A DNA stretch of 64,000 nt from Thysanoteuthis rhombus (taxonomy: Eukaryota > Mollusca > Cephalopoda > Oegopsida > Thysanoteuthidae). Each line of letters starts with the position of its first letter. The first letter of the stretch is position 1. The notes under the pieces are model-generated. The model saw nothing but the letters and a program-made list of their open reading frames with translations. It had not been told where the DNA came from and did not search any database. Location of the stretch: contig OY735218.1 of NCBI GenBank assembly GCA_963457665.1, forward strand, positions 44,082,135 to 44,146,134, given 5' to 3'. The translations under genes and the position numbers were made by a program. Positions 1 to 64,000 of the stretch are shown piece after piece.

Positions 1-380
1 TACGTGGAATACGTGGATAATACGTGGAAACCGGATTCAGTGTGCGAGCCTTACTACCAAAGTAAATGAGTTAACTTGGGGGCTATTCTCTGACGTTGAT
101 AGGCTCTCGACGAACAGACCATGAAAGACAGAGAACGTGGAGTTTTTATCCATGCATGTTTCCCGAAGTAAAGAAGTCTTGGAAAGTTTACCGTGGACTA
201 TTGGATAGTAAAAGGACTTTGCCAGAGGTGATACGCGTTTGTAAGCACGTGGTGAAGACACGGTTACGTAGTTGTATCGGTGAAGTGAAATGGGCAAAGT
301 TAGTACAGAGATATGTCACGGAGGAAGAATGACTAAGATCAGATCGGCCAGTGGGTCGGCGAAATGATAACGATCTTAGG
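1..380. other. Unassigned AT-rich DNA
   Basis: No protein family is recognisable. The first 30 bases hold three copies of a tacgtgga motif in tandem. Short overlapping open frames exist on both strands but have no recognisable composition or motif, so no gene is called. Confidence 0.5.
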
Positions 381-390
381 TAGAAGGAAA

Positions 391-600
391 GAGAGAAAAA
401 GAGAATGGCCAGGCGTAAAGGCCGGGGCTTGAAGGATAACCAGCTAGGGGTGCTGGAGCTTGTGAGCTTTGGACCAGGGAGAATGAAAGAGAGAGAATGG
501 CCAGCCACAAGAGCCGGGGCTAGAAGCGTACCAAGCTAGGAATACTGGCGCTAATGTGCATCCAGAGGTTTTATAGGGGTCGGAGGAGGAAGTGACGTTT
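391..600 (+). repeat. Dispersed repeat R1, copy 1 (internally duplicated)
   Basis: The stretch 484-600 closely matches 20992-21122 on the same strand. Shared elements include gagagaatggcc, ggggctagaagcgta, ccagctagg, and gttttataggggtcggagga or its one-base variant. Within this copy the first part is also duplicated locally: 391-475 repeats the agagaatggccagg...ggccggggctt...accagctaggggt module. A more diverged relative (tttttatagg...ggtggaggaagtgatg) lies at about 62600-62712, just upstream of RTE-like copy 4. No coding capacity is visible. It may be the untranslated end of a mobile element, but that is inference. Confidence 0.7.
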
Positions 601-737
601 TTAAGTCCTGACTAAAAGAATGGGGGTGCAACAATACAATAGATTTCAAGTAACATACGCCTCTGTACAAAGGAATTGCGTGTTTGTTTTTACCGCCAAA
701 TGCTGACATCACTATAAGTGCTGGTGAATTGCTGCAC

Positions 738-810
738 ATATTCCTCCTTCTGTTGTGGCGATTATCGACGTATGTTCAGTCGATAATCGCCACGACTAAA
801 GGAAGAATAT
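738..810. repeat. Foldback hairpin, 32-nt arms
   Basis: Positions 738-769 and 779-810 are inverted repeats around a 9-base loop. The inner 15 bases of each arm (gtggcgattatcgac and its complement) are perfectly paired, and 28 of 32 positions pair overall. It could be a remnant of a foldback or MITE-type transposon or a palindrome made by template switching. No flanking target duplication is obvious. Confidence 0.8.
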
Positions 811-915
811 TATTGATATGGGGATTAAACAGAGTTTGTAATCGTAAAGACACGTACGAATGATTAGACAAACAAATAGGACATATATTTAATGATGAGA
901 AATTTATTACAGTAC

Positions 916-2725
916 ATCATCATCATCATCATCAGTCTTTTAACGTCCGTCGTTGGAGATAAACCTTCCCCAAGATCCGCCACATTTCTCTGCCATGGTC
1001 GTCGCAGAGCCAGTATTTTCTGAATTCGTCTATTTTGTCGGCCTCGGTTTTGCACGTGGTTTCTGGGGATCCATGTTGTGAGTCGTGGTGTCCATCAGTT
1101 GTCTTCATTCTCGCAATATGACCAGCCCATTGCCATTTGAGTTTTTCTAATGGATTCTTTGACGTCTCTGACACACGTTTTCTTTCTGATATATCAGTCT
1201 TGTGATATTTCCATGTTTCTCCCATGTGCACGCTGCATGCTTCTCAGTTTGCAGGTTTGTCTCTTGGTTAGGTTCCATGTTTCAGCTCCATAAGTGACTA
1301 TCGGGAGGATGCATTGATTGTATATTCTTCTTTTTAGGGTTATTGGGATCGTCTTGTTTTTGAAAGTTGAGCTAGCTCTGCCGAAAGCTTGCCATCCTAG
1401 GGTGATTCTCCGCTTGATTTCTTCTACTTTTGCGGACTTCATAGAGATTTGTTGTCCTAAGTAGATGTAGTGGTCTACTTTCCCCAGTTCTGCATCGTCA
1501 GTTTTGACAGTTATGTCCTTATTCTCGATGTGATTGTTGCACATGACTTTTGTTTTACTGAAGTTGATGTGCAGGCCGACTCTTTTTCTTTCTTCGTTTA
1601 GTTCATCTAGCATTAGTTGGAGGTGGTATAGACAAAGTCGTCTGCAAATCAGATATATACCGTCTATTTTGATTCCTCTGTCCAGGTTACGGAAGATCAT
1701 CTCGAGGTACGTTTTGTGAAGAGTTTGGGTTTGGTATTACCTTGTCTTACTCCTTTTACGAGTTGGAAGGGTTCAGAGTCTTTATGTAGCCTGATAAAGG
1801 AGTTGCTGTGATTGTATATATGTTGCAGTAATCTGACGTATATAGGGTCTAAACCTTGTAGAGTGATAGCCTTCATGACGATGGGAATTTCTCTCGAGTT
1901 GAATGCCTTCTTGAAGTCTGTGAATAGTACGAGTGGCATTCTGTTGGTTTATTGAATGGAGATGGTCCATGATCGAGTAGCTTGATGTTGGTGTCGTTTT
2001 CATCGGTGAGGATTTTAAATGTTTTTCAATTCTAGCTTGAAGTGCTGGGTAATTCCATTTGGTGCGTTTAGTGGTTGCAGTTTGGTGTGGAACAATTTTA
2101 TGCGTTCTTTACTGGTGTTTACTTGCACCTTACACCTTACCATTCTATGCTCGCTTCCTATTTTCACTTGGTTTAGAATTTAAATATCTTTGAATGGTAG
2201 TCTATTTCGCTTTTGGTTTCTCTTCTAAGTCCATTTTCTATTGCGTTTCTTTTTGAAGAATATATTCATAATTTTCATGTCATTTGCAGTTGCAAAGTCC
2301 ACACCTCTCTCATACCGTCTTCTGTATACGAATTCTCCAACAGAGCGTTCGTTTCCTTGTCCTATTTGTGCATTGAAATCTCCATGATGTTGAAGTATTT
2401 TTTTTGGTATCTTGTCATTCAAGTCGTCATAGAAGTTGGTTGATTGCGAAGTGGGAGCGTAGACTTGGATGACATTTAACTTGTACCTCTTTGAGAGTTG
2501 TATGGTAACGCTGGCTATGCAGTCTGAAATAGCTTTGAAAGCTACCACGTTGTTTAACTTTCTCTCTTCCGTAGCTGCAGAGAAAAATGTTTGCTTTTCA
2601 ATTCTATTAGTTCTGGTCTTCTCATTTTACGAATACCGATGATGTCCCATTTGATGTTTTTGATTTCGTTCTCTAGATGGGTTAGGTGGGAGTCTGTTGA
2701 GAATCTTCTGACGTTTTAAGTGGTT
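916..2725 (-). mobile_element. RTE-like non-LTR retrotransposon, copy 1, decayed
   Basis: Read on the minus strand from 2725 to 916 this is a fossil of an APE-endonuclease non-LTR element. The N-terminal endonuclease appears at about 2715-2250, with NVRRFSTDSHL, KWDIIGI, VIQVYAPTS and DFNAQIG. The reverse transcriptase follows at about 2000-1190, with TDFKKAF, ITLQGLDPIYVRLLQ, FADD (in a shifted frame near 1655), GLHINFSKTKVM and YIYLGQQISM. The C-terminus (WAGHIARM...GKVYLQRR) lies at about 1130-940. The 3' end is a (CAT)n tract at 916-934 on the plus strand, the short microsatellite tail typical of RTE elements. The DIIG-x-x-E position, normally the catalytic Glu of the endonuclease, reads Lys here (DIIGIRKMRR). 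The RT finger region is missing, and frameshifts are numerous, so the copy is inactive. Confidence 0.88.
2225..2720 (-). pseudogene. Endonuclease domain of RTE-like copy 1
   Basis: This is the exonuclease-endonuclease-phosphatase fold that nicks target DNA for target-primed reverse transcription. Conserved landmarks are VYAPTS and DFNAQIG (around 2375-2465) and the upstream KWDIIGI motif (around 2635-2655). Frames change between about 2550 and 2600. The active-site Glu of the first motif is replaced. The domain ends near 2225 in a lysine-rich stretch, after which the expected RT N-terminus is absent. Confidence 0.75.
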
Positions 2726-3170
2726 TTTGAGGGTTTTGGGATTTGGGTTTCGTTTGGGTTTAGTTCGAAATAGTGCGAAAAAAAACTGACGCTAGAGAAA
2801 AGGAGAAGTAACTGAGTAAGTAAATTGGGGCTTCAAATGAACGGAGCTTTTATAGACAGTAAATGGAGGAATCTGCGTTTGCGTATCGGGCGAGATTCAA
2901 GGTTTATCATCTAAAGCTGATCCTTTTCCATTTTCGTATTTGATTTTAACTGAGAATAAAGGAGTCACTATAACTTTATTACTGTTTTTACGTGAACAAA
3001 CCAAGACAAGCATTTGGTTACTAACATTTCCCGAAGATTCATCATGCATGGAAAGGTATCATGGCGAGACTTTTCTCTTTTCTTTTTTCGTACTATTGCT
3101 CAAATCTAGGAATCATTGTACGCAACGGGTAAATAACTTTTTGACCCGTGCAGGCTAGAGTGTCGATCGG
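2726..3170. other. 5' flank of RTE-like copy 1, with a repeat shared with 63.7 kb
   Basis: At 2903-2968 the plus strand reads atctaaagct, then a T-rich stretch, then gattttaactgagaataaaggagtcac (interrupted here by description). The segment 63690-63752 has the same order: atctaaagct, T-rich, aattttaactaaaaataaagg and agccac. At 63.7 kb it lies directly against the (GAT)n tail of RTE-like copy 4. No gene is seen; 2940-3158 is open but has no family features. Confidence 0.5.
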
Positions 3171-3174
3171 GAAT

Positions 3175-3273
3175 TTCTCTCTTTCTCTCTCTCCCCCCCC
3201 TCTCTCTCCCCTTCTCTCTCTCTTCCTCTCTCTCTCTCTCTCTCTCTCGCTCTCTCTATCTATCTATCTCTAC

Positions 3274-3329
<56 letters not shown>

Positions 3330-3330
3330 G
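3175..3330. repeat. (CT)n followed by inverted (CTAT)n/(ATAG)n microsatellites
   Basis: A (CT)n-rich tract runs to about 3255, followed by ctatctatctatct, then tacatagatagatag and a run of gata repeats to 3328. The CTAT and ATAG runs are complementary, so this compound microsatellite can fold into a hairpin around 3270. Confidence 0.9.
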
Positions 3331-3660
3331 TTATTTAAAAGCTTCTATTGTGATTTGGTCTAGTGGTATGGTCAGTTGAAAAGGGTTAGATATATTGGAG
3401 GGTATATCCAAGAAGGTAAGGGTGGTTGGTGGTTGCCATCAAGCCAACGATTGGTGGAATCAAATTGTGTTGGGTCAAAATGACTGGAAACTTTGTAACA
3501 ATCCGAGTATTCAACACAATATGAAAATTGACATAAATGATTCCAGCTGAAGTTTCTGATGAGACCCAACCGATTGAAGTGACAAAAAAATTGAAAACAT
3601 CAGGGCTGGTACAGATACATATCCGGGAAGGCTTATTAAAAGACTTTTTTTTGTTTGCTT
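3331..3660. other. Unassigned DNA before the satellite array
   Basis: No coding features or repeat match were recognised. The minus-strand frames around 3372-3679 have no family signature. Confidence 0.4.
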
Positions 3661-6600
3661 TTTGAATCTGTACTTCCAAAACAATGAAAACCCTTCAAAA
3701 CTTACTGAAGCCCGTGAAAATTCCTCTTGATTTAGTGGTTCTCCTATTTGAGACTCAAGATTGATTTTGATTTAGGATTAGGCATTCTGAAAATTACTGG
3801 AATATTTCAAGCTGAAACCAATTTTCTTGGCATATCATAGAACTTTACCTATTTATTGAAAAATGAGGACTTCTATAATATTATATAATATAATACCCCC
3901 TGGTAATTCACTGAAACCACTTGAACACTCACTGAACTGCTTAGTAAATAGAGGTTTTCCAGTGTTTTTAACTGAATTTGCTGCAATCTTTCACACTGAA
4001 AGTTTACTTTGAGGCACGTTATTGTTTGTTTTGGAAAAGGTTCTGAAAAATCAAAATCAAAACAATCCCACACAAAATCAATTCTGCACAAGCTTCAAAC
4101 CAAATAAAAAAAAACACCATTTGTAAATGTGTTCAGTAAAAGGTTTTTGAACTGATTCAAAAGCCATAAAATAGCAGGCCATTTATAGCTTGAAATGTCC
4201 TAGTTATTTTCTGATTTCTAACCCTAACAACATTTGAATCAGAAGGTTAGAGAGTTCTATAACCCCTTGAAAAATCAAAAGCAGTTCGAAAACAGTAGTT
4301 GGCTATTTTGATGCTTGCCTGTTTTTTTTGTTTTTATTCCCTGCAACCCAATAGAACTACCAATCTGATAGTTATTGGAACCCATCAAAAAACTCAATTT
4401 TCGAATTGAAAATACTTGATTTAGACCTGTTTCAGAATATTGTTAAAACTTTGTATATTCCTAAGTATGATTAATACTATAATACTATAACTTACAAAGA
4501 CCCTTTGGAGAAGTTTTTTTAGATTGAAAATGTTTGACTTGCAAAATTTTATAAACAATTTAATTCATTCAGACCTATTTTAACGCTTTTGACACCTTAT
4601 TTTGGACCTTTTTCAGACTTGCTTTTGCTTGTTTTGATACTTTTATATTATATTTAGGAATGTATGTTTCTAAATATAATATTCTATTACTAAAAAAAGA
4701 ACCTTTGAAAAAGTTGATTGTCAGCATAAAACTGTTTAACTTAAGCAAAATTTGATTCATTGAACACCTTGCAAAGTACATTTAGAAAAAATCCAGACCT
4801 GTGTCAGACCACTTACAATAGTTGATTTTCAACATAAAAATGCATTTAGGCCAGTTTTGACTCTATTGGATATCTTGAGAGAATTCTAAAACCAAACGAT
4901 ATATATTAGTTTTAGCTTGTTTTTGACACTGTATATTCCAAAATATGATATTCAATATGTGCAACTTGCAAAGACCCTACAAAAAAGTAGATCTTTCAGA
5001 CACTTTATACACTATAATCAACAATTCAAATGATATTGAAACCTTTGAAAAAAAAGTCGATTTTCATATAGAAATTGTTTGATTTGCACCTGATCAGCTT
5101 GTTTTTGTCATCCTGTAAATTCTTACATATAATACATAAATAAAACTTACAGACCCTAGGAAAAATTGATTTTCAGCATAAAATGTTTGTTTTTTGACTC
5201 ATACTTCGCAGAATTCTATAATCGAGTATCCAACTGATCAAAAACATAGTGAACATAAATTGACTTTTGCATATATATTTTACCTTGTTTTTGATACCTT
5301 TATTCGAAAAAATCGATTTACAAAATTAAAATGCTTGATTCAGGCCTGATTTGATTCCTTTCAAGACCTGTAATATTTTAAAATTACAATTTAACTTATC
5401 TAAAACATATCAGACCCCCTTGAACTAAAATTGAATTTTTTAAAAAATACTCCATTTAGAGCTGTATATTCCTAAATATAATTAGGAACATAATCGAAAA
5501 TACTTCATTCACACCAATCAGCTTGTTTTTGGCTGTGTATTTCCACAAATATAATAATGATACAACTATAAGATCCATTGGAAAAGTTGATTTTCAACGG
5601 TAAAAATGCTTGATTTAAACCTGTTTCGTCTCTTTTAGAAATCTCCCATTATTCTACGATCAACACTTCAACTGATCTAAAACATATTGGAAGTTTCGAA
5701 GATTGATTCCCAGACTGGATATAAATTTGGGTTAACTTGTTTTTGACACACTGCATATTCCTGAATGCAGTATTGATGCATAACTATAATTTGTAAAGAC
5801 CTTTTGAAAACATTGATTTTCAACCTTGAAAATTTTAAACAGGACTACTATTATATTAGGTGTCAACAATTCAACTGATCTGGACTATATTGAAACACTT
5901 CGGAAGAAATTCATTACTAAATTAGAATTCTAATGGTTCTAACTTGTTTACCATATATTCTTGAATTATTGAATATACATTGAATAAGCTCATTTAGAAT
6001 ATAAAAAATGCTTGCAATTCAACATATACTGGAATTTTTAAACAAAAATTGGAAATGATTTAGACTCTTGTTTTTCACCCCTTATATTCCTATATATGAC
6101 TTTTTTTTTATGTATGACTGGAATGCTTTTTTTTTTTTTTAGATCTTTTAGTTTATTCGCTTCAATATAAAAGATACAAAACTAAAACACATGGACACCC
6201 TTTGGAAAAGTTGATTCCAACATAACGTTTTTTGTGCTATTGGAATTCTTCTTGAAATCATGTAGTATTTCATAATGGACAATTTAACTGATCCAAACTC
6301 TTAAAAAAGTTGATTTCTCAATCAAAAATGCTTGATTTCAACAAGTTAAAACTTGTTTTCAATGTACTGTATAATATTGATTCTACAGAATGCCTTGTAA
6401 CAACGATTGAAAAAACATTGATTTTCACCATTAAACTGCTTGATTTAGGCTTATCGTGATTCTCCTTGCAGATATCTAAACTGATTTTCAAATCAAAATT
6501 GCTCGATTTAGACCTTTAAAAGCTTGATGGGAATAGTAAAAATGATTGATTTGGGTCTGTTTCAGCTCTTTTAGACAGAAATTTAAAAAAATTCAACTGA

Positions 6601-7740
6601 TCTAAATCACATCGGAACCCTTGAAATAACTCGATTTTCAACTCAAAATTATGGAGCAATGCATTTTTCACACATTGCAGAATTTGATGATCAACAATGC
6701 AATTGAACATATATTGGAACATCTGGAAAAAAGTTAATTTCTAAATTAGAATTGCTTTCTACACACTATATATTCTTGAATACAGAAAATTTCATTGAAT
6801 AAAAAAAAAAATACTCTCAATTCGACATATACTGAGAAGAAGGAAATATCAAATTGGAAATGATTTAGTCTAACTAGAGCATTTCAACTTATTTTAGACT
6901 CCTTTTTTTTATTTGTTTTTTGTTGATTTCAAAATAAAAATGCTTTCAAATCAACATGTATGGGAATCTCTGAACAGAAATGCAATTTCAAATCCGAAAC
7001 GCTTTAGTCTTAATAAAACATTTCAGCTTGTTTTTATATTCCTATGACTAGCATCCATAATTTTTTTTTAGAGCTTTTAGTTTATTTTCATCAATAAATA
7101 AAAGTGATAGAGGAGTAAAACACACAGAGACAGTTGCTTCCACCGTAACATTGGAATTTTTATTGAAACCTTGCAATATTCTATAATAAACTGATGGACA
7201 CCCTGAAAAAGTTGATTTCCAGATCTAAATGCTTGATTTTGACAAAGCTTGTTTTCCGCACACTGTATATTGATACAATAGAAGATTTTCACCATAAAAC
7301 TGCTTTTTAGGCTTTCAGACTGATCTAACTTGTTTTCAACACACTATAATTCTTTAATATATGGTATATATTGGATTGATATATATTGGATAAGTTCATT
7401 TTCAATGAAGGAATGCTTACAAATCATGATGTCTTCAGACAAAAATTCAGTTTCAAACCTGAAATGCTTGTTTTTGACCATTTATATTTCAAAAAGAGAT
7501 TAGCATCTATGATTGATAATGTTTTTTCCTGAGAGTTCGTAGATTATTCTCTTCAATTTAGGAATGATACAGAAAAAAACACATATAGGTCCTTCAGTCA
7601 TAACATTGTGATTCTTATCGAAATCTTCTGATCAAAACGATCAAAAATATTGACTTCCAAATCAAAAATACTTGATTTTGACAAATTAAAGCTTCTGATT
7701 TCCAATTGAATACATATATATATTGAATATATATGCTTAC
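3661..7740 (+). repeat. Degenerate satellite family A, block 1
   Basis: About 4 kb of strongly diverged tandem-like units. Recurrent words in fixed order are: gcttgatttaggcctg; cttgtttttgacac; tatattcctaaatataat; acttacaaagacccttt; gaaaaagttgattttca; acataaaaatgcttga; tctataatcaac; and ttcaactgatctaaaac. Examples of the gttgattttca word occur near 4710, 4820, 5166, 5586 and 5811. Spacing is irregular, roughly 110-230 bp, because of indels. The first 700 bp are the least regular. There is no coding capacity. It continues after the family B block at 16455-20640 in the same orientation. Confidence 0.8.
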
Positions 7741-8454
7741 TGAAAAAAACTTAAAAACCAATGAAATATTACTTTCAATCAAATATATACTAAATTAACA
7801 CAACACTAAAAAATGAAAAAAAACATAAAACATCCATTTCAAAGCCTAAAATGCACTCATTTACTTACAGTACTCTATAATGCTTATTCTACTTGGTTTT
7901 CACTACCTTCCAATTTATATTACATTGTAATACTATCGCATCAAAAATTAAATACACATAAGAACATATATTCCAAAGCTTGAAATACACTGTTTGCAGC
8001 CTTTTACTTTCACTTTTGTCATTTTGATCAATCAAATATATATCATTGATGAATTCTAAAACCTTGTTGAACCCTATAATAAATTACTTTCAGTGCTGAA
8101 AATTTCTTCATTATGCGTATTCCACCTGTTTTTAACAGCCCTTCATGATCATGATGTAATAATATAGCATATAAAATTTGAAACTCCTCCTCACTTATAA
8201 TACTTTTAAAGGCTTAGAATGCACTGTTTATTTAGGTTTAATTTTCACATTTTGATTGATCAACTATACATTATCGATTTTAAAAACTTGTTAAAAAACT
8301 ATTGAAAATAAATTTCAGTGCTAAAAATGTCTTCATTATGCTTATTCCCTTTGTTTTTGACTATTTTTTTGATTATGTTATGTAGTAAAACGAAGGCATT
8401 AAAAAAGGAAAACAACACTGAAAACATACGCTTCAAAAATTGAAATACACTGAC

Positions 8455-8497
8455 AAAATGTCAAAAGTAAACCTTTTAGATTTACTTTTGACATTTT
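8455..8497. repeat. Perfect 17-bp palindrome inside satellite B
   Basis: Arms 8455-8471 and 8481-8497 are exact reverse complements around a 9-base spacer. The right arm is the normal family B word tttacttttgacatttt. The left arm is that word copied in the opposite direction, so a local inversion or template switch made it. Confidence 0.85.
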
Positions 8498-9394
8498 CAT
8501 TAATCAACTATATATTTTTAATCTATTCTGAGAATTTATGTAGTAATATAGAATCTTGGAAGTTAAAAACACCTTTAAAAATAAAGATACTTTAAAGATA
8601 CATTTCAAACAGTAAAACAAACATATTCAAAATGTATAAAACATTACTTTCAGTGCTGTATATTCTACTTGTTTTTAACAATCTTTTCAATTATGTTATG
8701 CTACATAATTATGTTATTACTACAGAAAACAAATTTAGGACATCTCTAAAAATGTACAATTTATAGATTGAAATTAGATTGTTAATGGATTTTTGGTTTG
8801 CATTATCAATGCATTCTACGAAATTATTCAAAAAAATTGTATAACATGTGCTGAAAATGTCTCCATTATGCTTAGTCCACTTGTTTTTAACTGCCCTTTA
8901 TGATCATGATGTAATAATATAGCATATAAAATTTGAAACTCCTGTATATTCTTTGAGGTTTACTTCACTATGCTTCTTTCACTTATTTTTAACTACTGTT
9001 TCAATTATATCGTACTAAAACTATAGCATTACAAATTTGAAGTTCCTCTTAAAACATACATTTCAAAGGTTTACAAAGGTTTACTTTGACATTTTCATTA
9101 AACATGCATTGTAAAACCTTGTTGAAAACATAGAACATTTTTTACAGTGCTGGAATATTTCCAGTTGTATCATATAGTAATAATATAGCATTACAAATTT
9201 TAAACTCCTCTTAAAAGATACATTTGAAGAGTTTAGAAGCACTGTTTATATTCTTTAAAGTTTACTTCCATTTTCATTCAACCACTATTGTTGATGCATT
9301 GTAAAATCTTGTTCAAAACAAATAAAACAAAACTTTCAGTGCTGAATATGCTTATTACACTTGTTTTTAAATACTGTTTCAATTATATATAGGA

Positions 9395-9444
9395 GTTTTA
9401 AATTTGTAATGCTATATTATTATATAGCATTACAAATTTAAAAC
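9395..9444. repeat. Perfect 23-bp palindrome inside satellite B
   Basis: Arms 9395-9417 and 9422-9444 are exact reverse complements with a 4-base spacer. The right arm is the usual family B word atagcattacaaattt; the left arm is its inverted copy. Perfect pairing within an otherwise very degenerate array implies the palindrome is younger than the array or is maintained by conversion. Confidence 0.9.
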
Positions 9445-10901
9445 AACATATTTTTCGGTGGTTTGAAAGCACTAAATATTCTTTAAGGTTTAATTTTGAT
9501 ATTTCTATGGAAGCAATATACATCGAAACCTTGTTCAAAACTGATTACACTCCACTTTCAGTGTTGATTATGTCTTCATTATGCATTCCATTTGTTTTTA
9601 ACTACTGTTTTAGATATATAACATTACAAATCTAAAACTTCTCTCGAAAGATACATTCGAAGAGTTTAAAAGCACTGTCTATATTCTTTAAAGTTTACTT
9701 TTGACATTTTCACTCAACTAATATATGTTTATGCTTTGTAAAACATTGTTCGAAACTAATGAAACATTATTTTCAGTGCTGGAATGTCTTCATTATGCTT
9801 GATACACTAGTGTTTAGCTACATTTCCAATCATATATTAATGAATATATAAAAATTTCTGAAAGCATACATTTCAAAGGTTCAAAAGCACAGCTTATAGC
9901 AACTAAAGTTTACTTTTGATATTTTCATTAAATCATCATATATTGATTATGCATTGTGAAATCTTTTTGATGCTGAATATGTTTTTCATTATATACTACT
10001 GTTTCAATTTTATCATGAACTGATAATATAGCATTACAAATTCAAAACCCCTCTTAAAACATACATTTCAAAGATTATATTTGACATTTTCAATAAACTA
10101 GTATATTATAGAACCTTGTTCAAAACTAATAAAACATTATTTTATTCCGATTGTTTTTTCATAGAGTATAATATTACATATTTGGAACCTCCTTCAATTT
10201 CGAAGGTTGAAAAGCACTGTTTGTATTTGTATATATATAATTGATGCAATGTAAAAACTAATAAAACTAATAAAACAACACTTCCAGAGCTGAGTATGTC
10301 TACATTATGCATATTGCACTTGTTTTTAACTACTGTTTCAGTTATATCATATGGTAATAATATAGTATTACAAATTCAATACCCTTCTTACATTTGAAAT
10401 GTATCTTTTAGTTTAAAAGCACTGTTTTCTGTTCTTTTAGTTCAAAACCAATAAAACTTCATTTTCAGTGCTGAATATATCTTCATGCTTATTCCGCTTA
10501 ATACATTTGAAAGGTTTAAAAGCACTGTTTTTCGCCATTAATGTTTACTTTTGATATATTTATTGATTTATTATATATATATCATTGATGCATTGTAGAA
10601 GCTTCTTGAAAATTACTAAAACATTATTTTCAGTCCTAGAATGTCTTCATTATACTTGGTTTTAACTAACTTTCCAATTATAACAGAGTAATACTATAGT
10701 GTTACAAAATTAAATCACTCAATAAAAACATTTCAAAAGTTTAAAAGCACTGTTTATATTCTTCGAGGTTTACTTTTGACATTTTCATCGAACTACTGTG
10801 TACATTGTAAAACCTTGTTGAAAACTAATAAAACCATTTTCAGTGATGAAAATGTCTTCATCATGCTTATTACGGCTCGTTTTCAACTACTGTTTCATAT
10901 A

Positions 10902-11995
10902 TCATCATCATCATCATCATCAGTCTCTTAGGGTTCGTCGTTGGACATAGACCTTCCCCAAGATTTGCCACACCTCTTTCATGGGCGTCACGGAACTTGT
11001 CTAGCTCGTCTCTCCATCTAACATTTTGCCAGCCTCGGTTGCGCATGTGGTCTCGGGGAATCCATGTTGTGAGTCGTGATGTCCATCGATTATCAGCCAG
11101 CCCACCGCTATTTGAGATTTTTTATGGATTCTATGATGTTTTTTTCCCGGATGTGATCTCCCCAGCATTATTCTTTCATGTGCACGTTGCATGGTTCTCA
11201 GCTTACGGGTCTGTAAGTTCCATGTTTCAGCTCCATGTGACTATTGGGAGGATGCATTGGTTATACACCCTTCTCTTTAGGATTAATGGGATCTTCTTAT
11301 TTTTGGATCTTGCCATCCTAGTGTGATTCTTCGCTTGATTTCTTCTTCTTTTGAGGGTCTCATGGAGATTCGTTGCCCTAGGTAGATGTATTGGTCTAAT
11401 TTCTCGAGTTCTGTGTCCTCGATTTCGATCTTAGTGTTTTTAGAAGATCATGTGTAGGCCGACTTTCTTGCTCTCTTCATTTTTAGCTTGTTCACGTAGC
11501 TGGTTTTCATCGAGTGTTTTTATGATTTATGATTTGGTTGGTGATGATCTTTGTGAAAAGTTTGTATACAGAAGGCTTATAGGCCTATAGTCGTTGGGGT
11601 CTTCTGGGTTTCCTTTTTTATATAAAAGCATTATGATAGCAGTGTTCCAATCTTTACTGTGTTTTAGACACAAGTTGAAGAGGACGGCCAGTTTCCTAGT
11701 GATGATTTTACCTGCTTTCCGGAGTAGGTCGATGGTGATGTTGTCTGGTCCAGGGGCAGTTCCTTTCTTCGTCTGTTTAATGGCTTCTTCCAACTCCCAC
11801 GGGGTTACTTTTGAGAAGTCCTCCAGTTGTTTGCCCGTGTCTTGCTCATTGTTTTGCCGTCCTTGTTTGGACGAATAAAGTTTTTAGTAGAATTCTTTGG
11901 CACGTTCGACAATCCCGTCTCTGTCTGTTGTTAGGTTTCCATTTTCCTCGAGTATGCTAGTTATGTGCCTTCGTCCCGAGTTGAGGAGTTTATTT
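10902..11995 (-). mobile_element. RTE-like non-LTR retrotransposon, copy 2, inside satellite B
   Basis: The minus strand carries the RT N-terminal region at 11990-11535 (KGTAPGPDNITIDLLRKAG, DWNTAIIMLLYKKGNP, DYRPISLLY), followed by LFTKIITN in another frame. After an internal deletion near 11485 it jumps to the region after the catalytic box (ESKKVGLHM, YIYLGQRISM). It ends in the C-terminus and a (CAT)n tract at 10902-10922. The endonuclease and the catalytic FADD region are missing. It interrupts a family B monomer at tgtttcatat, so it inserted after the satellite formed. Confidence 0.88.
11527..11880 (-). pseudogene. Reverse transcriptase N-terminal fragment of RTE-like copy 2
   Basis: The frame preserves RT finger motifs: APGPDNI, the LLYKKG motif (conserved Lys in strand 2 of the fingers) and NDYRPISLL. 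The frame breaks right after RPISLLY. The next residues of the family (LFTKIITNQII) are present in a neighbouring frame, so one indel separates them. Confidence 0.8.
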
Positions 11996-12360
11996 TATAG
12001 CTTTGAAGCCCCGACCTTTTTCAGCAGGAACGGACGTACTCTTGGTGTAGTGTTTGGATAGTCGCCCTTGGAGCACATCACCCCCACCCAAAGCAAGTGA
12101 TGTGGCTGGGCTTTTTGGTGCCGAGGTCCCAGCAGGAACGGCAGGTATAATATTTGGTGTGCAAATCATGGGGAGTAATGGGCCATGCCCTGCCACGCTG
12201 GCCCAGGACGTGTTGGCAGGGGGTCTGGTGTATTGTCCACTGCGGGTCAGTGGCAAAGGAGCTCTTGAAACCAGCTCTTGATACACATCCAAACTGTTCT
12301 TGTGAAACGAGAGTGGATGTTCGGAGCAAAAAAAATAAAAAAAATAAATTCATTTCTTTT
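11996..12360. other. GC-rich insert, open on both strands, unidentified
   Basis: About 300 bp stand out from the AT-rich array by high G+C and long overlapping open frames in both orientations (plus 12054-12281; minus 11990-12292). The minus reading includes SWASVAGHGPLL and a Pro/Ala/Ser-rich stretch; the plus reading is Gly/Ala/Pro-rich. I do not recognise either. Two short cagcaggaacgg words flank the piece at 12022 and 12130. It is probably a fragment of another mobile element, lying exactly where RTE-like copy 2 ends and the satellite changes orientation. Confidence 0.4.
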
Positions 12361-12565
12361 TTTTTTTTTGCACAATTCGATCAATTTTCCAAATAAGTTG
12401 GATGCAAATTCCAGTGGTGACAACTTGGAGAATACCTCTCCCTTATATATTAAGTTTTTAACTCGAATAAAGTCCAGAGAGGTTTAAGTTTATAAACACA
12501 GTTGCAACAGCATAGTTGGTCTGGGGACTCCATTTTAGCAGTTGAAAAAGTTTCAAATTTTTAAA
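12361..12565 (+). repeat. Element 3' tail shared with the 21.5-kb LINE
   Basis: The stretch 12502-12563 (gcaacagcatag, ctggggactcc, attttagcagttgaaaaag, tttcaaattttt) matches the reverse complement of 21530-21600, which lies just past the 3' end of the non-LTR element there. A partial third copy is at 22945-22975. It also follows a AATAAA at about 12465. It looks like the common 3' terminal sequence of one element family. Confidence 0.65.
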
Positions 12566-14980
12566 ACCTTGTTAAAAACTTATAAAACATAATTTTCAGT
12601 GCTGAAAAATGATATATGTTCAATGTGAATGTCAAAATGAACAGTGCTTTCAAAGCTTTTAAGAGCCGTCATAATATTACAATATGATATCATTGGAAAT
12701 GTGGTTGAAAACAAATTGACATTTCAGCATTGAAAATATGATTTATCAGTTTTGAACAAGGATTTCCAATGTATAATATAGTAGTTCAATAAAAATGTCA
12801 TAAATATATTTTAATGTATATAAACAGTGCTTTTGAACGTTTAAAATGATTGTTCGTAGAGGTCTCTCAAAACTGTTACTATGAAATAATTGAAAATAAG
12901 TATAATGAAAATTTCACTTGGGAAAGTAATGTTTGATCAGTTTTGAATCTGGTTTTATGAGGTGTTTAAAATTACTGTATGATATTATAATTAGAATTAT
13001 AGTTGAAAACAAGAGGAATAAGAATAATAAAGACGATTTCAGCACTGAAATGATGTTTTATTAGTTTTGAACAAGCTTTCACAATGATGATATATTAGAT
13101 ATATATTTGAAAAGTAAACCTTAAAAGCAATAGATAGTGCTTTTAAACCTTTGAAATGTTTCAAGGTGTTTCAAATTTTTAATGCTATAGTATTACTATG
13201 ATATAATTAAAATTGCAGTTGAGAACAAGTGGAATAAGAATTTAAAGACAATTTCAGCACTGAAATAATGTTTTTTTGATTTTGATCAAGATTTTACAAT
13301 GCATCAATGCTATATAATAGTTAGATATAATTTCAGAAGTAAACATTAGACAGTGCTTTTAAATCTTTGAAATGTATGTTTTATGAGATGTTCTGAATTC
13401 CTAATGCTATACTATATATACTTTATATGAAATAATAGATATTGTAGTTGGAAATAAGTAGATTAAATAATAAAGACAATTCCAGCACTAAAATAATGTT
13501 TTATTTGTTTTGAATATATTTGAAAAGTAAACCTCAGAAGCCATAGTGCTCTGAAATGAATGTTTTAGGAGGTGTTTCGAATTTTTAATTACTAATTGAA
13601 ATTGTAGTTGAAAACGAGTGGAATAAGAATATAAAGACAATTTCAGCACTTATATGATGTTTCATTAGTTTTGAACATTTCGCAATGCATCAATAATATA
13701 TAATAATTTAATGGAAATTTCAAAAGAAATCTCAAAGGCTATAGACGGTGCTTTAAACGTTTGAGATGTATGTTTTAGGAGGTGTTTAGAATTCTCGATG
13801 CTTTAGTATTACTATGTATAATTGAAATTGTAGTTGAAAACAAGTGAAAAACGAGAAAAAACTAGAAAAAGCACTGAAATGATGCTTTATTAGTTTTAAA
13901 CGAGCATTTACAATGTATTAACGATATATGATAGTTTAGTGGAAATTTCAAAAGAAAATCTCAAAGGCTACAGACAGTGCTTTTGAGAGCTGGAATAATA
14001 GATAATTTCAGCACTGAAATGATGTCTCATCAGTTTTGAACAAACTTTTCCGATGCATCAATAATATATAATAGTTTAATGGAAATTTCATAAGAAAATA
14101 AGAAAAGGTTACCCACAGTGCTTTCAAATGTTTGAGATGTTTTATGAGTTGTTAAATTCTCAATGCTATAGTATTACTATGTGATATAATCATTTCTAGT
14201 TGAAAACAAGTGGAATAAGAATAATAGACAATTTCAGAATTAAAATAATGTTTTACTAGTATAACAAGCTTCTAAAATGCATCAATGATATGTTTAATGG
14301 AGATTTCAAATATAAACCTTTGAAACAGTGCTTTTAAATCATTGAAATGTATGTTATATGATATAATTTAAAATGGGTCAAAACAAGTGGAATAAGCATA
14401 ATGAAGACATTTTCTGCACAATGGAAATTCCAAAAGTAAACCTTGAGAGCTATGAACAGTGCTTTGAAACTTTTCAAATGTATGTTTCAAGAGGTGTATT
14501 AGATTTGTAATGCTTTAGTCAAAAGTAAACATTGAAGTCTATAAACACTGCTTTCACACCTTTGAAATGTATTTTTCCGTGTGTTTCAAATTTGTAATGC
14601 ATAGCATGTGATATAATTGAAAATGCAGTTAAAAACATATGGAATAAGCATAATAAAGGCAATCTCAGCACTGACAAAATGTTTCATCAGTGTTGAAGCT
14701 TTTACAATATAATATATTGTATTTAAATGAACATCAAAAAAAAGTCTATAAACGGTGCTTTCAAACCTTTGAAATGTTTTTTTAAGATGTGTTTTAAATT
14801 AGTAATGATATAGTATTACTGTTGAAAGGTAGTTAAAACAAGTGGAGTGAAGGCATTTTCAATGTTTTATCAGTTTTGAACAAGCTTTTACTTGATATAT
14901 AATAGTTCAATGAATATGTCAAATGAAAACAGTATGAACTGCTTCCAAAACTTTGAAATCTGTTTTGTGCGGTGTTTTCA
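12566..14980 (-). repeat. Satellite family B, inverted block
   Basis: The same family B words as in 7741-10895 are present but as reverse complements and in reverse order: cagcactgaaatgatg; ttattagttttgaacaag; tttacaatgcatcaat; aaatttcaaaagtaaacct; acagtgcttttaaac; tttgaaatgtatgtttt; aatgctatagtattact; and gttgaaaacaagtggaataa. At least ten diverged units can be followed. The switch back to direct orientation is near 14980, within one monomer (the next bases are the direct words ttttgcttattccc). Confidence 0.88.
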
Positions 14981-16455
<1,475 letters not shown>

Positions 16456-19400
16456 ACGATTGGAACCCTCAAAAAAGTTGATTTCCAAATCAGAAATGCT
16501 TGATTTGGACTAGCTATACCTTGTTTTCTACAAACTTTATAATCCTGATTATACAGGTTGCCTTGAAAAAACAATTCAAAAACATTTATTTTGACCATTA
16601 AACTGCTCGTTTTCCGCACACTATATTCTTGAATCATTGAATGAATAAGTTTCAAAATAGAAATGCTTGCAATTCATCATGTACTGAAATACATTTGAAA
16701 TATCTTAGTCCTAATAAAATATTTCAGGTTGTTTTTGACTTCATTTATATTCCTAAATATGATCAGCATGAATAATTGATAATATTTTTTGTAGAGCTTT
16801 TCTCGTCAATGTAAGAATTATACAGATCTAAAATACCCAGAGACCTTTTGAAACAGTTGCTTCCATCAGAACGTTGGGAAATCTTGCAGTATTCTATGAT
16901 GAATTGAACAAAACCCAAAAAAAGAAGTTGATTTCAGAATGAAAAATGCTTGATTTGGACAAAGTTTTTTTTCAAAACACTCTCTAATACTGATATGAGA
17001 GAATGCCTTTCAACTCAAAAACATTTATTTTGACCATTAAACTGCATGATTCAGGCTTTCAGACTGATCTAATTTGTTCTCTACACACCATATATTCTTG
17101 AATCATTGAATATACATTGAATAAGTTCATTTTCAATATAAAAATGCTTGCAATTCAAAACGTACTGGAAATGCAATTTCAAATTTGAAATGCTTTGGTC
17201 TTAATTGAAAATTTCAGCTTGTTTTTGTCTTCATTTTATCCATAAATATGATCAGCATCCGATTGATAATGTTGTTTTTTTTTATTTTCAATATAAGAGT
17301 GATAGACCCTTTGAAACAGTTGCTTCCATCATAAATTTGGGATACTTATTAAAACCTTGCAGTATTTTGTGATTAACTGATCAAAACCCTAAAAAAGTTG
17401 ATTTCCAAATCTAAAATTCCTGTTTTCTACACACTATATATTCTTGAATCATTTGATACACTTTTAAAAAATATATTTTTCAATATCAGAATGCTTACAA
17501 TTCAACATTTATTCAAATTTTTTAGCAAAATTGGAAATGCTTTTGTCTTCATAAGGCATTTCAACTTGTTTTTGACCCCCTTTATATTTGTAAATATGAT
17601 TAGGATCCTTGATTGATGATGCTTATTTTTAGACTGTTCTCTTGAATACAGAAATAAAACATTTGAAAAAGTTAATTCCATCATTTTTTGTGCTATTGGG
17701 ATTCTTTTTGGAACCTTGCAGTATTTTATAATGAACTATTTTACTGATCCACACTCAAAAAAGTTGATTACCAAGTCAAATTTTTGACACACTGTATATT
17801 CTCAAATATAACCTTGATACCTTGCAAAGACAATTTAAAAAAATGAATTTTCACTGCGTTCTTTGAGCTTAATGTGATTCTTTTACCTTTTTTCCAGAAT
17901 TCTACTAACAACACTTCTATTGATCTAAAATATATTGGAAGCCGTGGAGAAAGCACAATCCCCGATTGAAATGGATGGATTTGGACTTGTTTTAACTTGT
18001 TTGTAACACCATTCATATTCTCAATAGTAATATTGATACATATCTAATTTATAAAGACTTTTTTAAATTTTGATTAGATTGTTTTTTTAATCATTTTGAC
18101 ACCTTACAGAATTCTATAAACAAGTATCCAACTGATTTAAATAATATTGAAGTCCTCAAACAAAAATTGAATATCGAATTGAATGTCCTTGAATATAATA
18201 TTGATATATTACTATAACTTGAAAAATTCGATTCCGGAATAAAGATGCTCGATTCAGGCTTTCAAAAAAATATCTTTTGACACATTGCAATCTGAAATAT
18301 ATTGGATCCCTCATACAAAAACAAATTGAAGATCCAATATTTTGACCCCTTTCACCTTGTTATATTCCTGAATATAATGAGTATACATGATTTGAAATGC
18401 TTGATAGACATTTTTTAATTTTTTACCCTGAATATTTTGAATACTTACATAAAATCTGACTTACAAGGAACCTTTAAATGATTGGTTTCAACATTAAAAT
18501 CCTTGATCTAGGCTTGCAGAATTTCATTGATCTAAATATTGAAACCCTTAAAAAAGTTGATTTGTGAAATGAAATTGATTGATCAAGACCTGTATAATTC
18601 GAAATATAATAATGATACGTAGGTAAGGCTTACAGAGACATACGAAAAAACTTGATTTTTATCATCAAAATGCTTGATTTTGGATTGTTGGACTTTTTAA
18701 AACCCCTTTGCAGACAATTCAGTAGGTTTAAAACATAATGAAAAGATTGGAAAAAATGAAAATGCTTGCATTAGACCAGTTTGAGTTTGTGTGTGACACG
18801 CCGTATGTTCTTGAATAAAACATCCATAGATGACTATAACATACACAGACCCTTTAAAAAGGTTGATTTTCAACCTGAAAATGCTTGAATTAAGTTTATT
18901 TTGACTCTTTTCGTAAAATTCTATGATTGACTAGTCACCGGTTATGAAGCAATTTTGAACATTTGAATTTGATTTTCATATTGAAACTTTATTTCAACTG
19001 GTTTTGGCTAATTTTGGAGACATTGAATAGAAAAATTGTACCTACCAAAATCACAAAAACCATTTCAAAAAATTCATATCGAACTAACAAAAGCTTAATT
19101 TTAGGTTGTTTTTGAGATTTTCTGTAGTTACAAAAATACTTTGGAAACGTTGATTTTCACCCTGAAATTGCTTGATTCAGGTTTTGACATTATGACATCT
19201 TGTAAAATTCTATAATTAACTATTCATCTAATCTTATTGAAACCCTTGGAAAAGTTGATTTTTACATAAAAAGCTTAATTTGGACTTGTTTTAGCTTATT
19301 TTCAAAAACTTGTATATTCTTAAATAAATAACAATAAATTACAAAAGACCCTCCCAGGGAGTTGATTTTCAACCTGGCAGTACATGATTTGTGCCTATTT

Positions 19401-20640
19401 TGACTTTTCGTCACTTTGTAGAATACTATACTATACTATTCAACTGTTATAAATCTTATTGATATCCTTTATGAATTTATAAATTTTTTTAAATCAAGAA
19501 TTTTCCATATGAAAATCAAAGTTGATTACCATATGGAAAATTCTTGATTTAAACCTGTTAGAGCTTGTTTTCGAGACCTTGTATATCTCTCAATACATAA
19601 CCAATGGAGAGGTTGTTTTATATTCGATTGTTACAAATCTTTTTTAAATAGTCGGAAAAGTAGCTTTTCATATGGAATATATTTGATTTAGACCTGTTCT
19701 AACATGTTTTCGAGGTCCTATGATAGTTGATTTTCAACCTGAAAATAGTTGATTTAGATCTGTTTTGACTCTTTTCGACAGTGCAATTATATAATTATAT
19801 AATTATATAATCAATTAGAAAAAGTTAATTTTCATGGTATACAAAACTTTGTATATTCCTAGATATGTTATGTTATGAAAGTTGATTTTCAACCTGAAAA
19901 TTGATTTCGACACCTTGTGAAATTCTATAACCAATCAATCGACTGTTACAAATTTTTTGAAATCCCCCAAAAGTGCTTGATTTTAAGCTCGTTTTTAAGA
20001 CATCATATCCCTATATATGTTATTCACACATGACAATCATACAAGGACACTTCCTTGATTTGGTCATCTTTTCATGTCTTTTTGAAACTAGTATATTCCA
20101 AATTATGATATCAATGCATTACCCTCATGAAATTTGATTTCCTCATGAAAAATGCTTGTTTAGGATCTGTTGCAGCTTGTTCTCCAGACATTGCATATGC
20201 CTTAATATGATGTCCAACTTGAAAATGCTTCATTTGGACATGGAAAAGTGGATTTCAATCTTTGTCTTATTATTATAATTATTGTCTTCAAATAATAAAT
20301 ACTTGATTTGGTAATGATACTTGTGTACAAAGTAGATTTACACCCTAAAAACTCTCAAATTGATCATGTTTTGACATTTTTCAACACTTTATGAAATTCT
20401 ATAATCGACTATTCACCTATTAATAATCAATCAATTTTCATATTGAGAATGCTCGACTAAGACATGTTTTTGCTTAGTTTTGAGACCCGTACATTCTTGA
20501 ATATAATATTCATTCATAACTATGACTAATGAAAACCCTTTGAAAAAGTTGAGCATGAATATTAAAACTTCTTTCTAGATCTTGTAAATTTCTATAATCA
20601 ACGATTCAACTGCTTTCTAAGATCGATAGTGGTAATTCCT
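16456..20640 (+). repeat. Degenerate satellite family A, block 2
   Basis: Family A words resume: aaaaaagttgatttccaaat; gcttgatttggac; tatattcttgaatcat; gttgcttccatcataa; gattttcaacctgaaaa; tctataatcaac; and tattcaactgttat. They are in the same orientation as 3661-7740. Units are diverged and irregular. A perfect 21-bp palindrome lies at 19491-19550. The array fades out at about 20640. Confidence 0.8.
19491..19550. repeat. Perfect 21-bp palindrome inside satellite A
   Basis: Arms 19491-19511 and 19530-19550 are exact reverse complements, separated by 18 bases. It is flanked by degenerate family A units that have no such perfect pairing. Confidence 0.9.
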
Positions 20641-20990
20641 GGTTATTTCTAACCAATTTTCAGGGTCGTGGACCACAATTTTGCACCAAGGATGCTAAAA
20701 TCTATCATATGGGAATATGATTCATTTTTTATTCGTTGATTGGGAGATATCTTTCAGTTTCAACTGTGAAAGATCTTCCTGCTTCAAGGTGATATCTCCA
20801 AAATAATTTTTATAGAATCTCGAGGGTTGATTCTAGAAATCGATTTTGATTGAGAGATATTTTACTATTTTTATTTTCGTTTGTTTTCAACATCAGTATC
20901 AATTTTTCCGCCTCAATATCCCCGTAAGAATTATTGCCTGCACGGAATCAAGTCAAGCTGAATTATATCTCTCATTGGACAAGGGATAAG
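20641..20990. other. Unassigned DNA
   Basis: The sequence changes from satellite A to non-repetitive DNA (gatatct-type words recur at 20745, 20790 and 20860). No gene or element was recognised. Confidence 0.4.
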
Positions 20991-20991
20991 G

Positions 20992-21122
20992 AAAGAGAGA
21001 GAATGGCCGGCTACAGAGGCTGGGGCTAGAAGCGTAACCAGCTAGGGGTATTGGAGCTAATGAGCATTGAACCATGTGCGTCCAGGGGTTTTACAGGGGT
21101 CGGAGGAGGAAATGACGTTTTG
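20992..21122 (+). repeat. Dispersed repeat R1, copy 2
   Basis: This is the better-preserved full copy of the repeat at 391-600, on the same strand. It starts at agagagagaatggccgg and ends at gaggaaatgacgtttt. It contains no reading frame of note. Confidence 0.8.
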
Positions 21123-21529
21123 GATATCTAGTTGAAAGAAGAGTTTCGTATTAAATTCCTAACTATAAGTACAGGGGGCACTATCAAGTCAACTCTCCCT
21201 GTTGTCGGGTTCTTACTTTCTTGTAGGCCATTAGAATCATTGGGACAGCTTGGAACAGCAATTAGAATTAGGCTGGGTTTTTTCTCTGACTGGTTAAAGT
21301 AGTGAATCATTTGGATCAACGTTTTTGCGAAAACAAACATTTTTGCGTTTTGAGAATTAGTTTTGGCTCTGAAATGCCACACCCCCTAGTTACCCCACCC
21401 CTGATCGTTCGTAAATTGGTGAACCACAAAAGCCCGATGACGAAGAGTGCTGGTTACAAACAACGAGCGTTCCAAATGATGAAATAATGGTGGTGTAAAT
21501 TCTTGCTGGGAGACAGACATGAAAGAAAG
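21123..21529. other. Unassigned DNA
   Basis: Two short opposing open frames (21128-21382 minus and 21302-21487 plus) have no recognisable motif. Nothing else is seen. Confidence 0.4.
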
Positions 21530-21639
21530 GTGAAAAATTCAAACTTTTTCAACTGCTAAAATGAAGTCCCCAGGACGACAATACTGCTGCAAATTTGGAT
21601 AAGTACTATTGAATTTTCTGAATTTATTTATTCATTTTC

Positions 21640-22248
21640 TCATTGTTTATGATATTCTCCACCATATTCTTCAATGGCTTGCTCATTCATCCAGCTCTGT
21701 ATCGCTTGATTGTAACATCCCCTGCCCCAAACTTCTGTCAAAATGACTACTATGACTGGCACTACCCTGACTTTCATGTTCCACATCTTTAGTTCTCTTG
21801 CTAGATCTGGGTATTTTTCCAGTTTTTCACTCTCCTTCCTCTTTACTCTATGGTCTGCAGGCACAGCCATGTCTATTATTTGGCAGGTTTTCTTCTTCTT
21901 GTCTATGATTACCAAGTCCGGTCTTCTTCTTCCCAGAGTAATTTGTGGGTTCCATTCTCCAGGGTTGCCTCTGGTTTGTGCTGGTACCACTTTTCCGTAT
22001 GGTTGAATCCCATTCGTTTCCCAGTGTATCACCGTTGCTACTCTATCGTGTCTGTGCTTATACTCCTTCTGAGCGAGTTGACTGCATTCATTAGTTATGT
22101 GGTTTATGGTCTCATCTCTTTCACCGCACAGGCGGCACTTATTGTTTGTCTTGTTTTGATATTGTTTGTTCTGATGCATTTGTTTTGAGCTTCCATGATG
22201 AGCGATTCCGTTTTTCTCTTCAGGTTTCCTTTTCGTAGCCATGTCCAT
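21640..22248 (-). pseudogene. Non-LTR element C-terminal domain with CCHC-like motif
   Basis: The 202-residue frame contains CRLCGERDETINHITNEC near residue 40, a zinc-binding C-x2-C...H...C motif found after the RT domain of several non-LTR retrotransposon groups. It continues with QLAQKEYKHRHDRVATVIHW, RRPDLVIIDKKKKTC, IIDMAVPADHRVKRKE and MKVRVVPVIVVILTEVWG, which is the conserved nuclease-like tail of these proteins. The frame is unbroken to a stop at 21640, so this part is relatively young. The start codon used in the frame is only the first Met after the upstream break. Confidence 0.85.
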
Positions 22249-22289
22249 GGTCTCTCGTCCACCACATCTTGTATCTATCTTTTAAAATC

Positions 22290-22532
22290 TCAGTACAATT
22301 TTTCTTTCCTTGTTTGCTGCGCTGTTCCATTGTTTCCCACTTTGTTGTTCGTTACGCTGTTTTGTGCACTCTTTATGATGTCTTCGCTGTTTGCTTGCAC
22401 ATACTTTTCTAGATCTGCTTTAGCTCTCTGGACAGAGTCCTCTATGCTGATGAGCCCCCTGCCACCTTCTTTTCTCTTAACGTATAGTCTATCCGTATCA
22501 TCTCTAGGATGTAATGCTTTATGCATTGTCAT
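22290..22532 (-). pseudogene. Post-RT segment of the same non-LTR pol
   Basis: This 80-residue frame carries MHKALHPRDDTDRLYV then KRKEGGRGLISIEDSV. It belongs immediately upstream of the frame at 22248-21640. The two are separated by a frameshift and stop near 22250-22290. The upstream continuation in another frame reaches about 22760. Confidence 0.85.
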
Positions 22533-22814
22533 GTTTCTTTGTTCGCCTATCCACTGATTGGAGTTCTTCCTTTGTCCATCCTAGGAATGGTCCTGCGTAT
22601 CTCACTCCCGATACAGCCCATGTGTTCATTCCTTTTATCAGATTGACACTGTTCGATTTGGTCTCTAATATTTTCCTTATCCTTTCAAGGTATTCTCTCT
22701 TTAATATCTCCTTCAGTTCTTCCCGTTTTATCGTGTCATATTCAAGGACGCCCAGGTGTTATTTTGTTGTTTTTTTTTGTTTTTTTGTTTTTATGTTTTT
22801 ATAATTTTGACAGA

Positions 22815-22978
22815 AATTTTGGGACAGGGGAAATTACAATCAAGTGACACAGAGCTGGATGAATGAACAAGCCATCAAAGCACATGATAAACAAGTGAAT
22901 CAGAAAAATAAATGAATAAATACGGAAAATTCAATTTTACTCATCCAAATTTTGCAGCAGCATTGTCATACTCAACTT
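22815..22978 (+). repeat. Inverted copy of the LINE 3' end
   Basis: The plus strand here (ggacaggggaaattacaatc, agagctggatgaatgaacaa, gccat, aaataaatgaataaatac, gaaaattcaat, atccaaattttgcagcagca) matches the minus strand of 21735-21560. That minus strand is the last codons (QSWMNEQAIE) plus 3' UTR of the element at 21530-22760. The two 3' ends therefore point away from each other, with their 5' sides facing in between. Confidence 0.8.
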
Positions 22979-23508
22979 ACTTGAGATGCAACGAATCTTA
23001 AAGGTCCAATGTAAAACCCTTAAGATTCTAAAATGAATGATCAGGACATTCCTGGATGTCAGAAAGATATCCAAAATGAACGCTTTTCACTCTTGTCTAG
23101 AATATATATAGAAAAAATGCATACTGATATTTTCAATTCGTGCACATTAAAAAAGACATTTTTTTTTTCATAAATGCATTTTTCTCCTTATCCAGCACCA
23201 CTATTTTTCCTTTATAACCCACTATATTTTATGATTCACCGGTAAATCATGACTAATCTGTTACTATAGTGATATCAAATTTTGCCAGAAGAACCTACTG
23301 AAATAGAGAGAAATTTCTCGTTTGGACAGAATAAAGTATTGATCAGTACGCTGATCTTTTAAAGCTGTTGCAGATAAATCTTATTCTCCAAAGAATCTTT
23401 AAAAACGTTTTTCAAAGAATCTCCAGCTTTCAAAAACTCAGCGTGCTAAACAATACGCTATCATGAGAGCTTCATATTGTCACTGTATTCCTATCAGTCT
23501 ATTCTTCT
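22979..23508. other. Unassigned AT-rich DNA
   Basis: No recognisable gene or repeat. A few gatttaccggtg-like and other short motifs occur without structure. Confidence 0.4.
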
Positions 23509-23509
23509 G

Positions 23510-23811
23510 TGTGTATGTGCGGACCAATTGTCACAAATCCTAAAACTAATCATTGTCAACATAAGCATTTGTAAGCCTAGATGATCGTAAAACTTTAAAA
23601 AAATAATGGACTCGGAAAAAAGATGATCCCAAGTATCTTAAATTCGAAAAAAAAACAATCCAATCAAAATTAAGCTGCGAGAAACATTAAATTTGCATAT
23701 CTTTGATAAGTAGATCGGAAATGTAGTTTTGCGGTCATCTACGTTTACATGTGCTGATGTTGACTATGATTAGTTTGAGGATTTGTGACAATTGGTCCAT
23801 ACATACACGAA
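23510..23811. mobile_element. Foldback MITE-like element with ~85-bp inverted arms
   Basis: Arm 1 (about 23510-23596) contains ggaccaattgtcacaaatcc, aaactaatcat, gtcaacat and gatgatcgtaaaact. Arm 2 (about 23725-23811) is its diverged reverse complement. The central spacer is about 130 bp and AT-rich. The length, long terminal inverted repeats and lack of coding sequence fit a non-autonomous DNA transposon; the superfamily is not assignable by eye. RTE-like copy 3 begins about 20 bp beyond arm 2. Confidence 0.8.
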
Positions 23812-23829
23812 TTCGCATAGAGATTCTAA

Positions 23830-24612
23830 AGGAATTAAAATAAAAGGCGAATATCCGAGTAACCACCGACGACCTTGCCCTTTTTGTAGAAAACCTACAC
23901 GACCTGCGACTAATGCTTGATTAACTAAATGAAGGAAGCAAGAAACTCGGCCTCCACATGAATTTCAGCAAGACAAAGATTATGTACAACAATCACATTG
24001 GAAATGAGATCAAAATCAATGACGCCGAACTGGACAGAGTAGACCATTACATCTACCTAGGACAATGAATCTCCATGAGACCCTCAAAAGAAGAAGAAAT
24101 CAAACGAAGAATCACTCTAAGATGGCTAGCCTTTGGCAGAGCAAGTTCAACCTTCAGAAACAAGAAGATCCCATTAATCCTAAAAAGAAGGGTATAAAGA
24201 CAATGCATACTCCCGATAGTCACTTATGGAACTAAAACATGGAACCTAACCAAGAGACAAACCTGCAAACTGAGAAACATGCAACCTGCACACGAAAGAA
24301 TTGGAGAGACCACGGGACGGTAAAATATAATCTGGGAGAAAACAGGAGAGTGAGACATCATAGAATTCATCTAAAAAAGCTTAAATGGCAATGGACTGGT
24401 CATGTTGCAAGAATAATAGACAACGGATGGACATCATGACTCACAATATGGATTCCCAGACACCACTTGCGCAACCGACGCCGACGGAATATTAGATGGA
24501 GAGACGAACGACTAATTCAGAAAGTATTGGCCCCGCAGCACCCACGATAGAGAAGTGAGGCGAATCCTGGGGAAGGTCTATTTCCAACGACGGGCGTTAA
24601 AAGAAGATGATG
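23830..24612 (+). mobile_element. RTE-like non-LTR retrotransposon, copy 3, 5'-truncated
   Basis: The plus strand starts in mid-RT (GIKIKGEY), then TTDDLALFVENLHDL, where the family has F-A-D-D; both Asp residues are kept. It continues with KKLGLHMNFSKTKIM, YIYLGQ, RITL, the ALF/RASSTF region, GPWNLTKRQTCKL-like sequence, KLKWQWTGHVARI and GKVYFQRRALK. It ends in agatgatgaa at 24603-24612. It is the same family as copies 1, 2, 4 and 5. Several stops and indels are present. The 5' truncation inside RT is typical of incomplete target-primed reverse transcription. Confidence 0.88.
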
Positions 24613-26900
24613 AATTTTCCGATTAGAATGGGGTAAAAATTAAAGAAGACGTACCTGATTGCTGAAAATGCCACTTTCCGGACAGCAAACTTCTCTGATC
24701 GTATTTGAAGGGTAGAGTCATTGGTCAACCCCAAAACTCACGGAAAAGCCATACGACGCTCCAAGGCTTCGAAGCAGCTGATGTATTCCAACTAACGGGC
24801 CTGAATGGGTGAGTGAAATGCCATCCTTGATCCAAAAATTGGCAGGAAAAATAGAGACAGAGATAACGGGATGTTTTAATGAATCGTGAGTGATCTGATC
24901 AATGAGTTAGTACTTCTTGAGATATATCGTGTCGTTCCTCCGTAGCAGGAGATGCGGACGACGTGGATTCATAAGTCGTATTTAGGCAAGATGCAAGAGA
25001 GGGTACAATGTTAGTTTGAAGGATTAACGTAGCTTGTCTCACGTTCCACTAGTTATTACATTAGGATCACAAAATACCCCGAATAAGTATATCTAAAAAG
25101 ATGGGTCGAGATTGTACAGAAAGCTAAATCCTTCCTTTTTTTTTTTCAACTTCACTTTTTTTTTAAATGGTTGGTGACTGTAAAATTGAATATATTCTCT
25201 CTAGATAAGCATAGCTTTTGACAGGAGTTGTTTGGTTTAGTTAAGCAAAAATTGTGAGGGAAGAAGTGGTAGTACGCAATAAATGTTCGACCTCTCTCAA
25301 GAATTAGATTATTTTCCGTCTTTTATACCCAATGACTCGCTCAAAAAAAAAGGCAACAGAGGGAAAGGCATCATACGATAGATTTTCCCTGGGCAGTGAC
25401 TGGGAGGGGAACTTCCTAACTATAGAACAAGCTAGGAGAACTGGAATAGCAAGTACCAATTAGACAAAGTGGTTAGATCTAGGTTAAAGAGAGTATTCAC
25501 TAGAGCAATTAAAATTTGCGCTAAACTCCGCAAGGAAGAATTGCACTGTTGTCTGGATCAATGTATTTTTATGCTTACACGCCAGATGTGGTCACCCTTC
25601 AAATGTAAGCAGAAATCTGAGCAACTTTCCACAAGCATTTGTAGGAGCTTGGCTTGTACGAGCATGTTTTGTTCCTAGGACACTACTGATAAATTTGAAT
25701 TAGTTGGTTGGAGTAGATTATCAGATTTTGGTTGCCTAGCTATATCACGCACTGGGATTAGTCTCCTATACTGGTACCCGAGCACTGTGGTGCAGGTGAA
25801 TGGAAAATGATCAGAGCCATTCGAGATCTTACAGTTGAGGGACAGGGCGTCAACACCGGTCCAGTTTAGAATGAGCCTAAATACACGATATCAGACTAGA
25901 GAGTATCGTGGAGCCTAGTATAAGATATTTCATTTCAATGACATTTCACGACTTAGAAAGACACCATAGTGGGTCATAATGGTGGTAATCACTTCGGTGA
26001 ACCGAGAAGCTCCTTTCGAAGTGGTTTTAGTTTCTAGTAGTTGATTACTTCGTCACCAACTTGTTGGGTGGACTGAAACACTGGCCCTCATCTATTTCCT
26101 AAATCTCTCACGTCTGGCTCACAGCGCTATACAATGGACAACATCATTAGCTGACCGGAAAATACAGCATATGCCTTCCCAGAAGTCTCCGGCCAAGAAG
26201 AACTTCAACGATAATGTGTTCAGGACAAGTCGATCCATGGGTTATGTTGAGATTCGGCTGTAGTCAATAGCCTGAGAGGGGATAGGCTCCGTCAGGCCAT
26301 CTCACCCTTGACATACCCATGATGTAATAAACCATCTTTTAGGGCGTATCGGATCAGTGGCTGCCCAGTATAACAATGACTGCACTTACTTTCGCATGCC
26401 AGGATGAATACAAATGTATGCTGCTGGTGACCAGTCCAGTGAGATGAGAAAAGAGGGAAAACTGTCATTGGTACATAGACGTAAGAACGCACAGACAACA
26501 GGGAAGGTAAAAGAACTAACACATGAAACAGAGAGATGCCGCTGGGACATTATAGTTACGTTAAGCCACGATTTACTTCAGTTGGAAAGATGACGAACAT
26601 GGAAACGTCGTAAGATTCTGACAACACGAGGAAATCATAGCACGGTTAAGGATTGTAACTTCTTTCAGTCATTATTCAGATATTTCAACATCTAACTACA
26701 ACAACGACAAAGTGAAGGAAAAACAGCTACAGGATATCTTGGGTCAGACACCAAAAAGACATCGTAATAATCCAAAAAGACTTGAACAGGATGCCTATAT
26801 CAACTGGAAAGGCACATGTGGACAGAAATGTAATGCAAGAACCAATATACGATACCAATACGTGATTTTCGCCCGATTCATTTAAGCCAACGTTTTCTCT
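24613..26900. other. Unassigned, about 2.3 kb
   Basis: No convincing gene. Open frames at 25469-25678 (plus) and 26292-26522 (minus) show no known motif. Base composition is closer to 40 percent G+C than the satellite region, so a decayed element is possible, but none was recognised. Confidence 0.4.
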
Positions 26901-26924
26901 TTGCTAATTATTTTCATTTATTTA

Positions 26925-27530
26925 GGACTGTCAAATGAAATACTAATTCAAGCAATTTTGTTGTATGAATTCAAAATGGGGCGTAAAACTGCAGAAACGG
27001 CTTGCAATATCAGCCAGTTTGGTTAAGGGACCATCAATAAACATACAGCTCAACAATTATTCCAAGTATCTAAAGCAGACCCACACAAAACAACTCAAGA
27101 GGTTGCAGAGGAAGTGAAAGTTGACTGTACAGTAGTTGTTCGAAATTTGCACCAAATCGGGAAAACAAATGTGTTTCGCACGAGTATGCTCTGTGCTTGT
27201 TTTGCACAACAAAATTTATCCATTTCTTGATTGCATTTAGACATGTGATAAAAAATCGATCCTGTACAACTATCGACAACGTTTCGCGCAATGTTGAAAC
27301 ACCCAAATACTTCCCCAAACCAAACCTACACCAAAAGAATATAATGGTCACTGTTGGTGGTCGGTGAATTCGTCCACTGGAACTTATTGAATCCTAATGT
27401 AATCACGACAGTGAAGAAGTATTGAAAGACGTAGGCTACGAAACTCTCCCTCATCTAGCATACTCAACAGTCCTCTCTCCGATCGATAACCACTTTTTCA
27501 GGTATTTCGACCACTTCCAATTATTGAGCA
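26925..27530 (+). mobile_element. mariner-family transposase fossil
   Basis: Conceptual plus-strand reading with frame changes gives LLYEFKMGRKTAETACNIS (N-terminal helix-turn-helix, 26950-27010). It continues with DPHKTTQEVAEEVKVDCTVV and VRNLHQIGK (27078-27170). TCDKKSILYNYR near 27240 keeps the first catalytic Asp. The NTSPNQTYTKR region (27305-27340) corresponds to the mariner KxxxPKPNLH block. VGYETLPHLAYSTVLSPIDN at about 27430-27490 keeps the third Asp of the D,D34D triad. The segment that should carry the second catalytic Asp (HDNARPH-type) is deleted near 27420, and stop codons interrupt. It cut and pasted DNA at TA sites when active; this copy is dead. Terminal inverted repeats were not identified. 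Confidence 0.85.
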
Positions 27531-27667
27531 ACATCACTGCTTGGTTTTAGAGAAAAATCCAAGTATCCATGTAAATTATATGCTACCGTAGAATCTTGGA
27601 CATTCTCTACACTGAACATGTCACATGCCCGCCAGAAGTTTCAAGCAAACCATCAGGCCCCATCCTG

Positions 27668-28036
27668 AGTTTATTTATTTGTATCTCCACGACTACAAAT
27701 ATGACACAAGGTCGGATTAAGATGGGGTCCCACACGTTCGAGAACGTGCAAGCAGAGTGAGCGACCTGATTCCTTGCGCATGATTTCGCAAGGAGGTCGG
27801 GACAAGCTGGACTAGGTCGACAGGGCGAATCCTGTTGTTCAAGATTCCCTAACTCTCGACGTGCGTTTGCACGGAGTCATTAGGGCATGCTTAACATGGT
27901 TCAGAGGACGAATCCTGTTGATGCTCTCAGGATGATCCTGAGCATGCTGGTCAGTGCTTCCGGGATGGGGACAATCCCGGACATTGATCAACTTCTCAGC
28001 CCGAGGGCGTCAAAGAACAGATACTACACTTTGATC
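27668..28036 (-). repeat. U2-headed unit d, downstream of the Tx1 LINE
   Basis: On the minus strand this starts with a U2 snRNA fragment (28036-28013: GATCAAAGTGTAGTATCTGT then TCTT). It then follows the same body as the 399-bp units at 33168-34345: CGGGCTGAGAAGT, GGGATTGTCCCCATCCCGG, GACCAGCATGCTCAGG, ACCATG, AGCATGCCCTAATGACTCCG, ACGTGTGGGACCCCA, GACCTTGTGTCA and GTCGTGG. It ends in AATAAATAAA. It is more diverged than units a and b and has a shortened U2 head. It directly follows the 3' end of the LINE and separates it from the mariner flank. Confidence 0.85.
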
Positions 28037-28526
28037 TACCGATTCATTGAGTTTCTATCTATAGAAAATACAAAAACTTGCGCACTGGGGCCGAATTGAA
28101 GGGTTTGGTCTTTGTTGACTATCTTACTCTTAACTCGATTCTTTCGTGACCCATTCACACATATGATATCCAGACACCACAAAATTCATTCATCCTTCCA
28201 ATCCTATCATTCACCAAAATACTCCATTTACTTTGATGATTTGATCTATTCCTACATGATTGTCCCTTATATACAAATTATGATGATGTTCTTGGGATTG
28301 GGGAAAAATTGTATGCAAAACTAAATAAAATCCGATGGGCCTGGGTTAGTATGGGTCCCTCCCTACCCTTGCTATTGGGAAGATCGCCAACTGTTTTCTT
28401 TTACTTTCACAGAAACAAGCTGGTCAATATCTATGATATGATTTGAGGGGGGAAAATACGGGGGTCCTATGTAACTAAAGTTGAGTTTTATGGTACATTC
28501 ATTCTTCTAGCTAGGAGTTCTCTACC
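28037..28526 (-). other. 3' UTR of the Tx1 LINE
   Basis: About 490 bp between the ORF2 stop and the U2 fragment at 28036. It is AT-rich and non-coding in the sense direction. It ends ...AATGAATCGG, then TAGATCAAAGTG of the U2-like sequence. It shows no similarity that I can see to the 3' part of the U2-headed units. Confidence 0.6.
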
Positions 28527-28989
28527 TTAACTGGGGTGGGTTCCCGAACAAGAATCTGGACTGTCTGTGCCATGTATCGATGGTGGGAAGAAAAACTCCC
28601 ATCTGGCGCCTTTCCACACAACCAAGCTTGCTGCTTTCACCCATTTTTCGTTGAATTCTATGCGATGTAATCTTTTTCGATCACATCTAATTTTCACCTT
28701 CAATTGATGTTTGAAGAAGTCAATCAGATTCTGATGCGAAAAAGACACGTTCTCATAGAACTCCTTCTGACGCGTCGTCCATATCACCATTCTTGCTATT
28801 GCCAGTATCGTGTGAAACACCATTCGTCTCACCCCGGGCCATGGAGGCGAAACGCTGTCGCATACATAGGCAACATCTAGCAGGATTTTCTGATCTGTGT
28901 TGAGGCGAGCCGTCACCTCATTGACGTAGCTCCAGAGCGGGCGAACTTTGTCACAGTTGAAGAAGGTGTGCTTGTCCGTTTCTTCAATT
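28527..28989 (-). pseudogene. C-terminal tail of Tx1 LINE ORF2
   Basis: This is the end of the protein after the zinc-knuckle stop. It begins KHTFFNCDKVRPLWSYVNEV (28965-28915), continues with LNTDQKILLDVAYV, PPWPGVRRMVFHTILAIARM and WTTRQKEFYEN, and ends at a stop at 28527. The region between RT and this tail (29297-28989) is an intact frame with WCWAPGVEYLNN and FSLTWRLVWNALPL. Confidence 0.8.
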
Positions 28990-29396
28990 CAACTGTTGCA
29001 TCGGGGACAATCGGGCATGTCCGCCGAGCCCACTCTGAAAGCTGAGTCGTTAAGGGGTAGCGCATTCCAGACAAGTCGCCAGGTGAGAGAAAACTCAGAG
29101 TTGTTGAGGTACTCTACACCTGGCGCCCAACACCACAGGGAGCGGAGCTCCTCTCCCGACATACAAAGCCTCTCTCCGAGCGGATCATCCGTGGCACCTT
29201 CCACTAATATCCGATATAGTATCTTTCTAGGCTGTGAAAGGTCACTGGACCGAGGAAGCTTGCTCAATGCCCGCCGGCATTCACTGAGGAACAGCACTTC
29301 ACCCCTAGGCCAACGACGGCTCTCGGCTTCGGGGTTGAGCTCGAGGTTAGGGAAAGCATCCCTAATCCCATGCAGGTTCCTCCGTCAAGGTTCTGT

Positions 29397-30231
29397 TCAG
29401 GAATGCCAACCTTTCCGCATACTGGTGGCTCTCCAAATGTGGCATTCCCAAACCCCCATTACGTCTGTCCAGCGGAAGGAGCCTGGGAGGGATATGAGCC
29501 TTCTCCAGGCACCTAACTGCAGGCCGCTTGACTTGCTGCGGTTAATCTTGGCCCCCATTACCTGTTCGTATCGTACTATCGCCTTCAGTGCCGCTCTTAT
29601 GTCCTGCTTACAGGACACAAAGATGGTCACGTCATCGGCGTACGCAGATACCCTAGCTCGAGCTCTGCCAGGGAGTTCTATTCCGCGTAGGGCCGGGCGT
29701 ACCGCCTCATCCCTTAGCCTGCAGAGCGACATTGGACAACCCTGTCTAACCGAGCGCAAGACTGCGAATGGCTCCGACCGCTTTTCATTGACTTGCACCA
29801 CTGCTCTATGCGAGCGGTACAAGAGGTTTATCCACTTGTAGAAATCCGATTCGAATCCGGTGGTTTGCATCACTGTTGCCAAAAACTGATGGTCCACCCT
29901 ATCAAACGCCTTGGACTGACATCCTCAAGTATAGTTCATAGGGCAGGCCATCCAGTCCCGGCGACTTGTTCTTGCCAACCTGTTTCAGTGCAGCAGTGAT
30001 CCGCCCCTCACAGCTAGCTGCTTCAGCAGCACCGAGGCGGGGAAAGTCAGCCAAATAGCTACGGAACTCCTGTTCACACAGGCCAGCTTTCTTGGTGAAG
30101 CGGTTCTGGAGGTGTTCCCGGAAGCCCTCGCATATGTCTCTTGTCGACTGCAGGGTCCTCCCTTGACACTGCGAATGTTTATCGGCCAATCGACGCATCT
30201 CTTCCTTACGCAAGTCTGCGTCTAGCTTCAC
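29397..30231 (-). pseudogene. RT domain of Tx1 LINE ORF2 with internal deletions
   Basis: Two frames make up the domain. The upstream frame (30231-29905) ends in SPGLDGLPYELYLRM. The downstream frame (29897-29397) opens at VDHQFLATVMQTTGF, with the KAFDR codons just before it in the same frame. Between them the RT fingers that normally separate the GLPYE and KAFDR motifs are missing. Within the second frame RQGCPMS is followed at once by LCRLRDEA, so the usual helix after the PxS motif is also shortened. YADD and the GAKINRSKSSGL thumb motif are intact. Confidence 0.85.
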
Positions 30232-31303
30232 AGCTTCGTTGAATAACCTAGCCTTAACTATCTGACCCTGATAGCGCTCGCTAACCGATTGCTACAGGTC
30301 TCTCTTAACTAGTTCTATACTTAGGGTATCCCCCCCTCTGCCACCGCCCGGTCTAATTTCTCCTCTAGTAACGCTTTTGTCTTAGCCTTATCTAGCACGA
30401 GTCGTTGGCTATATTTTTACAGTAAGCGTTCTAATCTTATTTTTCAGGTTAGACCACAACTTATTTCCCGTAACTGCCCCCACTAGTTCCCACTGTATTA
30501 ACCTCTCTAGCTGTTCCCGGAAGTCCTCTCTCTCCAGTAAGGAGGAATTGAACTTCCAGTAACTAGCTAGACTAGGCCTATCATTTAATCGCATCCGAGC
30601 CATCACCAATTTATGGTCGGAATGCCCTAGCCAGTGAAACGTGGGGCAGGTTAGAAAATCTATGTCGACTCTCCTTACTAATATTCTATCCAGGTAAGTT
30701 TTGTCCTGTATAGAAGCTGCACTATGAGTCCACGTCCACATCTCCCTCCTCGGGTGATCTATACGATATCTATCGACCAGTTCGTATTCGGCGATTAGGT
30801 CGATTAGACTGCGCTCACACCATGCCTGTCCGCTAGCTCCCCTCCCTCCCTTATCTATCTTGGGGTCAAGGATGGAATTCCAATCCCCCATTAAAACTAG
30901 CCGCTTCAGGTCCGTCAGGAAAGGCCCCATCTGTCGAAACAGGGAACGCCTCTCTCCAACACTGTTGGGCGCATAAACTACGACAACCCTGAATTTGCAA
31001 CTGTTCACGGCAACATCGGCCACGATCAACCTACCGGCTGCGCCAGCGTAAACAAAATCAACTTTCACGCCGAAGGAACGTTTTACCAGCAAGGATACAC
31101 CTCTGGCATTGCGATCACCGTATGCTGAATAGACGACATAATCGTTAGCCAGCACATGCTCATCGGCAGAGCAAACAAAAAGTCTCCTGTATTGTTGCCA
31201 CATCCACTCTGAGGAGTAAGAGGTCCTGAAGCACATGCACTGCATGACTCCAATCCCTCATACCCCTCACAATCAGACTTGCCAGATCAAGAGCCATCTT
31301 CAC

Positions 31304-33060
31304 TTACCTTGTAATGTCACACACAGTCCGAAAGATCTCCGGGCGGAGAACGCCGACGGTTTGTCCTAAGCTTCCAGAGCCCAGCTCAAACGTAATCCGT
31401 CCGTCTGTGACAATTCCACCGACGTCTGAAGGGAATGTTAGCTTTAAAGCCCTATATAAGGAGGGGTGAACATAAGCCGTGACCCTCCCAACATTTATTG
31501 TTCGTTTTTTAAGAGTTTCGTGCTCCCAGTCAACCAACCTCATGCCTGGTATTACTTTTTGTGCGGCCGCTATCATGCCCCATACTTTGTAGTGGCGACC
31601 GCTCACATACTGGATGAAGGTGATCAGCATGGGAGCCTCCTTAAAATTTCTTGGGTCTTCGACCTCTTTTTCCTCCGCCTTTACTTGCTTCAGCAGAGTT
31701 CGTATGGATATTTTCAGGTGGCTCGGCAGATCCCTTTCGTAAGTAGTCCTGCCCACCCAGCATATCCCCTCCCCTTCCTGAAATGGTAGAGGCTTATACT
31801 TTCGGTGCCAGTTACTACTTCCTTTCTGCGTCCGCGTTTCATCACTTGGCTCCAGCCCTCCTCGTTCGCCGGACTCCCTGCGGCTGGAGAAGTCACCACG
31901 TTAAGGCTGAGGCTGGGCTTGACTACTGCTGCTGCGGCTGCCTTCAGGGAGTTCTTGGGGCATACTCTGGCTATATGCCCCTGTTGTCGGCAACTTCAGC
32001 AGTGTGGTCTTCTGCTTTCCACCACCACTGTTAGCTGCCGATTTCTCACCACCAGCACGTCCGGAATGCCGTCAAAATTCTCTTTGTTTATGGAGACCAT
32101 CACCGTATAGTCTCCGGTGCGGACTCCATACCTCGCCATACCTGGGGACACAAACTCGACGTCCCTGAACGCGCTGAAGAACGCCCCGATGTGTTCGCCT
32201 GAGATATCTAACGGGACGTTGAACACTGTTACCTTTGTTCTGCATCTCCCAAGATACTCGGATTGCAGCCTCGGCGTCTTAGTTTTGAGTTCCGCAGACG
32301 CTAGTCTCGCTGCCTCTTCTTTGGTTGGCAGCAAGACATCCCAAGTAGCAAAACTCCTCCGGCACATGTATTGTTTTGGAATCGCATTGCTCTTCAGCGC
32401 CTCCTCAAATATTTCCCTGGTTACGCTCACCAGCCTTCGACTGACTACATTAGAGGGACAGGGTTCTAGGCTGAAGAGCGTTCCACGTCTCTGGCACCGT
32501 TTTTAGTTCATTCCCCTCGATGAACTCTTGATACCTTTCTTTAGCCACCCTGTAGTCCTTCGTTGAACTTGTAGGTTTGGGCGACCCCCATCGCAGGTTT
32601 TCTTTCGCTGCGTGTTCTATGACTTGCGCACTGGTCTCCAATTCAGGGAGGGCGGGCCAGTCATCTATAGCGTTAGACAGTCTCCTGTCTGCGCTAGTTT
32701 TTCCTTTGGTGAACTGGTCCAAAGCATCAGGCTGGTCTATGCTCTGGCATTGGTCCTCTTGGGGTCTGGTAATCTTGGTCGCCTTGGCTAGCTCTGGGGC
32801 AAGAGATCGGCTAATACCTGTGCTTTGGCTTAGACCAAGCTGGGGGTTGGTCACCTTAGCTGGCTCCGGGGTATTAAGACTGAAGCCCTGCAGTTGGCCA
32901 CTCGGACAGCTGGCCAGCGCCACATCTTTGGGGTTGATCGTCTTGGACCGGAACGTTCAATGCCTGTTCTTCGGCCGAGACCAACGCAGGGGTTGGTCAC
33001 CGTGGCTGGCTCCGGGGCATTGATATTGTCCATCTGCCTTCTGGTCTCCGCAACGTCAGT
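31304..33060 (-). pseudogene. ORF1 (RNA-binding protein) of the Tx1 LINE, broken
   Basis: Reading on the minus strand, the N-terminal part (33060-32450) is Pro/Ser/Thr-rich. It has at least two copies of a motif of the form EPAxVTNPxxGLxxxTGIxR about 50 residues apart (MDNINAPEPATVTNP; NTPEPAKVTNP) and a weaker third copy. A central frame (32430-31996) contains an RRM-like stretch (TKVTVFNVPLDISGEHIGAF) leading into a CCHC zinc knuckle. The knuckle reads C-stop-SCRQQGHIARVC: codon TGA at 31998-31996 replaces the residue after the first Cys, probably TGG (Trp). Downstream come SLNVVTSPAAGS and EGWSQVMKRGRRK. After a frameshift near 31750 a basic C-terminal domain (31756-31304) runs up to ORF2. 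ORF1 proteins of LINEs bind the element RNA. Confidence 0.8.
31996..31998 (-). other. Premature stop inside the ORF1 CCHC zinc knuckle
   Basis: The TGA codon sits between the first two Cys of an otherwise perfect C-x2-C-x4-H-x4-C knuckle (C..CRQQGHIARVC). The frame is open on both sides, which implies a single point change rather than gradual decay. Confidence 0.85.
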
Positions 33061-33139
33061 TGAAACACTCGACCTTCACTTCCAAATCTCCAGGGACTTC
33101 ATGGACTTAGGAGACTGTAGCTGAGCGAAATGAATACAA

Positions 33140-33208
33140 CGTTTTCCGTATCAGATGAAAGGCTGATAAGAACAGATACTACACTTTGATTTTAGCCAAG
33201 AGGCCGAT
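33140..33208 (-). pseudogene. U2 snRNA 5' fragment (nt ~9-68) at the LINE 5' end
   Basis: The minus strand reads TCGGCCTCTTGGCTAAAATC, then AAAGTGTAGTATCTGTTCTT, then ATCAG-CCTTTC-ATCTGATACG. This corresponds to U2 snRNA from stem-loop I through the branch-point recognition sequence (GTAGTA) and stem-loop IIa. It differs from the general metazoan U2 at a few positions, and the loop of stem IIa is altered. U2 sequence stops after GATACGG and the LINE 5' region follows. There is no U2 promoter, no Sm site and no 3' part, so this is a fragment and not a gene. Confidence 0.88.
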
Positions 33209-33566
33209 CTATTTATTCGCATCCCCACGACTAGGAATTTGACACAAGGTCGAGATTAAGCTGGGGTCCCACACGTCCGAAAACGTGCAGGTAGAGTTTG
33301 CTTCCCGACTCCATGCGCATGATTTAGCACGAAATCGGATCAAGCTGGACTTTGTTTTCAAGGCTCCCTAACTTCTCGGCGTGCTATGGCACGGAGTCAT
33401 TAGGGCATGCTTGACATGGTTGCAGGACGAATCCTGCCTTTGCTCTCAGGACAAGCCTGAGCATGCTGGTCTTTGGTTCCGGGATGGGGACAATCCTGGA
33501 CCGTGATCGACTTCTCAGCCCGAAGGCCGACAGAGGGCCGATCGTCTTCTCCACCCAAAAGCGGAG
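33168..33566 (-). repeat. U2-headed tandem unit a
   Basis: This is one 399-bp period. The body (minus strand from 33566) begins CTCCGCTTTTGGGTGGAG (a hairpin). It runs through GACGATCGGCC, a second U2-like TCGGCCTTCGGGCTGAGAAG, ATTGTCCCCATCCCGG and further short self-complementary pairs. It ends GATGCGAATAAATAG at the next U2 head (33208-33168). It is essentially identical to unit b, including the 75-codon open frame 33627-33400, which crosses the U2 head and is not a gene. Confidence 0.9.
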
Positions 33567-33607
33567 AAGAACAGATACTACACTTTGATTTTAGCCAAGA
33601 GGCCGAT
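33567..33607 (-). pseudogene. U2 snRNA 5' fragment heading unit a
   Basis: 41 bases corresponding to U2 nt about 8-47. They include the branch-point pairing sequence GTAGTA and stop at GTTCTT, after which unit-specific sequence begins rather than U2 stem-loop IIa. Confidence 0.88.
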
Positions 33608-33965
33608 CTATTTATTCGCATCCCCACGACTAGGAATTTGACACAAGGTCGAGATTAAGCTGGGGTCCCACACGTCCGAAAACGTGCAGGTAGAGTTTGC
33701 TTCCCGACTCCATGCGCATGATTTAGCACGAAATCGGATCAAGCTGGACTTTGTTTTCAAGGCTCCCTAACTTCTCGGCGTGCTATGGCACGGAGTCATT
33801 AGGGCATGCTTGACATGGTTGCAGGACGAATCCTGCCTTTGCTCTCAGGACAAGCCTGAGCATGCTGGTCTTTGGTTCCGGGATGGGGACAATCCTGGAC
33901 CGTGATCGACTTCTCAGCCCGAAGGCCGACAGAGGGCCGATCGTCTTCTCCACCCAAAAGCGGAG
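33567..33965 (-). repeat. U2-headed tandem unit b
   Basis: Identical by eye to unit a over the whole 399-bp period. It has the same U2 head (33607-33567), the same body hairpins and the same AATAAATA end. Identity between neighbours in an otherwise heavily mutated region indicates very recent tandem duplication or conversion. Confidence 0.9.
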
Positions 33966-34006
33966 AAGAACAGATACTACACTTTGATTTTAGCCAAGAG
34001 GCCGAT
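33966..34006 (-). pseudogene. U2 snRNA 5' fragment heading unit b
   Basis: Same 41-base U2 fragment as at 33567-33607, identical in sequence and in its junctions on both sides. Confidence 0.88.
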
Positions 34007-34345
34007 CTATTTATTCGCATCCCCACGACTAGGAATTTGACATGAGGTCGAGATTAAGGTGGGGTCCCACACGTTCGAAAACGTGCAGGCAGTGTGAGCT
34101 TCCCAACTCCATGCACATGATTTAGCACGAAATCGGATCAAGCTGGACTTTGTTTTCAAGGCTCCCTAACTTCTCGGCGTGCTATTGCATGGAGTCATTA
34201 GGGCATGCTTGAAATGGTTGCCGGACGAATCCTGCCTTTGCTCTCAGGACATGCTGATCATTGGTTCCGGGATGGGGACAATCCTGGACCGTGATCGACT
34301 TCTCAGCCCGAAGGCCGATAAAGGGCCGATCGTCTTCTCTGCCCG
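33966..34345 (-). repeat. U2-headed tandem unit c, diverged and incomplete
   Basis: This is the third unit, with a full U2 head at 34006-33966. The body carries many substitutions (for example gacatgagg and cagtgtgagcttcccaac on the plus strand). A deletion of about 14 bp lies near 34253, in the gagcatgctgg region. It ends at about 34345 without the CTCCGCTTTTGG hairpin. It therefore marks the outer edge of the array. Confidence 0.85.
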
Positions 34346-35329
34346 AAGGAGACATTAATAATACTACTACTGATGCTAAGAGGGGAGCGCAGTCAATATA
34401 CTCCCGTCGGTTAAATAAAGGGTTCGGTCCGAATAATAGTAGAAATAATGATAATACCTCATCTCAAAAATTCAGAGATACACTGATATTTTTTGTTATG
34501 GCTAATATATATAGGATCCAAGTTCAATTCCCGTCAGAAGCTATTTCTGTATTTCCTCCTGCTTACCCACGGTGATATTTGACCAAGAAAGTTGTGATAA
34601 AAATCAACGGAAAGGTGAAGAAAAGACTCGGTAAAACTAGAGTAATTAGAGGAAGAGCAAGTGGTCTCTCTTTGTGTAAATACTTGTAAAATATTGCGAT
34701 GTGGAAATATTCTGCAAGAATCATTTTCAATAAAAATCGTAAATGGCCATTTTTGACTTTTTCAATACAAGAATGTGGACCTTATAAATTATACTATAAC
34801 ATCATTAATAGCTTCTTATTCATATACTTTTGTTTCAAAATACATAATACAATTTTTATTTTATTCTGTGATTAGAAAAATCAAAGAAAAGAAGGAAACC
34901 TAAAAAAATTACTTTGGGTTTTGGTATTTTCATTATTCCTAAAAATGATAAAATAAACGACTGACAGATGTTTTGAATAATTATTTTGTTTGTAGTGGGA
35001 GCTGACAGTTTAAAACCGAAAATGCTGATGTTATTCATATCGATGTCTTTGCAGAAAACATCATAACTCTGGTTGTAAATAACACTGCAATTTGGGGAGG
35101 GGGCAGAGTATAGTGTAATCTTCCTAATAGATAATATAACACACAGAAAATACATGTTTTAATACAGCACGAAGTGTTTTGTTTCTTGTTTTGTTATTTT
35201 TTAGATGGGGCTACCGATTTTTGTTTGTGTCTACAGAATAAATGTTTAGAGCACTTTTTTCATCAGTCCAATCATTTGTCTGACTCTACCTCTCTATTAC
35301 ACTTTGAATTTCTCTTGTTGCTTTTAAGA

Positions 35330-35330
<1 letters not shown>
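34346..35330. other. Unassigned AT-rich DNA
   Basis: Beyond the U2-headed array no gene or family is recognised. Short frames at 34856-35155 (minus) and 35174-35575 (plus) are hydrophobic or low-complexity and are not supported. Confidence 0.4.

Positions 35331-35358
<28 letters not shown>
35330..35358. repeat. (CT)n microsatellite
   Basis: About 14 CT dinucleotides in a row. Confidence 0.95.
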
Positions 35359-35360
<2 letters not shown>

Positions 35361-35539
35361 TTATATTGTTTTGGGCTTTTCTCTTTCACTCAGTTGATCT
35401 CTGTTTACCTTTCTGCCTCCATCTCATTATGTTTTCTTGGATTATATTTTTCGCTATTAATCTATTTATCACTTACTATTTCTTCTTGAATTGCATTTTC
35501 TATATTTCTCTCACCCCTATCCACTCATTGATTTATTTA

Positions 35540-35795
35540 TTTGCGTTGGTCGTTGGACGTATACCTTTCCCATGATTCGCAAGACCTCTCTATCATGGGT
35601 GTCGTGGATCCAGTACTTCCCAAACTTGTAGAGTTCGTCAAGCCATCTTGATTTCTGCCAGTTTACATATGATCCCCGAGAATCCATGTTGTAGCTTCTG
35701 ATGTCCAGCACTTATCTGATATTCTTGCAACATGACCAGCTCATTGCCATTTAAGTTTTCGAAAGGTTTCTATATCCCTGACTCTTGTTCCTTCT
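35540..35795 (-). mobile_element. RTE-like non-LTR retrotransposon, copy 5, 3' end only
   Basis: The minus strand reads KLKWQ..ELVMLQEYQ, then NWQKSRWLDELYKFGKYWIH, then DTHDREVLRIMGKVYVQRP. It is the same C-terminus as copies 1-4. Only the last 250 bp are present, and the usual (GAT)n tail is absent or lost. It is a strongly 5'-truncated insertion. Confidence 0.82.
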
Positions 35796-37035
35796 CTAAT
35801 ATACTGTTCTATTTTGTCTCTGGCAACAACGCAATGCCTTTGGCTACTTGGAGGTCACAAACAGATAAGCAGAATCAAACTTTTATATAGATACGTTATT
35901 CATGATTTATTTGATTTATACACACATGCACAAATTTTTATATGTATTTATATGCTAGTACGTAGAACAACCGTAAGAAGAAAGAAACTTGTCAACTTTG
36001 GGATGTAACAGAATTATCGAAGGAAAACAAAAATGGATCCAGATTCTTTCTCGTTGTAGATTCTTAGAAAGCCCATAATATTCTGTGTATGTGTCCGTGG
36101 TTATACGTATGTGTAGTTGCACGTGCGCCTAAAAAGGTACTCTTCCCTCAAATATAGCGGATTTAGAAACAAGAGTGCGTGTGTCCGCGTGGGTGTTTTA
36201 CCTGTGCGCGCGGGCGTGCATGTGAAGTGAGTTTTGGAGCATCCCGTGAGCTTACTAGACCAATGGATTAAACATCTCTCTAAGATAATAGACATGACAG
36301 TGCGAACACAGATACACACGCGCCCGTGCGCACACACATACACAGATATATAGATGGATGTACAAGTGTATTTGGGCGAGGTAAATCTCTACAATGCGAA
36401 AGTCTCTAATTTAGGTACCTGTTTGTCATCACAGCCAAACGGATCAAACATGGGCCTTTTTTTATTTAAATTTAATCGCTATTTTTTTTTGTAAATTGAA
36501 GAGTTTTTTTTATATTGGCCATGCTGGAGTTGGGACGTAAGAAGCGTTCGTAAGTATTACAACATACTTATGTTTTTGAAAAAAGTTGTGTGATTGCAAG
36601 TGAGAATATGAGAGAGAAAAGGCTATGTGAGAGACAAAGAAAGGTGGAGAGAGAATATTCATATGGGATTTCCCCCTTATTCTCTTATAGCGTAAATCTT
36701 CCTATCTTTTTTTTTCTGTAAACATAAAAACGCTATTGTCAGCTTTCGCAAACGTGATGTGTTTTTGAAAAAAGAAGTTGTATAGGAGAGAGTGAGAATA
36801 TATATATATGAGAGACAGAGAGAGACAGACAGACAGACAGAGACAGAGAGAGAGACAGAGAGAGAACATTTTGTATGTGCGGTGGATAAAAAGTAACCCT
36901 GCAAAAAGTCAAAAGTGAGAAAACCATGTTTCCCTTATTGGTGGGGGTCTTTTTTATTTCAGGGGAGGTGCTTCGTTTCGGTATCAAAATTGGCGGATTC
37001 CTTTCAGAGATGAACAGAGGTGGAGCTTTGTTTTA
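35796..37035. other. Unassigned DNA with GA/ACAG microsatellite
   Basis: A purine-rich agacag/gaga tract lies at 36808-36866. GT/CA-rich stretches occur near 36090-36350. No coding features were recognised. Confidence 0.45.
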
Positions 37036-37039
37036 ACTT

Positions 37040-37290
37040 TTTGAGGTCAAAATCAGGAAGGTGACTTTTTCGCTTCCATGGGTCGAAATCAGGATGGGGC
37101 AGATTTTTTTTTCCTTTTACGGGTCAAAATCTAGGAAAGTTTTCCCTCAGAAGGGTCAAAGTTTTTCTCTTCTTAGGGGTCAGAATTGGGGGAGGTTTTT
37201 TTCTCTCTTTAGGGGACCAAATGTGGATTGGGGGTATTTTTTCCTTTTAGAGGTGGAAGTCGGCAGTGAATTTTGTTTTTCCTTTTTATG
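37040..37290 (+). repeat. Degenerate tandem repeat of ~36 bp
   Basis: Seven imperfect units starting with gggtcaaaatcagga-like words (about 37044, 37080, 37121, 37154, 37178, 37214 and 37250), each followed by a G-rich then T-rich run. Spacing is 24-41 bp. The T-runs and G-runs alternate on one strand, giving a strong G/T strand bias. Confidence 0.75.
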
Positions 37291-37366
37291 AAATCTCAAT
37301 ATCTTTGTTTTTATACATAGAATAATTTTTTCACTGGACAACGCTGGGTATCCCTGCTAAATATAA

Positions 37367-37369
<3 letters not shown>

Positions 37370-37433
<64 letters not shown>
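37370..37433. repeat. (TA)n microsatellite
   Basis: About 30 TA dinucleotides. Confidence 0.97.
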
Positions 37434-37435
<2 letters not shown>

Positions 37436-37954
37436 AATATATAAATATATAAAACAGATGAATAACCTAAACCCTGCAATATATACATATTTCTTAATGA
37501 AATGATTGTCACGTTGAATAAAAACAAATATAGAAAATATAGACCAAAATGAGATTTTGGAGCTGAAACCATTATTTAGGCTTTTGTATAACAGGCGGTT
37601 GCTTAGCTTAGTAATAAGAGCAGCGCTACATTGAAACTGCTACCATATTGTCCTGCAGCAGTCCCATTTTCTTTAATTGTTTATTCTATTTATGTTGTCT
37701 AGGCCAAGGGATACATTCATCGTATAATAAGGAGAGATCATTTCAAATGAGAGTTTCAAAATAATCACTTCTTGATAAAATATATATAATGAAATAAGTA
37801 ACCATCAGCTTTTGGTGATCATAATTTTGTAAAAAAATCATTCGTACGATTAATGAAATCAGACTTTTAAGAATCTGTCAGAGCAAATATTATTTAATCC
37901 GGCATTGAAATTAACCGAGAAGCAAATCGAATATCTGGGTACGTAATTGTATAA
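37434..37954. other. Unassigned AT-rich DNA
   Basis: Nothing recognisable. It lies between the TA tract and the SINE head. Confidence 0.4.
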
Positions 37955-37959
37955 GAAAA

Positions 37960-38050
37960 TTGGCGTCGCGCAAGACTCGAACCTGCATCTACCAGGAAGC
38001 AGTCCTAATGAGACACTTCTCTACCAGCTATCTAACAGAGCCTTCAGTAA
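37960..38050 (-). repeat. tRNA-derived SINE head
   Basis: On the minus strand TAGATAGCTGGTAGAGAAG (about 38037-38019) matches an RNA polymerase III A box, and AGGTTCGAGTC (37984-37974) matches a B box. The spacing is about 45 bp, as in a tRNA. The sequence between does not fold as a good anticodon arm, so this is a tRNA-like SINE head and not a tRNA gene. Confidence 0.72.
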
Positions 38051-38289
38051 GCAGGAGTTCGGAATAGCACACTTAAATCACTCTGCAGTCGTAGTTATAC
38101 ATATGTGTGTGTTTCCATTTTGCCGACAATATGTACATATCATCAGATTGGACAGTTTATGTCGGACAGAATGTGATAACTGTAAAGACAATTTTCGTGC
38201 GTTTCCAAAGTTTTTGTCTGAACAATCTGTAGACCTCGTTGAGAACATAGCCAAAAGTGTATTCACATCTACCGAACATGAAACCTTGA

Positions 38290-39835
38290 ACTGAAATTCA
38301 ACACCAACATCCCCAAAACATTATTAACATAGTAACTAAGATCCAAAGACACAGACTTCCACGAAGGCTTTATACAAGGAATTATCGCCACCTACATTAA
38401 TATAACAAACAACCACAACACATTACAACTCAGATATATACATGCATTGAAATATGTAGCCAGGGACAACAAAATATGCATCACCACTTCAGATAAAGAG
38501 GGAGGTGTTGTCATCATGGACACGCACCCCTACCTTGACAAAATTACTCCCCTCTTTAGCAACAGTAATGAAAAACAAACAAAATATCTATTGACAAAGA
38601 AACATCCAAGTTCAACACATCCCCGAAAAATATTACGATGAGAAAACAAAACATGGACTAAACCAAATACCGATCAACCCTAACCAGATTTTATGGCTTA
38701 TCCAAAACCCACAAACCCGACATTCCCTCACGATCCATTTGTTCGGGAATACATAAGATAGCTAGAGCATTAGCAAAAATCCTAACCCTGTTACTAAGCA
38801 TAATCAGTCCCTCAAACCTTAAAAACTCTGGAGATTTCATACACAAAAAAAAAAACATGAAAAACAAATTCATGGCCAGCCTTGATGTAACACCATTCTA
38901 CAACGACATTCCAATTAAGAAATGTCTGCATCTACTAAATAACCACCTAAAAACATTCAAGATCAAACTAGCCCTACTCACAAACAAAATCATCAAAATA
39001 TGTTCACTTATAAAAAAACAATGTTTTTCAGCTTCATCCGAAATTTCTAAAGACAAAAATTTGGCTTACCCATGGGGTCCTCGATAAGTGGAGTTTTAGC
39101 TTGTCTTTTTCTCGAATTTCTGGAGTCAGGACCCTTCATACATATCACACCCAAAACATTCTCCTATTTTCGCAACATTAACGGTTCCCTAATCCTATAC
39201 CTACAAAACATAGGTCTACAAAATCTAAAAGCTAAACTAAACATAGTATTAAAATCACACAAGGAAAATAATCCAATAACACACTACCTTTCTTTAACAC
39301 CCAACTACACTGATCCAACACCAACATCAAAGAACTACCACAATAAGAACGACCATATACACATTTATTCCCACAACACCAAAAAAATAAAATCGGGATT
39401 AATTACAGGTTTTTACGTAGTTTATAGCTATACTATGTATGGCCTGAATACATTGATGACGAAGAAAAATACATCGAACAATCCTCCTGCTCACTCTAGT
39501 ATCCATGACTTCATGTACAACACAAGGAGAAAAGCATATAACATTCACACAACTAATTTAACACACCACCATTGAATGCATCATATTACGCATCATCACA
39601 ACCACTACCAACATCAGCTCAACCTAAGCAAGCTGAAAGTACAGATTGCCACCATCACAATAATACCGTGCAAGGACTAGTGAAGACAACACTTACTTCG
39701 GAGACGTCTCAAGACCTCTAAAAAAGATACATGAACACAAACGAGCCCGCCCTAAAATGAGATGAAAAGACAAACGCCTTGGTCGAACACAGAAACATAC
39801 ACAAACTTAGTTTCAACTATTATATAACCCATCTC
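38290..39835 (+). mobile_element. Penelope-like element, RT and GIY-YIG fossil
   Basis: The plus-strand reading with frame changes shows DNKICITTSDKEGGVVIMDT (38465-38525) and KTHKPDIPSRSICSGI-like sequence near 38705-38750. The palm A region reads FMASLDVTPFYNDIPIKKCL (38868-38930), followed by a G-L-x-x-G-S/P-like LAYPWGP and MGSSISGVLACLFLEFLESG (39072-39130). FRNINGSLI at about 39170 stands where the family has F-R-Y-I-D-D. Downstream, KSGLITGF and RRKAYNIHT appear. Near 39690-39740 a YFGDVSRPLKKIHEHKR stretch resembles the GIY-YIG endonuclease of these elements. The catalytic Asp pair is lost and frames are broken, so it is inactive. N-terminal sequence before 38440 is poorly preserved. 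Confidence 0.85.
39072..39575 (+). pseudogene. RT C-terminal part of the Penelope-like element
   Basis: A 167-residue open frame. It starts at MGSSISGVLACLFLEFLESG (the motif preceding the catalytic box), then ITPKTFSYFRNINGSLILYL, with the YxDD box altered to NINGS. It continues as a thumb-like region ending in SGLITGF...ARKAYNIH-like sequence (here TRRKAYNIHTT). The stretch is unusually Thr/Asn/His-rich (ACA and AAC codons), which suggests directional mutation after inactivation. Confidence 0.82.
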
Positions 39836-39839
39836 ATCG

Positions 39840-41210
39840 AAATATATATTACTTCTCGACATGCAGATGTATCGAAGCAACCCTTATATCTCGATGCAAT
39901 ATGATGCCCCAGAGGTATGGACATTCCCATTTTGCGAACCTTTTGAATGCATTCATTTTGAAACAGAATCACATAAAAACAATACAATAATATATATATA
40001 TATATGTAATAGGAATGAACTCAACTCACGGATAAAGGAAACACCTGCCAGTTGCTGTATGACTATTATTAGGAAGTTTGTTACAAGTTTTTATTCCTTT
40101 TGATCATTATTTCATCAAGTTTACGCGAATTCACCTCAGCTCTTTCAATTTTGTGAACTGAAATCTGAATAACTACCACTAACGTCATCATGGTTACCTC
40201 CAACACAACAACTATTTTTTCATTAATAATCTCGATAGAATAACTGTTAATTATGAGAAGACAAAAACTATTTTACCGTACTTTAACTTGTTTTTTTGCT
40301 CTCATTTTCCCCGGCCAGTACGGGTCAGATCGGCTTAAGAATCAATCAGTATATGAATAGTCTCTTAAAAATATCCTTAAAAGTATTTTCTATCGATATT
40401 TTTACATTATTCCCTAATGTTGGCTATTTTACGACTTGTACTAATCGTTCAACATGTGTCTTGACAGGAATGTGATCTCATGACGTCCCATGGTTCCCAG
40501 TGGATATGTGTGTGATGCCATCAGCGCATAAGACATGATTGCCTTCCTATTTTGATGCAAAGTTAAGAAATTGACCAAGGACTACATTAGAAGGTTTTGA
40601 TTAAGATACAATTCATCATTGAAATCTAATCTTGGTAAATTATGCATAAAAGACCAAAGAGAGAAAGTGTTCCATTAGAGACTGAAAGATAAAGATGAGT
40701 AAAAAAAATGATAGACTTGGGCGCAGAAAGCCAGCCGGGAGAGGGAGAGGCTCACGTAAAAATAGAAGTTCCAATAAAAAGAGAAAAAAGTACTGCCAGT
40801 TTCTATACCATAATGCAAAAATCGGTTTATATATCAATATAATGTAAAGTAAATCAAGTATTAAATATCCACTACGGTATTTTTTTTTTTTTGATGTCTC
40901 AAATAATAGGATGGTTAAATCTATGCTATGGTTATGATCTTAACTGACAGAAAATTGGAAAATACTACTTAGAAAAGACCACTGTGTACTACAGATGGAT
41001 GCCACCAATTACTATGAAGCCTATTTCTATTACAATAATCGACACAACCACCATTAGTCAACATCACTAGAGGACAAAAGCACCTGTTACTCTTGTTGCT
41101 ATTAATGCTTTTTAAGAACATTACTTTTCTTTGGAAACTCGCAGAAATTATGAAACTTGAAGACAAATTACACGGGTTGGGTTATTAGCTAAAACTTAAT
41201 GTATATCAAA
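39840..41210. other. Unassigned AT-rich DNA
   Basis: No supported gene. Short frames at 39861-40103 and 40640-40837 have no motif. Confidence 0.4.
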
Positions 41211-41214
41211 GAAA

Positions 41215-42060
41215 GAAAGGTAACTGAAAGCACCAGACCACGATGGTTCCAATGGGTTTGGGTTCAAAATATTCACTGTTACCGAAGTCCAACAATTACA
41301 TGAATGCTTGGTAGAATCAAGAATTCCTGTGTGGATAACAAAGAGAAAGATGACCTCAGTCCAAGAAGTAATTCAAAAAGGAAGATTTGCAAGTACGGCA
41401 CAACGTACGTAGAAATATCTTCCCCTCTGGGAGAAGAAAATCATTCGAAAAAGGCCAGAGAAATAACTGACTTGTTATTCATAGAGGAAAGAGTTCGAAT
41501 AAGGAAGAAAAGACAGTGATATGATACCAAGCCTGTATGTTAAAAGTTTCAAATGCATTGAAATTGATAACAAATACAAAGGAAAACTTGAGATGAGTAC
41601 TGCAGGAGATCAATATGAAAGGAATCACCCACAGAAATTCTCTACCCCTATCACTTATCATGATTAAATATTGAGATAATATAATGGAGGACATTTACTG
41701 AGTCACAGGGAAAATCACCTAGTTGTATATGGATTACTTGAAAAGTTTGCAAAAATTGGAAATCAAATGAGTGTAGAATAGATAAACGTGCAATGTTGAT
41801 TGTGGGCAAAAGATAATCGGAAACATCAGATGAAATGCAACTACTCAAGCGTGATATCATCAGGACGCTGAAAAGAAAAAAGAACTGTATGTATCTATAA
41901 GGACTGAAACAGATTCAATCAAGCCAAATGAAACAAAGGCGTCAGATTAGAATACATCTGAAAAAACAAGGAACATTTTGGAAAGTAAACACAGCAATAA
42001 AAACATGATCAAATGAATAAATACATGGACATTATTTATAATGCAATATCTTCGATCCTT
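41215..42060 (+). mobile_element. Very decayed second copy of the 22-kb non-LTR family (RT region)
   Basis: The plus strand keeps scattered RT landmarks in the right order. APDHDGSNGFGFKIFT followed by LHECLVESRIPVWITKRK (41235-41345) parallels the APGPDGxxGFWxKxFT...IPxWMTKGK finger motif. REITDLLFIEERV (41458-41500) follows. LKRKKNCMYL-x-GLKQIQ and MKQRRQIRIHLKK (41865-41970) parallel the YKYLG...VEMKxKIKxEYLRR connection. The order and spacing fit the upstream part of the pol whose C-terminus is at 21640-22760. The copy is purine-enriched and full of substitutions. Support comes from several short matches, none decisive alone. Confidence 0.55.
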
Positions 42061-42777
42061 CATAAACTGGAAATGTTAAGAACTGATACACTTTAGAAAA
42101 ACACAGGCAAAATGATCATTATGTATAGACTTGCTTTCTAGGAATAGTATTGATAGAGTGTATGTGAAATGGGAAGAAGAGAAAAGATTGTGTTGACTCT
42201 GCTATCAATGATCTTAAGTTTCTGTCGATTAAATGACAAATTGATGATGAGAGCCAGATTTCGAGGTTAAGCTGACCAAAGGGCAAATGTGAGAACTGAC
42301 AACTAAAAGACAAAAAATGAGAAAGAAAATAATTTCACCGAATATTTAATGAGATAGACAAATGGAAGTGCAGATGAAACGACTTGGTCATTGTTGCGAA
42401 GGAAAAAATTGAAGGAAGAAATTGAACACTTATCAATGACGACACGGGACAATTCTGTGAGAGACTTAAATAAACAAGATGGTAAAAAATAGAAGAGGTT
42501 GCTTGTGTGGAGATAGGAAAAATGATTTTCAATCATATTGTAAGCGGACGCAGCGAGTTGGCTCGGAAGGTGGACAAAAATATACCGGACTTGGATGGGA
42601 AGGTGAACCACTTGAAATTGTGAAAACCTCTAGAATATGGCCATGTAACCCATAGTATGTGCACAAAGCAGAATCTGTTTTAGAGAGGAAAAAACATAAA
42701 ATTTTATGAGACTTTGAAATTTAAACAGATCTTATTACTAGGTCAATATTACATAAAGCAAATGGATCTCTGCCAGA
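42061..42777. other. Unassigned, possibly continuation of the decayed pol
   Basis: The purine-rich bias continues (many gaa and aag words), but no motif of the element family can be identified with confidence. Confidence 0.35.
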
Positions 42778-43160
42778 GGGAAACGGGTTTGAATTTAGTT
42801 GCGATAAAAAGCATCAAAAATTAGAATGAAGGTGAATAGTAGCAAAAAATGTATAATGATAATTGACAAATATAAACAAGATGAATAATTTTGATTACCG
42901 ATACTGAGCAACCAGGCGCAGGAGAGATCGAAATACGGGATGAGTTTGATTAGATTCTGGTAGCTCAGTTGTAAAAGCAGTTGGATGTTAACATAGTGTC
43001 GCAATTTCGATTCTCATTTGGAATTTATTCTTCATTGCAATTCACGCTGTTGATTTATTCACTCACAGCCGATGGGAAACAGGTCTGAATTTAGTCGCAA
43101 TAAAAAGCAACAGAAATTGAAATGGCGGTAAATAGCAGCAAAAAAATGTAAATAATGATT
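42778..43160 (+). repeat. 85-bp direct duplication flanking a tRNA-like sequence (SINE-like)
   Basis: Segments 42778-42862 and 43074-43160 are diverged copies: gggaaac, gaatttagt, gataaaaagca or taaaaagca, and gaatagtagcaaaaaa or aatagcagcaaaaaa. Between them, 42952-43015 resembles a tRNA: ggtagctcagttgtaaaagc (A-box like) and gcaatttcgattctc (B-box like), with gttaac in the anticodon position. A tandem pair of tRNA-derived SINEs, the first lacking its head, would explain the order head-body-tail. Confidence 0.55.
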
Positions 43161-44640
43161 TGCAATACATCATCTAATGGAAAAAACGATAAAGTGAAAA
43201 CGTATTTTAATCTATTTTCCCCTGCAAGCTTGATCAAATGACGTATTTTAAGTTATTTGATAGATTTCGTACTGAAGCTACATAATTTGGACTCAAGAGC
43301 GTACAATTATTGCATAAGTATATTGAATAAAAAAATACAACACCCAGGGCATTTTCAATGGTCCAGTTAGTGATTATTGAGCTGAAATCGGACAGGTGCC
43401 TTTAGACCTTGATATGAGTGGGTTTAGTTCTTATACAAATGGATTTTATAATTACTCTTGTAATACTCAACCAATTCTAATGATGGCTACCTTGAAAATG
43501 AGTCTCAAAATACCTGCCTTGTTGTCTGGCGTATCCTGATCACCGAGGTTCCATTCAGCAGGTAGCATCTCTCCTTTGCGCCAAGAGATGTAAAGTCAGG
43601 AGTGGATCCGAATGTCAGGGGTAAAAACAGAAAAACCATTATTTTTTGTTGAAACCCAGTTGAAAATAGACCTTGTGATGCAGATTACAGATGTGAATAA
43701 TGAATCTGATTATTTTGTTACGGAGGAAAACTGAACACCATTTCACTCAACGATTAGATGGATATGGAATATCTACAGTATCTCCCGAATTGAATTGATC
43801 ATATCTCAATCAAATTCATTATTTTCATTACTACTTTTCAGGTAAAGTAAGTTGGAAAAATTGGATATATGCCCCACACCATATCTTCCTTCGAAATTTC
43901 TACACAATTGCTTCAACTATTTAGTAATGTTGATGCAGTTTGCACTTTGGAATAAAACTGATCCAAAATATATTCATACTATGAAGAGTTAAATTGAATA
44001 CTTTTGACTGATATATTTTATGTCACATTTCGACTACTTTGCATTCGTTGAAAACTTTCTCCAATGTAAACATCAAATTAGACCACGTTATACAACAAAA
44101 AGAGGAAGGAAAGGAGTATTGTATGTCAGAAAAGGTATGATGTCATTAAGAGCTGTGATATCATTAAAAGAAGATCTATTTTTCTACCAGCTACTATGAT
44201 ATCATAACAAAATGTCGGAGGTCTGCATTTTCGTATTTTAAAAAGCAAAAAATAATCAAAAAAGCTAAAAATGGTCATTTATGATTTTATTGAAAAGAAT
44301 ACTCGCAGAATATTCCCATTTACTATTTTTGACAATACTTAATCAAATAATATCAATAAACTAAAAATCAATTGACTCAGAGGAAGACGACTTGCTTCCC
44401 TCTTTTGTCTACTCCTCCTCCCCCTCCTTCTGCTATAACTGTTATCATGGACAGTGGACCAATCGTTGAATTTATGGTGCTTTTTAGAATATAAATCACG
44501 TTTAATTCCTGTTTTCCCCTTTAATTCACTTAGGTGGTGATTCTCTAGTAAATTAAGAGTATTTGCGACAAAATTTTCTCTAAAAACGAGAGAGAGAAAA
44601 GTGAATAAGAAATGAGTTCTAGATCTACGTGATAGTGTGA
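43161..44640. other. Unassigned AT-rich DNA
   Basis: No gene recognised. A less AT-rich patch at 43510-43625 has no identifiable coding content. Confidence 0.4.
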
Positions 44641-44642
44641 AG

Positions 44643-45482
44643 TATTGTGGACAAATAGAGGCTGACTACTCGTCAGAGCAGAACTGGAAAAAGAAACGAT
44701 CAAAGTGACTTGAAGGCGAAGGCAGACTTGATAAATAGCCTGATATTCCATGTACTGTTTCATATTGTGGAGAAACAGAGGCTGACTACTCGTCAGAGCA
44801 GAACTGGAAAAAGAAACGATCAAAGTGACTTGAAGGCGAAGGCAGACTTGATAAATAGCCTGATATTCCATGTACTGTTTCATATTGTGGACAAATAGAG
44901 GCTGACTACTCGTCAGAGCAGAACTGGAAAAAGAAACGATCAAAGTGACTTGAAGGCGAAGGCAGACTTGATAAATAGCCTGATATTCCATGTACTGTTT
45001 CATATTGTGGAGAAACAGAGGCTGACTACTCGTCAGAGCAGAACTGGAAAAAGAAACGATCAAAGTGACTTGAAGGCGAAGGCAGACTTGATAAATAGCC
45101 TGATATTCCATGTACTGTTTCATATTGTGGAGAAACAGAGGCTGACTACTCGTCAGAGCAGAACTGGAAAAAGAAACGATCAAAGTGACTTGAAGGCGAA
45201 GGCAGACTTGATAAATAGCCTGATATTCCATGTACTGTTTCATATTGTGGAGAAACAGAGGCTGACTACTCGTCAGAGCAGAACTGGAAAAGGAAACGAT
45301 CAAAGTGACTTGAAGGCGAAGGCAGACTTGATAAATAGCCTGATATTCCATGTACTGTTTCATATTGTGGAGAAACAGAGGCTGACTACTCGTCAGAGCA
45401 GAACTGGAAAAGGAAACGATCAAAGTGACTTGAAGGCGAAGGCAGACTTGATAAATAGCCTGATATTCCATGTACTGTTTCA
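44643..45482. repeat. 120-bp satellite, seven near-identical units
   Basis: The exact period is 120 bp, with unit starts at 44643, 44763, 44883, 45003, 45123, 45243 and 45363. Variants: units 1 and 3 have gacaaatag where the others have gagaaacag; units 6 and 7 have aaaaggaaacg where the others have aaaaagaaacg. Units 1-2 and 3-4 therefore form a 240-bp repeated pair. Because 120 is divisible by three, stop-free frames persist: on minus through 45483-44545 (312 codons, 40-residue repeat), and on plus through units 4-7. I treat these frames as a by-product and not as genes. Confidence 0.95.
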
Positions 45483-45499
45483 ATTTATGGAAGAATTGA

Positions 45500-45845
45500 A
45501 GTAGTTTGAAACAATTTCTGTTATGATACAGGGAATTAGTAGAAAAGTTCTAATAAGCTTGTTTGTAAGAGTCATAATTCTGGTAAAAAAGCGGTCAAAA
45601 GAATTAATTCCTGTGGTCAACCTCGAAAGTCAACTTCGTGTTCGTGCCGTAACAAGATTCTTTAGTGCCCACCTTTCCAGCCGAAGAAAATTATTCATGT
45701 ACGGAGTTATCTACCCTTTGGAAAGGATCTACTTCTAACCCCTATATCTCTGTAGAAACGGTAATTTCCTTGTTCCCCTTTTTGACGTCAGAGAGAACTG
45801 CCAATCAGAGAGCAGATTCTTATCTTCACGATATTTAAACTGTGG
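45500..45845. other. Unassigned; CCAAT-type motif before a (CT)n tract
   Basis: gccaatcagagag occurs at about 45800 and gatatttaaac at about 45830. A promoter-like arrangement is possible, but nothing downstream confirms a gene. Confidence 0.3.
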
Positions 45846-45848
45846 CGA

Positions 45849-45849
<1 letters not shown>

Positions 45850-45920
<71 letters not shown>
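45850..45920. repeat. (CT)n microsatellite
   Basis: About 33 CT dinucleotides. It is followed within 25 bp by ctcgaggtaagct, which fits a consensus 5' splice site (GAG|GTAAGC). No exon was recognised on either side. Confidence 0.97.
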
Positions 45921-48900
45921 CCAACGGCCTCGAGGTAAGCTCGTCTCTTCTCCTTTCTCTCTTTAGTTAGGATAGTTAGTATAGTTTTCATAGACACTTT
46001 GTTCTACACACGCATCATCACATATTCATCTCAAGAACACATCCTATCTAAGCTAAGCACTCTCATCGTAGTTTGGTCGGACTTCCTAAAATAACTTCAT
46101 AGTGGCTACAACTAGGATGACCATACTGACGGACATTCTATAGACTCTATCTCACATTTACTTAGTGACATTCCTTTTCCTTCATCCTTCCTATCTCTAC
46201 ATCTTTTATCCTGGTAGATCCCTCCACATATTCGTGTCGGCAGAAACTCCAGTCCTTGTTGATTTTAATTCACTCATGAATTAAACCTGGAACTGTTGTT
46301 TACTTCTTTGTTTGTTCTCATTTCTTCGTTTTGTTAACGATTCAACTAACTGTGTATTAACCTTGTTTTTGTGCTTAAGCAACGAACATGCTACTTACCA
46401 GGATTCATCTCCTTAGATCAATTCTGGTTATGTATATGTTAGGGGCTAATATATCTAGCAACGCTAAATCTGGCCCGTTGACACGAGAATTCCTTCGCCC
46501 CCAAAATGAGTCGTACACGTAAACGAGTGTCGTGCGTACACAAAAAGGGATGGTAAGTCCAAAAATGGCAGTGTCATATTTCTTCGATACGATGATTGTT
46601 CTAAATACGGGACGCAGTCGGATTTTTTTGTTTTAAACGTTGATAATGACATAGGGAGCCGATTTTTTCCTTTTCAATATATCTAAGGGAGAATCATGAT
46701 TCATTTAATAAATTGAATTGAATGTTGCAGTGTTGAATGTTGACTTAATCTTATTTTATCTAATTATACAATTGAATAGAATATATTTTATTTCAATAAA
46801 CAGATAGCAACAAATAAATTTTTGCAATTTTTAAGTAAAAGAATTGAGAGATTTGAGGGAAAGATGATAATCTAAAAACTGCCTTTCCTATAATATTTAG
46901 TCACCTTTGTTTCCAAAGGATAAAACATGAAAGTGCATTATTTTTCAGTTTGAAACGAAATGTTTTTTCTTTCTTTCTTTCTTCCTTGTTTTCGAGGCAA
47001 GTAGCGGATTAGCGATTAGGCTATTGGCAAAGATGCATATTTCGCATAGTTTTTTTCTTTCTTTTTTCTTGCTTTCGAAACCAGTGTCAGATTAACCATT
47101 ACCAAGCTTTTCCTGTCTTTTATCAAACTCCTACATGTTTCGACTTTATTTTCGTACGTGACAATACCAAAAACCAGTGACATCATGCACGGATAACAGT
47201 CACACAGTGACGTACGCTGATACTGATGACGAATCCTAAAGCCCAATTCGGGTCGACCTTGTTTGCTTAAATTAGAAAATTGCATTTGAAAGGTACACGT
47301 AATTTTGGAATAATATTGCATGGAGATGTTTTGTTTACTTTCTAGATTTTGATAGAGGGAGTTTTACCCTAACGGAGCCAAACTCGTCATTATTCGAAGA
47401 GAGAATCGTGGAATTGTTATCACTTCACATTTGTATGGATTTATTTCTCTCATAATCTCTAATATATATTTATAAATTTATTTTTCTTGTGATCAGAACA
47501 CGCTTGCTGAACTCTCATTCTCTTGCACTCATACAGTACAAATCAGGAATGCAATATAGTATGATATCCAATGTGCAATTTGGTTTATTTCATAAAGTAC
47601 TGGATACATTCAACATTAAACATTAAGTTTATTAGAGTACAGCTTGAAATATAATGAAGTAAGAATTCGCTACACAAACACATTTATGTTTCTGTCCTAT
47701 TTGGGCTTCTTTGGGTGAATGAATCGGTTTATTTTGAATTCCAATTTAGGACAATTGGTGGGGGGTCTATTTTTGTAGGTGGTAGAATTTTCCCTTTATT
47801 TTATTTATACATGTATATTTGTTTAGTGGTTGGTCATTGCTTGTCATGTTGTTTTTTTATTCAGTGGGGATACTGTGCTTGTTGGTAGCTACAAATTATA
47901 AATTAGGAGTGTATGGTATAAGCATTTTCGTCATCACTATGTAGTAGATCCATCACAACTTTGTGGTATGTTTCCTCTCTGGGAGTATTTCATTCTCACT
48001 TGATTATGTTTCCTAATGTTAGAGTTTCCTTTTATATGACCTTAGTTGTTAATTCAACCATTCTGGGTTTGGTCAGATGATTATGATAATTGGTTTGTTC
48101 TTCAAAGTGGCCGAGGGATTATGTATGGAGGTTAATTTATGTGGGTTCATAGAAAATTTTGACGATGCCGCCATTTTAACGCTACTTCATTTTTTCTGTT
48201 TAATAATTCCGTTTTTGGGAGGGGGGGTTGTTCTATTGGTAAAAGTGAAGATTTCAAATTCCTCATTCAGGCATCGGTAACATGGGGTTTCGATATTCTG
48301 GCATATGTATGGTTGTTTTAGTTTGCCACTTCTTAGTCTCCAATGATATGTCGACGATTATGTACTGTTTTTATATTTTTGTTTGTAAAAGATGATGTTA
48401 TAGTTGGTTAATATAAGTTTAAAAGGTGATCTCAATATTCCTTTATAACATTTCACTTCTAAGGGTTTCTCTTGGGTTAATATTTCAGCTTGTACAATAT
48501 TCCATTGGAGGCATTTGTTTTGCAAAGGGCTGCTGTTTTTGTTTGTGCAATTGCTATCTGGTTTATTTATGCATTCTCCGTTAGAATCATCTGTAATCAC
48601 TTTATTGCTATGTTTATGAATTTATCAAAATTTTCCGTATAAATATAGCTAATTTCTAGTTTGTACTTTTTGAATATTCTATTCGGTGGGTTGCTAGGGG
48701 AAGTCTTTTTCTATTAATTGGATGAACATTTTTCGAATTACTTTCATTTAAAGGTAGAATGGTGGTGTATACCAAATGATTTCCCGACATCTTTTTTATT
48801 TGTTGTTGCTATGGTTTACTCTATTGGATTTTACTTTTCATCATGTTTAAAGCTAGTTTTGATAAGACCACTGTCTTTTGTATATCAGGGCTTTAGTATA

Positions 48901-50915
48901 TTTATTTCTAATATCGTTGAATATTGTTTCGTTTAAGGAAATCTATATCATATAGAATATAAAAGTATTCTCCAAAAAATCAACAACTGTGCATCATAGA
49001 GGTCAAATTTCAGAAGAAAAAGATCGTCGATTTCCATGGGAGTCTGTGTTCGTGCTCACATTGTAACTGTTTAAGATATCAGTCAGAGCAACAATACACT
49101 AGTGTTTAGAAAACGAAGTAAATAAAATGGGCACATATAGTTCACATCCCGATGGAGAATATTTTTCTTTTCTCTTTTATTTCTATGTTTTCAATTCATT
49201 AGACCTTCAAAGTCTTATGTGGGGGGTTCTATTTACAATGCAGCTGTGATACTAAATTGCAACCTTAAGAGAGAGGAATAAACAATTAAGAATAAAGCAA
49301 ACTCAGGAGTAAAATTATAAGGAGATTTTATTAGTTAATTGGTTTACAAATTAAGTAATTAGTATGCTAAATAAGTTTTGGGAATGATTGCCATCTTAAG
49401 TAGCATAAATGGTTTAAAGATTAAAAACATATTTAACAATAAATGCTTGGTTTTGAAAAGTAAGATGAAAATCCATAAAGGACCATAGTAACGTGTCCGT
49501 GGGACTGTTTCTGTACGTCAAAGAATAAACGGTTGTTTGGTTGAACCTTTTCGTGAAAGTAGTAGCAGCGGATGTGGGTATTTTAGTGGTTATTTTAGCC
49601 AAGGGGGTGTATTCTTGAGAATTGGTTGTTGTGGTTACTGGGAATCAATCTCAGTCATTGTACAGCGCTAAGCTCGTGAAGCTGTTAGTAATGTAATAAA
49701 GAATCCTTGCATATATATGTTTATTTGCTAAATTATTCATATGCATATACATGCATATATAAACATATACATACACTCACACACCTGACATATAGTGCAT
49801 ATACGCACACATGCAGACATATAAATACATACGCACCATATTAAGCAATGTTATATCATGCAGAAAAATGTAATAGGTGATTTAAAACCTCAGGATTGTA
49901 TACGGTGAGCGTCTGTCTTGCATACTTGTAGAGAGTACAGTGGTTTGGATATAGATAGATACAGGGGGATTGCAGGGCATTGAGATGGGAACATTTATAA
50001 AGTATTAGATGCAGGTATAAAGATAGCGAGTAGGTAAGTATAGAGTAATTTGGTTACTTGGTGTGGTTAGGTTGTTAGGTTTAGTGTAGAGTTCTTGTTA
50101 AGAATAGTGCTATGTTTTCTGGCCACTTCACTGTGTAGTGGTTGGGAAGTGTTCTTTGTTTTTTGTAGCTTAAATGTATGAGATTATGAAGAGTTTACCT
50201 TTAGGGTGTTGGCCTCTGTTGTTCTTAGAACGTATCGGATAGGTTTGCGTGAAGGAGTGAGAAGAGGTATATTTCTTGCGTCTGTTGTCTTTAGGAAGTT
50301 GAAGAGTGACAGAGGGATATTTATTGTTATGACCAGTATTTTTATTATTGATGTTGGGCAGATTATTCTTGTTATTGTATTTGTTTTATATGTATTTTTG
50401 TTTTTGTTATTGGTATGTGTTATTACCGTTATTATTGTTTGTGTTAGTAATGCTAGTGTGTTTAATGGTGTTTGCATATGTTTTGCTGATATTATGTCTA
50501 GTGGGGATATTGGTCACTGTTGGGTGTTTAGATAGTTAGTTGGGAGTAGGTGGTTTAGGCTAGGTGTTTTTATCCTAAATTGTTTATTAACGTCTTTGTG
50601 CTTTGTGAATTGTTAGTTCTATGTGTAGCAATGTATTCAAGATTATTATATTTCTTCTTTTTTTTATGGTCGCGTTGTTTCTTTCTCTCTTCGATATTTT
50701 TATTAATAATATCCTGAATCTCCACGTATCCATCCGTGCCCGTGCATTACTGTATTTTTTCGCTCCAGATCTTCCATGTCCTTACAAGTGTATATATATA
50801 GTAGAGATATAATGGATTTTTTAGAGATCAGCTCTATTTCTAGTCGTCATTTTTACTTGAAATTTTGTATACAAGATTCCAACACTATCTCATTCAATTT
50901 TCAGAAATCTCTGCG
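45921..50915. other. Unassigned AT-rich DNA, about 5 kb
   Basis: No gene could be supported. Small items: (TTTC)n near 46968-46985; a T/C-rich duplicated pair near 46975 and 47050 (tttcttgctttcgaaa-like words followed by agtgtcagattaac-like words); a 34-bp segment at 46561-46594 shared with 59505-59538; and a G/T-biased stretch at 49900-50560 that creates an uninformative open frame at 50206-50535. Confidence 0.4.
46561..46594 (+). repeat. 34-bp segment shared with 59505-59538
   Basis: 31 of 34 positions agree (aaaaatg, cagtgtca, atttc, tcgatacgatg), in the same orientation. Flanks are not alignable by eye, so this is the best-preserved part of an old dispersed repeat. Confidence 0.6.
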
Positions 50916-50962
50916 CGTGTGCGAAAGAGAGAATGTTAAAGGATGTTTTGTGCATCCAAATT

Positions 50963-51200
50963 ACTTGACAACTGGACATCATATGAAGTTGATATTCGCT
51001 GGATATGTTATCCTGTGCAACGGATATTGCAGTGTCAAGTTTGGATTTATGGTTCTCGATGTGAGGTGGATGCTCGATTTATTATGAAAGTCAACACTGA
51101 AATGAACACATATTTTGTGTCCTTCTAAATGACGTGTTTATGATACGATCTGACTCTCGAATTATTCTGATGTGGTTTCAAAATAGAATAAAAGAGAGAG
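50963..51200 (+). repeat. Direct repeat, copy 1 (~235 bp)
   Basis: This segment and 51551-51780 are diverged direct copies. Shared words include gacaactggacat, gaagttgatattc, gacattgcagtgtcaagttt or gatattgcagtgtcaagttt, ctgaaatgaac, acgatctg and gatgtggtttca. A further piece (gaaagagagaatg...aaaggatgtttt) at 50922 is repeated at 51242. The copies are separated by a (TA)n tract. Confidence 0.8.
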
Positions 51201-51346
51201 ACAGAAAGAGTGGGGGGCTGTGTTTATCCTTTTATAATGGAGTGAAAGAGAGAATGTGAAAGGATGTTTTTTCACAATAGAGATAGAGGAAGAGAAAGGG
51301 TTTTTTTACAAGAGAGAGAAAGAGAGGAAGTTTTTCTCTGATTTGC

Positions 51347-51351
<5 letters not shown>

Positions 51352-51420
<69 letters not shown>
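51352..51420. repeat. (TA)n microsatellite
   Basis: About 34 TA dinucleotides between the two direct-repeat copies. Confidence 0.97.
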
Positions 51421-51422
<2 letters not shown>

Positions 51423-51550
51423 ACATTACATGACTATTACGGCAGGCTGCTCCGCACACCATAAGGTCCCTTCCAAACATACAGCTTCTGAATAGGCAAG
51501 TCCTAGTATATCTAAGTATAATTTGAGAAATGTGTATGAGGACCGACATA

Positions 51551-51780
51551 ACTCGACAACTGGACATTGCACGAAGTTGATATTCAACAACTATGTTGGT
51601 CCTTGCACTGGACATTGCAGTGTCAAGTTTGAAGTCGTTTGGATGGATGTTCGATTCTTGATGAGTAAAGATCAATCCTGAAATGAACTCATATTTGTGC
51701 TCGTTATAAGTGACGTATTTGTAACACGATCTGCTGCTCTAATCAGTTCGATGTGGTTTCAGAAAAGAATTAAGAGATAG
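51551..51780 (+). repeat. Direct repeat, copy 2 (~230 bp)
   Basis: Second copy of 50963-51200, offset by about 585 bp. It has roughly the same length and ends at the same gatgtggtttca plus aagagatag boundary. Confidence 0.8.
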
Positions 51781-51945
51781 AGGAAAATGTTTTAATTCTA
51801 ACTTTTATTTTAACTTTAAATATAAACCAAACTCTGAAATGTGTGAACAAACAAGCAATATGCACTAATTTAAACAGTCATTCAAGGGCCCAAATAACTA
51901 CTTCAGCTCCAAATTCAAAGAAAATGGGTTTATCGCGAGGTTAAG

Positions 51946-51996
51946 AACGAAGCTTCATTGAAGTGGCAAGAACGAAGCTTCATTGAAGTAGGTACG
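51946..51996 (+). repeat. 25-bp tandem duplication
   Basis: The word aagaacgaagcttcattgaa followed by gt is present twice in tandem. It lies just outside the Tc1 fossil, at its 3' (C-terminal) side. Confidence 0.85.
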
Positions 51997-52019
51997 ATTC
52001 CTAAAGCAACCTCATTTGC

Positions 52020-52867
52020 TTTGACTGTTTATTCCAAATTGGATGGGTTTCGTTCCCTGTCCTCGTTTCCTGTTGAAGATATTCCATCAGTTCTCGATTG
52101 GGTTTCAAGTCGGGCCTTCGTGCAGGCCATCTCATGACTTCAGTGGAGACCACTCTTAAAAAGTGTTTTTACCTGTTTAGTTGCGTGTCAAGTAGCATTG
52201 TCCTGCATAAAAATGGCTGGCTTGCTAGGAGATACAATTAAGGAATGGTATGTTGCTTCACTAAGTTTAGCATTTATTGTCCAATTAATTCTCATAATAG
52301 GTCCATCACATTCAGAGGAGAACATACCAGAACGCTTCCACTTCCAAACTTAGTGGATCTTTTGATATACTTTGGTTTAAGACTATCGCCAGAATATCGT
52401 CGAACAAACTGTCTGCCTTTAGATCCAACTAAATTGAATTTACTTTCATCGATGAAATGAACTTCAGACAAATTCTCATCCTTCCAAACACTGTGTTCTT
52501 CTGCATATTAAAGTCTAGCCACCTTATTATTTCTACTTATGGTAGGTTTACTAGCTGGAGAACAAGGTTTCAACTCAAATTCTTTCAGTCATCATGACAC
52601 AGTGTTGGGATCTGCTTTGATTTGCTTTGAGATTCCCACAGAAGAGATCATTTAGGGCATGTCTTCCAATTACTTTTTCCGCCCTAAAGTTAGTCTTGGG
52701 CAGCTTTTCTTTTTTTCCATCATACAATTTCAAAACTCTCGAAATTACACTCTAGGATCAGCCCAGGTCTCTTGAAACCGCAGAAAGAGACGTTCCATTT
52801 TACTCATCTTGACAATTTATTGTCGAAGAGCTACAGTTATTTTCATGTCTGGCAGCTGATGTAACAC
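52020..52867 (-). mobile_element. Tc1-family transposase fossil
   Basis: On the minus strand an N-terminal HTH-like region (52867-52530) is recognisable only weakly. The catalytic core reads VHFIDESKFNLVGSKGRQFV (first Asp kept, 52475-52415), then RRYSGDSLKPKYIKRSTKFG, then AIFMQDNAT followed by a stop and HATKQVKTLF. The second Asp (QDNA) is kept. Next comes RWPARRPDLKPNRELMEYL, where the family has SPDLNPIExLW; the third acidic residue is displaced or lost. Stops and frameshifts interrupt it. Tc1 elements transpose by cut and paste at TA. Terminal inverted repeats were not identified. Confidence 0.83.
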
Positions 52868-53342
52868 TAAAAACATTGCTGCTTATCATTCAGTGAGGAC
52901 AATATTACCAGCATGTGAGAAAAAAACGTTCCCTTATTTTGTCCACTTTGTAATTTTTTCTTGAATAATTTTTTCACAGCCACTTTTGATAGTAGCTTTT
53001 TCGTACAATAAGTATACACCAATTACTATTAATAGGATTCCATTTGAATAAATCGTTCTCACGTTTTGACCAGTACTATATATGTGTGTAAAATTTTTTC
53101 TAGAGAATCTCATTGTATATACTTTTTTAAATCCATAGTCTTAGAACAACTGGCACAAAAACTATTTCTTATGCAGGAGCGAAAACAGTCTTTACAAACA
53201 CCTGAATGTGCAAGGTATATATATATATATGTATATACAATTGGAAAACTATTGGAACTCTGAAGATGTTCAAAGGTGTCTCACCAAATCTCTTGTGAAA
53301 GGACTGGATCACGTGAAGCAGTATTTGAAAGGAAGGAAAGGG
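52868..53342. other. Unassigned DNA between the Tc1 and gypsy fossils
   Basis: Includes a short (TA)n at 53217-53230. No long terminal repeat of the adjacent gypsy element could be identified here by eye. Confidence 0.4.
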
Positions 53343-54340
53343 CTAAATGGAGGATTGTTCGTGCACACCGTAAGTGACATGTCCTGTTTGTCGCACAATG
53401 TGGCATTTTTTCCACTTTTCAATAACACTGCGATAGTCTTTAGCAATCACGGATTGATCGAGCACAAACATATGCTGCACAACACAATGATTGTGATGAA
53501 ACTGTTCTTCCATAGCTGTGTTTCTATGGAGTGAATTCAGTGGATCTAAATGAATGACGTCAACGGGTAGGCAGATCTTCCTGTTTATCAGTGGGCAGCT
53601 ACTGTTCGGCACGTTCAGGTTTGGTGTTGCTCAACAGAAATATTTCGATAATTTCGGGTGTAGACCCGTCGTCTTTGAGTTTTAAGAGTGCTCTCTTGAA
53701 GGTGTCTACGAGACACCCCATCTGGCCATTTGATCGTGGATGGAACAGCGGTGAACGGATGTGTTGGATACTGTTTTGTTGAGGAAAACTGAAAGTTCTG
53801 CCGGAGACCAGAATATCTGGGACTCCAAATCTGCTAAACACTTGTTGCACTTGGTCTCACAGGAAGTGATGCAATTCATTGTGAATACTTCCAGTCGTTT
53901 ACTATAGGTTGTGAAATGTCATCATGAAGTCGTAACTAGAGGGATTTTGGAATTTCCAGGCGGTACTGCTAGTTGGCATTTGGAACAAATGTGCACAAGT
54001 TCTTCCTACGTCTTGTCCATATTTGGTCAGTAAACATAGCTGCGATCTAAGGTCTTCCAACGGCTAATTCCCGGTTGCCCGAAATGGAATTGTTCGAGAA
54101 CTGTTTTGCAATTGCAATGGTATCACCACACGTTCAGCGAAAAGAACACACACTTCGACCTCGGACAAGGAAGATCGATGTTGGCACAAATGGTTGAAGC
54201 TTTCGATCAGGACATACAAATAGCCAGTGTGTGCAGTGGAAATGGATAAGTTTCTGTTGTAATGGGTCATAAGCAGTAGCCTCAATTACCATTGCCAAAG
54301 TAACCAGAAGTGATCTGACTGTAGATGCAAGCATATTATT
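53343..54340 (-). pseudogene. Integrase region of the gypsy element
   Basis: The zinc-binding region is suggested by ISRWKTLDRSYVYWPN-like reading near 54060-54010. The core domain reads VFSRFGVPDILVSGRTFSF (53845-53785) and HIRSPLFHPRSNGQMG (53765-53715), then VDTFKRALLKLKDDGS. Where the family has a conserved D-N-G after VS, the sequence reads GRT, so the second catalytic Asp is lost. The C-terminal part reads SVIAKDYRSVIEKWKKC and RQTGHVTYGVHEQS and ends at 53343. Confidence 0.82.
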
Positions 54341-54399
54341 GACACCCGGTTTCACGGATATTACGGTGACAACCTGTCTCCCAGTTGTTTGCTTTAGGA

Positions 54400-54766
54400 A
54401 TCCACGAATCTTCACAATGCATCTGTCTGGCCAATTTTATCGGTCGATTGGTATTTGATGTAGAAACTATAGTCCAAAAGCATTGTGGCGTAGCTAAATA
54501 GACTGGGATACCTTTCATGGACCCCAAAATCCTGAGAAGAGGCTAGTGATTGGTAGAAAGAGTGAAAAAACCCTCTTCTGTCCGGAAATAACGGCTCTGA
54601 TTCCATAGTTTGGGGCATCTGAGATAACTATAATATCCATAAATGGATTGAAGTGGGTCAGCCGTAGTTCAGATCCGAGTAAAGATTTTACTTTGTCAAA
54701 AGCAGTCTGGAATTCACGTAACAAGTTCCATGGTACATCCAAAGATGATTTGGGGACCACGCACAA
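54400..54766 (-). pseudogene. RNase H remnant of the gypsy element
   Basis: TAFDKVKSLLGSELRLTHFN (54715-54655) is the connection that links RT to RNase H. DIIVISDAPNYGIRAVISG (54635-54580) is the start of RNase H, with D of the SDA motif kept. Further pieces of the domain (LFSYATMLLDYSF and TNRPIKLARQMHC) lie at 54540-54410 in shifted frames. Confidence 0.8.
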
Positions 54767-54845
54767 TATGCATTTTTTGGCAAAAATGCATTATAGTGGC
54801 TTTCCAGACCTAGGAAAAAGCGTGCAGTTATTTAATTCGTCGGTG

Positions 54846-55400
54846 CTAGCATTTATTGCATAGCATAAATATTTTCTGGGTTTGGGCGACGATCACTCCG
54901 TCAAAAATAAATCCAAGGTATGTCAGAAGAAATTCATATTTGTCAGCACGTATACGAAATCCATATTGTTGAGTACGATCGAGCACATAATTTAAATCGT
55001 GTTGGAGTTCGTCCTGAGTGGAACCTGTGACGATGATGTCATCGATGTAAGCAGCAACTCCTTTTAACTCGGTCAGTATAGCATCCATTGTTTGTTGGAA
55101 TATGGCTGGTGCTGACTCTACGCCGAACGAAATGTGGTTAAATTGGAACAACTCACGGTGTGTGTCTATCGTAAGTAGGAATCACTGTCAACTTCCATTT
55201 TGAGGTAAGCATCAGCAAGATCCAACTTTGCGAAGCAAGTTCCGCCATTGAGCTTTGTTAATAGGTTTTCTGGGAATGGGATTAGCACATGATACTTTTT
55301 ATGACAATGATGAAAAGTTTACCGACCGGATTACTCCAGCTTGTTGGAGACGGTCTAATTCCTAAGTAACGTATGGTATGGGACGCTTCTGTCTAAAAAC
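54846..55400 (-). pseudogene. Reverse transcriptase of the gypsy element
   Basis: The fingers are partly readable upstream (RPIPYVT-ELDRLQQAGVIR near 55380-55320). The open frame 55151-54846 contains FNHISFGVESAPAIFQQTMD, followed by AYIDDIIVTGST with the YxDD catalytic box intact and YGFRIRADKYEFLLTYLGFI. The region carrying the first catalytic Asp is scrambled. Confidence 0.85.
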
Positions 55401-55669
55401 TGGTCTCGAATCTGACTTCAGATAGCTTTGTTCGTGGCAGAGGCAAGCTGTAATGTGTTACCCACATATATGAGGAGGGCTTTAGATAGATCAAGTTCCA
55501 GTTATGTTCAAGCAAGTTTATATCGGAACAATCAGTGAGATAACACACTCTGGACGACTGTATGTCTTTGAAGATACGTCACAAGTTAACTTGCCGATTA
55601 GTTGAATGGTGTTGCCTGATGCACTCAATTGTTAGTGTTGGTCATAATCGGTTTACTGATTAATGCCTA

Positions 55670-55749
55670 AGAAGAACGAGAGATCAACGTTATGTTTGAA
55701 AGAATGTCAAGATAAAAACGAACTGTTGGAGTGTTGTTAATGGGCACTG
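55670..55749 (-). pseudogene. Aspartic protease remnant of the gypsy element
   Basis: VRFYLDILSNITLISRSS (55735-55680) matches the flap-proximal D-T/S-G region of retroelement proteases. The motif LDTG/S reads LDIL here, so the active-site neighbours are changed. Confidence 0.6.
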
Positions 55750-56560
55750 TGTCATGCGTTTTCCACGAAACTTTGAAAGTTGCTAATACAGGATTGGAAT
55801 GTGAATGTTGGTGGTTCGGCTTCTTGCAGAAGGTGCATCGGACCAAATCTTGGATCTGATCTATGTATTGGAAGTTTTGGTTCTCTGAGTGAGGCAAAAA
55901 CCTTCCCTGTGTCTGCACTAGTCACATGTCTGACATCGGTGTCTTTTGACGTGTCAAAAACGTGGATAATGTCACTCGCTACACGATGAACATACTTAGA
56001 ACGCATTTTGGATTCTTTCCCCTGTTTGTATACCGTTGGTAGTAGATGATTTTGCTGCTTGTTGTACCACCAAAGTGTCCTGTTTGAGTTAACTTACACT
56101 GAGATGTCTTCCTCCTACTCCGATTTGGACAGTAATCGGGTATGAATATCTGCGTCTGGGGAGTCCAGCGATAAGAATAAGGCATTTGAACTGGTGTTCT
56201 AAGAGTGATTGCATTAGGAATTTTTCACACTTGTGTTTGACGACACCTGCCAAAGTGACATAATCATTTGCGCTTGTTCAATTTGAGACAACTGAATCTA
56301 ACATTGAAAAGGGAATGCTTTTCATCAAATATTTCACAAGTTCGTTCACAGTCTGAGCAAAGTCTAAGGCTCTCTAGTAAGGATGACATTAGTGAAACAT
56401 TCATGTTCGATAGTACCCAGTTTTCTGACAAGAAGACGGGTTTTCCACGCATCATCTTTCTCGGTCCATGCATCAAATGCGTCATCTGATGCAGGTTCAT
56501 AGCAGAATTCTAAAATAGTAAAGGCGACGGAATTTATAGCAGACATAGAATAACGGCTAT
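55750..56560 (-). pseudogene. gag region of the gypsy element
   Basis: Two landmarks are clear: WKTRLLVRKLGTIEHECFTN (56470-56390) and SLFNVRFSCLKLNKRK (56320-56268), both typical of gag in this group of gypsy elements. A LEHQFKCLILIAGLP-like segment is near 56195. A CxxC motif (CTFCKKPNHQH) near 55820 is the remnant of the nucleocapsid zinc knuckle. Several frame changes separate them. Confidence 0.75.
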
Positions 56561-58440
56561 TTGAAGCTGCTATTTGTTTGAAACTCTGAATCAGACAATT
56601 TAGAAACCGCAGTTGAGCCTACTCAAACTGCTTACTGATAAAATTTCGTTCAAAGTATTAATTGACGTTGTAAGTTCTCATCATTTTTCTCGTCGTCAGT
56701 GTGTTACGGTCTCGCTTGTAGTGTAAGCTTCTCTATGTCTGGCGTCCTGATCTGCTTGGTAAAATCTTAGGGGTCCTCTTCCTGCCTGACAACCTGTTTA
56801 TGTGGGATATGGACTGTTCGGCCAGCATGAAGTAGCAGGATGAACAGGCAAGCATGGAACAAGTATATGTATGTAAAGTGCTCCGTAACTATAGTTCGCA
56901 CGTTCGGTTGGGAGTAACGCTATTAACACATTGACAATACTAAAAAAAAAAAAAAAGCCCTACGCAACGTTATCATTTTTTTTGAATATGGCCAAGAGAT
57001 TTGCAACTTTAGACTAGCATTACCTGACATCGTTGCCGTCAAGGGAGATGATTAATTTGTACTACTGTGCAAGTGTAAACGAATATAAGAAATAGATACA
57101 GGATTTAGTTGTCCTGCTTTTAATCCTTTCGTAAGTATCTGTCGTAAGTCCATCAAGATACGAATCACAAAACAAAACTTTTAATTCACCTTCAATTCTT
57201 TTTTTTTTTTTTTTGTATGAAGACGGAGATGTCTGAAAATATGTTTATGTTCGCAACTTGGTATACACGTAGGAATTGCGTTGGGAATTTCAGCCCGATT
57301 TTCACACACATTTTAAAATTCCAACAAAAATATGCTAATGGTCTCAATAACAACTCAGTGATACATTCAATTTTTAGTGCATTTTTCTGTAAGAAAGGGT
57401 ATTTTGTAAAAAGATCCAATGGAAATATTTTAAAGTTAAGCTCCACCCACATTTTAATTTTATAAAAACGCAATGAAATATCCAAGACACCCCAACCATA
57501 TTTCATTTATATGAAGATAATACCTTGGAGAAACGAATTTTATTCGATCATGCGACTTTTAATTCGGCCCTGAATCGGGAAAAATATCCGCCTAAAAGTG
57601 AAATACCTTCTGTTTGGTAAGTTTGTTTTGTTTTTTGTTTTGCTCTTTTTACTGGTTTTTTTTTTTCATAAATGTACAGTGTACACCCTTTGTGTAAGAT
57701 TTGTCATCAAATTATCAATTTTTTGGCTATTGCAAAGATTATGAAATTTCATTATCAGAAAGAATAGTATTCTATTCATCGATGTACACAAAGTTTTATA
57801 AATTTTGTGATACACATTCATAAAAAAAAATAATTTTAATATTTTTGTTTTAATTACAATACTTTTTTGGAATTGACATTGTAAGATAGCCGGTGACTGA
57901 TTATCTTTCTTCGCTGCAACGTTTGCACAACATGCTATATCTGTCCATCCCATTCATTCGTATTCATTAGAAGCCAGCCGATATCTGACGTGCTCTGTGG
58001 TTGCAGGGTGTTAAATAACATAAGATCAAATCTGACCTCTGAACTTCTCTTCCGACCCTACTCATTTTTCGCTACCTTTCCAGAAACAAGAAAGTAATAT
58101 TTTTGCATAATCCACTCAATAAATCATTAAATCAAGTAATTTTCTTCGATTCAAATTTCTGTGAGGTAATTTCTATTTTCGAGGGATTTTTTTCAAAATT
58201 AAGTTCCTTGTCTCTATTGACACACCATTCAAAACCTCAATAATGTTGGAATTTTAGTAAAATTACGTAATCATGGTGTGAGTTCGCTTTTTTTACGACT
58301 AACTTTTTGCTGTATTCTTCTATATAACAGCAACCCCAATGATCATGTTACGAACAATGATTTCTTCTGACTGATTTCATAAATGGTTCAGTAAAACCCA
58401 TTGTACTTATTGCATGGCCAACCTCAAATATCACTGGCGT
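56561..58440. other. Unassigned AT-rich DNA
   Basis: No gene recognised. Poly-A at 56943-56955 and poly-T at 57197-57213. The 5' LTR of the gypsy element would be expected here but was not identified by eye. Confidence 0.4.
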
Positions 58441-58443
58441 GTA

Positions 58444-60575
<2,132 letters not shown>

Positions 60576-60625
60576 TTCTAACCGTGTCAGTAGCAGTAGT
60601 TTCTAACCGTGTCAGTAGCAGTATA
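60576..60625 (+). repeat. 25-bp tandem duplication
   Basis: The word ttctaaccgtgtcagtagca followed by gta occurs twice head to tail with no mismatch. Confidence 0.9.
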
Positions 60626-60913
60626 AATGAAGGCGATAACAAAATCACGCGTGCGTTTAGGCTGATGGATTCTACTTTTTAAAAAATGATCCCAGCTACA
60701 GAATACAGGGTTCCACCCTACTGGCTCCCGTTTTGGACATGAGGCCTATGTTTCCACTTCCAGCATACCACGATCATTAGTTGTTTTCCCTTTATTCAAC
60801 AGACGAAAAAGAATACCAGAATAGATGGATATGATTTGGTGAGGAGTCACAATGTTCAGTACAATTCTCGCAAGGTTGATTTTTAATTCGCAAATGAGGG
60901 TTTCGTTGCTGTC

Positions 60914-60956
60914 AGAAATACTCAATCCTTTTTTTACAAAAGGATTGAGTATTTCT
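60914..60956. repeat. Perfect 19-bp palindrome
   Basis: Arms 60914-60932 and 60938-60956 are exact reverse complements with a 5-base spacer. The T-run in the loop gives a terminator-like look, but no transcription unit is seen. Confidence 0.9.
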
Positions 60957-62590
60957 CAGAGCACGGGCTCGTTGCTCCGCATAGTAACAAAGGGGCGGGG
61001 ACTAGGCGCTTTGCCCAGCTCATTGAGACTATTATGTTTATTGTCACGTTCAGTAAAAAGAGAAACAGAGAAAAAGTAGAGTGTCCGGTTAGGGACTAAG
61101 CCGCCAAACAAGCTGTTGCCTTTGGAGAAGGATAAGCGAAAAGTGGATATTTTTTTAGTTCTCCATAGGTAGTTTGGTCGCATGATCTTTTATTAGGCGT
61201 TCTCATTGATCGAATTTCAGTCAATCAGAAAAGTGAATGATTTTGATCCCGAAATAGTTTGAAAGACGGGGTAAATAGAAATTTTCATCAAAATATTCTA
61301 TAAATTTCAATACAACATTCCATACCTAAAATACAAGCATGCATAAGTAAACAGCTTTGTTTAATTTGTTTGCAGACATCACAAACTTCCAAAGAATGAG
61401 CTAGGTATATAAACAAGCGTATATGTGTATGCATTCCTCTTCATTAAAGTCTCACTTCTTCATAAACAAACACATGGATGAATTTGGGCGAAAACTCCAG
61501 AGAAAAAATATCAACATAAATAAAGTATATGGTTACTAGTTTGAGCCAATGAATTTGATTTTTGGTGTTAAGTTTTGTAATACAGGAGCAATTAGATTCA
61601 AAGAGGGGAAAGTTACTGTGAAGCGATTAGAGATGTTTGACACAAAGCAAACAATCACAGTAAATCATTGCGAACATAAACATCACAATACTCCCATTAA
61701 ATAAGACTCCTTGGGAGCTTGAATAATTCCATCCTATTAAATGTTTCAAGTCCTCAAACTCCTAAAACTTCAAGTCAGCCAAATTACGGAACTGACTGAC
61801 CAGAATTACAACCTTCCCCTGATCAAAAGAGTTGTAATATCGATCATTTTTTTTAATGAGGGATCTTCAAAGCTGGAATCGATACTACCACACCAAACGT
61901 GTTCGCACTTAATGTTCATGTTCTATTCTATGAAATTATGGGTTTGGTGCGACTTTCGAAATCCATATATTGTCACAAATTTGGTTTTTGCTAAAAGGTG
62001 GCCGATCTTATGGATTGAAAAAAAGGATAATAGGACACCAGTTATAGGGGGTTCATATAGTGTGTGAGGGAGAGTAGTGATGGCTCTTGGTTTCTGTATA
62101 GCGACGAGGTGGTGTATTTGTCGAGGACAAAAGATTTTGTCTCCACGTTTTTTATATCTCCAGCCACACGCCGACATTGCTGGAAGTGTTGAATGAGGAA
62201 TGTGGACGATGATTTATAAAGCACCTTTATGGAAAAAAAGGAGACGGTTGGTTATGAGATTCTATACATTACAATAAATTATAAGAGAGAATGATTAATT
62301 AGGGAAACACATGACGTAACAGGTCTGATGTCGTTTGGTTTATCTATCAAATTGAGCTTGGTTGGTAAAGCCTGTAATAATGATCAGGCTAGATTATCAA
62401 AAGACAGTTGGTACAGTTTTAGGCGCAAGAAGTGGTTAAAGGGGCGTAGTGATAAGTGAATTGATTGCAGTGTTTGCGTTGTGTTGCCAAAAATGAGATA
62501 AATGAATTAATTGCACGAGCTATAAAGCTCTTACCGATTCTAACATCGAGGAAGATAAGTGACAAAGGACTATATGTATCGTCACAATCG
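60957..62590. other. Unassigned DNA
   Basis: No gene or element was recognised. The frames at 61741-62067 (plus) and 61923-62177 (minus) overlap and have no motif. Confidence 0.4.
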
Positions 62591-62599
62591 AAAAGTGGA

Positions 62600-62712
62600 G
62601 ACTTCACCGGTCGCGATGCAAAGGGAAGGAAAAGAAAGGAGAGCCAGGTAAATGAGCGAGTGAAAACGTGCGTTCAGTTTTTATAGGGATTAGGTGGAGG
62701 AAGTGATGCTTT
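62600..62712 (+). repeat. Diverged relative of dispersed repeat R1
   Basis: The block gtttttatagggattaggtg then gaggaagtgatg matches the end of R1 (gttttataggggtcggagga then gaagtgacg). It lies immediately upstream of RTE-like copy 4, in the same orientation. Confidence 0.6.
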
Positions 62713-62734
62713 ATTTATATGGGTAAATTTACAA

Positions 62735-63643
62735 AGTTTTCACAAAAATTCATCACCAACCCGATCACTAAAACACTAGATGAAAAACAACCACGGGAAC
62801 AAGCTGAATTTAGAAGAAACTACTAAATCACTTGGAAGGAAAAGCAGCAAAACGCAAAATGCCATTCGCTGTCGCATATATAGACTTCAAGAAGGCTTTT
62901 GACTCAATAGAAATTCTCATGGTCATGGAGGCCATCACTCTACAAGGTGTAGACCCTGTATACGTTAGAGTACTGCAACATATATACAGTCACAGAAACT
63001 CCTTCATCAGGCTACATAAAGACTCTTCCAGCTCTCAAAAGGGTTAAGACAAGGTGGTACCAGCTCACCCAAATTCTGCGCAGCCTACCTTGCAATGATC
63101 TTCCAAAACCTAGACTGGGAGAATTGAGGACTCAAAATAGAGGGTGAATATCTGAGCAACCTCAGATTTTCAGACAACATCGTCCTTTTTGCAGAGACTC
63201 ACAACTAATTCTGGATGAACTAAACGAAGAAAGCAAGAAAGTCGGCCTACACATGAACTTCAGCAAAACGGAGCTTATATGCAACAACCACATCGAAAAT
63301 AAAAATACAACTATCAAATACATGAGAGAATCATGCTCAATACAGAGATCAGAAGACAGCACAATACATCAGGGAGAAAACGGGAATTGGAGATATCATA
63401 GAATCCACTATAATACTCGAATGGCAAAGGGCTGGTCATGTTGCAAGAATGGCAGACGATCAGTGGACATCACGACTCACAACATGGATCCCCAGAAATC
63501 ACATGCGCAACCGAGGCTGACAGAATACAAGATGGAGAAACAAAATAGACAAAATCAGAAAGTAACTGGCTCGAAGACGCTCGCGATTGAGAAGTGTGGC
63601 GAATCCTGGGGTAGGTATATGTCCAACAGGAGCCATTAATAGA

Positions 63644-63690
<47 letters not shown>
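62735..63690 (+). mobile_element. RTE-like non-LTR retrotransposon, copy 4, with (GAT)n tail
   Basis: The plus strand shows KFITNPITKTLDEKQPREQA (62745-62805), then the open frame 62832-63047. That frame has VAYIDFKKAFDSIEILMVME (palm A, catalytic Asp kept) and ITLQGVDPVYVRVLQHIYSH. LRFSDNIVLFAETH near 63165-63200 stands where the family has F-A-D-D; the second Asp has become Asn. It then reads KVGLHMNFSKTELICNNH, skips part of the thumb, and ends with WQRAGHVARM-like and GRYMSNRSH sequence. The 3' end is (GAT)n at 63643-63690, about 16 units, the longest tail of the five copies. Confidence 0.9.
63643..63690 (+). repeat. (GAT)n tail of RTE-like copy 4
   Basis: About 16 GAT units at the very 3' end of the element. 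The equivalent tails are (CAT)n at 916-934 and 10902-10922 for the minus-strand copies 1 and 2. Confidence 0.95.
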
Positions 63691-64000
63691 CTAAAGCTAG
63701 TATTTATTTATTTATTTTCATGTTTAATTTTAACTAAAAATAAAGGAGCCACCACAATGATTGCGAAAACTTTTTTTATCTTTTTTTCCAATTTTCAAAT
63801 AATCGACTAAAGTGAATTTTAGCCCTACCCCAAATAAATTTACGCATATATTGATGAAAAAATTTTTTTTATTTACAGCCAGATATCATGTGGGGGGTGG
63901 GGCAGATCTTCTAGATCTTCTCAGATGCATTCTTAAGGTAGGGGAGACAGACTGTTGTTGGTTTATGATTGTCATCCTCCTCCTCCGTCACTCTCCTTTC
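63691..64000. other. 3' flank of RTE-like copy 4
   Basis: The first 65 bp match the flank of copy 1 at 2903-2968. The rest is unassigned, with short T-runs. Confidence 0.5.

Follow-up and report, generated by a model that had tools for sequence, protein, structure and literature searches.

SINEs with heads derived from U1 or U2 snRNA are said to have been described from crocodilians by Kojima in 2015, under the name SINEU and with a Tx1-clade LINE as partner. The two are reportedly linked by a shared mariner target, and snRNA 5′ ends are said to have been added to the SINEs repeatedly. The LINE Keno is placed in the Tx1 clade. An article on SINEs with snRNA heads names SINEU and takes the snRNA- and 28S-derived SINEs of avian, crocodilian and mammalian genomes together (PMC8010984). 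Utopia is a NeSL-related, U2-specific element with tandem insertions reported in Nasonia; its 3′ flanks start at U2 nt 39 and those of Keno are said to be identical (PMC4640811). A further article describes a LINE-made joint of RNA, SINE and LINE in Magnaporthe (WEIRD/Mg-SINE/MGL) and the tripartite B2/U6/L1 chimera of mouse (PMC2104539).

The window analysed here, a stretch of 64,000 nucleotides, holds one array of four short units (u1–u4) and a LINE copy. The LINE resembles Keno in its APE endonuclease, its reverse transcriptase (RT) on the L1 side and its U2 association. It differs in the U2 3′ boundary (nt 26 here, nt 39 in Keno) and because U2 is present as an altered fragment and not as a gene. 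Utopia shares the U2 association, but has a restriction-like endonuclease where the LINE here has the APE type (Exo_endo_phos). The tripartite chimeras also join a SINE, another RNA and a LINE; however, they are single insertions with flanking direct repeats, whereas the array here lacks any repeat of more than 6 bp linking its two flanks. A U2 5′ end as head, a possible sign of repeated head addition and an association with a plausible Tx1-clade LINE are features that SINEU reportedly has too. In contrast to SINEU, the LINE itself bears a U2 head and is arrayed head to tail with the short element, and the tie between the two is this head, not, as is said of SINEU, a mariner target. The earlier note had raised the possibility of an undescribed element pair; since a class of U1/U2-headed SINEs with a Tx1 partner has reportedly been published, the LINE and units here would be a variation on that kind.

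Layout of the array

The features of the array, all on the minus strand, are as follows.

34007..34347, minus strand: u1, 341 bp; lacks a U2 head and starts in module A, against unrelated sequence
33608..34006, minus strand: u2, 399 bp; U2 head (34006-33966), followed by modules A and B, a structured body and a AATAAATAG tail
33209..33607, minus strand: u3, 399 bp; U2 head (33607-33567); same sequence as u2
33147..33208, minus strand: U2 head of the LINE; U2 nt ∼1–68, unambiguous from nt 10, running through stem-loop IIa
31304..33033, minus strand: remnant of LINE ORF1 with frameshift and a single CCHC zinc knuckle; the ATG at 33033 is our choice of start
28527..31297, minus strand: LINE ORF2 remnant; APE endonuclease, RT and C-terminal part
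28036..28526, minus strand: LINE 3′ untranslated region, ending in CTCAATGAATCGGTAG
28013..28035, minus strand: 23-bp U2 piece; U2 nt 26–47 with an inserted A; exact repeat of 33190-33168
27671..28012, minus strand: body of u4 with one module and a AAATAAATAA tail; unrelated sequence follows

Read along the minus strand, the order is u1, u2, u3, the 5.2-kb LINE copy and u4, head to tail, and every unit has the orientation of the LINE ORFs, as the earlier note had stated. Its three tandem units upstream of the LINE were recovered by TRF (period 399, 3.0 copies, 96% matches). u2 and u3 are identical (399/399), u1 matches u2 at 320 of 341 aligned positions with gaps left out, and the last 30 nt are common to u1–u3. 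The unit downstream of the LINE is indeed related to them: with its U2 piece u4 spans 28035-27671, and its body is ∼79% like u3 (78.8% identity over 339 aligned positions). It has an A-rich tail of its own and is bordered by unrelated DNA, as expected of a retroposed short element. The claim that every unit is headed by U2 had to be narrowed. A U1/U2-derived 5′ head of the SINEU type is found in full (41 bp) at u2 and u3 and is absent from u1; at u4 it is partial and consists of 23 bp of U2, or else of a head that has lost 10 bp.

The evidence comes from this one locus. At a threshold of E 1e-3, further copies of unit or LINE were absent from the 64-kb window. In viral contigs, each of three unit patterns and a U2 pattern had 0 matches, and no candidate for a spurious protein emerged across the join of tail, U2 and body.

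The LINE copy

The LINE is dead: it has frameshifts and stops, and ∼200 ORF2 residues are missing, with no counterpart to residues 467–579 and 752–842 of the homologue P0001. Its protein homology is strong nonetheless, and one ORF2 frame piece contains RVT_1 (4.6e-14, 53 bits). The endonuclease (Exo_endo_phos) scores 22.3 bits in the window piece, just under the cut-off of 24.5, and P0001 exceeds the cut-offs for both endonuclease and RT (Exo_endo_phos 54.5 bits). Six homologues were found for ORF1. The ORF2 read-through has at least 131 relatives among 8000 candidates scored, including some with E printed as 0. A single distant locus was found in viral contigs (27% identity) and another in bacterial contigs (30%), and the exact GTAGTATCTGTTCTT is absent from both of these loci.

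Pairwise and profile scores suggest that, among LINEs, ORF2 is closest to the L1 side of the phylogeny. P0001 scores 332.5–430.2 bits against five outlying LINE proteins (P0116–P0120), 248.5 bits against human L1 and 103.6 bits against R2. Of the outlying proteins, P0118 and P0120 presumably resemble Xenopus Tx1. The L1 endonuclease chimera LTX in the PDB and L1 itself score 85.0 versus 81.6 with the profile and 41.4 versus 42.3 with P0001 alone. Membership of the Tx1 clade is plausible.

The U2-derived head and the unit bodies

The U2-like sequence that the earlier note saw 5′ of the LINE lies at 33208-33147 on the minus strand and matches Rfam RF00004 at 54.1 bits, above the gathering score of 46. 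Aligned with U2 over a 141-nt stretch it scores 90, and none of 500 shuffles did as well. u2, u3 and the LINE carry three identical 41-bp U2 fragments; the heads of u2 and u3 reach 37.2 bits with RF00004 (below gathering; E 7e-4 and 7e-5 in two runs). Chance likeness to U2 was rejected on the Rfam match and on the count of the 17-mer GTGTAGTATCTGTTCTT (two mismatches allowed), which has four exact occurrences in the window; shuffles gave a mean of 0.02 and 0/100 reached four. Rfam pairs U2 nt 1–4 with an ATAG that belongs to the tail before the head, and the head's 5′ boundary is therefore uncertain by ∼4 nt.

Compared with the Rfam U2 consensus, the common head lacks 3–5 nt close to its 5′ end and carries U16C and G25A; the heads of u2, u3 and the LINE also share an extra A after nt 30. 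These changes would hardly be tolerable in a working U2, so the heads look element-borne and not like a U2 gene. In the Rfam alignment the LINE head keeps its register across stem-loop IIa as far as nt 68, a region in which the units have other hairpins, and U2 nt 48–68 are assigned to the LINE head on this register and alignment.

Behind the newest head, modules A and B of u2 are alike (score 29, 0/2000 shuffles as good) and resemble U2 stem-loop I (9/2000 and 1/2000, respectively), which the module of u4 does not do significantly (178/2000); the modules were chosen after inspection and the shuffles were of single bases. Likeness of the whole bodies to U2 is modest (shuffles as good: u3 6/500, u1 3/500, u4 256/500). 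The two segments of u2 and u3 that look like stem-loop I thus give the impression of older U2 5′ ends, to which newer ones were added.

The RNAs of u3 (z −3.49) and u4 (z −4.34, with the U2 piece and 13 nt upstream) fold better than their shuffles (0/100 as good for each), u1 weakly so (z −1.96, 4/100), and the LINE 5′ region shows no excess structure (z −0.99, 16/100). The consensus fold of the units has an unfavourable covariation term (+1.58), and both partners differ in 5 of its 86 pairs.

Origin of the array

Our preferred reading, on which we are evenly balanced, is a U2-headed SINE family and a LINE that share this head. Insertion directed by the head, or template jumping, would have built the array, and local duplication would have followed. 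The Magnaporthe chimera and the SINEs with snRNA heads are precedents. The short element would be a structured, non-coding SINE of ∼340–400 nt with a U2 head, its partner LINE lying on the L1/Tx1 side. For mobilization by this LINE, the route of head capture and the origin of the joins we infer the following. The head was probably first acquired by the LINE RT running onto U2 snRNA, or else came from a transcript started at a U2 promoter; thereafter it would have been inherited along with the elements, with no new supply from a U2 gene. In the short element capture may have recurred, with modules B and A, U2-like and older, left internal to the newest head. The short element was presumably copied by the LINE enzymes, copies would have been joined 3′ tail to U2 head through template jumping or insertion into resident U2 heads, and later unequal crossing-over could have given u2 and u3. 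Of the proposals in the earlier note, a short non-autonomous element that has its U2 head in common with the LINE fits the sequence; its use of U2 genes as target found no support.

The strongest challenge concerns the U2 piece on the 3′ side of the LINE, which lies at 28035-28013, much as the earlier note reported. The likeness there begins at nt 26 and ends at nt 47, where unit heads end, and the u4 body resumes directly afterwards. The piece may represent either a target duplication or the remnant of the u4 head. Taken as a duplication, the exact 23-bp repeat on both sides implies that the LINE inserted into the head of a resident u4 by target-primed reverse transcription, with a nick at U2 nt 25/26; the units would then belong to a U2-headed SINE or satellite of their own, whose partner the LINE need not be. 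The 100 nt after the TTCTT of the LINE, taken alone, are consistent with this, being no more like U2 than chance allows (53/500 shuffles as good). However, Rfam places the next 21 nt of the LINE as U2 nt 48–68, in register, and if the LINE carried these itself, the repeat is expected from the common heads alone. ATCGG, shortly upstream of the 23-mer, can moreover be read as part of u4's own head with a 10-bp deletion. We regard such an insertion as possible, though on the unlikely side.

A Keno-like LINE with a short partner, both site-specific in U2 genes, would leave U2 pieces as flanking target copies. APE endonuclease and RT in the LINE and U2 on both sides agree with this, and Keno, an APE-endonuclease lineage of animals, is published as targeting U2 genes (PMC4640811). 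Against it stand the identical changes in all three full U2 pieces and a 3′ likeness that appears to start at nt 26 and not at the nt 39 of Keno flanks, unless the LINE 3′ end itself resembles U2 nt 26–38. We consider it improbable, and the U2-targeting lineage of the earlier note unsupported at this locus. A LINE inside an intact U2 gene was rejected on the altered fragments, the wrong 3′ start and the lack of U2 beyond nt 47. Slightly less probable still is a U2-derived satellite, of the type of Ciona U2_sat (named in PMC4640811), with immobile units and a LINE that inserted by chance. The identity of u2 and u3 and of the 3′ ends of u1–u3 points to local homogenization, and insertions of a LINE (YURE) into a U2-derived satellite are published; but there are only 3 + 1 copies, u4 has its A-rich tail against unrelated DNA, and at ∼79% likeness it is not homogenized, which counts against a satellite. 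Least probable are 5′ promoter monomers as in mouse L1, which the earlier note had considered. Three tandem units of one period and orientation do lie immediately 5′ of the LINE. Yet the tailed u4 lies 3′ of it with no LINE following, and unit bodies lack significant likeness to the LINE 5′ region (u3 23/200, u4 101/200 shuffles as good) and 3′ region (189/200 and 94/200). LINE and units have no common 3′ end, which weighs against the preferred reading.

Within the preferred reading of a SINE family and LINE with one head, we speculate that the captured U2 5′ end doubles as a landing site, so that copies insert at resident heads and build mixed head-to-tail arrays wherever the family lands, without need of U2 genes. 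This extension is unlikely as it stands; if true, a target-specific retroelement would carry its own target along. With a LINE and a short element that share an altered U2 head, a single genome would allow tests of head capture, of self-targeting and of partner recognition by the 5′ end. Such a pair would show a way for U2-targeting elements to become independent of U2 genes, and it bears on the survival of SINEs whose head lacks an internal promoter.

A tRNA-type SINE was also considered and rejected: ARAGORN (bacterial settings) reported 0 genes in the window, and u1–u4 have no B box at up to two mismatches. TTTT runs are absent from u4 and occur in u1–u3. The GC content of the elements is 50–52%, that of the 2.2-kb flanks 35% and 41%.

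Array layout and unit relationships

All features of the array, the short non-coding units as well as the LINE, lie on the minus strand.

34347-34007, minus, u1
34006-33608, minus, u2
33607-33209, minus, u3
33208 to about 28036, minus, LINE copy
about 33033-31304, minus, LINE ORF1 (zinc knuckle, homologues)
31297-28527, minus, LINE ORF2 (endonuclease and reverse transcriptase, RT)
28035-27671, minus, u4

TRF reports a period of 399 bp (3.0 copies, 96% matches). Units u2 and u3 are identical (399/399). Between u1 and u2, 320 of 341 gap-free aligned positions agree; BLAST, which counts gaps and here takes in part of the following head, gives 91.5% over 402 positions. For u4 against u3 the BLAST identity is 78.8% across 339 positions, gaps again counted; without gaps, the u2 and u4 bodies (units minus their U2-derived heads) agree at 260 of 321 positions. 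Because their last 30 nt, tail included, are common to all three, u1-u3 were probably multiplied via local duplication and not by separate insertions. We infer that the u2/u3 duplication is recent, or else an assembly error, since the two are exactly alike while the LINE has decayed. BLAST of the array (E 1e-3) found no further unit or LINE copies in the 64-kb window. The elements have 50-52% G+C, the 2.2-kb flanks 35% and 41%.

An exact 23-bp repeat brackets the LINE (33190-33168 and 28035-28013); this could be a duplicated target site or simply the head segment that LINE and u4 have in common. With ATCGG a few bases before the second copy, u4 can also be read as carrying a full head with a deletion of 10 bp. 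The sequences flanking the array, 5' of u1 and 3' of u4, have no common word longer than 6 bp.

U2-derived heads and older U2-like segments

The U2 core 17-mer occurs four times in the window (mean in shuffles, 0.02). The Rfam U2 model, RF00004 (gathering score 46), matches the LINE head with 54.1 bits and the u2 and u3 heads, below that score, with 37.2 bits; its match to u4 (18.3 bits, E 2.5) is not significant. The earlier claim that each unit begins with U2 fails for u1 and is only partly borne out for u4. The 5' edge of the head is ambiguous by about 4 nt. The u2, u3 and LINE heads have 41 bp identical among all three and differ alike from the Rfam consensus: they lack 3-5 nt near the 5' end, carry the changes U16C and G25A, and have an additional A behind nt 30. 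The altered positions lie near the stretch of U2 that recognises the branch site, a stretch that hardly varies among animals; a working U2 gene is therefore unlikely to be the immediate source of the heads. Past nt 47 the Rfam alignment of the LINE head extends across stem-loop IIa as far as nt 68. Scored on their own, the 100 nt past nt 47 are no more U2-like than shuffles (53/500 as good). At the place of stem-loop IIa the units have different hairpins.

Behind the head, u2 and u3 carry two modules, A and B, that resemble each other (0/2000 shuffles as good) and U2 stem-loop I (A, 9/2000; B, 1/2000), the modules having been chosen after inspection and the shuffles preserving single-base content only. 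The single module of u4 does not resemble stem-loop I significantly (178/2000). Against U2 nt 1-71, with dinucleotide shuffles, the u3 body and u1 both score 29 (6/500 and 3/500 as good) and u4 scores 20 (256/500). For the 84-nt stretch past the u3 head, alone, 0/500 shuffles were as good, and for the initial 67 nt of u4's body 24/500. These results suggest, but do not establish, that U2 5' ends were captured repeatedly.

The LINE and its link to the units

The ORF1 zinc knuckle is weak in the window (14.3 bits) and barely above cut-off in P0121, one of six ORF1 homologues (21.1 bits). Near the ORF1 start, a 63-bp repeat (32813-32875 and 32959-33021, 81% identical) encodes a PEPA-VTNP motif twice. 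The ORF2 endonuclease scores 22.3 bits, slightly below the Pfam cut-off of 24.5, and 54.5 bits in the relative P0001; one RT piece scores 53 bits. The ORF2 read-through has at least 131 relatives with E no greater than 1e-3 in a set of 8000 scored candidates, and P0001 has the top score among the matches listed (120 of 131), with 63% identity over half the query. Because P0001 residues 467-579 and 752-842 have no match anywhere in the LINE copy (tblastn), and several frameshifts and stops are present, the copy is dead. A relative of ORF2 (30% identity) is also encoded on contig JALWDV010000429.1, which was assigned to an Anaerolineae MAG and is therefore probably eukaryotic contamination.

A profile built from 17 of the 120 listed relatives ranks human L1 ORF2 (377 bits) over an 'RNA-directed DNA polymerase' chain (278) and R2 (121) in the PDB. 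P0001 scores 430, 363, 358, 343 and 333 bits against five outlying LINE proteins and 248.5 bits against human L1. This pattern would be expected of a lineage that is sister to L1, Tx1 for example; judged by these scores, Tx1 membership is plausible and unproven. LTX, a Tx1-hairpin endonuclease chimera, is favoured by the profile and not by P0001 alone.

As RNA, u3 and u4 fold better than 100/100 shuffles (z -3.49 and -4.34); u1 is less clear (z -1.96, 4/100 as good) and the LINE 5' region is no better than shuffles (z -0.99, 16/100). In a consensus fold of three bodies, 5/86 pairs are changed on both sides and the covariation term is unfavourable (+1.58). Ordinary Pol III transcription of the units is doubtful, since u1-u4 have no B box at up to 2 mismatches and u1-u3 contain TTTT runs, which are absent from u4. 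SINE-LINE pairs are usually recognised by a common 3' end; this is absent in this LINE copy, because the unit bodies have no significant similarity to its 5' or 3' region.

Known systems and neighbouring repeats

The original study of snRNA-headed SINEs reportedly concerned crocodilians, repeated head addition and Tx1-Mar as partner. At this locus, the short element and the LINE, which are arranged head-to-tail and bear one and the same altered U2 head, are probably a new variant of the SINEU/Tx1 kind. The proposal that the LINE targets U2 genes is weakened by the altered heads and by the 3'-side U2 likeness, which runs from nt 26 to nt 47 and does not start at nt 39. In PMC4640811, the 3' U2 flanks of Utopia begin at nt 39, identical to those of Keno, and in this feature the locus differs from Keno; the Utopia endonuclease is restriction-like, which excludes Utopia, and that of Keno is APE-type. 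Other papers mention snRNA-headed SINEs (PMC8010984; PMC7245038), the ability of LINE reverse transcriptase to fuse a LINE with a SINE and a further RNA within one insertion (PMC2104539) and LINE-1 chimeras with U6, U3, 28S and Alu (PMC13174262).

Elsewhere in the window, a 120-bp tandem repeat is present in about seven copies (44545-45549, 95-99% identical), and both strands carry long frames open from stop to stop (334 aa on minus, 201 aa on plus); this minisatellite looks coding but is probably not a gene, and its Pfam matches look like repeat artefacts. Fragments at 21640-22281 (minus), 1194-1736 (minus) and 38662-39575 (plus) resemble other retroelements; they include a zf-RVT-like C-terminus (20.6 bits, cut-off 27.5), and the other pieces, with no Pfam match, look like RT and Penelope-like elements. 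The members of a dispersed repeat family (926-1631, 10914-11431, 23895-24613, 62882-63653), each several hundred bp long, are 70-77% identical and occur in both orientations.
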